NCBI GenBank assembly: GCA_022579005.1
Contig: MU401457.1
Span: forward strand, 186,001-250,000
Direction: 5' to 3'
From: Poronia punctata
Lineage: Eukaryota; Ascomycota; Sordariomycetes; Xylariales; Xylariaceae
Length of the DNA: 64,000 nt
The position numbers were made by a program, and so were the translations under genes. Every line of letters starts with the position of its first letter. The stretch's first letter is position 1. Below, piece by piece: positions 1-64,000 of this stretch. The notes beneath the pieces are model-generated. The model searched no databases, was not told where the DNA came from, and worked only from the letters and a program-made list of their open reading frames with translations.

Positions 1-1058
1 TAAAACAAAGAGAGTTGATATTGTCTGTTGTAAATACTACAATAAAGTAAGTTGTGTGGTATCCTCTGCAGGTAAAACACCACACTTGTCAATTTTACTG
101 CTTTCTTTTCTTGAGAAGGAATGTCTTAATGTATGTGTAATAGGTCTTTGACAATAGAGAGTACCTGACACAACGGTAATACTTCCAGGTTCTGTATAAA
201 GTGGATCTGGGCAGGTACATCTGCAGAAGTGATACCGATTCACTCCACCGTAAATGGGTTGATTTACATGCATCCTGCAGGTAGATAAGTACCTGACTTG
301 CATACCCCCCCTCTTACTTCTTGATCAAAAACTTTTCAAGCTTTGAGAAGTTTCAAGATCTGATTTAATAGAAAGACAGGAAAAAAAACCTTTAATAAAC
401 AGATATTGCTGCACATCAAGCAAAGAACTACCTCTGAAAAGAGCAGCACCTTGGAGAAAGGCTGTTATGTTAGAAATATGGGTTTTGGGCAAACTGCAAG
501 AATCGTACGATGTAGGGCGCTAAATAGCAAGAGCAAGTTGGGCCCTGGTCAACCGCTGCTGCACGTGCTTAACGGTGGGGTTTGCCTAGGCTGTTCTGTT
601 TTCCGACAACTGGAGACAAAACCAACCATTTATATCCTCTGCCTGTGGCCTCGCTTGGGAGATTTGGACCGTGATGGATACCTTCCCGAGATCCAATAGG
701 CAAGTAGTTATGAAGAGATACCCCTCTGCTCTAGGTTAGATGATTGGCTTCTCAGTCTTTGAACGTAGTAGCAGTAGCCGGGATATCGAATGTGAATTGC
801 AGACACGGTAGATTTGTAAAGGGATTGGATAAAACGCGTCTTGGGTAGAATATGTTGATGGATTTGTTAGCGTACCTGAAGTACTGTGCCTACAGTGTAT
901 TATCAAGTCCGTTGGCAAAACCATGTGGACAGAGAATCTATTTATAAAATTGTGCAGAGATATGGGATGCAAACGACAGCACTGTTCAAAATCTCACTGT
1001 TGATGCATCGTCAACCTTGCTGGCATAGAATGGTATACACTTGTACTTTGCAAGACTT
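1..1058. other. Intergenic, no supported gene
   Basis: Ordinary base composition to the left of the retrotransposon. Only short open frames on both strands (longest about 97 codons), without recognisable domains, signal peptides or convincing splice structure. It was contiguous with the sequence after 8,302 before the retrotransposon inserted. Confidence 0.6.
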
Positions 1059-1063
1059 GTATA
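1059..1063. repeat. Target-site duplication GTATA (left)
   Basis: GTATA sits directly before the left LTR (1,064) and again directly after the right LTR at 8,298-8,302. A 5-bp duplication is the usual size for LTR retrotransposon integration and supports copy A as a single insertion. Confidence 0.7.
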
Positions 1064-1311
1064 AGAAAAGATAGGAGATCTGCAAGGGGAATCAGAAATA
1101 GGAAACAAGGTAATGTATTCTTTATGTATCTAGCTAAATGTAAATAAATTAATAAGTACCCCTTAAAATAAGGTTTAAGTAGGTTTTAATAATAAAAAGG
1201 TTATAACCTTAAAATAATAGGTATAAAGAAAGTAATAGCCTCTTTTTTTTTATTAAAGTAGGTTTAAAAAATTAAACTTATTTTTTTTAAATTTATACTA
1301 CTATTAAGCTA
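1064..1311 (+). repeat. Left LTR of copy A (248 bp)
   Basis: Begins AGAAAAGATAGGAG and ends ATTAAGCTA; it aligns over its whole length to 8,050-8,297 with mainly C/T and G/A differences. The outer ~60 bp keep normal composition and the rest is heavily RIP-mutated. The ends are not the canonical TG...CA. A short GC-normal patch follows at about 1,312-1,348, where a primer-binding site would be expected, but I cannot match it to a tRNA. Confidence 0.8.
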
Positions 1312-4300
1312 ACAAAATAGGACAAAAGAAGTGCAGCGCCCTTGCTATAATAATAAAAAATAAAGTTACTAAATTATTTTAATTAGATGCTAGCTCTTAT
1401 TAGCAAGAAAAGATTTTTTTTAGTACATAAGTAGCTTTTTTTTAGCTTAAAGACTTTTAGTAAATTTTTATAATAGTTATATAAAGCTGTTAGTAAGCTA
1501 TTTAAATTTATTAAATAAAATAATAGTTTTTTAAAGTGCTTTTTAATAACAAATAAACCTTTTTAGTAAAGTATTAACTTTTAAGGTTTGCTATTTTATA
1601 ATAGCATAACAAAGTTATTTACTTTAATTTTAAAAATTTTTATATTATATTAATATTGTTAGATTTTTTATTAAATATTTATATTTTTTAAAATTTTTTT
1701 TTATAAAGCTTAAACTTTTATTATAAAGTTATTTTAAAATTATAAAATCTTGTTTTTAAATAGTAAAATAAACTTTTTTAAAGCTAATAAGCTTTTTAAA
1801 TCTTTTTAGTTTGCTGCTAAAAATTGTGCTTTTAAAAGTTTATAAAATAAAATTTTATATAGTATTTTTATAAAAAATAATTTAATAAATATTATAATAC
1901 GTTTATTATACTAAGCAACTATTATTAGCAAATATTAGTTTTAATTATTAAATTTTTTGCTTTTAAATATAAGCTTTTTAAAAATTTATTAAAAAATCTT
2001 TATATAAGCTTTAATTATGCTTACTAACTTATAAGATTTTAATAGTATATTTACTAGCTTAGTACTAAATTTTTTTAATATATGTTTAAAAGTTTTTAAA
2101 ATAAATACTTTTTTAAAATTAGCATAAATACTTAATAATATTATGCTTATAAAATATATTTATTTAGTTACTTTTTTTTTAGTAATAAGTTTTAAGCAGT
2201 TTTTTATTTTAAATGTTTAAGCAAAGCAACTAAAGTAGTTAACTATTAAAAAATAATACTAGTTTTTATTTTTAGTTTTAAAAAATAGTTTAATAAAGTT
2301 TATAATAGCTATATAAAATAGTATTTTTATAGTAACTAAAAAGTTAAAAGCTTTTAAAACTGCTAAACTAAATTTAGCATATTTTATATATTTAGCATAA
2401 TAATCTTATATATTTTTAACTATAATAAGCTAGTATACTAATTTATTTAACTTATTTATTATTATTTAAATAAAAAAATAACTAGCTTAATTATAAGCTA
2501 ATTATAAAGCTTAAGCAACTTTATTATAATATAAATAGCAACGCTATATGCTTTTTTAATAGTGTTTAAGCAAGTTATTATATATTTAATAACTTTAAGC
2601 CTTTTATAAAAAAATTTTTTTACTTAGTTAATTTAAAAGGTTATAGTACTTTTTTTTTAAAAGCTTATAAATATTAGCATACTAAGGTTTAAATTTATAC
2701 TTAGCTAAATTATTATTATAATAATATAATATTTTAGTTAAAAAATTGCTTATTATACTAATTTAAGCCTTTTTATTTAGCTATTTAAGTAACTTTTAGT
2801 TTAGTAAATTTTAAAATCTACTTAACTTATTAGTTTATTTTTATAAAAAGTAAGTATATAATTTAACTTTATTTAATTAAGCAGTTATATTATATTTAGC
2901 TTAAATAAAAGCTTTAGTTTTAGCTTTTAAAAGCTTTAAAAGTATATTTTTATATTTTCTTTTTTTATTTTTTTAAATTTATTTTTTAGTATAATTTATT
3001 TTTTTAAGCTTTTTTAGCATACTAATATTATTATAATTTTTTACTTTAAAAATTGTTTTAAATAAAGCATTAGCTACTTTGTTTTTTTTTTTTTTAATAT
3101 ATTTAATTTTAATATTTAGTTGCTAAAGTTTATTAGCTTACTAAGTATATATTTTTTTATAATATATTAAATTAATAAAAAACGTTAAAAGCTTATAGTT
3201 TATATAAATAATTAACTAAATTTTTAGTAATATAATAAAATACTTAATATGCTAACAAAGTAGCTTTATAATAACTAAAAGCTTTTATTTATAAGTACTA
3301 TAATTTTATTAAGTTTTTATAAAAAAAAAGCTATTATATACTAGTAGTATATTAATGCCTTTTTAAATCTAAATGATTAAAAATCCTCTTTTAAACCTTA
3401 AAGCATTTATAAATTTATTTATAAATTAATTAAATATATGCCTATATATTTTAACTACTATAAATACTTTTATTTTTAAAAAATTAAAAAATAAAGCTTT
3501 TACTAGTTTTTATTTTTATATAACTAACTTAGTTAATCTAGTTAAAAGTTTAGCTATTTTAAAATAGTTTTTTATTTATTTGCAAGTATGTTTAATAGTT
3601 TTTAAAAATAATTTAATAGTAATTTAATTTTTAAGTACTAGCTATAATCTAATTTTTTTACTTTATTTAAAAATTACTTATAAAATTTTATAAATTTAAT
3701 AAAGTATTTTTAAAGTAACTATTTTAGTAAACTTTAAATATACTTTTTTAAAAAACAATTTTAATATTGCTTAAAAAATCTTTAAAAAAAATAGTGCTTA
3801 ATAAATTCTTATTAACTATAAAAGTTAAAATATAATAAAAAAATGTTATTTATATAAAAAAATATAAGTACTAGCTTTTTAAAAGCTTAAAGCTATAATA
3901 ATAAGTTTTTTAAATTTAGCTTTAAAATTAGTTTTAAAGCTATTTTTATAAGCTTTATTATTAAAAAAGCTAAGGTTTAAAATCTTTATAGCATTTTAAT
4001 TAATTATATTTAAAAAAATTTTAGCACTAAAAACGTAAACATATAATAATATAGTAAGTAAATTAGTATAACTTAAAATATGTGCTTTAAGTTAAATTTT
4101 AAAAAGCTTTTAGCGCTTAAGTTGCTAAAGTAGTTATATATGTTTGCTATTAAAAGCATTTTAATACTTAGCATATTTTTTTTTACGTTTTAATAGTTAA
4201 ACATAATTTTTTACTTTTTTTATAAATTAAAATAAAAAAAAATATAGTTTTTTATTACTATAACAAGTTATAACTTTTATAATAATAGCTTTTTATTAAC

Positions 4301-7300
4301 AGCAACTGTGCTTTTATATATTTTTAAATTTATATTTTTTTAAACTAGCTTATTTATTTAATATTTTTATAGTTAAGTTTAAACCTTTTGCTTAAATTTA
4401 TTTTATAGCTTTACTTTAGGTTTTAGCTTAATATAATACTTATATAAATTTATAGCTTGCATATTTATAATACTTAATATATTAAGATCTTAGTAAGTAT
4501 AAAAAGTTTTTATAACGTTTTTTTTAAAATTATTTAGCACTAAAAGCCTTAAATATATGCTTAATTTATTAAACTAGGTTTTTATAATAGTTAATAAAAT
4601 CTTTTTAAAAGTTATAATAAATTGTTTAGCTAGTTTTTATTTTGTTAAAAAAGGTATAACAATTTTCTAATTTATAAATTCTTTATTTATAGCTTTTTTT
4701 TTAAATATAATATACTAACTTAATACTAAGTTTTTTATACTAAAAATAAATAATATAAAACCTAGTATTTTATAAGCTTGCTTACTTATATTATAAGTAC
4801 TAAGCTTTAAAGCATAATATACTATTTAATCTTAAAAATAATAAACTAATTTTAAAATATTAACTATATAATAAATTTTAAATAGTATTATAAATAAGTT
4901 TATGCTAAATTTTAGTTTAATTTTTATAATAGCTTTTTTAAATTTAATAACTTAGCAGTTTAAAACAACTTAATAATATAGTTATAAATAAAAGCTTAGT
5001 TTTTTAAATTGCTAAAATTGTCTAAGCTATTATTTTTTAAATTATTTGCTAACTTATTTAAATTAAAAGCTTTTTTTATTTTTTTAAAAGCTGCTTTAAA
5101 GTTTAGTTTAATAAAAAGTCTATTTAGTATAAAAAATAGTTTATAACTTATTAATTAAATTATAATAAGTTTTTTAATATAAACTTTTAGATTTTTTTGC
5201 TTTATATTGCTAATGCTTAGCGTACTTAATTAAATATTAATTACTACTACTATGTCTTAAAGCTAAAAAAAACTTAAAATTATGCAAACCTTATTATTTT
5301 TTTGCTTTTTAAAAGCTAAGGTCTTTATAATAGCTTATATAATCTTTTATATATTTATAACTTTTAAAGTTATAATAATATAATAAAAAACTTTAATAAA
5401 ATCTTTACTTAAAGTTTTTATAAAAAGTTTTTTAAATTTTAAATTTAATAAATTTAAAAGCTTTAGTTTAAGCTTTTTAACTTTTTTTTTTAATATAATA
5501 TTAATATTAAATTTTTAATTTGTTTAAGCAAAGCTTGTAAAAAAAGATCTAGTTAGCATTTAACTATCTTTTAAATAACAAAGTATTAAAGTAACCTTTT
5601 ATATAGCAGTAGCTAAATAAATAATTGCAAAGCTTAATATTAAGCTTAATACTATAAAAGTTAATTTTTTTATTTAAGCTATATATCTAGCCTTTTGCTT
5701 TGCTTTAGCTATAATCTAAGTAGCTATATATTTTATAGCTATAAAAGCTTTTAAGCTTACTTAAAACAAGTTTATAAAACTTATTTTTATTTTAATTTAG
5801 TTAGCTAAAGTTTTATAATTAAATAGTTCTTTACTTAGCTTTTTATAAATCTTTTAAGCTTAATAACTAGTTTTTTTCTTTTTAAGCTCTTATTTCTTGC
5901 TTTTGTTTTTATTTAAAAGCGTTTTAATAAGTATTAATCTTTTTTTATTTTATTGCCTTTTTAAAAGTTTATTTAATACTTTAGCTAAAAAACTTTATAA
6001 AACGCATATTTATACTTAAATCTTTTTAAGCTTGCTATTTTTATTAAATTTATTAAATTTATTAAATTTTTTAAATAAATCTTTAAAATTTTTTTTATTA
6101 GCTTTTAAATTTATAGTTTTTAAAATATAGCAAAAAAAGCTTATTTTATTAGCTTAAAAGCTCTTTTTATTTTTTTAATTATATTTTTTAGTTTTAATAT
6201 TATAAAAAATAAAAAAGTAATATATTATTGCTAAAAAAAATATTAACTGCTTTTTTTTAGCTCTAGCTTTTTTTATTTCTTTATTTAAAAATATTAAAGC
6301 TTTTAGCTATGCTTATTTTTATAGTTTTAAGCATAAAAAGTTTAAAACAATATACTTAAGTCTAATATAATTATGTTTGCTATATTAAAAGTATACTTTT
6401 ATTAATAACAACACTTTTTTTTTGCTACTTACTAATAGGTTTTTTAAACTTTTTTATAAAAGTAAATTAGTTAAATTAAATATAGCATACTAAAATCTGC
6501 TTAACTATTATTTTTTAAATTTTAAAAATTTAAATATTATAGCTTTTTGCCTATACTATTTTTTAGTTTAAAAGCTTATACTTAGTTAAAACTAAAATCT
6601 TTATAATATTTAAAGCTTTTTAACTAATATATTAGTACTAAATAAAGCAAACATTTTTAATAATAAGTAAGCTTTTTAAATAGCTTTTTTTATATTTATA
6701 TTAGTATTAGCTAAAAATTTTTTTTTTATAAGCTTAATTTTTATATTTTTAGCTTTTTAAGCTTATAACTAATACTTTATTTTTAAAACTTAAAATATAC
6801 TTTTTATAATATTAAATGCTTTTTATAAAAAATAAAAGTTTTAAGCTTTTTTGTTAATAGCTTTTATTTATAAATTTTTATTTTAAAAACCGTTAATAAA
6901 TATTTTTACTATAAACTTTAAAGTAAAAGTTTTTAATATTATTAAAAAATTAAAATTTTCTAGTTAAAAAGTATTTTTGCTGCTTATTTTTTTTAATAAA
7001 GCTAAAGTCTTATTATAATAAAATATAAAAGCTTTGTTTTTTTTTAAAACAGTTTTTTAAGCTTATTTACTAATTAAATAATCTTTTTATTTTTAACTAC
7101 TACTAAATATTTTTTTTTAAAAGCTTATTTAAAAGTTATAAAGTTTATTAAATTAGCTTTTTATTTTATAGCCTTATTTTTAAAATTTTATAAAGTAGTT
7201 TAACTATTTAAAAAAGTAGTAGCAAAACCTTTATAAAGCATATTTATTGCTTTAATTATATTTAAGTATGCTATAGTAGCTCTAGCTTTTTAAAACTTTT

Positions 7301-7649
7301 ATTTAATTTATTAGATTTATTAAGCTATAAACACATTGCTAATAAACTAATTATAATTTACTAAGTTAAAATAAAGTCTTTTTTTTAATCCTTATATAAT
7401 TTCGTTTTTGTTTATTTTTTTATTTAATATTTTAACTTATATAAGTTAAGTTAATAAAAATAATATAATTAGCTTATTTTTTAAATATAAAAGATTTAAA
7501 TACTTAAAGCTTAAGTTAAAAGGTAGTTGCTTTATAATATTGTTTATTGCTTTTAATAAAAAGCTATTAAAGTATGTAGATTTTAATCTTTTTACTTATA
7601 TAGCAAAGCTTTTTATTAATTAAAGTAATTATATTAGTTTTATAATTTA

Positions 7650-7990
7650 TAAATAGCTTTATAGCTAATTTAAATAATAGCTATATAGCTTATTAATAAA
7701 ATAAAATAATAGCTATATAGCTTATTAATAAAATAAAATAATAGCTATATAGCTTATTAAACTAATAATATAACAACATTATAGCTTATTAGTAAAGAAG
7801 TAAAGTAATAGCTATATAGCTTATTTTAAAAATAGCGCTTTAGCATATTAAATTAACAGCTTTTTAGCTTGTTTAAAAGTTATTAAATAGCTTTATAGCT
7901 TATTTAATAGTTAAAAGATAGCTTTTTAGCTTATTAACAAATAAGTTTAGCATTATAGCACAATAACAGCACTATAGCTTATTAATTTTA
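7650..7990. repeat. Minisatellite of palindromic units inside copy A
   Basis: About ten imperfect units of roughly 30 bp, each with a core like AGCTATATAGCT (a perfect 12-bp palindrome) followed by TATTAATAAAATAAAATA-type spacer. The array lies just inside the right LTR, and an equivalent array occurs at the same place in copy C (53,950-54,370), so it belongs to the element and is not a chance local repeat. Confidence 0.75.
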
Positions 7991-8049
7991 ACTAGGTTCT
8001 TTAAACTATATAGCACTATTAATTTATTCTTTGCCTTACTAAGGACACT

Positions 8050-8297
8050 AGAAAAGATAGGAGATTTGCAAGGGGAATTAAAAATAGAAAACAAGGTAAT
8101 ATATTCTCTATATATCTAGCTAAATGTAAATAAATTAATAAGTACCCCTTAAAATAAGGTTTAAGTGGGTCTTGATAATAAAAGGGTTACGACCTTAAAA
8201 TAATAAGTGTAAGGGAAGTAACAGCCCTTCCTTTTTTATCGGAGTAGGTCTGAAGGATCGGACCTACTTTCCTCAAATTTACACCACTGTCAAGCTA
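8050..8297 (+). repeat. Right LTR of copy A (248 bp)
   Basis: Direct repeat of 1,064-1,311 with the same length. From about 8,160 outward it returns to normal composition, so it shows the least mutated LTR sequence in the window, including GGTCTGAAGGATCGGACC, which is an imperfect inverted repeat. Followed by the GTATA duplication at 8,298-8,302. Confidence 0.85.
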
Positions 8298-8302
8298 GTA
8301 TA

Positions 8303-10899
8303 AAGCACAGTTGTTGATGTAATCTGTACATGTCTGACTGCCAAGCTTTATCTAGCACCTACAGTTGAGACACATCAATCTATTATTGCTTATGATTGGC
8401 TGACTGGCTCAAAGAGACCCAATGAACATGTGGATTTCAGGGTCCAATGATTGACGTGACGTAACTATACGTCATTGGTGCCTGTATGTTTCTTTGTTCT
8501 CCAGCCTAATGTAACAGTCAATTCAGACACCTTGTTGAAGCATGGATGAAAATTTGAGATGCGTTTCCTACAGTACCTAGACTGCTTCCTGCCGGTATGT
8601 AATCGTTCCAGACCCGCTACAGATAGACATTAAAAGCATCCATCACAGGACTCCTAGCCATGACAAGCCCTTTACGTTCATTACTAATTTGATTTATTGT
8701 ACGTCCGTCCTTTGAAATGTAGGTAAGCCGATCTGCATCCTCCGTGAATTGCCGTCGCAGTGGGCGTTCTTAGCAAGCCTAAACGACGTCAAAGTGGTCT
8801 AGGTTGTGACTATACCAACATGGTTCAGGCTTGTTATCACTAGACCGTCGTAAGCCATCTGTATGTCACAGATTGCAGTACGAGTACCTAGGTGATTTTG
8901 TATGTGTATGTGTACTCGGTAGATTGATTAAGCCAAGGAGGGTTAGGCAAGGCAACCACAAGCAAAAAAGGGGGAAGCAAACGACGATGGGCGTTCCTTG
9001 GCGTCAACAATATCTCAGGAGGCCCGGTCCGTGTTTATCAGTAGTATAGGCATTATGTTGTAATACTGACACACTCTATGTACTTGTTGTACGTGTCTTG
9101 GAGGGGTTACCTGTGAATAGTGACGCAGTGCATGGCTGTATATACTCCTGGCTCAGGTACGCATACAACCAGAATCATCAGATACTTGTATGTCAAGACA
9201 TGGTCTCGCTAGCCAGCACAGGGTCTGTAGAAGATTAACTGTGTTTTGACCCCAAGCCTTATACCTATAGAGTAGGTAGAATATGCTTAATATTGGGCAG
9301 AACTGCTACCAAGTGACAGTATTTGTTAACATGATATTAAGAAGTTGATGGTTGGGTAGGCATACTTTTGTTAGGTCAACTTCTTATTTTCAACTTAGAG
9401 GGGGTTTATATCAACGCACATACTATGCAGCAATACAAGGTAGATAATAGGCAATATCACTATATTTACTTACACCCAAATGAGGGAGGCCCTGCTTTGT
9501 CTACGAGTGATAACGTAGAGCAACCCAACGGCAGCAAAGTCTTCTTTACAACGACAGGCTGATAAACATGAGGCAGGTGGCACCACTGGTGGCCTTGTAC
9601 AACTAGAAATTTACTGTGGCATACACGTACTTGATATTTGTACACTCCTATTCTTTATTGGCCGCCGACTGCATTTTCCCTCTAAATATGCCTCTCATTT
9701 TCAATGTCATGGTTAGGGGAGACACTCTCCAGGTACAAGGTTGACTAGACCAACAGGACGTGCACAGGCACTTGCTAGGAAGGTCATTGCTGTTGATCTA
9801 ACCTAGACAAATTTGTATTTATTAGAAGATGGTTGGTATAGGCCATTAATACCTACAATCAAAATGCAGAAGAACTAGTAGGGAGATACCTGGTAAGTAA
9901 CAGGCTGATTAACAAATTTGTTATATGTGCACGTTGAATATTGCTGGTAAATGATACCCGGACTTACCCAAGATTCTTACTGTTGCCCTTGATGCCAGAG
10001 GTCAGTCTGGGTTAGTATAAGTAGGTACAGAATGTATGATGCCAGGACCGTCGGACATCCAATACCCGTGTGATACAACATGTACCGATGTACATGCATC
10101 ATCCATTGATCTTAAAAGAACGGTTATGACCTAACGCTGGCACGAGGGCGGTGCTGAGCCTGCTACCAGGCGCTGAAAGCACTACATCATCACTATAACC
10201 CAACCTGAGAAGGCCAAGTGAAACCCGCTAAGTATGCCCCCCTTCCCATTTTGAGCAACCCCATCTCTTTTCCCTGCTTTCTCTCATCTTCCACGATTCC
10301 AATAAGTAAACATAGCTGCGCAGAACTTCCCAGCTTTTGAAGCTAGTCCTCCGCAATATTTTCCCCGTCACATACAACGCAGCCTGATCAAAAGCATTTA
10401 GATCTTTCACGTAGGCCAAAAATCTTAATATTCAAGCAAACAGTCTCAAGCAACGCAGGCAAGCATCAACGTACGGGCGTACAAATCCCACCTGTTTTCT
10501 CAAGCCACTGATGATATCAGATTACCTCATTCAGGCGATATCAGTACAAGTACAGCACATGCTAGGCTAGGTGGTCCAAACAAAATCAAGCCGTAATCGA
10601 AACGAGCAACTGCTTCCCGTCTGCTTGCTTCTTCTTGAATAGCTGGCACGGCACATCTTTGCCGCTGGGAATATTACTGCACCTTCTGCGACTTTACTCG
10701 GCTTGACTTCAATCTGAATCAACGCTGCGCCGCTAACGACCGTTGTCACTTCCGCAATCTGCCTTTTCTTTTCCCTACGGAGGGGACTTGTTCATCCCAG
10801 GCTCAGTGGCCCGGCTGTTGCGCCTGTGACGTTGCAATAGTAACCTTCTTATCCGTCTCGAGACGCTTCTAGTGGCATCTCGGCATCAACTGTGAAACA
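8303..10899. other. Intergenic, no supported gene
   Basis: Normal composition with only short open frames (largest about 72 codons) that lack domains or splice support. The last ~150 bp before 10,900 form the 5' leader and promoter of the kinase gene. Confidence 0.55.
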
Positions 10900-13369
10900 A
10901 TGTCGACAATACAGCAACTTAAGAATTTCATCCGACATGGTATGCGCCCTCTTCCTTTTCCCTTCGCCATTCGTCGTATACTCCTCCATGCTTTCTGTTT
11001 CACGAGCATTCTTATCCATCTCCGCTTCCCGTTGTCCATCCTCGTTGCTGTACTGGCCTTGTACATGTTTTGGATCTCCCTTTCCCCTCTATTAAACGGG
11101 TCTGCAAACCCCGCCAGTTTATGTGCCTTTTCCGCCCTACATTTTCCCCGCGTACATGTCTTCATTGGCATCGTTTAACTAAACCATCCACACAGGCAAG
11201 CAGGCGAGAGCAACCTTCGACGAATCTCCCAAGAGACATGAGTCTCCGCCAAACGCCCAGAAAGTGATGGCACACCCAACGGAACCAGGCACAGGTGGCA
11301 GAGAGCACGCTGCCAATGCCCCGATACCCGATGCCTACTCTGTCCAACCTGGCGATGTCCAGAACCGTGTGGCTCAAGCTGATGGCGTAGCCGCTCACCA
11401 TGCCGGGGCTAACCAAAATGCTTCCTCTTCCCAGTCCAAGGGCAAACGAGCGCCGGATGATCACATAGCCAAGATTATCCAAGAAGAGAACGAGAGCAAA
11501 TCAAAGTTTCCTAGGTATCCTGGTCTGGAACGGTGGGAGCTATTGGAGAAGATGGGAGACGGCGCTTTCAGCAATGTCTATCGTGCAAAGGATCTCCAGG
11601 GAGGTGCTGGCGAAGTCGCCATCAAAGTGGTCCGAAAATTCGAAATGAACAACATGCAGGTCAGTTTTCATGGTGATTCCCACGCCTATTTTCGGCCGAC
11701 TTTTGATTTTCTTTCCGCTCTTCACGCCAATGTCTCCATTTCGTTTTCTTTACCAACCAGGGGTCGTTTAATAGGGGCAAAGACATCTACATCCGGATTT
11801 TAAGAAGGTCCCAAAAGCTGCAGAGGTGCGAGAACTATCTATTTATTCATTTCCAATCCCCTCTTACCTAGACTACTCTGGCGTCTCATCGGTTGTTGTG
11901 TCTGCCTTTTGTCTTTGTTTATCCGCACAGAAGCTAACTTATCGTGTCCCAATAGCGAGCAAATATCCTGAAGGAGGTACAGATTATGCGCCAGCTCGAC
12001 CATCCCAACATCATCAAGCTTGTTGATTTTTCAGAGTCGAGACAATATTATTACATCATACTCGAGCTTGCACCCGGTGGCGAACTGTTTCACCAGATTG
12101 TGCGCTTGACCTATTTTAGCGAAGAGTTATCACGGCACGTCATCGTCCAAGTGGCCAAGGCCCTTGAATATCTGCATGAGGAGATGGGTGTTGTTCACAG
12201 GTAAGCTTTCTCCTATGCGCCGGCCATGATATAGGACCTCGGTTGTTGGAGGATGTATATTTTGGTCCGTTGGTTGGGTAGTTGGCTGATGTCGGGTTTT
12301 CAGGGATATCAAACCGGAAAACATCCTTTTCAGCCCGATCCCATTCGTACCGTCAAAGGCACCGAAGCCAAAGCAGCCCGGAGACGAAGAGAAGGTGGAC
12401 GAGGGTGAATTCATTCCAGGTGTAGGAGCCGGTGGTATTGGCCAGATCAAAATTGCCGACTTTGGTCTATCGAAAATCGTATGGGACAAGCAGACCATGA
12501 CCCCCTGCGGGACTGTGGGTTATACCGCCCCGGAAATCGTCAAGGATGAGAGGTACTCCAAGTCGGTGGATATGTGGGCACTGGGTTGTGTGCTTTACAC
12601 ATTACTCTGCGGTTTCCCCCCGTTCTACGATGAGAGCATCGAGATATTGACGGAAAAGGTGGCTAAGGGCCAATTCACTTTCCTCTCTCCTTGGTGGGAT
12701 GACATTTCGAAATCGGCCCAAGACCTGATCAGCCACCTCCTGACGGTGGACCCGGAGAAGCGGTACACGATCAAGGAGTTTATGAGCCACCCTTGGATTC
12801 AGGGATCCGGCCCTACGCCTCGCGACGAAAAGAAGGCATCCGACGCCGAGCGTCTACGTGCCTTTGATGCTTCCCGGTTGATCGATGGCGAGCGGCGGAT
12901 GGATTTCCGGTCGCCTGGTGCCGTTAACCTGCGAGAGATTTTCGATGTTGGTTACTCAGTACATCGGCAAGAGGAGGAAGCGAAGCGAAGAAAACAAGTG
13001 GGAGTCAAGGCTGGCGGTCCTTCTCGTCTGACTAATCTTCACGAAGAATCATCCGAAGAGGAAACCCACGAGGCCGCTCAGGATGGAGCGAATGATACAC
13101 AGAAGGACGATGGGCAACTAGAACAAAGCATGCGCAACGCCAACTTGGGCAAGGAACAGAAAGAACAAGAACGTGGCAGGGACCGTGCTCGACATGGAGA
13201 GCGTGAAGCACGGGGCTACGGCCAACACAGCGCGGCCGTGGCACAGGCTGCTCGTCAGCAGGTTCGCGATCGTAACAAGCAACGAGGCGCTTTCGAGCTT
13301 AACTTGGGCGGAGCGACATTACTAGGACGGAGGCAGAACAAGCCGGCTGCTAGTGTTGGTGGGTTTTAG
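10900..13369 (+). CDS. srk1: Srk1/Rck2-type MAPKAP (CaMK-group) serine/threonine kinase
   Basis: Five exons: 10900-10939, 11196-11659, 11775-11825, 11956-12200, 12304-13369, giving 621 residues. All junctions are GT-AG and close in frame. The kinase domain starts near residue 125: glycine loop GDGAFSNV, catalytic lysine in VAIK (K157), HRDIKPEN (266-273), DFG (319-321), GTVGYTAPE and the DMWALG helix. A roughly 40-residue insert between HRD and DFG is typical of the Srk1/Rck2 family, stress kinases acting downstream of Hog1/Sty1-type MAP kinases. The start is the short exon MSTIQQLKNFIRHG, because the long frame around 11,264 opens at GTG and the upstream exon joins it perfectly. The C-terminal tail is charged and coiled-coil-like. 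The family is firm; the exact orthologue is inferred. Confidence 0.93.
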
Positions 13370-14595
13370 AGAGGCCGACCGGTCCATATGCATTCGGAGC
13401 CACTTGCAATCCGCGAGAAGAAATTGTGATAGACGAGAGCATGACTGGCATGACTGTTTATCGGGCGTTTTGCGACCAGACAGCTCCTAGGCTGTCAACA
13501 GGGCATACGTTATGGTGTAACGTTTTGGTGACACTTGGTAAATGGAATAGGCCATTAAGGAGTGCGTGCATTGGGCGGTGTATGAGCCTGAATGAGCAAA
13601 TGAGCACATGGGTTTTGCGCTGTCTGGGTTGCTTTTTGCGTCGTGCAATAGGGCGGGGACATGTTGGCGGCGTTATTCGGACCCGGCGTAACCGGGTCGG
13701 TGCGGGTGTATTCAATTTCGACTTATTCTTACACTTGCATTCCTGTCGTTTAAACCTTGTGTGTGCCCTTTTCCTCGTTTTAAGACTATCATCCTACTCT
13801 CCCTAGTTAATGCGCTGCTGCCCCTTTTCAAGGAGGGGCGGTGCCCAAAACCTGTTCGCCCTTGCTCAGATTCGGACCTATATTAACCCCTAGGAACTAG
13901 AGATTTAAGACATTGTCTCTTTAATCCGGCCCATGTTGGGATAAAGTTGTTTGCCGTGTCTGTAATATCTCCATGATTATATGGCAAATGCAAGAAGGGC
14001 AGTTGAAACCGTTGTCAGTCCTATCGGCAAAGTTTCAATATAAAGTCTGTATACTCGTATAGGCTCACCTGCAAGCCTCCCTTTTTCGGCTTTATCTAAG
14101 ACGATGGCTTCTATATGGACCGCCGCTGATAATTGATGCAGAGTCCCCTTTCCTTTTCTTTAGTATAATCTATATAAGAAGCATCTGACGAAGATTCGAG
14201 TTTCCGCTCTCCTGTGCTACGAGACTCTGACATTCATTTGCAAAATCCCACAATCATTATCATTTTCTCCTTGCCATACCAGACCTTCTGACCTTGATAC
14301 ACTCTCTTCGACGGCTATTCGCTTAACCTGGTTATCGTCAACTCAGTTACGCCTATCTTCACAGGCACTCTCTTTACAACGGGTACAGAGGCTCATATTG
14401 TCCTAGAAAGACAAGGCCGAATCAGACGCTCTCTGTATTTATTCTTCATTTGCAACCATTACGGACATCCATCTACGGTGGTTAATCTGATATTCTTGGA
14501 AGATACCTTGATACTCTTCACTCACTACCTACACCCTTACCTTAGCCTTTTTTTTTTTTTTTTTTATCTATCTGTTTTGTTTCCCATACGATAAA
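13370..14595. other. Intergenic: kinase 3' region and leader of the next gene
   Basis: No supported gene. A pyrimidine-rich stretch and a run of 17 or more T at about 14,549-14,566 lie just upstream of the ATG at 14,596, a common fungal promoter/leader feature. Confidence 0.5.
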
Positions 14596-16218
14596 ATGTC
14601 ATTATCAATAGCCGCCTTATCAGGCCTACTGAACACACACAACATACAAGCACAAGCACAAACCAAGGCAATAATAGCCAATCTCGTACTCGAGCGCTTC
14701 TCTGCCACGACGGGAACGATAGGGACATGTGTGATTGATATACCGGCAATAGTCACGCAACAGTGTGGGACTATCGAGATTCGGTTTGAGCCGGAGGCGG
14801 AACCAGAACCGGTACCAACACAAGCACAAACACAAGAACCCGTACAAGAATCAGTACAAGGGGTTGAAGAATGTGTTGCGAGTACACAACCTTCTGAAGT
14901 ACCGGAGAGACACCCTGGACCGATAATACCTCAGGGGGATAATGATAGGTGGAGGACGGGGAATTCACCTGTTGGTGGTGGTGGTGGTGGTGAAGGTGGT
15001 GGTGAGGAAAGACAGAATGGACCACCTCTATCTGTTGACGTTGTTCATGGAAGTACACAGGGGGGTTTGAGGATGTCGACTGTTGTCGTTAGTACGACTA
15101 CTTTTACTACTTTTACTACTACTACTACGGCTGTTGTTATTACTTCTCATGGTGGGAAGCAGACGCAGACGCAGACGCAGACGCCTTTGCATGTTCCTCT
15201 GGATAATCGGCCTGGTGGTGGTGGCGAAGATGGTATTGATGGAAAAGATGGAAAGGATGGAAAGGATGGGACTGATGGCAAAGATGGAAAGGATGGGAAT
15301 GATGGAAAGGACGGGGTAGATGGCGAAGACGGAGAAGATGGAAGAGACGGGGATACCTTTCCTCCGCCCCTTTCATCATCATCATCATCATTATCGCCAT
15401 CTCGATCTATCATCATCCCCTCCTCTTCCTCTTCCTCTTCCTCTTCCCGTTTCGTACCCTTTGTCCCAACTCCAACTCCAACTCCGACAACCATGATGAC
15501 GACGATGACGACGACGACGGGAATGTCCAACCCACCACCAGCAGCATCATCAATCAACCACCAGCCCGAAATCCCCGCAACAACGGTATCCATATCCATA
15601 CCCGAACCCGAACATGAACCTATAACATCATCATCATCATCAAAAATCCAAAACCGTCCTCCTCTTGCAACCCAAACCCAAACCATAGCTCATTCCCCCC
15701 CTTCCCCTTCCCCTTCCCCTTCCTCGGACATTTGCAAATCCGCATACACAAGCATCGACGTATCCAAAATATTCCCGGACACGGACATGGATATGGATAT
15801 AAATATGCCGTTACTCTCCGTCTCCCAAGGCCATCATCATCATCATCATGACAACCATATTCATCAATACCGGGTAATTTGCAATGTTGTCGATCCCGTG
15901 TTTCCTGATGAACGGGAACGGGAACATGAACATGGAGTCTTGATAAAAGAAGATGAAGGAGAAGGAGAAGAAGAAGAAGAAGAAGGGGCAGGAGGAGGAT
16001 ATGGGAAATGTTTGGAGACTTGTGTCAAGGAAGCTGTTATGCAGGATGTGGAGTGTATTGGTGTTGCTTATAGAAAAGGACGTGGGGAGTGTAGGTATTG
16101 GTTTGGGAGGAAGGGGGATAGTAGGTTTTTACCGGTTGGGGGGTTGAGGGTTGAGAAGGGGAAGGGGAAGGAAGGAGATATGGAAGGGGAAGGGGGGTGG
16201 CAGGTTATTTATTTGTGA
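14596..16218 (+). CDS. Low-complexity protein with collagen-like repeat and C-terminal PAN-like cysteine region
   Basis: One uninterrupted frame of 540 residues. The first ~20 residues are mildly hydrophobic and could be a weak signal peptide. Then come P/E/Q-rich and G-rich linkers, a collagen-like stretch of Gly-X-Asp triplets (about residues 210-253), Ser/Pro/Thr-rich segments, and a natural six-histidine run (413-418). The C-terminal ~115 residues hold five cysteines in a CNVVDP, CLETC, CIGVAY, CRYWF arrangement, resembling a PAN/apple-type module. Long translated simple repeats appear in other frames too. That the frame stays open for 1.6 kb through GGT, CAT and TCC microsatellites supports real coding. 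A secreted or cell-surface role is inference, and introns in the low-complexity part cannot be excluded. Confidence 0.65.
   Translation: MSLSIAALSGLLNTHNIQAQAQTKAIIANLVLERFSATTGTIGTCVIDIPAIVTQQCGTIEIRFEPEAEPEPVPTQAQTQEPVQESVQGVEECVASTQPSEVPERHPGPIIPQGDNDRWRTGNSPVGGGGGGEGGGEERQNGPPLSVDVVHGSTQGGLRMSTVVVSTTTFTTFTTTTTAVVITSHGGKQTQTQTQTPLHVPLDNRPGGGGEDGIDGKDGKDGKDGTDGKDGKDGNDGKDGVDGEDGEDGRDGDTFPPPLSSSSSSLSPSRSIIIPSSSSSSSSSRFVPFVPTPTPTPTTMMTTMTTTTGMSNPPPAASSINHQPEIPATTVSISIPEPEHEPITSSSSSKIQNRPPLATQTQTIAHSPPSPSPSPSSDICKSAYTSIDVSKIFPDTDMDMDINMPLLSVSQGHHHHHHDNHIHQYRVICNVVDPVFPDEREREHEHGVLIKEDEGEGEEEEEEGAGGGYGKCLETCVKEAVMQDVECIGVAYRKGRGECRYWFGRKGDSRFLPVGGLRVEKGKGKEGDMEGEGGWQVIYL
15223..15354 (+). repeat. 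Collagen-like (Gly-X-Asp)n coding repeat
   Basis: About fifteen Gly-X-Asp triplets, mostly GKD with GED, GND, GTD, GVD and GRD variants, encoded by GGA/GGG-AAA/AAG-GAT codons. Codon variety shows selection for the triplet pattern and not only recent DNA slippage. Confidence 0.85.
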
Positions 16219-17207
16219 GGACAGTTTGGTTTGGGGAAGTATGTTGTTTAGGGGTGTTTGATTTTGTATTGGGCTGGGCTTGGTCGGTCGACGTGATTTG
16301 TTGTTGGAAGGTGGGTTGAGAAATTCTCTACATCTTACCTTAGTCACTCATTCATTACATCTATAGAGAAGTAGGTTAGATACCTCTGGAATGTAGTAGT
16401 ATTTTGATCAGGTTAATCAGGCGTTGGTAAAGTTTTGAACGGGATTGGGGGAGGGGGTGCGGCGGTAGACGGTATCAGAGGTGAGAATTAAGAAGAATTA
16501 TCATGTTTATAGTCTTGAGGAAGTTATAACTACAAGTACCAGGTACACTAATGTACCTATAAACATACATACATACATATAGGTTAGATAAGTCACAGAC
16601 AAACAAACAAATAACATCACGGACAGAAATCAAGTCAAGTCTTCATATCTTGGGTGAAGTAATGTATGTATTCATTCATCTTCAACCTAAAACCTTACTT
16701 TGGTTTAATCCTCATCTCATCATTCCACTGATAGACCTAACTCAACCCCCCTTTCTTCCCCCCGTCGCATCTGTACTTTGTGTGTGCCCAGCCATATCAT
16801 CATCCTCATCATCCCCGGCATGGTGCACGATAGAAAAAAAAAACAAATAAACAGAACCGTAAAAAAAATCAAGCCGATAGGCAAAGGTAGGCATCTAGCC
16901 TAGACATAAACCACTGTGATATTGCCGTTCCAACCCTTTGCACCGAACGCCTGCCTATGATATCCTTTTTTTTTCTTTTCCTTTTTAATATGCCGCCTTT
17001 CCATTTCCATTTCCATTTCCATTTCCTTGCTGCTCTGTTGTTGTCGTGAAAATGCAATCTTTGACCATTGCTAGCTTAGCTTAGCTTAGCTTTCCCTTTA
17101 AAAGGTTACTCACTTGCTTATGTAATGTAATCGGTCGGCATATTAAGACAAAAGGGAAAGAAAGTATCAAGGTCCATAATGTAACTGCTGAAACTGAAAC
17201 CGGAACC
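16219..17207. other. Intergenic with microsatellites
   Basis: Convergent 3' regions of the flanking genes. Contains (CATTTC)n near 17,000-17,023, (TTAGC)n near 17,071-17,090 and a CATA run near 16,564. No supported gene. Confidence 0.5.
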
Positions 17208-18467
17208 TTAATGCTCGTCTGCATTTGGACTGTAAGCCCGTCGTGCCCTGCCTCCTGTGATGCGGGCGCGACGCAGGAATCCGGACACGCTTGTGACGGG
17301 GACGAGAGTTGTGGGACGTGCGGTGGGGGTAACGGTAACAGTTTCAGTTTCAGTTGCAGAGGCAGAGGCAGATTCGGTGGTAGAGTCGGGACCGCCTACA
17401 ACGATGGTAGTATATTGAACAATAGTCTCGGCGGGAGCAGTAACTGTGACGGTCTTGATACGTCCGTGACTCTGACTCTGACTGTGCGTTGTAGATGTAG
17501 CCGTAGACGTCATGACCGGAACAGGAACAGATGAAGATGAAGCAGTCGTGGGATCAGGACCAGGATCAGGATAACCCGTAGGATCGACGACAAGACCAGT
17601 CGGTGCAGGTGGGCTATTGGTCCCGATACCCAGGGCTGTCGCTTCAATCAGGTTGTTCAATTGAGAAGAGATACCGGCGCTCAAGATATTGTCGTTACCA
17701 GAAAGCTTGATTGACGGCAAGGCATTTCCCAAGTCGGCGTTTGCGTTTGCGGGTTTGGTGAGATCGATCTGGGCACAGGTACTGTAGATCTCGGTGACGT
17801 TGGAGGAATCGTCAATGATGCGAGGCCAGTCCCAGACCCACATGAGGGTATAGGTTCCCTCGCTGGGAAGATCTGCGGGGAGCTGGATATCGGTTTGGCA
17901 GAATAGTTCGTCGACGCCGTATTTGGCCTTGCGCTCTTGGGCGATGGGGTTGCCGGGGTTGTTTTGGAAACACTGCCCGTCGTCAAAGTAATGAGTTGCT
18001 AGAAGTCTGCCTTTTTTATTGCCACCTTTACCATCGGCGGTCCAGGCGTTGAGGACGTCATTGATGCCGTCGGAATCCTTATGCTGCATGGTGCCATAGA
18101 CGTAGACATTGCCGCCGCGGAAAGGTCGAAGAGTCTGTTCAGGCTGCGTCACATGGCCGTTTTCCTGATACTGCAGGGCAATGTAATCGCCCGCGGCACC
18201 CTTTAGGGGAGGATACTGAGTGGTGTCACTTGAGGATAACGGCTTGCAAACGGCCGGGTTGTCCGACTTGTCCAAGATCTTGTTCTGGTGCAGGTCGTCT
18301 GGGACACCTTGGCCTCTGGGGATGTAACCAATCGGGTAACCTGGTTTGCCCGTGAAAGAACCGGTCGGGCCAATTTGGTATAAATATTCCACCCAAGTAT
18401 GGGCATGGACGATTGGCGTAACCGCGAGGAGGGCGATGACCGCCTGGCACAGACGCCTGAGATACAT
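17208..18467 (-). CDS. Secreted LPMO-like protein with N-terminal histidine (DUF7492-like) and Ser/Thr-rich tail
   Basis: Single-exon product of 419 residues. The frame is open further upstream, but the ATG at 18,467 is chosen because it gives a clear signal peptide (residues 1-22, ending VHA) followed by HTWVEYLYQIG. Cleavage would expose His23 as the mature N-terminus, as in copper 'histidine-brace' lytic polysaccharide monooxygenases. Internal features include THYFDDGQCFQNN and LMWVWDWP, typical as I recall of the fungal DUF7492-like family. After about residue 290 the protein becomes Ser/Thr/Pro-rich with short TVTVT-type repeats, likely an O-glycosylated tail or wall linker. Secretion is well supported; oxidative polysaccharide cleavage is inference. 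Confidence 0.8.
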   Translation of the reverse strand: MYLRRLCQAVIALLAVTPIVHAHTWVEYLYQIGPTGSFTGKPGYPIGYIPRGQGVPDDLHQNKILDKSDNPAVCKPLSSSDTTQYPPLKGAAGDYIALQYQENGHVTQPEQTLRPFRGGNVYVYGTMQHKDSDGINDVLNAWTADGKGGNKKGRLLATHYFDDGQCFQNNPGNPIAQERKAKYGVDELFCQTDIQLPADLPSEGTYTLMWVWDWPRIIDDSSNVTEIYSTCAQIDLTKPANANADLGNALPSIKLSGNDNILSAGISSQLNNLIEATALGIGTNSPPAPTGLVVDPTGYPDPGPDPTTASSSSVPVPVMTSTATSTTHSQSQSHGRIKTVTVTAPAETIVQYTTIVVGGPDSTTESASASATETETVTVTPTARPTTLVPVTSVSGFLRRARITGGRARRAYSPNADEH

Positions 18468-20247
18468 GACTGTGTTTGAGGATGCTGGGATTTTTTTAAG
18501 GTCCTGCCAGCAAGACCGCAAATGAGAAAGTGAAAGGGGATTATCCCGCGCAAGGTCAAGTAACCCTGAATAGTGAAGTCTTTGAACAAATCGGCGACTA
18601 TGCAGGGGAAGGAATGTGAAGTTGCAGCTGTGCGGCTGATTGAACAAATAGACCAAAGGGTTTGCGGCGGCTTTGCACAAAAGGTGGGATGAACAATAGA
18701 GTATAAAAAGCCGTGGTAGGAAAAACCGATAGTGTAAGTGTTAAATGGGATGAAGTGTAATAAGTAAACACAGGAGACGCGCGGCGTCAAAAAGTCAGGC
18801 CTGCTGAAATTATGTGTAGAATTGAATTGACAAAAAGAGAAAAAGAGAGGTGGTGTTTATACTTTTAAACCAGCATAGCAAAAGGTACAAACAATATAAC
18901 TGTCTTGACTGAGAAGGATAGAAAAAAGACTTTGTTATGCTACGTGCTTCGTGTGTGTTATAAGGCGACGACCCGAGGACAATGGGGTACCTTGTCCGGA
19001 TGGTGGGGCTGAAAGAAGGTGTAAGTAAGTACTCCTCTAGCGTCAATGAGTTGTGTAGGGCTTGTGTGTTTGAGCAAAGGTACATGAGGTGTGGGCGACT
19101 GTATCTGCATTCATGTATGTATATGTGAACTATGTGCAAACATAGGTAGACAAGCAAAAGAGCATCTGCTAGATCCAAGATGCCAAGAACATGTGCTGCG
19201 AGGGGAGGACGGGAAAAGGATAGCTAGCTTACCTAACCTAGACACTTGATGATTATTAACAGTCTGTATGCCGCCCTGTTGGCGCTTGGCTATGGATCCT
19301 GAACTTCAATGATGGAGGGTAAAGGATTGAGGTCTCTAAAGTGAGCCGACTCCTTATTAATATGAATACTGCTTTGCTTGTCTCAAAGCCCAAGCCACCC
19401 TGACACATCATGGAATCACAAGGATACTTCCAAATCTATTCCCTGGTAGAAAGTAGTGGCGCAAATTTAGACGCCTTGGGACCCAGCCAAAGGTCAAATT
19501 CTGGCCCTGCTTCTTAGCACCAACATCCAAAAGATATGGGATTCTCAACAAGCGCGCCTGAAGTTGCGGGTCTTGTTTCTATAAGTAATTTACACGATCC
19601 CTTATGAGTAATCATCTGTCTTGCCAAGGATGGTGTGGGGAATTCTAGATTTTTGTTTTGAGAATATTCTCAAGAAGGGCTTCCATAGGTATGGTAGGTC
19701 AAAAGCTTCCTTGGGCTTGTTAGGTTTGTTTGAGAACAGTAGTGTATAGACCAGTCATCTTCCAGTCTTTCGGGTTGTGTCTGTAGACCAAGTGGTGTTG
19801 TAAAGGCTGTGGTCTGTTGTTCTTGAGTTTAAAGGTACATTGGTACACCAAAGGCGTGAATGTGAAGAAGTTGTGGCTTCGCACTTGCCCAAATCTCGCC
19901 CTATCTGTAGGTTCTATTGGTTAACAAGAGCCGAACATGCAACGGCTTGCAAGGTTGATCAGGGGCTCCCCGCGGGTAGCTAATTTAGCAGACATGGCCT
20001 ATGCTAGTAGGTACATCCGTTACTAATATCGGTACTTACCACTTGCGCTTAAAGCCATTGTCATGTAGACTCCTACCATGTTTGGCAACAGAGGTACCTG
20101 TTTTCCTTTAGCACTCCACTAAATCTGCACCACCTTTGGTCTCTAAGTACCCCTGTATCTTTTCAATGTCACACCAACAACCCCACATTTATCCGCTCTC
20201 TTGGTGTTTTCTTCTCTCCTAACCATTCCTTATCCTATTGCATTGTT
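18468..20247. other. Intergenic, no supported gene
   Basis: The first ~300 bp are the promoter and leader of the minus-strand gene; the rest has normal composition without convincing open frames, up to the second AT-rich block. Confidence 0.5.
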
Positions 20248-20344
20248 TAGCTTAGTCTACAGGCCTGCAGGGCCCTACTTACAACCCTACCTTTTATACT
20301 ACACTTTTTGTACACATTTTGCAGCGCTAGTAGGTTAAAATTAA
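20248..20344 (+). repeat. 97-bp direct repeat, left copy
   Basis: Starts TAGCTTAGTCTACAGG and ends GTTAAAATTA. It matches 26,069-26,165, where nearly every difference is C to T or G to A. Possible short terminal repeat of block B; no flanking target duplication was found. Confidence 0.7.
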
Positions 20345-23300
20345 TTTAAAAGCAATACGTCGACGTAACAATATTATATTGCATTTTAAATTATTATTTC
20401 TTTAGGTCTACTTACTTTTTTTAATAGCTTTATTACTTATTATAATAGCTGCTGCAAAATTTGCAAAAAGTAAATAGCTTGTAAAAAATTTGCATAAAAA
20501 TATTAACTTTACCTAGCAAATTAAAAGCTAACTAAGCTAAAAAGCCTAAACTAAGCTATTATAGCTTATAAATAATAATGTTTTTATAAGCAATTTTTAG
20601 CTATTAGTTATTTTAAGCTTAGTTAAACTACTAGCTTAGCTTAAAGTGCTTAATATACTAATAAAGCGCATAATAGCTAACTTAGCTAAGGCCTTAGCTT
20701 AAGTAAATAAAAACTTAAAGCGCTATAAATAACTAGTTTGCACTTGCTGCTTTAAGCGCTTTAAGTAACTTAAAGCTAAAAAAGCGTAGTTAGTAATGCT
20801 AACCTATACTTTAAGTGCGTTGTAGGCCTAAAACTAACTTAGCTTTAACTAGTTACTTAATAAGATTTATAAGTACTTTTTTATTATTATTATAATTATA
20901 AAAAAGTTTTTTAGTGTTAATTTTAAGTATATTTAAAGCATTTACTAAAATAAACTTAATATAGCTAACTTAATTAAGCTTTAAGTTAAAGCGCATAACG
21001 TACTTTTAACGTTTTAACTATATACTAACTAGCAAACAAGCATAGTTATAATAGTTGCTTTAATAGCAAAACTTAAAGCTTATAGTATAAATATTAACAT
21101 TTAAGTATATTGCTTTATAACTTACGTAGCAATATATGCTTGCTTTTTTATAAAGTATTTTAAAGTTATTTAAGTAATAAATAACTTTAGCTAACGTATT
21201 TTTAAGCTATTAATAATATATAAACTTTAAGCTATTATTATATTTATAATAATATAAATAAAGTTTATTAACGCAAGCTTTTATAATATAAATCTTTAAG
21301 CTAAATAAAATGCTAGTTAAAAGTAATAGTTTTTTTTGCTATATATATTAAAACAGTTATTTTAATTAAGTACTACTTTTAATAGCTTATTATTAAGCTG
21401 CAATACTTATATTTAATAAAATAAAAGTAAATATAACCTAATAAAAACATGCTACTGCTGCTTTTATATTTATAGCTATTGTAAGTTTAGGTTATATAAA
21501 GCCTTTGCTTGCTTTAAAAAAAATTAAAATAACGTAGCTAAAAACTAACTACTTTTTAGCTAACTTTTAAGTATTAATAACTTAAAACTAAGGCCGCTTT
21601 TAATTTAAAAGCGCTTTTTTTAAAAAAACTAAAGCATTATAAGCTAAATTAGCAAGCTACGCTTTATACTAGCTTAACTAACGCATAATATAACCTTTTT
21701 TTTTTTTATATTTAACTTAAAAGGCTTTTTATTAATTAACTCCCTTTTGCTTTTAAACGTATATATTTAAAAGCTTGGCTTTTTTTAGTACTTTAGCAAC
21801 TTAAAACTAATAGTAAGCAAAATTTTGCGTTTTAAAGCTTTGCTTAGCTTAGCATTGTTTTTAAAACTAGTTTAGTTAAAAAACTTTTATTTTATAAACA
21901 ATAACTATATAGTTATTAAGCAGCAAATTGTTATAAACCTAGCTTTTAAAAAAATTATAAAAGTTTTATTTTATATAAAGCTTTTAATTTTACTACTTAG
22001 CTTAGTTTTTAAGTTTAATAAAAGCTATTAGCATATATACTACCTTTTTTACTTTAATAAATAATTAGTTAACAACTATATTTTAGCTAAATATAGCATA
22101 TTAAAGTATATTATAATTATAAACATTTTTAACTTAGTTTAATAAGCTAGCTGTAAAATATATTTTATTAAAAAAAATTTAAAAAACGCTTTTTAGCTTA
22201 TACTAATTACGTTGCTATAACGTTAGCTGCTTGCCTTTTAATAAAAAAAACGTTTTTATACTAAAAACTGCTTGCCTTTTAAGCTCTATTTAGCCCCTTT
22301 TTTATTTAACCTTTTTATAAAAAGCTTTTATTAAATATTATAAACCTTGCTACTTTAGCTTAGTATTATATATTATTTTAACAACTTTATTTTTGTTATT
22401 TTAAAGTTAATAGCGCGCTATGCGCTTAAAGTATATAATATATACTTTTTTTTTGCCTAGGCCTTTAGCCTTTTTTTTAATAATAAAAAAAACGTTAAAA
22501 GTACTTATATTAAAATACTTAGCATTATAATTAATTTTATATTAATAACTGCGCTCTTATTAAACGCAAAGCTTTAAAAAGCAAACTGCTTAATATCTTT
22601 TGCTTTATTACAACTTTTAATTATAAAAAACAAGCTTAAGTTTTTAATAAGCTACTTTTTTTTTTGCTTATTAATTATACTTATTAAAAAAGCTTTTTTA
22701 GTTAACTTATAGTAGTTATTATAACTTTTTTAAAGCTATTAGCTATACGCCTTGCTTTTAATAGCATAAGTAAACTTTAAATAGTAAAAAAACTTAATTA
22801 AAACGTTTAATAAGTTTTTTGTGCTTTTAATAAACAATTACCTAACGTTTTACTTATTTATTAACGCTTTAAGCTATAGTTTAAATAGCTTTTAGTACTA
22901 AGCTAGCTTAGCATAATTAAACTAGCATGCAGCCTTGCTAATAAGTTTATAATAAGCATACTAGCGTTATTAAAATAGCTTTAAAATAGCTACATATATA
23001 AATATAGCTAAAATTAATATAATTATAATTACTTTTACTTTATAGCATATAATTTAGTAGTTAAGCACTATAATTATTTATATTAATAATATAATAGCTT
23101 AAGCTAGCATTGCTAACGCTTTAACATAAAACTTGCTTTTTTTAGCTTTACTTTATAAAGTGCTAGTAATAGTAGCAATATTAAATATTTTATTATATAT
23201 TTATTACGTTTTTTTAGCTAACAATAGCTTAGTAAACGCTTTTTTACAGTTTAATACCTAGACGTTAACTAACTTATATTTTACTTAGTAGCTTTTTTTA

Positions 23301-25803
23301 AAAAGTATTTTTTTAAGCGCTTTTTTAAGCGCATAGCAAGCTTAATAATAAACTTAAACTATATTTGTTTGCTTTAAGCTAGTATAGCAAAGTTTACTTA
23401 GTAAAAGTATAAATTAGCAGTAAGCTAATTTAAACAATAGTATAGCTTTTATAGCTTTTAGCTTTAGCTTGCTTAAAAAAAAGTTTTTGCTTACTATATT
23501 TTTAACTATGCTTATAAATAGTTAATAACTTATATTTAAAAGTTAATACTTTTATTTTACTTATTTAAATTATAAGCAATTTATATTAACTTAATACTTA
23601 ATTTAACAGTTTTTAATAGCTTATATATTTACTATTTAGCGCAAAAAGCAACGTACTTTTTTTTTTACTTTATACGTAGCAAAAAAAAGCAGCTAATCTT
23701 AGCTTAGCTATTAGCATAACTATTATTTATATAAGCTTACATAAGTAAAAACTTAAAAAATATTTATATTGCTAACGTAGCGTTTTTGCTAGCTTAGTAT
23801 AGCTTTTTACGCTTTAGCAAAGTTATTTGCTTTAACTGTAATGCTTTAAATGCTTACTGTTTTATAAAACTTAGCTTAATATAAAAGTATATTAACTTTT
23901 TACTTTAAGCTAATTATTTTTATGTTTTTTTTTGCACTTTAAAAACAAATTATAATTAAAATAGCGTAAGCATTACAATTTGCATAACTAAGCTAGCAGC
24001 TTACTTAGTTAAGCATATAAAAACCTTACTTAGTTAAACTTTGTTTTTAACTTATATTGCTAGCTTTTTGCTTTTTTTTTAGCTTAAAGCTAGCGCGTTT
24101 TTATACTAAAAAGCTTTAGCTATTTTAGCTAAATACCTAGCTAACTTTAGTATTTTATTAAAAACTTATGCTAAATATAGCTTTTATAAAAAAGCAGCAT
24201 AGTATGCTTATAATATAAGCTTAATAAGCGCTAAAATAAAACTACTTAGTAAGTAGTTATTAAACGCGTTTAAATGCTACTATAAAGCATTGCTTTTAAA
24301 TTTTTTTAAGCTTTAAAGCAAGTTTACTATAAGCTTTAATACTTAATAGTTAATATAGTTTACTTATAATATTATATACTTTATTTTATTTAAATAATTA
24401 GATTTTTTTATAAGTTATAAATAAAGCGCTACTAGCTTATAGTAGTTATATATATTAAAATATATTTTATATTTTAAGCAAATAATAAGTTTAGCAACTT
24501 AAAATTTTTATAAGGTATAAGTAATATAATAGCAACTTACTACTAACTTGCAAAAACTATTTTTTAGCTTTTTTTTTTTTATTTTTAACTTTTATTAACT
24601 TTTTACTTTAAGCAGCAGCTTTAGCTTTGCGCGCTTTTTTTTTTTGCTTATAAGCGTTTTTAACCCTTTTTTAAAAGGCTTTTAAAAAATGTTAGTTTTT
24701 ATAATATGTTAGCAGCTTATAGCTAAATTGCTAAAAAAGCACTTATAGCTTATTTTATAAAAAGCAAGTTTTTATTTTAAACTATTTAAAAGTTAAATAG
24801 TTTTATATGCTATAAACTATATATTAAACTTTTTTTAAACATTGTAGCATTTAATAAAAAGCTGCTAAAGCGTTAGTATAGCAATAATATATTATATTTT
24901 TTTAACTTTACTTATAATATAATAGCTATTATTTTTACGTTTTTTATAAAACTTAATATATTAAGTATACTTATTAGTTTTTAAAGCATAGTTTATAGCA
25001 TAAAAGTTGTTATAATTTTATAAGCTATTAGTAGCGCGCTATAATATTAGCGCTGCCTTGTAAAAATTTAATTTTTACTTACTTAAGTAATAAAATTAAA
25101 GCAATTTTTATAAAGCGTATTTTACTTTTTAAAAAATAATAAGTTTTAGTTTATATTTTGTTAAAAGCTTGTTGCTAAGTTATAAAAATAGCGTTTTTAT
25201 TTATTATTATATTTAAAGTGCTTAAGATTTATAAGCGTTAAGGCCGTTTTTTTTGCTTTAAGCATACTAGTTAAAACATTGCTTTTATAAAGCGTTAACA
25301 ACGCTTTGCTAACTTGCGCTTTAATAACTTTTAAAAAACTTACTTTAGTATAATTTAATAATAAAAAGCAAAAAAAATAAAACTAGGCTAGCTTTAGCTT
25401 TAGCTACTTAAAGCGCTAAAGCATTGCTAAAAGCTTGCTATTATATTATAAAAAAGGTAAAAAAACTTACTTTAAAAAAAAGTAATATAAAAAAAAAAAG
25501 AAAAAAAGGTTAAGTAACCTAAAAAGAAAGCTTTTTTTTATACTTATTTTTTGCTAACCTTTATTATTTTTTTAAATAGTACGCTGTTGTTAGCGCTTGC
25601 TAATATTATATTGCTTTTTGCTGCTAGGCTTTAGCTACTTTTATTTTAAAAATAGCAACTGTTTATTATAAAACCTATACTTTTTTTACTTTAATTTAAA
25701 ACTTGCTTATACTTTATACTTTTTACTATTTTTAAAAGTTAATAACTTTATACTAATATATTTTACTAAAAATTTAACTTAAATATAATTAAAGTATAAG
25801 TAT

Positions 25804-26071
25804 AAGTAGCTACTAGCTAGCTAGCAATTTGCTTGCATATTATAATTTTTACTTAGCTATAGCTATATTAATTAAGCTTAATAAAAGCTTTGCTATTAAT
25901 ATAGCTACGCAACGCTAACTTATAAAATACTAGCTAAGCTTACTAATAAGACTTTATTTTATTAAGCTTATTACGTACCTTTTTTGCTAGCTAGCTATAA
26001 AGCTTATGCTTTTTTAATATATATACTAATTAACTTTATAAAATATATGCTTATAAGTATGCTATAAATAG
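25804..26071 (+). repeat. 268-bp direct repeat, mutated copy
   Basis: Matches 26,325-26,592 at an offset of 521 bp, with C/T and G/A differences. It runs directly into the mutated 97-bp repeat at 26,069, so the two repeats are parts of one larger unit. Confidence 0.75.
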
Positions 26072-26165
26072 CTTAGTTTATAAACTTATAAAGCCTTACT
26101 TATAACCTTACTTTTTATACTATATTTTTTATATATATTTTATAGCGCTAGTAAGTTAAAATTAA
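26069..26165 (+). repeat. 97-bp direct repeat, right (mutated) copy
   Basis: RIP-mutated partner of 20,248-20,344, directly following the mutated 268-bp repeat. Confidence 0.7.
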
Positions 26166-26324
26166 CCTGCTTACTATTTTTATTTTAACTAGCTAGCGCT
26201 ATATATTATTAAAAAAAGAAAAAAAAAAGGTTTTTAAAAATAAAAAAAGCTTAAATAAGCTAGGATAGCTATACATTTTTATTTTTTAGTTTTTTGTTTT
26301 AAGTTTTTTTTTGTTTTTTTAGCT

Positions 26325-26592
26325 AAGCAGCTGCTAGCTAGCTAGCAATCTGCTTGCATATTGCAATTTTTACTTAGCTGCAGCTATATTAATTAAGCTT
26401 AATAAAAGCTTTGCTATTAATATAGCTGCGCAACGCCGACTTGCAAAATGCTAGCTAGGCCTACTAATAAGACCTTATTTTATTAGGCCTGCTATACACC
26501 TTTCTTGCTAGCTAGCCGCAAAGCTCACGCTCTCCTAATATACGTACTAATTAACCCTACAAAATGTGTGCCTGCAAGTGTGCTGTAGATGG
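26325..26592 (+). repeat. 268-bp direct repeat, nearly unmutated copy
   Basis: Right edge of block B, with normal C and G content, and therefore the best surviving view of the repeat. It begins AAGCAGCTGCTAGC and ends GTGCTGTAGATGG, after which unique sequence starts. An 80-codon frame from 26,564 straddles this boundary and is not supported as a gene. Confidence 0.75.
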
Positions 26593-27837
26593 TACCAACA
26601 AAATTCAACAGGATCGCATGAAAATCTTCAGATCTTATCAAACTGCAGCGGCTAGCTCTGTATCTGCAGTACACACCCGCTTTCCTGAGCCCTCGAGGCG
26701 CCTGCTTGCAAGATGTGGCCCACAGCGTGAAATTAAAGTTCTAAGCACCCCTGGTCGCAAAACGGGGTCCCGCAGACAGATGCGCGCGGCTACGCGCCCA
26801 AGATAGGTAATTAAATGTTTGCTTTGCCTTTGATGTGTTTTGTGTGTGTAACATACCTACCTATCTTATTTAGCAAGCGCTTGCTTGGTCTTTCTATTAA
26901 TATTTCAGTTTATTTATATATTACTAGTAGTTCCTGGCGCATCTGGAAAGTTTTCACCGTTCTTGAAATGGGCTTTTTGGGACTTTGAATTGTTGGCTGC
27001 AATTGTATCGAGCGCTTTACAGACACACCCAACTGACCTATGAGAGAGATTGATAAGTTTAAGTAGGTAGTCAGCACAGATCATTCTTGTTATCCAGAAA
27101 CCTGCGCTGATTAATTTGTAGGCCACATTCTGAATCCCATAGGGTTGGGTTATAACGTGTCCCATATTCTGTGTGACTACTTTCTTTCCCACCCATTGTC
27201 ACTATCCATCCTTACTCAGCCATCTTTGGCCTGTGAATATCGGGGACATTCAGTTTGGTTGATCAACTTATCTACTTATTTCTACAACCTCCCCTCCTAA
27301 AACAAATTCCTCACCCTAACCAAGATTCTCTTGTTCTAATCTGAAAAGGAGAGAGAGGAAGGAGTACAGATTCTTTACTTTTAACAGGACCCAATTGATC
27401 ACCATTGTACCTTCTCTTCAATAGCGCTTAGTCACCTCTGTAACAGTTACTGTTTCAGGTCAGAACAAGGAACTGCGGAGTAGTAGTAGTAGGTAATGAA
27501 CGTCTAATTTATAGGTAGACAGGGAATATATAGCCTATATGCTGTAGCTGTTATAAGTTGAACCATCTATTTACAGCTTATTCTTCTTACTAGAAGCTAG
27601 TCACACAATCGACGTATACAGCAGCAAAGGTCAAGACAACGGTGTCAACCCTAAAGCAAATACAGGACCTAGAAATCGACACTCATACTCGTATGCGTTT
27701 ATGGATCACGTGTGACCTATTTGCACGGGGTGCCTGTGGGTGGTATTGGGCGCCCCCCGGCGATGCCTACGAGTAGCCTTCCCCGGCCTCCTGGGTATTA
27801 GGGGGTGTTCCTCTTGGTTCTTGGATTCGTAGCATTA
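26593..27837. other. Intergenic, no supported gene
   Basis: Transition from block B to the gene region. A 92-codon minus-strand frame (26,914-27,192) shows no recognisable domain. The last ~100 bp are the 3' region of the UstYa-type gene. Confidence 0.5.
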
Positions 27838-28820
27838 TCAAGGCACAGCCTTCCACTTCTCCGCCCACTCCTTCACCCTCTCAACATCTCTACATCTCCT
27901 AGCCGATCCGAAACCTTTGACGCCACCGAGGTCAAAGTCGATTGGTTCGAGGTTGGTGTCCGCGTGGCACAGGAGCGATTGCCGGAGATAATCGATGCAG
28001 TGGCGGATATGTGAGGGTGTCTCATGGTGGTGATGATCATGTCGTGTCGCTTGGCCGACATGCCAATACGCATGACGAAGACCGTCCTTGAAAGTTCATG
28101 TCTTGTTAGATTAGGTATGTACCTAGATGGTGTGATACAATATTTACAATAGGTAGATGGGAATTGTGGCAGCCACTCACTAGACAGTGGAGTTGGTGGT
28201 AGATGGATAATCCCATCGGCACGGGTGCGATGTCGGGGTGTTGGATAAAACCGTTGCCTTCTACTCCAACAATGGCCCCCCTCCCCCAAATTAACATTAG
28301 TTCCTCAAAATTGTGGGATGAAAAACAACAGCATATGTAAGGTAGGTAAAATCATCGAGGTAGGTACAAACAAACAAACACACGAACCGGGAAATAGTGC
28401 TTTCCAGTAAGAGTCAGACTCATTCCCGGGCTCTACGGTGAAGTGTTTCTGGTAGGTGAATTCGGTATCTATGTTTCCCGGAGGGGCTGCGTGTTTGGGC
28501 AATTAGCTTCAAGAATCTCCAGGGGGAGCCGTTGTAGGTAAAGTAAGTAAGTAAGTAATTAGGTTAGGTCAAAGCTCACGAAACCAGTTGGAAGAAAGGG
28601 TAGAGCGCTCTACATGGCGACCGAGAAAGAAGAATGAGACGGCCACGACGAGCATGGGGGCCGTAGCTAGAAGAATTCGGAGCCCGGCACTCCATAGTCT
28701 TGGTCTCTCCGAGGATGAGGATGAGGTTGACCGATAATTTTGAGGGATCGCACCCTCGATGTCTTCCTTTATTTCCGTGTCCTGGAGAGGTTCATAGTGT
28801 TTGCTTTGTGTTGTACCCAT
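27838..28820 (-). CDS. UstYa-family (DUF3328) oxidase 1 of the RiPP locus
   Basis: Four exons on the minus strand: 28820-28580, 28486-28384, 28280-28181, 28086-27838, coding for 230 residues. A cytoplasmic N-terminus is followed by one membrane helix (about 45-67) and a lumenal domain. It carries both family motifs, HQLHC (143-147) and HIRHC (174-178), plus the usual HCIDYLRQ and late CRD signatures. UstYa-type proteins install oxidative macrocyclic crosslinks in dikaritin RiPPs (ustiloxin, phomopsin, asperipin) and act in other fungal pathways. It is transcribed divergently from the precursor gene, 617 bp apart. Exon 2 ends at a GTGTGT donor, the weakest junction; the other sites are good and the frame closes throughout. 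The substrate is inferred from its neighbour. Confidence 0.88.
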
Positions 28821-29437
28821 TTTATGTGTTTGGCTTGGCTCTCTCGAGGAGTCGAGGGTCTGAAGAAAAAGGGATTGGAAAGAGGCAAAAAAAAAAAAAA
28901 AAAAAGAAACCCACGGACAATTTTACGCTCATGGTTTCCTCTAGGTACCTACGTATGAGACTCCTATCTAAGAGGGGATTATCAACCATACGCCAGACCT
29001 CGGGCTGGTTCTTTAGGTGGATACCAACCGTCCGCATGACATCGAGGATACTAGGTGGTTTTGTAGGTTCGGTATAGATTTCTCAGGTGATCTTCGACGA
29101 TCTCCCCAAAGTGTTGTAATGGATGCAACGTGCTCCAAGTACGTATGCTGCAAGTATGTGTGTAGATAGTAGGTAGGCATATGTGTACATATACGGATCC
29201 GAACTGCCGCTTTTAGTTAGTATTACAAGTTACAATACCTACCATGAAGCAAACAAAGAAACATTTATGATGATATATATTTTACGACGATATAAAGACG
29301 CGCATTAAGCCTGACAATTCCCCAAAGTCCACATTATCCTTTCTCCTTTTACATTTCTACTACCAATCCCTAACCATTGCCCACATAGTCGTTCTCCAAC
29401 TTTGACTTGGCCAACTTCTCCAGCAGAAACTCCTAAA
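28821..29437. promoter_or_regulatory. Divergent promoter of UstYa-type gene 1 and the precursor gene
   Basis: A 617-bp shared upstream region. It contains an A-run at about 28,889-28,908, a CGG-AT-CCG palindrome at 29,194-29,201 (the type of inverted CGG half-site bound by Zn2Cys6 regulators), and an ATATAAAG box near 29,290, about 150 bp before the precursor ATG. Function is inferred from position only. Confidence 0.45.
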
Positions 29438-29748
29438 ATGAAGAACGGCTCCTTCCTTTTTGCCGCGCTCTTCGCCTATCAGGCCTTGGGTGCTGCTATT
29501 CCCGCCCAGAATGGTGAGTGCTTCCCTTTTTCCGCGGCTCAGCAGGACGACGACGGGCTCACCAGAACAAAGGTTTGAAAGTGAGCGCCAGAGCGGACAG
29601 CACCATTGCATCTAGCGATGACGAGGCCGTGGTATATAAGTGGGATGGTGACACGTCCAGGAAGCGTGTGACTACTACTACTACCAGGGCAGACAGTACC
29701 ATGACTGATAGCGATGACGAGGCCGTGGTGTATAAGTGGGAGGGTTGA
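29438..29748 (+). CDS. Putative dikaritin-type RiPP precursor peptide with repeated VVYKW core
   Basis: Two exons, 29438-29513 and 29573-29748, give 83 residues. The first 19-20 residues form a signal peptide (MKNGSFLFAALFAYQALGA). The mature part has two near-identical 20-residue units (32-51 and 64-83) of the form RADST..SDDEAVVYKW(D/E)G, separated by DTSRKR and a run of Thr. SRKR is a good Kex2 processing site. Signal peptide, acidic spacers, Kex2 site and repeated aromatic core, placed between two UstYa-type genes, match the plan of UstA-like precursors, although those usually carry more repeats. The likely core lies within AVVYKW. The intron is 59 nt with a GTGAGT donor and a less common AAG acceptor; a CAG 30 nt earlier also keeps the frame but leaves an implausibly short intron. 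Identification as a RiPP precursor is inference from architecture and context. Confidence 0.78.
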
Positions 29749-29844
29749 GTCATGACACGTCTTAGGAAAACGTATGACCTGGGGCGGACAGTACCCATGG
29801 CTGACAGCGACGACGAGGTCAGGACATGGTCTTATGTTTGGTAG
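29749..29844 (+). pseudogene. Degenerate third precursor repeat after the stop codon
   Basis: Downstream of the TGA at 29,746-29,748 the DNA still resembles the repeat unit: a GACACGTC...CGT.TGAC linker, a GGACAGTACC...GACAGCGACGACGAG segment and a terminal TGG before TAG. In the same frame it would read ...ADSDDEVRTWSYVW and then stop at 29,842. It is either a decayed unit cut off by a nonsense mutation or a diverged unit outside the reading frame in use. Confidence 0.6.
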
Positions 29845-31226
29845 AGCTCAGATGCCCCCTTCTGCTTGAAGTGAGTGCCGGTTGCTTGGGGTTGCGGGTA
29901 TGTCACTGGGACCAAGAAAGGGGCACATATGACATAGCTACGTGTAGTATGTTGTTGTTTCTTGTGTATTTCTGGACTACCCATCATTCCTTCCTGATCT
30001 GGTGTGTGTGTTTTTCTTTGCTTAAGATAGGTAATCATGTCATCTCATGATTATCATCGACCAAAGTGAATACCCGTAACCTGACTTACGCATAATTACC
30101 ACATTAGTCGGTGCAACCTTGTTGATACAGAAGTAGATGGATCATGGACAAGCTGGCAATGCTACGCAGAGTAAGAGGTGGTCAAGCCTTTGGTAATGAG
30201 CATTAGTAAAAGACCTGCCAAGACGCCAGGCTACTACGGTATTACCTCACAGCGTTTCCTCTTAAATGCGTACCTCGGGATGTTGATGTTGAATTAAATA
30301 TTGGTCAAAAGGCAACGGTAAGTTAAGACTCAGGAAGTACGGTAAGTACCTAATTATATTACCCACTCTACCTACCTACTCCAAGGTGCAAGATGGGCCC
30401 CGCCACAGAATGCAACGCCAACTTACCTACTAAGTAGATAGTCCCATTCGATTAGGTACCACCTGCCGTAGGCGGGTAAGATATGACCAGGGGAATGCAA
30501 CATCCGCTTCCCGGCGACATACAAAACAGGGCCAGCTCCAAGTCTGAGGGAGCAATGGACTACGACTTCACACATGATGACATTAGCTTCGACCACCATC
30601 CAGTTGAGTTGATGTGACAAGACTTGGCAGTTGTCTTTTTTTCAGCTTTGACAGGTAATCCTTACCACCTGATTGATTTTCATGCGAGATGGTTCCATTG
30701 CCGACAATCGATCCGAAAATAAGATACCACTTCCAAGCTTGTAACTTTGTATTGGTTTTGGAGAACGACTCCAACCAAGGTAACATTGGGGGGAGGGGCA
30801 AAGTAGGTAAGTTACAAGTACTCTATGATGCCTAAACTGCAACGTCAGACACCCCTGGTATGCTGTTATTTATAGCTGTTAAGCCGTCACCAGGGCCTCA
30901 CTAGTCACTACTGCTTGGGAGGGATAGAAAAGGAAGGTTTAGAGCGTTGGACTTGCATTTATTTATTTAAAGGGGCTGTTACTTCCCTTACATCCCTGTA
31001 TCCAGGTTGCAACCCCCTTTGTTATCAGACCTAAACCTTATTCTGAAGGGTATTTAAAGATCTGTTTACATCTAGAGAGATACATAGAGAATACATCACC
31101 TTTAATCCCACTTTTGATTCCCCTGCAAGCTCATATCCTTTTCTACTACCTACTTACTTACTTGGCCGGGCCGGGCCGTAGTGTACCTAGTCGAGCCCTT
31201 TTACCGTCGCTCAGTGGTTGTTACCC
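29845..31226. other. Intergenic with retrotransposon LTR fragment
   Basis: No supported gene. Short minus-strand frames near 30,423-30,842 have no domains. The LTR fragment at 30,971-31,144 lies here, close to the 3' end of the second UstYa-type gene. Confidence 0.5.
30971..31144 (-). repeat. Solo LTR fragment related to copies A and C
   Basis: About 174 bp that in reverse complement matches the LTR from AGAAAAGGATATG through AAGGGAAGTAACAGCCC; homology then stops, so the LTR 3' part is missing. It has normal base composition, so it escaped RIP (short, single) or is more divergent. It is a footprint of the same family inside the RiPP locus. Confidence 0.75.
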
Positions 31227-32395
31227 TTAACCGTCACTACTCGCAGGGACGAGCAAGCTCCTGTCGGCCAAATCTATCCGGCGTGATCGTGCCCAGGTCG
31301 AGAGCTTGTCCCAATCCACGCATTGGTGTAGAGTACCCGGCTTCACAGTCGGGCCAATGACTTGTCCGTCAACATCTCTTAGCCATTCGAAAGGCCGGAC
31401 CGTGGTATCCCCGTGGCACATGGCGGCCTGTCGTAGTGTCTCCAAACAATGTGCTACGTATCATATATCAAGAACTTAGCTCTTTGCAATAACAAAAGCC
31501 CCTTTTCTTTCCTTCCTGACAAGAACGCCTCGGTAGAATCCAAAATAGATGCAACATACCAAGATGTCCGATTGTTTCATCGTGCTCGGCCCGCGTCTGG
31601 TTGGGATAAAAGTAATCCCGATACAGCCATTGTCGCAGTCGTTTCTATGGGCTCTAAGAGTTACTTGGTGACCCTCGTTGGTATTTGGATTTCCCGGACG
31701 AGAGGGTAGGTAGGTAGGTAACTCACGATGCAATGGAGTTCGTGATAGACTCCTAGCGATCCAACATATCCAGAGCCATCCTTTAATGCCAGCGACTTGA
31801 TGCCCAGCATCTCTACTTCTTCCGGGTAGATGATTAAATTAGACCCTGAAGAAATGGTCGCACAGATGTGTCAATATATGTCAGTTTGCGCTAGAAAGAC
31901 CATCAGAAGTCTTGCTTTCGCCCTGTATCCTCTCACCTCGGAGTAATGCGGCCCAAGCTGCCTCTATCGACGCATTCGGACGCCCGACAAACGCGCTCCC
32001 TGCGAATAAACCGTCCACAGTTCCGGACGCGTACTCTATGGCTTCGTTGGCCGGAGCTATATACGTATATCACCCCCAATTTAGCACTTACTCTCCCGGA
32101 CCTAGATTTGATTCCGTGTAGACTTACAATAGACGATTGGGTTGCACGATGACTCGCGCCGTTCGTTTACCTGCCCAAAGGTGAGGCCGAATATAATGGC
32201 ATATAAGACGAATACGGTACAGTGAGCCAGTGTGTAGAGTGATGGGGGGTATACGAAACGCCAGTAATTTGTTGAAGACGAGCCCGAGAGGTTTTGTGTA
32301 CGGGTCGTGTCTTCCTTTTCTAGTTCCTCTGGGCTGTGTAAGAGCGGGTAGTTATCCTCCTTATCGGAACTATGGAGGGAGGTTGGAGAAGACAT
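31227..32395 (-). CDS. UstYa-family (DUF3328) oxidase 2 of the RiPP locus
   Basis: Five exons on the minus strand: 32395-32128, 32056-31937, 31845-31727, 31644-31560, 31453-31227, coding for 272 residues. One membrane helix lies at about 53-74 (LYTLAHCTVFVLYAIIFGL). Then come the family segment AFVGRPNASIEAAWAALLR and both motifs, HELHC (164-168) and HLAHC (196-200), followed by LETLRQAAMC. The start at 32,395 is preferred over an in-frame ATG 48 bp upstream that would add a lysine-rich stretch from an A-run. It differs clearly from oxidase 1 in length and sequence, so the two are not a recent duplication. Paired, non-identical UstYa proteins are usual in dikaritin clusters, where both are needed for cyclisation. 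The peptide substrate is inferred. Confidence 0.88.
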
Positions 32396-33098
32396 TTTTC
32401 GCCTGCAATTTCCGGGCAGCTTTTTTTTTTTTTTTTTGGTCAAGGAAGAGACGATTATAATAATAAATCATGGAATCGAAACACCACCGATGTCGCCTCG
32501 TCTCACGTGCCGTGCCCAGAGAACTAGGTACTGACAGTCATAAACGGGAATACTACCGGTACATTTACAGTTCCCCCCCGTGACGGATCGACGTATTAAC
32601 GTACATACCTTGACATTTATGCGGCTTGAGGTAACCTAGACCCAGCCCAGGGGGTGGAGATGTTCTCATGAGGAAATGATTTGAATTACTATGAATAGGC
32701 CTGTGTTATCGGAAAGCTTGGGGAAAACACAATGTCCTTAGCCCACACAGGTAGGCCCACAGGGTGACATCCTTTTGCTGGCCTCCGATGCGACACTACA
32801 TATTACATGTACACGAGCCCTTTAGGGGAAAAAAAGGAAATCTCCAAATAGAAGGACAAGTTAAGGTTAGTTACCTGCGCCTAGGAGGCACATAATGTAT
32901 ATCATCGACGCATGCGGGGCTTGAGTGTAAGAGGGCGAAGATAAATCTTCTTAATGTTCCTTTTTTTTGTTCGTTCTTATTATATAGGTACGTTGTCACC
33001 TAACGTAGGTCTTTTATTTATCGATTTATCTTATCCTTTAAAAATCCTACTCTAAAACCCAACTAATCGCACTCTTCGAGAGAAACTTTGGGTTCACC
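32396..33098. other. Divergent intergenic region
   Basis: 703 bp between UstYa-type gene 2 (minus) and the rhodopsin-domain gene (plus), so it probably carries both promoters. A T-run of about 17 lies at 32,421-32,437. No open frame is supported. Confidence 0.5.
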
Positions 33099-34736
33099 AT
33101 GGCGGTCCCCGGGAGTACCAACATCATCATCATCAGCGTCGTTTTCACATCCCTTGCCGTCATCTTTGTGCTGTTGAGATTCCGTGCACGGATGAGGCAG
33201 AAGGCGCCGTATCTTGCTGATGACCATCTAATCGCAGTGGCAGCGGTAAGTTTTAATTGCATCCCAAAACTCAAAAACGGCTTTTTTTTTCTTTTTTTTT
33301 CTTTTTAAAGGAACGGAACCGGTTTAGTTAATTTTGTACGGGGGTGATAGGTATTCTGCGTGGCCTACATGGCGAATGTCATCGTCGGTCAGTCCTCTAG
33401 CAATTGCAAAACCCATAGCCAGATATGCCAACAATTTGTGGAAAAAGAATTGTCAATCACTGACAGTCAATGAAAATAATAATACAGCTGCTGTTGGGGG
33501 AAACCTGGGAAATCATATACCACTAGACGCGACAGGCGCCCCTCGATACGATGCAAAGAGCCTTCTCATCTTGAAAAAGGGAAGCCATCCATGATACCTA
33601 CCTTTTTTCCTCAGATACTTACCTTACCTTACTTATACTTGATGGGGGGGATTCCGAATAAATTATTTTGACTTATTATTAAGTACCTAACTACCTAACT
33701 AACAAATTCTGATCAGATCAGACCGTCTTCGCCTCCGAGGTCCTGGGATACCCTCCTCTGACATGCACCAAGCTCTCCATTCTCTTCTTCTACCGCCGAG
33801 TCTTCCTCGGCAAGAGATTCGCCCTCGTCACCCTGACCCTCCTCATTCTTTCTTCCGTCTGGGGTGTGGCGTTCTTCTTCGCGACGCTCTTCACCTGCTA
33901 CCCCGTTTCATATGCCTGGACGACGAACGAGGGCACGCCCGAGTTCGACGCTCACTGCTATAACCCCGTCCCCATGTTTTACGGTTCGGCCGTGTCCAAT
34001 ATGATAATGGATATCTTCATCTTGATTATCCCCGCGCCGATGGTCTGGAGACTAGTTCTACCGACCAGGCAGAAGATGGCTATTATAGGTATCTTCCTTT
34101 TGGGCGCATTGTAAGGATTTACCCTACCTACCTACCTACCTACCCTAAGCCCGACTTGGATATAGGGCTAGGTAGATGGATTGGATGCTGAATCTTGATC
34201 TCGCTAACTACTTACCCGTACGTTTTTTCCCGCAGCGTTGTCGGAATCACCGCCATCCGCGTCTCCGTATTCGTCGATACGGGATCCAATGATGACAGGG
34301 ACTATGATATAACCTGTGAGTTATCCTTGTCCTTGTCCTTGTCCTTGTCCCCAGAAACCATACAGTGAGGATGTTTGTTGCTAAAGACAACGATTATTAT
34401 ATACCTACAGATAATCTCGGGGGCGTCATATACTGGTCCCAGCTCGAGACCGCCATAGCGATCATCTGCGCATGTCTTCCCACCCTGCACATCATCCTTG
34501 TCGACTCACGTCTTACGAGGTTGTGTCGAGACGTGGTTAGCAAGATCTCTCTCCTCACGAGTAGTAGTAGTAGGAGGTCCCAGCAGTCGGAACCAAGTTA
34601 CTCGCTGCGTGGAAAGAAGAGTGCGTCGTCTATACCTGGGGGGATGGAAACTGGTGGCGGGATAAGGCTGGGAAGCAGCAACGAGACGCCCGAGATACCT
34701 CCTGTCCCCTCTCAGTATAGGTATACACTAAAATGA
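33099..34736 (+). CDS. Seven-helix fungal rhodopsin-domain membrane protein (PTH11-related type)
   Basis: Five exons: 33099-33245, 33351-33387, 33717-34110, 34236-34315, 34411-34736, coding for 327 residues. Seven hydrophobic helices are visible, from NIIIISVVFTSLAVIFVLL at the N-terminus to YWSQLETAIAIICACLP. Family landmarks include the TC.KLSILFFYRRVF segment and a short CHCYNP-like cysteine before helix 5. There is no N-terminal CFEM cysteine domain. The Ser-rich cytoplasmic tail is about 75 residues. These proteins are abundant in filamentous ascomycetes and often presumed G-protein-coupled sensors; the ligand is unknown. Intron 2 (33,388-33,716, 329 nt) is unusually long, and intron 4 starts with a TTGTCC hexamer repeat. 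Its location beside the RiPP genes may be coincidental. Confidence 0.85.
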
Positions 34737-35495
34737 AGTTACTTGTAGCTGGAAAAGGGGGTTGAATAGGTAAATGCGGAATCATGGCTAGTTAGGTAGG
34801 TAGTATACTTGCATTCTCTTTATTTTAGGTTACAGCATTAGGCAGATACATCGCTACCTACCTACATATGTAAAGGTCCTTGGTCCCCTGCCTGATCCGG
34901 TAATGGAGTGATCATACCATACCACACCTTGGAGTAGGTACGGTAACTCGTAGGATCTCACTGTCTGTTATCGAGCCCTCAACCCCTATTTCCCGGCCTT
35001 GTCGTAGCAACTGCTTTGATATGTGCTGCAAAGTAATTATTTGTTTACAGTCTCTTCCTACATAGGTAGAACCTTTACCTTGACATTAATTAATCAAGTT
35101 TACCTATTCTCATCTAATGCCTTAAGACACCTTTTTGACGGTATTACTATTGGAGAACCAAACAACCCCCCCCCCCCCCCCCACTACCTACATACATATA
35201 TATTCTGCATGTGTCGGATGCGGAAGGTGACTTTGGCTTTTGTAACATCATATGTGTGTATGTATGTATGTATGTATGTATGTATGTATGTACTGGAAGA
35301 AGCGTGCAGAACGCTGGTGTACACTTCGGTTTGAATCATTGATCTGCTGTTACCCCGACAGCAAGTTGCCCTACGCCTCTCCATCTCGGTGTTGCAACTT
35401 GCAAACCATTAAGAAACCTTGTGGGTTGGGTTGGGTGCGTTACGGTTATGGTCCCTCCCCGAGTCCAACGTGGAATTGATACCTAACCCACAAAT
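34737..35495. other. Intergenic with poly-C and GTAT microsatellite
   Basis: A run of 17 C at 35,166-35,182 and a (GTAT)n tract at about 35,250-35,291. No supported gene; open frames here arise from the simple repeats. Confidence 0.55.
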
Positions 35496-37652
35496 ATGGG
35501 AGATTTACCGCACGATTATCTGGAGCGGGTTTATGCCGGCGTTCTGGGAAAGCTCATCGGGGTATACCTAGGCCGACCATTCGAAGGATGGACACACCAA
35601 AAGATCATGGACAAGCTGGGTCCCATCCGATACTACGTCAATGAGAAATTGGGTGTTCCCCTGGTCGTGACGGATGACGATGTGTCCGGCACATTCACCT
35701 TTGTCAGGGCGATAGAAGAGCACGATGATGATGCCAAGAAGAAGGGGAGGAGCAGCAGCCTTCTTCCGGCTGAAAATATCGGCAAGACGTGGTTGAATAA
35801 TGTGGTATATCGCCGCTCCGTCTTCTTCTGGGGCGGGAAGGGTATCATGACGGAGCACACGGCCTACGTCAATCTGAAGAACGGCATGGCGGCGCCCCTC
35901 AGCGGCGCCACGGAGACCAATGGCGCGACCATTGCCGAACAGATCGGCGCTCAGATCTTCATAGACGGCTGGGCCTTGGTGGCTCCGGGCAATCCGCTGG
36001 TGGCAAGCAATCTCGCCGAAGCCGCGGCGTCCGTGAGCCACGATGGCAAGGCCGTTCATGCCGCCATGGTCTGGGCTGCGATGGAATCCGAGGCGTTCCT
36101 GTCCAAAGACATCGACCACCTACTAGTTACCGGTCTAGGGGTCATCCCCCCCGATTCCTTCATCGCCACGTTGATTAAAACCGTCCGTAGGTGGACCGGC
36201 GAGGATGGTAACTGGCTGATAACACGCCAGAGGATCGAAGATTCGTACGGATACGACAAGTTTCCCGGCATCTGTCATGTCGTGCCGAACCATGCCATCA
36301 TGATCATGGCGCTCATCTACGGCGGCCACGATTTCGCCGAGGCGATGCACATCGTCAACACCTGTGGCTGGGACACCGATAGCAATGCGGGAAACCTCGC
36401 ATGTCTCGTAGCCATCATGCACGGCCTGGCCGGGTTCGAAGGCAATTTAGACTGGCGTGGCCCCCTGGCCGATCGCGCCCTGATCTCCAGCGCCGATGGC
36501 GGATATTCCATCAATAACGCCGCGCGCCTGGCATTGGACATTGCGAACCTAGGCAGGAAGTTGGCAGGTGAGGAGACTCTCCCGCCTCCGAAGCACGGCG
36601 CACAGTTTCACTTCACGCTTCCCGGGAGCGTCCAAGGGTTCCAGGCGAGGACCGCCCCGGAGTCGGGCTCGGGCTCGTCCTCCATCTCGATTGCGCAAGG
36701 TATTGATCACACGAATAGTCCCGCACTGGCGATTCGTATCTCCGGTCTGGCCCGAACCATGGCTCCCGTTGAAGTCACCACTCCGACGTTTTCGGCGCCC
36801 GACGTTCGTTCCATGCCGCTTTACGACCTCGTAGCGTCGCCTCTCGTCTATCCCGGGCAGACCATCAAGGCGTTGTTACGGGCAGAACCCTCCAACACTG
36901 GTGCTGTCTCGGTGAGATTGGTGCTCAAGGCCTATTCATTTACCGACGAGCTCGAGTCTCACTTCGGAGACCATAGTTCTTTGAGCCCCGGGAGCTCAAT
37001 AGTTCTTGAATGGATCGTCCCATCCAGTATAGCCGGTCGCCCGATTCAATGCGTAGGTGTCACTCTATCCAGTCCCATGGACCGTCCGTTCAAAGGGACC
37101 GTGTGGCTGGACAGTCTCGGATGGCAAGGTACCCCCCATGTGATTCTCCGCGAAACCGGGAGCGAGGGGCCTCTAGACTTTTACAAGCGGGCATTCGTCA
37201 ACGCCGCCGACTCCTTCCACGTCTTTGGTGGTAAGTATTGGGTTGCCAAGGACGACGGCCAAGGTGTCGTCAGCTACGGTACCAAGGAATGGACCGACTA
37301 CAAGGTGAGATTCCGTGGATTCGCTATCAACATGGGCAATCCCGCCGGTGTTCTTGTGAGGGTCCAGGGGATCAACAGATACTATGCATTGGAATTCGCG
37401 AGCGGCGGACGCATTAGGTTCGTCAAGGCCCTTGACAATGAAAGAGTTGAGCTGGCTGCCGAGTATTTTTCCTGGGAGGTCGACGCTAGGTATACGATTA
37501 CTGTAAAAGTTGCGGGCGGCCAAATGTCTGCGCAGGTTGAGGATGTCACGTTGTTTGCTTGTGACCGTCAGTATCAAACCGGCGGTATTGGGCTCCTGGT
37601 AAACGACGGTTCCCTTTCTGTAAACACAATTGAAATAGGGCCTATTGATTGA
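35496..37652 (+). CDS. ADP-ribosylglycohydrolase-family protein with C-terminal beta-sandwich-like domain
   Basis: Single exon, 718 residues, no signal peptide. The N-terminal ~350 residues follow the ADP-ribosylglycohydrolase/DraG fold, with the two metal-binding signatures: TDDD (59-62, in VTDDDVSGTF) and NTCGWDTDSNAGN (about 288-300), plus GALIYGGHDF-like helices between them. Enzymes of this family remove ADP-ribose from proteins or small molecules, or have drifted to other hydrolase roles. A middle segment (about 370-540) is followed by a C-terminal region (about 550-718) with alternating strands (VRVQGINRYYALEFASGG), resembling a concanavalin/laminin-G-like domain, as in carbohydrate-active proteins. 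That fusion makes a glycoside- or glycan-related substrate conceivable. Family assignment is strong; substrate is unknown. Confidence 0.85.
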   Translation: MGDLPHDYLERVYAGVLGKLIGVYLGRPFEGWTHQKIMDKLGPIRYYVNEKLGVPLVVTDDDVSGTFTFVRAIEEHDDDAKKKGRSSSLLPAENIGKTWLNNVVYRRSVFFWGGKGIMTEHTAYVNLKNGMAAPLSGATETNGATIAEQIGAQIFIDGWALVAPGNPLVASNLAEAAASVSHDGKAVHAAMVWAAMESEAFLSKDIDHLLVTGLGVIPPDSFIATLIKTVRRWTGEDGNWLITRQRIEDSYGYDKFPGICHVVPNHAIMIMALIYGGHDFAEAMHIVNTCGWDTDSNAGNLACLVAIMHGLAGFEGNLDWRGPLADRALISSADGGYSINNAARLALDIANLGRKLAGEETLPPPKHGAQFHFTLPGSVQGFQARTAPESGSGSSSISIAQGIDHTNSPALAIRISGLARTMAPVEVTTPTFSAPDVRSMPLYDLVASPLVYPGQTIKALLRAEPSNTGAVSVRLVLKAYSFTDELESHFGDHSSLSPGSSIVLEWIVPSSIAGRPIQCVGVTLSSPMDRPFKGTVWLDSLGWQGTPHVILRETGSEGPLDFYKRAFVNAADSFHVFGGKYWVAKDDGQGVVSYGTKEWTDYKVRFRGFAINMGNPAGVLVRVQGINRYYALEFASGGRIRFVKALDNERVELAAEYFSWEVDARYTITVKVAGGQMSAQVEDVTLFACDRQYQTGGIGLLVNDGSLSVNTIEIGPID

Positions 37653-39058
37653 TGGTGTTTTATATATCAATAATCAGGAGAAGGGGGCACGCGGGGCTAT
37701 GAGTTGAGCTCCTCGGAATCCGTGGACCTCCATGGTCAATTTTAAAAGGCAGTGTGCTGCACACTTACTTATTGCCACGGGTAATGCTGAATCAGGCGTA
37801 TAGTTTGAACAGACGGCGACGCTATGTATGTTGAAGCGGAATCGATGCCGTTGGAAGTCCATTCCCTGCTTCAAAACATTGAGACGTACGCATATCGGGA
37901 GAATTTTGTCGAGGACATGGAATCTCTGAAAATCGTCACGTACACCCATACAATACGATACGCCCTTACCATTTCAGCTTTACAAGCTTTTCCGCTTTCC
38001 TCTTCTTAAGAAACCACCTAGGTAGAATACAAACAAGAGTCCATTTATTTCGAAACCTACCTACATGTTGAACAAGCCACCTAAGCTATGTTCTTCTCCT
38101 ATCGGCTCTACCTACTACTGTTATCTTCCTAGATTAAATTGTCTTCGAGGACCTTATTAACAGTTGTTGTCAAGCGTTGCTAATCATATTTAATAATAAG
38201 TATTATGCATTTTATCTCCTCGAGAATGGTCCACGTCCCTGTCTCATCTTGCAACAACATCACAGCAGAATAGCCGTCATATGCCGATTTCTAATAAAAC
38301 ATTGCCTTTTACTTCATGACGAGGTAGATACGTAGTTTGAATAAGACATATTGTGTCAGGTTAAAGGCCGATCACATAAGGCCGGCCAATAGGTAATAAC
38401 TTCAGGGGTGACTGACCAGGTTAACAAATATCTGATAGTCCGACTAGGTTAGATGATGATAGAAAGAGCTTCTCGACGCAATACCTTCCCATATTATAGG
38501 TATTTTCTACAAAATATCTATATTTATTAATGGGCTGTGCTAGTAGCAAAAAACTCTCCAAAGAGATTGAGAAATGGTTTGTTATCGGTTACATTTCCAC
38601 CGTCATAGATCGTTCTGTGTGTGGTCTACCATCTGGTAGCAAAACCACAAGCTTGCAAATTGTCTATTATTAGGTTACATGACATGTTGGAGATGCTTTC
38701 TCCTGTCTGGCCTATTGAATGCAGATCAATGCTACTCGCTAGCAAGCTAACATTCAAGAATAGGTGGCAAAATGTAACCACATGGACAACAGGAGAAGCA
38801 CAGACGTCTTTTTCTGGCAGTTTATCGGGAAGGCCGGGGGTATATTTACTTTGTCCCCTGGCGTATCACGGTATTGTCATCGTTAGAAAGATAATGTTTG
38901 CTTCTCTTTCTCCTTCTCTTTAACTAGCGCTCAAGCCTTCCTACTGGTATCAACGATCAAGGGTGCTATCGAATATTAAGCAGCTAGTTTATATACAATA
39001 GCTGTAGACCCTATTATTACCTAGGTAGTGGGTCGATGTGTACCGACATGTCCAAGAA
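37653..39058. other. Intergenic, no supported gene
   Basis: Two open frames (37,674-37,949 minus and 38,621-38,923 plus, 91 and 100 codons) show no recognisable domain and no convincing splice partners. One could be an eroded exon, but I cannot support a product. Confidence 0.45.
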
Positions 39059-40001
39059 ATGCCTTTCCTTTCTCCAATAGCCACAGTCCCTTTGCAAAGA
39101 GATATAACGGCTACATCTTGTCCTTCTGCACAACACCTGTGTAAGCATTTATCAAGTCGCTGGACAAGAGAGGTAGTCAACTAATCCAATTTCCCTAGGC
39201 AACTTCGACAACTATCAGAATGGTTGTTGCAATGACGGTCGTTACTGTTACTTGAATCGCGATTGGGAGATGAAGTGTTGTTCTCTAGGGACCGTATGCG
39301 AAGACTCACTTTGTCCCGAGGATCAAGTATATTGCAATAGGACCTCCAGCTTCGCAGCTCCGGAACCTGGCTGCTGTCCTCGGCCATGCTCATCTAACTC
39401 TTTTCTGTGCGCAGGGGAGCATGGCAGCCATTGTTGCGAAAATGGGTATATTTGTGCCGGGAATCAATTATGTGTATCAAAAGGCCCGGAGACATCATCT
39501 GCAACTCTAACGCCAACGCCGTCATCTGCGATACCGTCGCAAAATACATCACAAACCTCGCCGAAACTTCTTCACCTCTCGCTGGGGCTGGGCCTCGGCC
39601 TTGGTATCCCTATAATGACATCTCTGGTTGGTGTGGCAATATTCCGTTACTCAGGATTCCGGAGAAAAAAGACAAGACTCATCAAGGGAAATTCCCTGGA
39701 GCGGTTTGAGAAACCGGAACTTCCTGGGGAATCTTCAACCAACAGAGACGAACTTGAAGACACGGGGTTTCGGGAACTTGACGCTGCCGGCGGTACAAGA
39801 GAGCTACCAGATAGACCAGAGGGCTTGCCGCATGAATTGCCTGCTTTCGATAGGAGAAAGGAGCTCAAGGACACTGGGATCCGCGAACTTGACGCAACAG
39901 ACGCCCCAAGGGAACTACTAGGGACACTGGAAGGGTTGTTGCACGAGATGCCGAATTCGGGAAAGGGGAACCGTAGCTCTGCAGACTCCTTAATTAGGTA
40001 G
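39059..40001 (+). CDS. Cysteine-rich single-pass membrane protein with duplicated cytoplasmic tail
   Basis: Two exons, 39059-39140 and 39199-40001, give 294 residues; the splice joins a cysteine codon in frame. Residues 21-118 hold about twenty cysteines in CC-x-G-type pairs (NGCCNDGRYCY, CCSLGTVC, CCPRPC, CCENGYICAG), as in extracellular cysteine-rich fungal surface proteins. A Ser/Thr/Pro stalk follows, then one membrane helix (about 151-176) closed by RRKK. The cytoplasmic tail contains two copies of a 37-residue unit beginning EL(E/K)DTG(F/I)RELDA. I see no strong signal peptide at the chosen ATG, so an upstream exon may be missing. This architecture is common in filamentous ascomycetes, often as an unnamed membrane protein; a sensor or wall-contact role is a guess. 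Confidence 0.72.
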
Positions 40002-41521
40002 CGAGCCTTACCTTGGGCTTAGAATGACACATAGCATATATGACACTATGCAGTGCATAGGTAGATAAAGGGGTGGGTTCTGCGGTCAACCAAGAGCAGT
40101 TCGAAAGAAATGGCTACCTCGGTGAGGGGCTTTCTGGTCATACGGTCCTGGCAACTCAGATCAAAGTTAAGAAGACACTAATGGACCTGTTTCAACGAGT
40201 ACCAGATGTTGCCACCGTTATGACCTCCCTACCGTAACCTAACCATGTTATTGGCTGACGCCACGAGAGGTATCGATGATGTGAGAAACTCGACATTCGT
40301 GAGCTGAACTGAATACCTTCTTCTTGCAGCCATTCCTCGATTCTCTGTAACACGAAGGGGCGCTAGAAAACTCTTTTCAAGATAATCCAAGGGGAGGCTT
40401 TGTTGGATGTAACATGAAGGCTCAAGTAAAAGGAATGTTCAAGTATTAGGATAGGGGTAGTCGCAACCTGCTGGTGGGGCAAGGTTTGGTTCTGAAGGGT
40501 AAGAAAGAAAAACCTCCACATAGGTACTGTCGGCAATAAGTCAAGGACAAAACAGACCATCCAGGCGAGCCCGGGAAGAGGACAGTAATGGGTATCTGTT
40601 GTCAACAGGGCCTAACCTAATGAGTAAGGAACAAGGGATATCTCGCTTATTTTGGGCATCTCCAACTTTAGCTGTACGACTTACAAGTATACGTCCAATC
40701 TTTTCAACGTATCAGACATCGATTATATGGTTATGTGTTTGTATTGCAAGCGCCCGATGCCAATTTCATCTCGCGTAGAAAAGGAAAAAGAACAATTATG
40801 GCCTTCTATCGGGCCGGGTATCAACAGTTCACCTATAACAGGTTCGGGTATTTTATGTTAGCTTGTTTAGCTGTCGGCTGCACGTAATTACCTGCTAGTA
40901 CTGGGTAGCGGCCAACGATAGCGCGGGGTCAGCTGCACGATAAAAATAAAGTTAAAGTTCCGCCGTTCAGCTATGAAATATTAGCGCAATCGTATCGACA
41001 ACTTTAAACATTTTTCTAGAACCCTTAAAGGAACAATGACAACAACCTGCAGTTCGTCCCCACCTGGCGTTACTTCGTGCAGACACTCAATAGGCAGGTA
41101 ATCCTCGCCCTTCCGGGCCCTGGCGTCAGCGTAGCTGCGTAGGGCGAAGGATTCAGCCCATCGACTGCCGATCGCTCTTACTCCGGGCTATTATGGCACC
41201 TGTATGTAGTTAAGGTTGAAGGGCGACGCAATACCTATGGGGCATTTGATTTGTGTGTCTGGTCTGGATTGACAATGTCGCCGATCCGACCTGTTCAGGT
41301 CAAAGGACGTTAACCGAGGGGATGGATAGAATGGGCAGGTAGGACTTGTTCCATGTATCATCAGTGAAAGGGGTTTACATCTTGAAGGAATGAATACACC
41401 GTAGCATAAATAGCTGCCGTCTTCTCGGCGTTGATCTGCTATAATAACTCCAGATCTCATCAGTCAGAAGAAAAGCCGACCATCTCATTAAGATTTCATC
41501 GTCTTCATATTCGTCTTCAAA
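40002..41521. other. Intergenic, no supported gene
   Basis: Normal composition. Short frames near 40,363-40,861 and 41,191-41,460 lack domains or splice context. The final ~100 bp are the leader of the lysozyme-like gene. Confidence 0.5.
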
Positions 41522-42358
41522 ATGACTCTGCGTACCGGTCTTCTCCTGGCACCGCTTGCCGCCCTCGCCTTCGGAGCCGTAAACGAGGATGCGGAAGGCG
41601 CATGCGACCCACCCCAAGGCGGCGAGAACGCCTGCGGACCCAACGGATCCGAGGCTTGGCTCAACACCGGCCTCACCGACTCCACGGGATGGAACCCCCC
41701 TTTCCTAGACATCAACAATCTCTCGCACATTAGCCTAGAGGAATACTACGCCGGTGTGGGCGCAACCTGCGCGCAGTACGACGACGCCTTCAAGTCGAGC
41801 GGCGAGAAATACGGCATCGATCCGGCCATCCTGGCCTTCATCGCCATGCAGGAGAGCAGCTGCAATGCCGATGCCGGCGGTCCCACTCCGGGTTTGAGTA
41901 TGTTTTCTTTTTATTACCTTCCCATAATCTGAAACTCCAATGGAATTTCAAAGAGCGAGATGCTAACATATACTCACCCGCCAGTGCAATGCGAGCCGAC
42001 AAACTGCCCGAATGGCCAGGGCTCGTGCCAGTACCCCGTCGAGGATAACACGGACTGTGGAGCCAAGGTGTTGGCGGACGCGCTAGAGGCGGCCGGTGGT
42101 AACGCTGTGCGGGCACTAGGGGCGTACAACGGCTGGTTCACGGCGGAGGACTGGGGCGCATCGATGAACGACGGCAACGGCCTCACCGTCGACTATCCTT
42201 GCGGCAAAGGCCAGGAGCACGGCGCCCCTCAGAACCTAGATTACCTCCATGAGACCCTCAATGGCTGGTTCCAAGGCAAGGACATCTACGGTGGCGACGC
42301 CTACCTCGATGGCACATATGCCTGCGCGGGTAGCTGTAACAATGGCGACGTCTGCTAA
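41522..42358 (+). CDS. Secreted lysozyme-like (SLT/GH23-type) protein
   Basis: Two exons, 41522-41897 and 41985-42358, give 249 residues. A signal peptide (1-19, ending AFGA) is followed by a cysteine-rich mature protein. The lysozyme-like core is visible: YGIDPAILAFIAMQESSCN with the predicted catalytic Glu111, then GLMQ (124-127), restored only by splicing, and the later AYNGWF segment. The order Glu-Ser ... Gly-Leu-Met-Gln ... Tyr-Asn-Gly is the signature of soluble lytic transglycosylases, which cleave bacterial peptidoglycan. Fungal secreted versions are thought to act against bacteria or to have drifted to other glycans. GC-rich coding sequence with extracellular disulfides fits secretion. 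Activity is inferred, not shown. Confidence 0.82.
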
Positions 42359-43948
42359 GATGGACGCCTTTTTCGAATCATCTCTTACCGCTCGATCATC
42401 AAGAAATGATCGTGATGTATATAAACTTCCGGTTTACGTCGACGGTACGAAATCTCCTTTCTATAGACTGTGAACATATGACCAAGTCATGAGAAACTAT
42501 ATTGCGGATCAGGAAAAGAGATATGAATAAATGTTGAAAACCAAACCTGGTGGGGATCGCAATATGCCGAGCCGGCATGTCAATGCCCCTAGCCGGAGAA
42601 AGATTATTTCCGGCCGGATAAAATCTGGGGCCGAGGATAGGTGCATGCCCATTATATGGACTCTTAATCGCGTTCTGTTACCCTATATCTGACGAATTTC
42701 GTCGTAAGACCGTGGTTTTTCTCTTGGCGATAGCGACCCCCAGGATACTTCAGGAAGGTGTCTCTACTGCCCCAGATCTGACACGCCCAGGCGGCTCATC
42801 TCTGGGGTGATTGCACTCACTGAGAGTCGCCAGTAGGAATGATCAGTAGTGCCATACCATCCAATAGGCTAATGAGGGTAAAGCTCGCCAAGACAATGTG
42901 ACGATACTGATCAACTAAAGGAGAAGACGATAGAGTCACAGGTCAAAAAGAGAAGGGGAAAGAAGGCAAAAACGTTTTCCTGTGCTTGAATAATATCATA
43001 CATTACACGGCAACTGCTGATGTCATCCTTCGTTCGGGTGGAGATGAACAGGAGCTGAAACAGTTGACCATTAGGAGAATAAAAGCAGGAGCTGTGGAGA
43101 TTGAAGCAAGCACGGACAAAACGTAGATACCAGAAACTCGAAGAGCCAAAACCAACGTCCCGGAGAACGTTTGGCAGGAAATGTTCTGGTGACCCACCGT
43201 CAGAGGTGCCATTTCCTGTCGGTCGCTACTGCCGAGATGCAGGTGACAGGGAGCATGCAGTACCGAAGCTTTTAAGCGGGGATGTTTAATAGTTTTATTT
43301 CATCCGCGCTCCAACCCTTCCCGATACCTTGCCATCGGGTCAAGTCTATTTCATGCATCTCTCGGTAAGGGACACGCACGAACATCTGACATGAGGCCTA
43401 CCTGGCGTCTGTCAGAAGTGCCGCGTCTACACCTCGGCAAGGTCGTGCGTGCCCCAGATTTGGCGGCTCATTGACCACCGCGTCAAGTGACTGGGACTAC
43501 TCCTACGGTCCTACCCAGTAATACGGAGCTTGATCTGATAAGACGACCTAAGACTTCATCCTAGAGGTCTGGAAGAAATGGGTATTTGCAAGCCTCGGGC
43601 TTGGCCCTTCCACACACTGCCAAAGATTGGGATCGATACCTTTCCCTCCGGGCAAGGAAATGAGATAGGTATGATTTAGCGAGCTTAACTAAGGTGAGGA
43701 GATGTAAAGATGTCGGGCCCAGATATAACCACGAAACAATAAGAACTGGAAATACAACCATGGGAGTCGGGCTAACAAGAGAAGCGGATGCTCCTCCCCG
43801 AGGCTCGCCATATGATCTGGGCTCAATGTGGCGATGGCCATTTATTAAGCGCGAAACTCCTTGTCAGTCTCTCCTATCTTGAAGCTTCTCGCCCCTTTTC
43901 GTTTTCATTTTTACTCTGGCTTGTCGAATTTGTCGATTGTTAGTCACG
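42359..43948. other. Intergenic, no supported gene
   Basis: Normal composition with several short shadow frames and no domain. Includes the promoter and leader of the transporter gene. Confidence 0.5.
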
Positions 43949-45139
43949 ATGGCGACGAAGCAAGCACCGTACCCAACGACGCACCAAGATGATGAGAAGA
44001 GTCTGCATAGGTCACCCACGGGGGTGACTATGTCTCCTGAGCTATTCGAGAAGGTATGCGATAATCTGTCTGCCTTTTCTTCCACTCTAGAAGTCAGGAG
44101 AGATCAGAGGTATCCCGTTGAGCTGTATATGAGGTTGCTACAGATGTGACTGACAAAGGTTACCGCTTCATAGCTTTACCTATCTCCCAAAGTGCCCCGT
44201 GCCGGCGATTATAACAAACGCTTCGCCAACCCGACGGCCCTCGGTTTCATCGGGTGAGCATCTTCGCTCCATATTCTGAAAGAAAATCTTTACACATGGG
44301 TGGGGTGTTAATCTATTCTTTACAGCTTCGTTATCTCAGCATCGACCTTCGCCATGGTAATGATGGGATGGGGAGGATCAACCGGCTTGTCACCCGTAGC
44401 GTAAACGTCCCCCTTCCTAGCCGCCCCCTTCTATATCTTTCAACTACCTACTAACAACATATAACAAAATTTACAGAGGCATATTCTTCTTTGTCGGCCC
44501 CGTAACAATGACCTTCGCCCTGATATTCGAATGGATTCTCGGCAACTTCTTCTCCATGATGGTCATGGGATTGTTCGACGTATTCTGGCTCTCCTTCGGC
44601 CTCCTCCAACTTCCCAATCTCGCATTAGGTAGCCCATTCGCCACGGCCGATGATCCGACAGGTACGCTGTCGAGAGATTATAATGCTGCTATTGGGTTGT
44701 ATTTGGTCGTATATGGGTTTGCGTTTTTCACGTTTTTCGTGTTTACGACGCGCATCAATGTGGTCTTGGCCACGATTTTCAGTCTTACGGCTATTGCGGC
44801 GTGGATTTTGTCGGCGTCGTATTTCAAGTCTTCTTGGGGGGATTTCGAGACGGCGCTGGTTTTGCAGAAGGTAAGAGGTCTTCTTACTTCCCAAGCCAGG
44901 GGAGAAGCTCTATTCAAGCTTTATTCGCTACCTTATGCTCGATTTTGTATGCTAATCCCAACGGCGAGAAACAGACAGGCGGAGCAATCATCTTTGCCGT
45001 CTCTTTACTAGGCTGGTACATGACTTTTGTCATCATGGCGGGTGAGATGCGCATCTCGGTCAACTTCCCCGTCGGTGACCTCAGTCATTTCTGGCCTAGC
45101 ACCGATGTCGAGTTGGCTGCGCGAGAACACAGTGATTGA
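43949..45139 (+). CDS. GPR1/FUN34/YaaH-family acetate transporter homologue
   Basis: Five exons: 43949-44053, 44174-44253, 44326-44400, 44477-44870, 44975-45139, coding for 272 residues. A hydrophilic N-terminus of about 50 residues precedes six membrane helices. The family's N-terminal signature region is present as FANPTALGFIGF (the usual NPAPLG is NPTALG here), followed by FVGPVTMTFALIFEWILGNFF, FWLSFGLLQLPN and the C-terminal NFPVGDLSHFW. The family includes fungal acetate/ammonia-linked permeases such as AcpA and Ady2, in the plasma membrane. Sequence continuity through four introns is excellent. It ends 265 bp before the convergent TIGR04076-like gene. The transported substrate is inferred from the family. 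Confidence 0.88.
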
Positions 45140-45404
45140 GAGGTAAGGATCAGGAAAGCGGTACTGACGAAACGGACGTTACGAGATGTGGAGGAAGGTC
45201 AAGTCGGTGGATCTGTACCTACCTGCGAAGCGGTAAAGAGGGGAGAAAAGGGGAAAAACTGGAAGGTATAACCGATATAGCAAGTCTAGTTCTGCACCTG
45301 TAATTGTACGACTATCGTCACATATCTGAGCAAAACAATTTTTGACTCCTAGATTTACCAGACCTTGCAATGAAATCGCACCCTCATATATATCACCAAG
45401 CCCC

Positions 45405-45844
45405 CTAGTTATCCGGCGACCCCTCCTTCAACTCAACAGCAGTCGTCTCAGCGTGAGAAAACGCCCTCTTCCCTAACCTCACTATCCGCAACTGCGACTT
45501 GCAATTAGGGTCGGGGCAAGCGACTAGAGCATCTGTAGACATCCAATCGTTTGCATGCGTTGGTCTCTGCTTTGCAGCTAGGAGAGGAAGGATGGACGCT
45601 ATAACAAGTAAGCACCGCGCGATTCTTTCCTATTCAACTTCCCCTTGTTTCAAAAATTATAAGATAGAAACTCACAGAGACTATATATACTAATCCCCTG
45701 ACCAGGGGGTAAATACAGCATCTCCCCCTGCAGAGTGAAATAATCGCCTTCACGTGCGCCGCACAGGATGCGCTCGCCCGGAGGACAGACGACCTCGACG
45801 CGGAGATCGTATAGTTCGAACTCGTCGTTACGGCTGTTCGACAT
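45405..45844 (-). CDS. TIGR04076-like small protein
   Basis: Two minus-strand exons, 45844-45676 and 45598-45405, give 120 residues with a clean GT-AG junction. The sequence follows the compact TIGR04076-type pattern: ELYDLRVEVV near the N-terminus, CGAREGDYF, LPPGQGISIYSL, AAKQRPTHANDWM, then a C-terminal VACPDPNC and LRIVR segment. The biochemical function of this family is not known to me; the fungal proteins sit near oxidoreductases or in metabolic gene neighbourhoods. Here it is divergently transcribed from an aldo/keto reductase with 489 bp between the start codons, which suggests co-regulation. Family naming is from memory of the motif pattern and is moderate in certainty. Confidence 0.72.
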
Positions 45845-46333
45845 GGTACCACGAAAAAAAACGTGAGGGAAGGGACTTTTTACGTCCTATCTGATAGGAA
45901 CCTCTGCGCTGATAGGTTGGAGCTTTGTGTGACAGGTATGTGTAAATACTGACAAAATGCAGATTCCCCTCAGATGTTTGTGATTAAAACGGCCCCATAC
46001 GAGAGAGACCCCGCATACAGACTGCCTAACACTTTGTCGTTGCGTTGCTAAAGATGTACCCCAACGTCACCTGTTCTATGAGCGTGTAGGCTACGCAACA
46101 TAGGGGACATTTAAAACAAATCATTTGCTTCTCCAATTTAGAATTGGCAGTAACAGGTTTACGGTAATCGAGGAAGGAGCAAGAACCCCTCTTCGCCGTC
46201 CTGTTCTGCGTCCTGCCCCTCGCAGTTACTTACCTTCCTAGCGCAAATCGTCAACATCATAGAAAAGATTAAGAGATCGTAATTTATACCTGGACCAAGC
46301 GTGATTATTTCATATACTCGAAACCAGACCACG
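45845..46333. promoter_or_regulatory. Divergent promoter of the TIGR04076-like and aldo/keto reductase genes
   Basis: 489 bp of non-coding DNA between two start codons pointing apart. No specific binding motif stands out. Assigned by position only. Confidence 0.4.
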
Positions 46334-48700
46334 ATGAGTAGGGCCCCGTTCGGAGGGTCTCGGCATGTGTAAGTGGACTCTGGGCGCCGCCCAAAAGGAG
46401 GGGACGATCGATTACTAGCTCACAATGCTTGACAGGAATATGATGGACGATGTCCTCATATCTAACAGTGAGTGGGCTTCCCATACGATATATTGTTACC
46501 AACGTCTGAGTAAATCACGCAGTGCCAGAGAGCTTGCTTCGATCAACGTTGAGATGCATGGTTGCCCAGGGTGAGGACGCACAGAGATTGTTCGTTGAAC
46601 ATGTTCGAGATTCTCTTAGGCGCTTGGATTTACCCTACAGACCTAACCCGAGCCTCTTACGCTTTTCAGTCAAGGATGGGCCTTTGCCAGCAGAGTTTGC
46701 GGATTATGTGGCACGCACAAGATGTCTTATATCCTGCAAACTTATGATACCAGCAATGCAATAGTAGGTGTATGGTATCATACTCATATATCTGCAAAGC
46801 ACTGACCAAACAGTCTAGAGATTCTAGTTGGTAAACTAGTCTCCCAAGAAGTCAAGTGGGCGGTAGGCTCGCCTTTACATTCGGCTTTGACAGAGTTAGC
46901 CTGCGATGTCGTGCAGGCCATGCAAGCATTGAAAGAATGCGAGCTCACATTGCGTAAGGAAGATATTGTTCCACTGATGGATGAATTGGATAGATGTAAC
47001 GTGTACTGCGAGCAGAATGGGCTGGACAGTCCGTTTCGGAGATCGCAAAGACAGGTTCTCGACACGATGCACCTTTTGTTGCCCCACGAGCACCATATTC
47101 CGACAAAATATCTGGACCAGTCTCCCACTCTGGATATTGCATCACCAAACCAAGACGGCATAGAATATTTCTCTCTAGGCCCGTTCCGAGTCCCGCGGCT
47201 TTTTAACGGATTTTGGCAGCTGTCATCCCCGGCCTGGGGAGCCGGATCGGCCGATGCCCAAGACCTTTCCCTGGCCCAGCTCGTTCAGGCCGGATTCACT
47301 GCATCCGACATGGCGGACCATTATGTAAGATTTTGCTACCCTTTTCCACGCCCGTGTCTCTAACGGACGCTTCATTACCACAGGGAGATGCAGAGCTCGT
47401 GTACGGACAATTCCGAAACCGTTTGCCACAACAAATAAAAGAACAGGTTTTTGCCGCTACCAAGTGGTGCGTATTCCGCCGGATCGGCCGTCCCGTCACC
47501 AACGAGTGGGTCCTAGACGCCGTGAAGGAGAGGTGCCGAAGACTCGGAGGTAGAGTTGAGTTACTGCAGTTTCACTGGTACAATGTGAGCACGCTTTCCA
47601 TCCAATACAAATAAGCGATGGACCTTTTTTGATAAAGGTGTCCAGTACAACGCGAAAGAATACCTCGATATCTTGGTAGAGCTCGTTTCAATCACCAAGA
47701 CCCACCCAGAGCTTGTCGGTGCCATTGGGTTGTGTAACTTTGACTCGGACCACGTTCAAGAGGCCTGCGAGTATCTAATCAAAAAGACGGGCGCTGTTGG
47801 GCTTGTGTCCAATCAAGTACAGGTAAATCATCCTATAAGGTTACTAAGCCCAGACTAACGGCCCGGGTGTCTAGTTTTCCGTGATAGACTCTCGGCCGCT
47901 TGTTAGAATGTGCGGAGTGTGCGAAAGATACGGCTTGATGCTCCTAACCTACGGCTCACTTGTAGGTGATCACCCGGGGTCCAGAGTTGAAATTTGTCCT
48001 CCGCTCACCAAAATGCTCGCACGCAGTGTGGTGGTTTCCTTTCTAGTCAATGGCAGGTTGAATGCGAGCCAATGATGTACGGTAGACTGACGCCTTCCCA
48101 GCGCAAGGTAAGTCTATAGACTCAGACCCGCGTCCATTATCTCTATTTGCCTGGGTGGAAATCATAAGCCCAACCTATTGATCGCGGCTTCAGTATCTCA
48201 ATATGATCCAAACCTGGGACGACTGGAATCACTTCCAAGACCTTTTGGAAACGTTATCCACCATCGCAGCAAAATATAAGGTCACTCTTTCAAATGTCGC
48301 CACACGTTGGGTTTTGCAGCAACCACAAGTCGGAGCCGGTATGTATCCCGTTTTATATCCACGATTCAGTATGATATCTATTGTCAATTTTACTGTCTAA
48401 CGTTATCCTTCGTATTATAGTAATAGTGGGAACAAGGCTCGGCCTGACGACACACGAGAAAGATAATCTAGCAGTCTTCAAGTTTAAGTTAACTGCTGAA
48501 GATATGGATGTCAGTCAGCCCCCTTCCACAGAATATTCTTAAGGTACTAACCAGTATTAAAGGATATCGAGACGGCTGCACTATGGTACCGTAAAGAGGA
48601 GATGATCTACCGTCTTTATGACAAATTGGGTGACTGTGGGGGTGAATACAGGAAAGTGAGAGTTCCTGCAATGCAAGAAGAGGAAGAATTATCAGAATAG
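46334..48700 (+). CDS. Aldo/keto reductase with long N-terminal extension
   Basis: Eleven exons: 46334-46368, 46436-46467, 46523-46763, 46814-47324, 47384-47584, 47646-47822, 47875-47961, 48027-48107, 48194-48338, 48421-48509, 48563-48700, coding for 578 residues; every junction is GT-AG and in phase. The C-terminal half is an aldo/keto reductase TIM barrel with the full catalytic tetrad: Asp268 and Tyr273 (DMADHY), Lys300 (ATKW), His337 (QFHWYN). The late VIVGTRL segment is the usual cofactor loop region. The first ~225 residues form a separate helical region starting with MSRAPFGGSRH and a DDVLISNMPESLLRSTLRCMV segment, which I recognise only as a recurring fungal extension of unknown role. 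NADPH-dependent carbonyl reduction is the family reaction; the substrate is unknown. The first two exons are short and less certain. Confidence 0.83.
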
Positions 48701-50560
48701 GTTCAAGAAGTAGAGGCGGTAATGGTTGTTTGGGTCGCTACGTTGAACTTGAAAAAGGCTGTTGATCAGAACAATTGTGGCCGATGTTCCGCGGTACTTG
48801 ATAGTTTATCTCCTATTTCCAAGAAGTGGTTGGCAAGTATGTGCGCCGTTCTCAGGAATCACTACATGACCGATGCTAAACAAGCACACCTTTTGTGCGA
48901 CACGCAGCTCCAGCACAGCTGTTACCTACCTGGTACAGAAACGCTCTTCTAGGCTTGTAGTCTGGAATAGGGGTCGTAGATCGCTAAGGCTCTTGGTCAC
49001 GGTATCGCCGAAAGCAACGGACTTGGGGATGAGAGGATAGTATAAGCCCAGGATTGAGGATCCGTTGGCTTCCGCAGAACAAGTGCAGAAGCAAGATATA
49101 TATATAAATATTGAATAGGGGAAGATGATATAAACTCATCCGCTGCCAGGTACCTCAATATCGATATCCCCCTTTTAAAGTGTAACCCTTTACGCCCTCA
49201 ACGCCGTATATACAACCAACCAACCAACCAACTATCCCGTTTATAACCCAATCCAACCCCCCCCTCCAACTCCCCTACGAGATAAACTCCTTGAATGTTT
49301 TATATGTCTTTTTGATTTTTTCAACAATATTTCCATTTATCCATCCACCACACTACCCCTCCCTCCTTCCCTCTCTCCCCTTTCCCTGCCCCGTTTGCAG
49401 TTCCCGTTATTCGCTTTATACATTCGAATCCTTTACACTCCGTCTGCGCTGCCACACCGTGTATCCCACGAGAGCACCGACCACGCCCATTATCGGGAGC
49501 CAGAGGATGAGGAAGAGGGACATTGTTATTGTTATGATTATCGGTTATGGGTTATGGGTTATGGTTTGGGGTTTGCTAGATAGGTAGATAGATATATAAG
49601 TAAAGTAAGTAAGTAAGGGTGCAGGGGGGAAGAGTAAAGCTTAGCTTACTATGGGATGAAGAGTACCTTAGGTAGGTAGGTAGGTAGAGAGCTCTAACCT
49701 AGTACGTTATTTGATGACGGATTGTAAAGTAAAATAAAATAAATATTAGACCGATACAGGAAAAGGAAAAGGAAAGTATGAGCTAGGCGAACTGGTTTCC
49801 GGACGAATATTATCCTTTGTCTTTTAATTTAATCTCTTGGGTTGATTTCTTTTTTTTTATATTTATAATGAATACCTACCTAGACAAAGAAAGGAGACGG
49901 AGTTTATGCATTTCGGATTTTGTTTTACTTACGCCGGAAATAGACTAGATTATACTAAGCCATAGTTATACATCTGTATGGTATGTTATTGAACAGTGAA
50001 GTCTGAGGTTGTAAGGTTGGGGTTTTTTTTTGGAACCTAACCCTAACCCTGATACATCAAGTAACTGCTATCCAAAGTCCAAGTCTAGAAAATACTGTCC
50101 GCACACACGAGATGCTGGGTAATATGACTAGTACCTAAGTAGCTTACTAGCAAACAAGTAGATTACGTTATAATCAAGATAAATTCTTATTTGCATATAA
50201 CTTTATAGTATTTAGTGTGACTACCTGTATATATAACAGAGCAACAGAGATATTCTTCCCTTCCAATCTCGACCCTATATATCTGCCGAAGCTTTCTTGG
50301 CAATCAATGGTAATCCTGTATGCAGGTAGCCGAATCTAGGACAATGCAATCGGTAGTGAAAAAGGTTGGATATACCCCGCTGACCTCATTCCCAAGTCTA
50401 TATGTCCGGTTATGTAGGCGGCAATGTCTACCCAGGGCGCGATCGCCCAATTCCCAAGCATTGCCATCATTTTCATTTCCTTTTGGTGTCTATCTTTCTA
50501 ACCAAGTAAAACTCCCCACCAAGCAAAGAGTTTGGTATCCACGGTATCGACTTTGGCAAC
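48701..50560. other. Intergenic between convergent genes
   Basis: Mostly non-coding. Holds a candidate microprotein (49,416-49,523), a (GTAG)n tract near 49,670-49,686 and two telomere-like CCTAAC units near 50,036-50,052. A 76-codon plus-strand frame at 48,722 is unsupported. Confidence 0.5.
49416..49523 (-). CDS. Candidate 35-residue single-pass membrane microprotein
   Basis: A minus-strand ATG in a good context (A at -3) opens a 35-codon frame: a hydrophobic segment (MSLFLILWLPIMGVVGALVG) followed by a basic tail (WQRRRSVKD). A membrane helix followed by a basic cytoplasmic tail resembles the plan of small proteolipids such as Pmp1 of the plasma-membrane H+-ATPase, but there is no sequence proof. 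It lies in an otherwise gene-free 1.9 kb. It may be chance. Confidence 0.35.
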   Translation of the reverse strand: MSLFLILWLPIMGVVGALVGYTVWQRRRSVKDSNV

Positions 50561-52981
50561 CTATGCCTTGGTCTTTCCCTGGATTGAAGGTCCAGCTGCA
50601 CGGTGATGGCTACCAGTTGTTGTGGCACGTCTTTCGAAATCAGGGTCTGACGAGTTCCCATCACTTGTCCCAAATTCGGGCGCTGGCGACGGGGATGATA
50701 TGGACCCAGTGTCGGACAAATGGCCGACTCCATCCACGACCGGTTTACCGTCGGTTTCCGGTCCGGGGTTAGCATTTGTAGGCTCTTCCGCTAATCGAGA
50801 GCTCGTGGGTGGCGAAAGTATCAATGAGCGAGTAAAGTCGAACGCATTGACCTCCGAGGTGGACGCTGTTGCGGGACCCGTTTTCGGGCCACCCACGAGA
50901 GTGGTCCTCTTCGGTAGGTTTTTTAAATTTAGGTTTGGTTTACCCCGAGGGTGGCCCATCGTTATCCCGAGTTGCCCCTCTCCATCTGAGTCGTCGTCGT
51001 CGTCGTCGTTTTCTGTCACTTTGTAGGGTGAATCCGAGGAAAGATCGGCGCGGTACGGTTTGTCCACGTTACTGCCACTTAATCTTCGATCACGTCGTTT
51101 AGCTGTGTCCTCGGAAGAGGTGCTGTCCTCCTGTAAACGGTTCGAGACCAAAGGATCATGGCTTCCCATCTTCTTCTTCATCGCGGCCGAGCCCGTAACC
51201 ATCCTTCTCAGATCAACTTGGCTTTTACTAAAGACAACGCCAGCTCGCAAAGCGTGCACGGCCCGATCTAGAGCTAGTTCGATGGCGCACCGGTCCCGTA
51301 CCCGCGCCAGTTTTGGCCACGTAGCACGTTCGCCTAAAAGACATGAGCGCGTCATGAATTCCGTCGTTGGGTTTTTCAAAATGTTGGGGAGGTCGAAGAC
51401 GCCAATGGCTGGTAAAATATTGACATCACCGGCATATGTCTGGCTCAATATCGATTTCAGCTTGCCAACTAGGTTGGGCAGAACGCCAAGCTCCGCCATG
51501 AACTGCATCCTATGGATCGCTTCGGACTTGGCTAGGGATGTGACTTTGCGGACCCAATCAGACTCTTCCTTACGCGCGGCCGAATGTCGTTGACGACCAG
51601 GATTGGTAGAAATCTCGTCCTTGGCCAAGAAAGGGACCACATGAGGGTTCACCTGCGAGACGATAAAGTGGTTGACGTTGAACATTTCAGCAAGCTTAAC
51701 CATGGGAAGATCATTGTCGACAGAGCCGTCGATCCACATTTGTGGCGTCGGATTCCAGGGACTATGTTCACCCGTCAAAGGATTCTTGACGAGCAAGGCA
51801 GCCGCACTAAAGACGATAGGGACGGAACAGGAAGCAGCCACGGCAGACCAGATCATAACATTGGGTGCCGTGACATAATTCAGCAGTCGAGGAAGCTCGT
51901 ATATGGACGCCGTGGACACGCAAATGTTGCAAATCCGTCTGGTGCGGTTATATGCTTCTTGGAAGGTAATGTCGCCGAGCAGGTCGCGCATAACACGGGT
52001 TAGGTGCCTGATATCAGACCAGTTCCCCTCCGTCAACAACCGGCGCAGATGATCGAGAATGCCGTCCTCGTTTCCTTGCTCTTCGAACACGGCCAGGTCG
52101 CCGTGGGGAAACTCCTTGATAACCTGGGGAATCTCATCATCCGTCTTGGCGCAGACAACAGCACATACAATCGACCCGGCCGAGGCGCCGGATATGATCC
52201 GTGGCAGCAATTTGGCCTCAAACAAGGATTTGAGCACACCAATATGCGTCATGCCAAAGGTCCCACCACCGCTCAGCAATAGGGCGCTCCGACCAAAGCT
52301 TTGACGGGCGTACAACATGGAATCTAGCAAATCGCGGGGTCCGAGATCGGACGGGAGTGACGAATGTTGTGCACTTCGTTCGACAAGGGCCGCAATAGTT
52401 TGCAAGGCCGAATCGACATAGCGCTCGATCAGCTTCTTCGTGCCGCAGTACGAGTGGCGGTAAAGGTCGATGTTCCCCATTCCTCCCAGATCACGCGACA
52501 AGGCAGTTCTAACCAGATGCATCATGGCACCAACATCCCGGCGCCTTCGGGCATCATCAAGCTCATCCAAGCGCATTTGGAGCATGTTGGGGTCGTAGTC
52601 CCCGGTAAAGACATCGGCCTTCCATTCTTCGTTTCCCTCTAGAACATCCAGTTCGTGGGCAGCCGCATCCCAGTGGCTAAATGTTTCTGCATTGACCATG
52701 CGTGCGTGGAGAATCTGGCGTCGTTCATCGCGAAGCCTCCTCTCCTCACGCTCCTCCCTAGTTAGGCCATCCTTGAGTGATAGGAAACCGTCGACAACCC
52801 TAGATACGGGCCCGGCGACAGAAGGGGAGGGGTGGTGGATAGGCGGTCTCGACTGCGAATTAGGCTTGAGCCTTTCGGCATTGGGTATGTACGAGGGATC
52901 GAGTCGAGAAGAGCAAGTCGGATATCGAGTCGGGGAATGATTCGAAGCCGGAGACGATAGGAGGTCGACGAAGAAGGTCAT
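50561..52981 (-). CDS. Patatin-like lipase of the Tgl3/4/5 (DUF3336-patatin) type
   Basis: Single exon, 806 residues. A variable N-terminus is followed by the DUF3336 region (about 75-225, with TLYRHSYCGTK-like segment LYRHSYCGTKKLIERY) and a patatin domain. The domain has the oxyanion GGG (238-240, in LLLSGGGTFGMTHIGV), the nucleophile elbow GASAG with Ser267, and the catalytic DG dyad partner Asp418 (WIDGS). Such enzymes hydrolyse triacylglycerol, and often act as lysophospholipid acyltransferases, on lipid droplets; length and order match the yeast Tgl4/Tgl5 group. The C-terminal ~200 residues are low complexity, with an acidic Asp run, probably a regulatory tail. The start codon is the first in the frame. 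Confidence 0.92.
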   Translation of the reverse strand: MTFFVDLLSSPASNHSPTRYPTCSSRLDPSYIPNAERLKPNSQSRPPIHHPSPSVAGPVSRVVDGFLSLKDGLTREEREERRLRDERRQILHARMVNAETFSHWDAAAHELDVLEGNEEWKADVFTGDYDPNMLQMRLDELDDARRRRDVGAMMHLVRTALSRDLGGMGNIDLYRHSYCGTKKLIERYVDSALQTIAALVERSAQHSSLPSDLGPRDLLDSMLYARQSFGRSALLLSGGGTFGMTHIGVLKSLFEAKLLPRIISGASAGSIVCAVVCAKTDDEIPQVIKEFPHGDLAVFEEQGNEDGILDHLRRLLTEGNWSDIRHLTRVMRDLLGDITFQEAYNRTRRICNICVSTASIYELPRLLNYVTAPNVMIWSAVAASCSVPIVFSAAALLVKNPLTGEHSPWNPTPQMWIDGSVDNDLPMVKLAEMFNVNHFIVSQVNPHVVPFLAKDEISTNPGRQRHSAARKEESDWVRKVTSLAKSEAIHRMQFMAELGVLPNLVGKLKSILSQTYAGDVNILPAIGVFDLPNILKNPTTEFMTRSCLLGERATWPKLARVRDRCAIELALDRAVHALRAGVVFSKSQVDLRRMVTGSAAMKKKMGSHDPLVSNRLQEDSTSSEDTAKRRDRRLSGSNVDKPYRADLSSDSPYKVTENDDDDDDSDGEGQLGITMGHPRGKPNLNLKNLPKRTTLVGGPKTGPATASTSEVNAFDFTRSLILSPPTSSRLAEEPTNANPGPETDGKPVVDGVGHLSDTGSISSPSPAPEFGTSDGNSSDPDFERRATTTGSHHRAAGPSIQGKTKA

Positions 52982-53635
52982 GACGTTTTTACGGCGAGTG
53001 ATATGTAGGTTAAGAACAGGAACATTCTAGTTAGAGCCCTGTAAGGCGGTGGATAACGAACTTTGGCAGACAGGGCCATGGACTTCGGGATGGACGACCC
53101 TATTATCGAGTTATTCCATGCGAGATCATGCAAGTAATCCCCGGATGTTGTAGGAGTAAGGAAGATGATGGCTAATAATAAAGACGGTGAGATCGGAGAA
53201 GGCGCAGATGGGCGCAAATAATAAGGACAAATCGGGAAAGCGCGTAGGGCTAGAATAAGGACGGTGTTCGATTGTCAGGGTATCATATGATACGATCTAG
53301 TCTAGGATAGGACGGTAGACAGTAGGTTAAAGTGCTAATTGTACAACACAAGCGTCACATGGGGTAATGCTGGAGCAACCCTGGTTACGCATGTATTTGC
53401 TAGGTAGTAGCAAACTGAGATGGAAGGGCACAAGATGATGCCTGCCAGACACAATATAAAAAGGAATGGACAGCCAGACGGATGCGCGTAATTCCACTGA
53501 ATAAATGTCGCAATGACCCAAACTATTACCACGTCAACACTGCGCCGCCTGCATAAAGGGAAAGACTAAGGTACAAATACGGTACTCAAAACGTCAAACG
53601 TCATGGGTAGCAATTCCCAATAGACTAGGTTAGTA
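52982..53635. other. Intergenic, no supported gene
   Basis: Promoter and leader of the patatin gene, then unique sequence up to the LTR of copy C. Short frames only. Confidence 0.5.
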
Positions 53636-53886
53636 GAGCTTGGTAAGGGTGTAAATTTAGCAGGAAAGTAGGTCCGATCCTTCGGACCTACTCTGATAAA
53701 AAAGGAGGGGCAGTCACTTCCCTCATACCCATCATTTTGGGTCGTAACCCCTTTATCATCAGACCTACCTAAACCTTATTTTAAAGGGTACTTATTGTTT
53801 TATTTATATTTAAAAAGATATATAAAGAATACATTACCTTGTTTTTAATTTTTAATTCCCTTTATAAATTTTATATAGTTATTTTT
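53636..53886 (-). repeat. LTR of copy C
   Basis: Matches the copy A LTR in reverse. The outer ~150 bp (53,640-53,790) have normal composition, including GGTCCGATCCTTCGGACC, while the inner part turns AT-rich. Right edge set by alignment to the AGAAAAG start of the copy A LTR. Confidence 0.8.
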
Positions 53887-53949
53887 AGTATTTTTAATAA
53901 AGCAAGAGATAAATTAACAGTACTATATAGTTTAAAAAACCTAGTTAAA

Positions 53950-54370
53950 AAAATAGACAAGCTGTAGTGCCGTTATTGTGCTATAGTGCTAATTTGTTAA
54001 CAAGCTATAAAGCTGTCCTTTATTTACCTAATAAGCTATAAAGCTATTTAATAACCTTTTAATAAGCTATAGCGCTATTATATTTTAAGTTTAATAAGCT
54101 ATATAGCTATTATCTTATTTTTAAATAAGCTATATAGCTGTTAACTTATTTTAAATAAGCTATATAGCCGTTGCTCTATTTTATTAATAAGCAGTATTAC
54201 TGCTGCCCTCTTTATTAACAAGCTGTAGTGCTATTATATTATTAGTTTAATAAGCTATATAGCTATTATTTTATTTTATTAATAAGCTATATAGCTATTA
54301 TTTTATTTTATTAATAAGCTATATAGCCGTTGCTTAAATTAGCTATAAAGCTATTTATAAGTTATAAAAC
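53950..54370. repeat. Palindromic minisatellite inside copy C
   Basis: About a dozen AAGCTATATAGCTATT-like units, corresponding to 7,650-7,990 of copy A. Some units keep a less mutated form such as AAGCTGTAGTGC, showing the pre-RIP sequence was less AT-rich. Confidence 0.75.
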
Positions 54371-57300
54371 CAATATAACTACTTTAATTAATAAAAAGCC
54401 TTACTATGCAAGCAAAAAGATTAAGATCTACGTACTTTAATAGCTTTTTATTAAAAGCAATAAAAAATATTATAAAGCAGTTACTTTTAAACTTAAGCTT
54501 TAAGTACTTAAATTTTTTATATTTAAACTAAGATCTAAATAAGCTAAGCATATTTTTTTTATTAACTTAACTTATATAAGTTAAAATATTAAGTAGTAAA
54601 ATAAATAAAAACAAAATTATACAAAAAATAAAGAAGCTTTATTTTAATTTAGCAAATTATAGTTAATTTACTAGCAATATATTTATAGCTAAATAGATTT
54701 AATAAATTAAATAAAAGTTTTAAAAAGCTAAAGCTTTTATAGTATACTTAAATATAATTAAGGCAATAAACATGCTTTATAAAAGTATTGCTGCTACTTT
54801 TTTAAATAGTTAAACTAAGCTTTAAAAGCTTAAAAACAAGGCTGTAAAGTAAAAAGCTAATTTAATAAATCTTATAACTTTTAAACAAGCTTTTAAAAAA
54901 AAATATTTAGCAATAGTTAAAAATAAAAAAAGTATATAGCTTATAAACAAGCTTAAAAAACTATTTAAAAAAAAAAACAAAGCTTTTATACTTTATTATA
55001 ATAAGACCTTAGCTTTGTTAAAAAAAATAAAAAGTAAAGATGCTTTTAATATTGCTATATTTTATTAAATAGATATTAACCCTTTAACTATATTAAAAAC
55101 TTTTATTTTAAAATTTGTAGTAAAAACATTTGTTAATAATTTTTAAAATAAAAATTTGCAAATAAAAGCTATTAATAAAAAAGCTTAAAATTATTATTTT
55201 TTATAAAAAGCTTTTAATATAATAAAAGGTATATTTTAGGTTTTAAAAATAAAGCGTTAGTTATAAGCTTAAAAAGCTAAAAATATAAAAATTAAGCTTA
55301 TAAAAAAAATAATTTTAGCTAATGCTAGCATAAATATAAAAAAAGCTATTTAAAAAGCTTACTTATTATTAAAAATGTTTGCTTTATTTAGTACTAATAC
55401 GTTAATTAAAAAGCTTTAAGTATTATAAAGATTTTAGTTCTAACTAAGTATAAGCTTTTAAGCTAAAAAATAGTATAAAAAAAAAGCTATAATATTTAAA
55501 CTTTTAAAATTTAGAAAATAGCAGTTAAGTAAACTTTAATATATTATATTTAATTTAACTAATTTACCTTTACAAAAAAGCTTAAAAAATCTATTAGTAA
55601 GCAAAAAAAAAAAGGTGTTGTTATTAATAAAAGTATGCTTTTAATATAGTAAATATAGTTATATTAAACCTAAGTATACCGTTTTAAAATCTTTATGCTT
55701 AAAACTATAAAAATAAACATAGCTAAAAGCTTTAATATTTTTAAACAAAAAAATAAAAAAAGCTAAAGCTAAAAAAAAATAGTTAATATTTTTTTTAGCA
55801 ACTATATACTATTTTTTTATTTTTTATAACATTAAAACTAAAAAATATAATTAAAACAATAAAAATAGCTTTTAAGCTAATAAAATAAGCTTTTTTTGCT
55901 ATATTTTAAAAACTGCAAATTTAAAAGCTAATAAAAAAACTTTTAAAAATTTATTTAAAAAATCTAATAAATTTAATAAAAATAATAAGCTTAAAAAGAT
56001 TTAAGCATAAATGTGCGTTTTATAAAGTTTTCTAGCTAAAGTATTTAATAAACTTTTAAAAAAAAAACAGGATAAAAAGCGTATAATTTTTATTAAAACC
56101 TTTTTAAATAAAAAAAAAAGCAAAAAACAAGATTTTAAAAAGAAAAAAACTACTTAATAAGCTTAAAAGATTTATAAAAAACTAAGTAAAAAACTATTTA
56201 ATTATAAAACTTTAGCTAACTAGATTAAAGTAAAAATAAATCTTATAAACTTATTTTAAATAAGCTTAAAAGCTTTTATAATTATAAAATATATAGCTAT
56301 TTAAATTATAGCTAAAGCAAAATAAAAAGCTAAATATATAGCTTAAATAAAAAGATTAACTTTTATAGTATTAAGCTTAATATTAAGCTTTATAGTTATT
56401 TATTTAGCTATTGCTATATAAAAAGTTATTTTAATACTTTGTTATTTAAAAAATAGCTAAACGCTAACTAGATCTTTTTTTGTAAGCTTTGCTTAAATAA
56501 ATTAAAAATTTAACATTAATATTATATTAAAAAAAAAAGTTAAAAAGCTAAAATTAAAGCCTTTAAATTTATTAAATTTAAAATTTTAAAAACTTTTTAT
56601 AAAAACTTTAAGTAAAGATTTTATAAAAATATTTTATTATATTATTATAACTTTAAAAGTTATAAATATATAAAAAATAGTATAAGCTATTATAAAGACC
56701 TTAGCTTTTAAAAATTAAAAAAATAATAAAGTTTATATTATTTTAGGCCTTTTTTAGCTATAAAATATAGCAGCAATAATTAATATTTAATTAAGCATAC
56801 TAAGTATTAGCAATATAAAGTAAGAAAATTTAAAAGTTTATATTAAAAAACTTGTTATAATTTAATTAATAAGTTATAAACTATTTTTTATACTAAATAA
56901 ACCTCTTATTAAACTTAACTTTAAAGCAGCTTTTAAAAAAATAAAAAAAGCTTTTAATTTAAATAAGTTAGCAAATAATTTAAAAAATAATAGCTTAAAC
57001 AATTTTAGTAATTTAAAAAATTAAGCTTTTATTTATAACTATATTATTAAGTTGTTTTAAACTGCTAAGTTATTAAGTTTAAAAAAGCAGTTGTAGGTAT
57101 TAAACTAAAATTTAATATAAACTTGTTTATAATGTTATTTAAAATCTATTATATAGTTAACTTTTTAAAGTTAGTTTATTACTTTTAAAATTAAATAATA
57201 TATTATGCTTTAAAGCTTAATACTTATAGTTTAAGTAAGCAAGCTTATAAGATATTAAGCTTTATATTATTTATTTTTAGTATAAAAAACTTAATGCTAA

Positions 57301-60300
57301 GTTAGTATATTACTTTTAAAAAAAAAACTATAAATAAAAAATTTATAAATTTAAAAATTAAAAAATCTACAAATTAAAAGATTGTAGTACTTTTTTTAAC
57401 TACTTAGAAACTAGTTAAGTAATTTATTATAACCTTTAAAGAAATCTTACTAACTATTATAAAAACTTAGTTTAATAAATTAAGTATATATTTAAGACTT
57501 TTAGTGCTAAATAACTTTAAAAAAAACATTATAAAAACTTTTTATACTTATTAAAACTTTAATATATTAAATATTATAAATATATAAGCTATAAATTTAT
57601 ATAAACATTGTATTAAGCTAAAGCTTAAAATAAAGCTATAAAATAAATTTAAGTATAAAGTTTAAACTTAGCTATAAAAATATTAAATAAATAAGCTAGT
57701 TTAAAAAAATATAAATTTAAAAATATATAAAAACATAGTTGCTGCTAATAAAAAGCTGTTATTATAAAAGTTATAGCTTATTATAGTAATAAAAAACTAT
57801 GTTTTACTATATTTTAATTTATAAAAAAAGCAAAAAATTATGTTTAACTATTAAAATATAAACAAAAATATACTAAGTATTAAAATACTTTTAATAGCAA
57901 ATATATATAACTATTTTAGCAATTTAAGTGCTAAAAGCTTTTTAAAATTTAATTTAAAGCATGCGTTTTAAATTATACTAATTTATTTACTATATTATTA
58001 TATATTTACGTTTTTAGTATTAAAATTTTTATAAATATAACTAACTAAAATACTATAAAAATTATAAATATTAGCTTTTTTAATAATAAAGCTTATAAAA
58101 ATAGCTTTAAAACTAATTTTAAAGCTAAATTTAAAAAATTTATTACTATAGCCTTAAGCTTTTAAAAAGCTAGTACTTATATTATTTTATATAAATAACA
58201 TTTTTTTATTATATTTTAACTTTTATAGTTAATAAAAATTTATTAAGTACTATTTTTTTTTAAAAATCTTTTAAGCAATATTAAAATTATCTTTTAAAAA
58301 AGTATATTTAAAGTTTATTAAAATAGTTGCCTTAAAAATACTTTATTAAATTTATAAAATTTTGCAAGTAATTTTTAAATAAAGTAAAAAAATTAAATTA
58401 TAGCTAATACTTAAAAATTAAACTGTTATTAAATTGTTTTTAAAAACTATTAAATATACTTATAAATAAATAAAAAACTATTTTAAAATAGCTAAACCTT
58501 TAACTAAACTAACTAAGTTAGTTATATAAAAATAAAAACTAGTAAAAGCTTTATTTTTTAATCTTTTAAAAATAAAAGCATTTATAGTAGTTAAAATATA
58601 TAAACATATATTTAATTAAGCTATAAATAAGTTTATAAACGCTTTAAAGTTTAAAAAAAGATTTTTAATTACTTAGATTTAAAAAAATATTAATGTACTA
58701 CTAATATATAATAGCTTTTTTTTTATAAAAACCTAGCAAAATTATAGCACTTATAAATAAAAGCTTTTAGTTATTATAAAGCTTTTTTACTAATATATTA
58801 AATATTTTATTATACTACTAAAAATTTAGTTAATTATTTATATAAACTATAAGCTTTTAACGTTTTTTATTAATTTAATATATTATAAAAAAATATATGC
58901 TTAGTAAGCTAATAAGCTTTAGCAACTAAATATTTAAATTAAGTATATTAAAAAAAAAAAAACAAAGCAGCTAATGCTTTATTTAAAACAATTTTTAAAA
59001 CAAAAAATTATAATAATATTAATATGCTAAAAAAGCTTAAAAAGTTAAATTATATAAAAAAGTAAATTTAAAAAAACAAAAAAAGAAAATATAAAAATAT
59101 ACTATTTAAGCTTTTAAAAGCTAAAGCTAAAGCTTTTATTTAAGCTAGATATAATATAACTGCTTAATTAAATAAAGTTAAATTATATGCCTGCTTTTTA
59201 TAAAAATAAATTAATAAACTAAGTAAATTTTAAAATTTACTAAACTAAAAGTTATTTAAATAGCTAAATAAAAAAGCTTAAAATAATATAATTAGCAGTT
59301 TTTTAACTAAAATATTATATTATTATAATAATAAGTTAGCTAAGTATAAATTAAAACTATAATATACTAATATTTGTAAGCTTTTAAAAAAGGGGTATTG
59401 TAATTTTTTAAATTGTTTAAGCAAAAAAATCTTTTTATAAAAATTTTAAAGCTACTAAATATATAATAACTTGTTTAAACATTGTTAAAAAAGCATATAG
59501 CAACGTTGTTTATATTAAAATAAGGTTACTTAAGCTTTATAACTAGTTTATAATTAAGCTAATTATTTTTTTATTTAAATAATAATAAATAAATTAAATA
59601 AGTTAGTATACTAGCTTACTATAGCAAAAAATATATAAAACTATTATGTTAAATATATAAAATATGCTAAATTTAGTTTAGCAGTTTTAAAAGCTTTTAA
59701 CTTTTTAGTTACTATAAAAGTACTATTTTATATAATTATTATAAACTTTATTAAACTATTTTTTAAAACTAAAAATAAAAACTAATACTATTTTTTAATA
59801 GTTAACTATTTTAATTGTTTTGCTTAAGCATTTAAAACAAAAAATTGCTTAAAACCTATAGCTAAAAAAAAAATAACTAAGTAAATATATTTTATAAGTA
59901 TAATACTATTAAGTATTTATACTAATTTTAAAAAAGCATTTATTTTAAAAACTTTTAATTATATACTAAAAAAATTTAGCACTAAGCTAGTAAATGTACT
60001 ATTAAGATCTTATAAGTTAGTTAGCATAATTAAAGCTTATATAAAAATCTTTTAACAAATTTTTAAAAAGCTTATACTTAAAAGCAAAAAATTTAATAAT
60101 TAAAACTAACGTTTGCTAATAATAGTTGCTTAATATAATAAATAAGTTATAAAATTTATTAAATTATTTTTTATAAAAATACTATATAGTATTTTATTTT
60201 ATAAACTTTTAAAAGTACAATTTTTATTAGTAAACTAAAAAAACTTAAAAAGCTTACTAGCTTTAAAAAAGTTTATTTTATTATTTAAAAATAAGCTTTT

Positions 60301-60465
60301 GTAATTTTAAAATTACTTAATAATAAGTTTTTAAGCTTTATATAAAAAGATTTTAAAAAAATAAACATTAAACAAAAGCTTTAAAAGTACTAGTATAATA
60401 TAAAAATCTTTAAAATCTAAGTTAATAACTTTATTATACTATTATAAAATAGCAAACTTAATAGT

Positions 60466-63400
60466 ATTAAGTTAGTTAGTTAGAATAAAATAGATTAATT
60501 TTAAAATTTAAAATAGCTATTAGTAGCTAGAGCTACTTTATAAAAATGCTTAGAGCACTAGTTAGTAGTTATATAACTATAAGTTATATAACTAAAGATC
60601 TTTTAAATTGTTTAGATATACTATATTAGTTTGCTTTCTTTAAACAAATAAAATAAAAAACGTCTTTATTTTTTTATTAATAGATAATATAAAGCTGTTT
60701 TATATTTTTTGTTAAATGTTCTTTATAAGTAATATTAAGCTATATTTTGCAAATATTATTTATAAATATTATTACTTGCAAATATTGTTCCTATTTTATG
60801 TTTATATAAATTAACGCATATATAAATAACTTATATTTTTTAGCTTTATATTATACATTATTTGCTAAAAAATAATAACAAGCTTGTGTTGTTAGCGTTG
60901 TTATCTTAAATTATAATTGTTTTTTAAACTATTATTTATTGCTTTACTTTTTTGCTTTTGTTTAGGTTTGCGCTTTGTTTAGCGTTATTTTTTTGCTAGC
61001 TTGCAGTATTTTTATAGTTTCTATTTTAAGACTTAAAGCCGTTAATTTCTTAGCGCATTTTTTAAACGTTTGTTTATAGTTATATTATAATAGTTTATAT
61101 ACTATTAATTTTTTATTACAACTTTTTAGTTTAATACTTAGTTTTTTATTTAAACAATTTAAAAACTATAAATGCTTAGTTAACAATTGCTATTTTTACT
61201 ATTTACATTGCTATATTTTTAACGCATATAGTAAAAATTATATTTTATATTATATTTACTACTTAGGTTTATATTAGTTTACTATAAATAGCTTTTTTAA
61301 GTTTATATTTAATTTTTTTATTTACTAGCATATAAATATAGTTATAGTATTTTTTAAAGCTAAGTTTAATATTTTTTAATATTTTATTAAGTATTTTTTA
61401 TTTTTTAAAGTTATTAAGTTCTTTTTTAAAAATGCTGCTAAGCTTGTTTAATTTGCACAATGCTAACAAGGTTTTAAATCTATTTATTAATTTAATAAAT
61501 AAATTATTATAGTTTTTAAGTTTATTTAGTTTTTTAAGTTATTATTTTTATATATTTAGCTTATTTTATAATTTGTTTTTTATATATTTCTTTTTAAACG
61601 CTTTAAAAAATATTATTTTTATAGTATTTGTTAACATTGTTATATTAAGCGTTATCTAGTTAGCTATTGTTTATACGACCTTAAGTGCTAAGTTTAATAA
61701 TAATAATATTATTATATTAGTTATTGCCTATGCAACCTTTAGTGCTAGCTTTAATAATAATAGTATTATTATATTAGCTATTATTTATATAACCTTAGTT
61801 GCTAGCTTTAATAGCAACAAAACATTATTTATTGTTTATAAAATCGTTATTAATAATAACTTTAGATTTATAAGTAGTAAATACTATAGTTTATCTTATA
61901 TAAATATATTTGCTATTTATAGGTTTAACGCTTTTAATTATAATTAAAATGTTAATAAATCTAGGCATAAGGTTTTTATTAACTTAAAAATTAATGTTAA
62001 CATATTAGTTAGTATTATTATTTTTAATAATGCTTTTTTATATTTAAGTTCTTATTTATTAGCTTACTATTTTTAACATTATAGTACTTATTTTTATATA
62101 AGATTATAAAGTAACTAAATAAGTACTATATTTTATAGTGTTTATAAGATTACTATTAGCATAGTACTTATACTAAGTTAAATATTTCCTATAATCTTAA
62201 AGGCTTTAAGTTTTTTTAGTTTTATTTTATTAACAATAATCTATACGTTGTTTGCTTAATTTTTAGCGTCGCTAGCACGTTTAACTATATAAAGTAATTT
62301 TTTAATTATTATTTATAGCTAGTTATTAAATAGTTTACTTTTTAGTTTATATTATATTAAATATAATATAACAATTTTTAATTATATTTATAGTTTTAGT
62401 ACTATATTTTTAAAAATATTTTACTAGTATAAAAGTGTAGTTTAGTAAACATTATATTTTATTTTATTAATGCTATATTAATTAAGTAAACATAGTTAGC
62501 GCTAAGTCCTGTTATTATTTACTACTTTTAATATATTAAAAAATAGCCTATATAAGTATTTAATATTATTATATATTGTATTATACTGTTTTTGTTGTTA
62601 AAGTATAACTTATAAAGGTTTTATTTATAAAAAGTTGTTATTAGAAAATATAATTACGTTTGCTTAAATAAATAACAGCAAAGTATATAATTAAAATAAA
62701 AGTAAACAATTAAAAAAAAAGGAAAACGTTAAATAGTACTTTATTATATTAAACGCCTAGTGCTGTTATTTAAGGTTATAAAAACAAAAAAAAAATAGCT
62801 AAAAGTATAAGAAAAAAATGTTAGTGTTTATAAGAAGTATTATATTTAATATAAAAAGAGGCACATTTAGTTAGTAATAAGTAACTATACTTATATGTTT
62901 ATTTTAAGTATAATTTATACTAGCTTTTATTTATCTAATTATAAGTATAGTAGTAATTTAAATATATTTTTAATAAGTTTATTTGTTGCTTTGCTTTTTA
63001 GCTTATTAAATAATAATAAGTACATTATATTATATTAATAAATTAGCTTAAAAGCATTTTATATAAGAATCTTTTTTAAGTACTATGTATTATATATAGG
63101 TAAATACCTTTTTTATTTAACTAAGTATTTTAGTATAATCTTTTAGCTAGCTTTTAAAATCTATTATTTAAAAAGTTAGTCTATTTTAAATAACTTTTAT
63201 TATTTATTATCTTTGTTTACATATACTTGCTTTAGTTTTAGCTTACGTTAAAAGTATAAGTTAGTTCTTTTAAGCGCTAAATATAAGTATGTAACTAATA
63301 TTACTTAGTAGATTTTTTAATATTTAAAAAAATTTAGTTTATAAGCTAAATTACTAACTTTCTTAAGTACTATAAAAAGTCTAACTTTTTATTATAACTA

Positions 63401-64000
63401 TTTTTAGTGTAGTTTGCTTAGTAGATTATATTTTTTATATAGTTTTAAGTATACCTTATCTTTTATATTATATTTTTAATGTTATTTAGTTTTATTATAT
63501 TTAATTTTTATATTAGCTATAGCAAAGTTTATAGTAATTTAAGCTTTTTTTTAATATAGCTATTTAGTAAGCTTATAATTAATTGCGTTTTATAGAACGT
63601 TTATAACAAAAATTAAATTTTATAGCTTAAATCTTAGTACTACTTTGTTAAAAAAGTGTTTAATAGTTTTTTAATAGGTGTTATTTAGTGTATATTAAAA
63701 AAGTATAATAATAAAAATTTATAAAATATTTAATGCTACATAATAATAGCAAATAGCAATTTTAATATTTTAGTTTTTTTTTTTAAATTATTTATTAGTT
63801 TATAAATAATATATTATAAATTTAAATAACTTAGTAGTTATTTTAGCAAATAAGGTTTTTTAAAGTTATAAAATAAATTTTAAATCTTTATTTAAAATTA
63901 TATATAATAGTATTTTTTATTTATAAAGTATTAACATTTTAATAATAACTAAGCTTTATTTAGCAGCTATATACTTAATATTTTTTAGTATAAAGATTAT
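60466..64000. other. RIP-type AT-rich block D, unassigned
   Basis: Continues to the end of the window with RIP-type composition but without evident homology to copies A, C or block B. Probably one or more other mutated transposons, possibly the one that truncated copy C. Contains a 57-bp tandem repeat (61,662-61,830). No open frames. Confidence 0.6.
61662..61830 (+). repeat. 57-bp tandem repeat, three copies
   Basis: Units start at 61,662, 61,719 and 61,776, each with an AG(C/T)TATTG/TATT...ACCTTAGTGCTAGTTTAATAATA pattern. The period is an exact multiple of three, so it may be the remnant of a repeated protein segment, although RIP has removed any frame. Confidence 0.65.

Follow-up and report, generated by a model that had tools for sequence, protein, structure and literature searches.

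Dikaritin loci of fungi were first defined by a tyrosinase, methyltransferase, transporter or peptidase in addition to a precursor and a DUF3328 protein. Later definitions drop this requirement, and a DUF3328 (UstYa) protein with two HxxHC motifs has been proposed as the class-defining enzyme (PMC12048977). In the portion of PMC6514808 drawn on here, the ustiloxin B locus (ust) of Aspergillus flavus combines a signal-bearing precursor of 16 YAIG repeats, with ED and KR flanking the cores, with two UstYa-family oxidases, a tyrosinase, a methyltransferase, FMOs and a PLP enzyme; UstYa and UstYb are required for the first cyclic ustiloxin intermediate. The same portion describes a phomopsin locus (phom) with eight KR-flanked repeats of a Tyr-containing core, DUF3328 proteins, a tyrosinase and a product with a Tyr-Ile ether ring, and a small asperipin-2a locus (apr) of four genes, no tyrosinase being listed, with core FYYTGY, a reductase, a transporter and a single UstY enzyme that is proposed to close both Tyr-ether rings. 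For the DUF3328 enzyme CctR, two coppers are bound through the HxxHC pair, and members of the family are described as hydroxylating, halogenating and isomerising besides macrocyclising (PMC12435403, in the part relied on here). KEPs are defined by at least three tandem repeats, each of at least 8 aa, between KR, KK, RK or RR sites (Umemura 2020, PMC7329392). In 2020, 1758 DUF3328-associated repeat precursors were catalogued, with Tyr enriched in repeats that have DUF3328 neighbours (65.6% vs 38.2%), and several common KEP types are rich in D and Y, as is the precursor described below (PMC7329392).

Poronia punctata (Xylariaceae) is a dung-dwelling fungus. In the 64,000-nucleotide stretch of its DNA that was analysed (the window), a three-gene locus lies at 27838..32395, with a precursor gene on the plus strand between two UstYa genes on the minus strand, UstYaA to the left and UstYaB to the right. 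The limits given in the preliminary description are exact, as the left UstYa gene stops at 27838 and the right one begins at 32395. The reading frames are unbroken, and the splice sites are for the most part canonical. To the left, an AT-rich block (20000-26500) bears a strong RIP signature and ends some 1.3 kb short of the locus. The composite RIP index of the locus itself is 0.02, slightly above zero, whereas the gene parts on either side score -0.31 and -0.22. The best reading, to which we give a probability of about 0.78, is a minimal UstYa-type (dikaritin-like) RiPP locus, in which the units of a secreted precursor would be acted on by two copper oxidases. A compact locus of this type had been proposed from the start, and the proposal is supported by a two-unit precursor homologue in Xylaria arbuscula and by linkage of the UstYa pair in six more genomes.

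The precursor gene (29438..29748, plus strand) encodes 83 aa in two exons, 29438-29513 and 29573-29748, with the ATG at 29438 and a stop codon ending at 29748. Its 59-nt intron (29514-29572) has a putative AAG acceptor. In-frame alternative acceptors exist at 29542, 29545 and 29593, and 29572 is preferred since the Arg ahead of unit 1 is then retained and the intron has an ordinary length. By hydropathy, the N-terminal segment is hydrophobic in both the Poronia and the Xylaria precursor, and it is a candidate secretion signal. Repeat and pattern searches place the conserved block SDDEAVVYKW, the candidate recognition sequence plus core, at 29614..29643 in unit 1 and at 29710..29739 in unit 2, where it is followed by EG and the stop codon. 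The underlying 62-nt repeats are 84% identical, and the best 62-nt self-match at the locus is 52/62, whereas 60 random 500-bp stretches from gene-rich parts reach 43 at most. In 45 Mb, the exact degenerate pattern for DDEAVVYxW has two matches, both of them at the locus (reversed control, 0). The direct-repeat family and the unit alignment also reveal a third, degenerate unit on the plus strand at about 29779..29819, past the stop codon and out of frame; it is either what is left of an earlier third repeat or a partial copy that is broken. A second intron that would rescue this unit was considered and rejected, as no in-frame continuation is visible by eye in the printed sequence.

That the precursor is a real gene is settled by its homologue in Xylaria arbuscula, F5Y08DRAFT_346659 (52% identity over 98%, E 1.4e-11). 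This protein has a similar signal region and carries SDDEAVVYAW twice. The two near-identical acidic units described at the outset are thus present, but the conserved block is better written SDDEAVVYxW, with the Lys variable (K in Poronia, A in Xylaria). Similarly, the possible Kex2-type site SRKR does lie between the units in Poronia (29656..29667, plus strand) but has no counterpart in Xylaria, where KR stands ahead of unit 1 and the stretch joining the units is free of dibasic sites; an Arg 7-8 positions ahead of SDDE is conserved instead. The Xylaria precursor and the closest UstYaA relative (F5Y08DRAFT_159559) are on contigs of equal size (27,530 bp), suggesting that the linkage of precursor and oxidase is conserved in this species. 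A homologous repeat precursor beside a UstYa gene is therefore found in a relative, as far as equal contig size indicates. The Xylaria locus is like that of Poronia in its homologous precursor and UstYaA, but differs in its YAW rather than YKW core and in the position of the closest UstYaB relative, which is on a different contig (175,574 bp).

The flanking genes, each encoding two HxxHC motifs, are both intact, with products of 222 and 272 aa. UstYaA, a UstYa/DUF3328 oxidase (27838..28820, minus strand; exons 28820-28580, 28486-28388, 28260-28181 and 28086-27838), carries HQLHC and HIRHC, and its last exon passes the curated cut-off for Pfam PF11807 (E 1.7e-15). The splice sites of this 222-aa model were corrected against 23 of 33 homologues. 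An earlier 230-aa model, with a GAG acceptor and exon 3 starting at 28280, was dropped because its 8 extra residues are missing in 23/23 aligned homologues. With that earlier model as query, the top match is from Xylaria arbuscula (E 5.6e-74). None of the 33 matches carries the name Poronia, and their best identity is 62%, thus UstYaA seems to be absent from the deposited gene set. Across 23 rows (the window plus 22 of the 33 matches), H135/H138/C139 and H166/H169/C170 are either invariant or conserved to 90% or more. UstYaB, also a UstYa/DUF3328 oxidase (31227..32395, minus strand; exons 32395-32128, 32056-31937, 31845-31727, 31644-31560 and 31453-31227), carries HELHC and HLAHC, and its 272-aa model is 100% identical to the deposited Poronia punctata GGS20DRAFT_597172. 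Its last exon matches PF11807 above the curated cut-off (E 4.8e-17), and two further exons match below it. H164/H167/C168 and H196/H199/C200 are invariant in 23/23 aligned rows (the window plus 22 of 27 matches). The predicted structure of UstYaB (mean pLDDT 72.9, pTM 0.56) has a membrane-type helix at 51-79, and two helices, 161-176 and 187-211, bear the HxxHC motifs. Among solved structures, neither family has a match (0 for each). The database labels "Oxidase ustYa" and "Cyclochlorotine biosynthesis protein O" on matches were not counted as evidence.

The oxidase pair is also found outside Poronia. When the 33 UstYaA and 27 UstYaB matches are compared, both fall on equal-sized contigs in six further genomes; in O1611, the two matches are tagged g2926 and g2928, with one number left between. 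Annulohypoxylon truncatum, Xylaria flabelliformis, X. cf. heliscus and Xylaria sp. FL1777 also have homologues of both oxidases. In a quick tree, the same species cluster with the window for UstYaA and for UstYaB (support 87 in the UstYaA set, 99 in the UstYaB set). Of 11 candidates scored in the precursor search, one proved to be a relative. The search took only proteins of about 46-145 aa that share exact words, and absence of the precursor elsewhere is therefore weak evidence.

Judged by the proposed class-defining enzyme, the locus has two such DUF3328 proteins, and the repeated core and recognition units typical of dikaritins are present, with two in Poronia and two in Xylaria. The original five-gene set is not: there is no tyrosinase near the locus (the closest match on the contig lies about 81 kb off) and no S41 peptidase (the two genome matches are on contigs C54 and C27), and Pfam scans of 20 selected ORFs detected no methyltransferase, transporter, FMO or PLP enzyme among them. 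The KEP rule does not cover it either, as there are two units, with one dibasic site between them in Poronia and none in Xylaria. In its signal-bearing repeat precursor, acidic motif by the core and two oxidases the locus resembles ust, but it does not share the many KR-flanked YAIG repeats. Of the accessory enzymes listed for ust, the tyrosinase has no match nearby, and the others do not show among the 20 ORFs scanned. It resembles phom in its repeated Tyr-containing core and DUF3328 proteins, the Tyr-Ile ether ring serving as a model for Tyr-x-Trp, but differs in repeat number and in the tyrosinase. It resembles apr in its small size, and apr likewise has no tyrosinase listed, but apr, as described, combines a single UstY enzyme with a reductase and a transporter. 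KEPs that adjoin DUF3328 genes, like the dikaritin clusters of Venturia inaequalis, share with the locus a secreted repeat precursor in such a setting (PMC7329392, PMC9632046, in the parts cited). In the same taxonomic order, Hypoxylaceae (Hypomontagnella, Hypoxylon rubiginosum and H. pulicicidum) have ustiloxin-like RiPP clusters, which are described as putative and similar to ust, but were detected through similarity to known precursors (PMC8403587, in the section cited). The UstYa matches include H. monticulosa and H. rubiginosum, which does not imply equivalence to those clusters. A cyclic pentapeptide of Biscogniauxia was considered as a relative and is unrelated, being cyclo-FLLLI in the excerpt of PMC12783183 cited. 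Of the six papers that match the strings VVYKW, AVVYAW, EAVVY, DDEAVVY and VVYAW, none deals with fungal peptides, to judge from titles and abstracts.

The claim that the core is new compared with known ones (among them that of phomopsin, presumably YVIPID) thus holds within that literature, supplements lying outside the search, and judging from its sequence the peptide looks new and its core undescribed. Repeat-precursor candidates are present near UstYa genes on 8 of 14 other UstYa-bearing contigs of the genome, compared with a repeat ORF in 1 of 6 control stretches, giving nine candidate precursor loci including the present one. Fungi commonly carry such gene sets. With about eight further candidates in this genome, nine such clusters reported in Venturia inaequalis (PMC9632046, in the part cited) and the 1758 precursors already listed, a new core is to be expected and is no surprise.

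If expressed, the precursor would enter the secretory pathway through its N-terminal signal, and its units would be modified by the two UstYa-family copper oxidases, anchored in the membrane of the secretory organelles and directed towards the lumen. The acidic SDDEA is most likely the recognition sequence, and VVY-x-W would carry the modified residues. The likeliest chemistry is an oxidative side-chain cross-link from Tyr to the residue two places on (Tyr-x-Trp; compare Tyr-x-Ile in phomopsin). Proteases may then cleave at basic residues ahead of each unit and trim the ends. As predicted from the genes, the product is very probably a modified peptide, and by analogy with the described systems it is probably ring-shaped and Tyr-cross-linked. 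A more specific proposal is possible but doubtful: that UstYaA and UstYaB join Tyr to the Trp two residues on, with x free, as a Tyr-Trp analogue of the ustiloxin and phomopsin rings, and that the precursor represents a low-copy class which is processed at a conserved Arg instead of KR and which screens based on repeat number overlook by their own rule.

The ring is not certain, since DUF3328 enzymes also hydroxylate or halogenate. The family's range of chemistry, isomerisation included (PMC12435403, same part), and other UstYa-neighbouring repeats in the genome that have no Tyr, such as the core SGDAVPWNAVGSEKR on contig C350, would suit a UstYa-type RiPP locus whose oxidases tailor the peptide without closing a ring, leaving a linear modified product. 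This is unlikely, given the Tyr enrichment in repeats beside DUF3328 genes. The conserved Tyr and the conserved residue at i+2 also match, in position, what we take to be the Tyr-x-Ile pattern of the cyclic members. It is rather more improbable that the UstYa pair serves another, unlinked substrate, the present precursor being one of several peptides modified. The pair is present in more genomes than the precursor, and the Poronia genome has eight other precursor candidates, but those candidates have their own UstYa neighbours, and the precursor search was limited in protein size and to shared exact words.

Several observations count against a minimal RiPP locus: the broken third unit, which could mean that the locus is decaying; the presence of two units only; the Xylaria units without a dibasic site between them; the lack of a nearby tyrosinase or S41 peptidase; the closest UstYaB relative of Xylaria arbuscula, which sits on another contig; the RIP index of the locus, slightly above zero; and the single precursor relative, though the oxidase pair is more widespread. 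The low unit number and the broken unit, together with deposited Poronia entries that do not include the precursor, the RIP-marked block nearby and the locus RIP index, could also be explained by an accidental neighbourhood, in which the small gene is a pseudogene, or its product is secreted, as a peptide or an effector, and has nothing to do with the oxidases. This is very unlikely, as the two-unit layout and SDDEAVVYxW are kept in Xylaria beside a UstYaA homologue (on equal-sized contigs), the frames are unbroken and the splice sites largely canonical.

If the minimal RiPP reading is true, the locus would extend by one core sequence the short list of UstYa-type peptides whose products are known, and would provide a three-gene system small enough to test the chemistry of two copper oxidases without a tyrosinase. 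It would also mean that two-unit precursors exist, which are skipped by the published KEP rule of at least three repeats. By its looks, the Poronia punctata genome, with nine candidate precursor loci including the present one, is a good source of such peptides.

Window positions 27838-32395 hold two minus-strand UstYa/DUF3328 oxidase genes, UstYaA on the left and UstYaB on the right, with a small plus-strand precursor peptide gene in between. The UstYaB protein (272 aa) is 100% identical to the deposited Poronia punctata GGS20DRAFT_597172. UstYaA (27838-28820) has a product of 222 aa with one intron corrected by homology; none of its 33 database matches is identical or Poronia-named, and the gene seems absent from the deposited annotation. 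Its last intron ends in AAG, which may be why gene prediction missed it. In both genes the final exon matches Pfam UstYa (PF11807) above cut-off, and two further UstYaB exons match below it. Each protein carries the HxxHC motif twice. The UstYaB motifs show no variation in an alignment of 23 rows (the window and 22 of 27 matches, without P0020, P0023, P0027 and P0028; P0002 is the window's own protein). Those of UstYaA, also across 23 rows (the window and 22 of 33 matches, excluding P0044, which has an insert and was in an earlier alignment), are either invariant or conserved to at least 90%. The predicted UstYaB structure (mean pLDDT 72.9, pTM 0.56) has a long N-terminal membrane-type helix (51-79), with the HxxHC motifs on helices 161-176 and 187-211, an arrangement that agrees with that described for the copper enzyme CctR in the available text of PMC12435403.

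The precursor gene opens with a secretion-type start of 25 codons, followed by a 59-nt intron (29514-29572) and then by two units carrying SDDEAVVYKW; its protein has 83 aa. The intron ends in AAG, a plausible acceptor because UstYaA intron 3 has the same ending and its join agrees with homologues; with alternative acceptors the linker alone would differ. With 52 of 62 nt identical, the repeat lies far outside the chance range: among 60 random 500-bp stretches from gene-rich parts, the best value was 43. The pattern DDEAVVYxW occurs in two places in 45 Mb, both in the precursor, and a whole-precursor search of the genome matches its own two exons only. A third unit is recognisable at about 29779-29819, past the stop codon and out of frame; an array of three units has probably been reduced to two.

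A homologous precursor was sought among 5.8 billion protein sequences (11 candidates scored, lengths about 46-145 aa only, E up to 10). The sole match (E 1.4e-11) is a Xylaria arbuscula protein of 78 aa, which has a signal region resembling that of Poronia and carries SDDEAVVYAW twice. Its contig is 27,530 bp long, and the best UstYaA match (54% identity) is also from X. arbuscula, on a contig of exactly 27,530 bp; therefore the two genes almost certainly share one contig. In the X. arbuscula assembly the closest UstYaB lies on a different contig (175,574 bp), either because the assembly is broken there or because the genes are truly separate. SDDEAVVY-x-W is constant across the four units of the two species; at x, Poronia has K and Xylaria has A. 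Thus, of the VVYKW-type core proposed in the preliminary description, VVY and Trp hold in all four units but the Lys does not, and the proposed Kex2-like SRKR site is present in Poronia but missing from the Xylaria precursor. All four units have an Arg 7-8 positions ahead of SDDE (contexts SAR, TTR, KR and PR), although that of Poronia unit 1 hinges on the splice acceptor chosen.

Judged by contigs identical in bp, UstYaA matches (33 compared) are linked to UstYaB matches (27 compared) in six more genomes: O1611, Xylaria sp. FL1777, X. flabelliformis, X. cf. heliscus, Annulohypoxylon truncatum and Hypoxylon sp. CI-4A. The O1611 tags, g2926 and g2928, leave one number in between. A quick tree was built from 47 rows (both window proteins, 23 of 33 UstYaA and 22 of 27 UstYaB matches), and the two families are well apart in it. 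Poronia, X. arbuscula and O1611 group together in both families (support 87, with Nemania, in UstYaA; support 99 in UstYaB), a pattern that would be expected of a pair inherited as one unit; the long branches of which the tree program warned (P0018 and P0058) lie elsewhere. The O1611 proteins (P0004, P0031) are labelled Lasiodiplodia mahajangana, a Botryosphaeriales genus, yet group with Xylaria and Poronia, pointing to either a mislabelled genome or transfer.

For ustiloxin, phomopsin and asperipin, the available part of PMC6514808 describes a peptide that enters the ER, repeated cores that are modified by UstYa-type oxidases, and core release by Kex2-type and other proteases; ustiloxin cores are flanked by ED and KR, and the phomopsin ring is a Tyr-Ile ether. 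By analogy, the present precursor would enter the ER, the UstYa-type oxidases would act on its cores, and Kex2-type and other proteases would free them, with the acidic SDDEA as a possible recognition part. The conserved Trp lies at i+2 from the conserved Tyr, with the variable residue between. The phomopsin ring residues have the same spacing (i and i+2), and a Tyr-x-Trp ring is therefore the simplest specific prediction; alternatively, the product may have a Tyr-Val link, another oxidation, or no ring. On the contig, tyrosinase has its nearest match about 81 kb off, so that chemistry dependent on a linked tyrosinase is unlikely. S41 peptidase has no match anywhere on the contig, and the ends would thus be trimmed by other proteases.

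To the right of the locus are a membrane protein of the fungal rhodopsin type (33713-34733) and a long ADP-ribosylglycohydrolase-domain protein (35487-37649, 721-aa frame), with no evident biosynthetic role. A DUF7492 protein (510-aa open frame, E 1.7e-78) is found at 17211-18740. AT-rich blocks (1500-7500, 20000-26500 and 54500-64000; 14-23% GC, strong composite RIP indices of 1.10 to 1.28) separate gene islands of 47-49% GC, and the block left of the locus has a strong RIP signature (1.28). The index of the locus is 0.02, just above zero, versus -0.31 and -0.22 in gene-rich parts; the locus thus shows no strong RIP damage but may carry a trace.

PF11807 has 27 exon matches on 15 contigs of the Poronia assembly, including that of the window. 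On the other 14, about 9-17.5 kb around the matches (16 stretches) were screened for open frames with repeated words. Repeat ORFs were found in 9 of 16 stretches, versus 1 of 6 (L051) in a small control of 71 kb (four other contigs and two gene-rich parts of the window); thus, an association of secreted repeats with UstYa genes is visible within the genome. L035 on contig C81 was set aside, since by eye it is a DNA repeat that lacks a start of secretion type. The remaining eight candidates, spread over 8 of the 14 contigs, are L037 (C5:246919-247599; DAAYREGAWGKR x11), L039 (C37:191686-192234; CNAPKCAKDTAYAIIKR x5), L044 (C29:14994-15314; QFVGTYVPAG x5), L045 (C44:132183-132836), L046 (C350:19173-19907; SGDAVPWNAVGSEKR x10), L047 (C117:88543-89262), L034 (C197:41626-41919) and L036 (C81:101172-101348; two copies only). 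By eye, seven have signal-like starts (that on C117 is not resolved); four of these starts lie in an upstream frame, and joining them would take an intron absent from the models. Their cores include AYREGAW, DTAYAII, QFVGTYVPAG, AVPWNAVG and IVPWKEG; some contain Trp and lack Tyr, in contrast to characterised Tyr-linked members. The closest paralogues of UstYaA and UstYaB are on C197 and C37, respectively, both with candidates, and the window locus is one of about nine candidate precursor loci in the genome.

Among the papers matching the core strings (supplements outside the search), none is on fungal peptides, and titles and abstracts of the Poronia punctata literature, and of the UstYa, DUF3328 and dikaritin literature among the matches listed, hold no report of the peptide. 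Ustiloxin-like RiPP clusters, which may or may not be the loci of the present UstYa matches there, are reported in Hypoxylaceae (PMC8403587). A survey of KEPs required at least three repeats (PMC7329392), a rule that would skip both the Poronia and Xylaria precursors as modelled. New cores are the rule in the UstYa-type family, with 1758 DUF3328-associated KEPs (PMC7329392), 94 Aspergillus candidates (available part of PMC6514808), nine Venturia inaequalis clusters (available part of PMC9632046) and about nine loci here, and for this reason the interest of the locus is modest. The core of the Poronia locus seems to be unreported, yet the locus is a further case of an established UstYa-type family.
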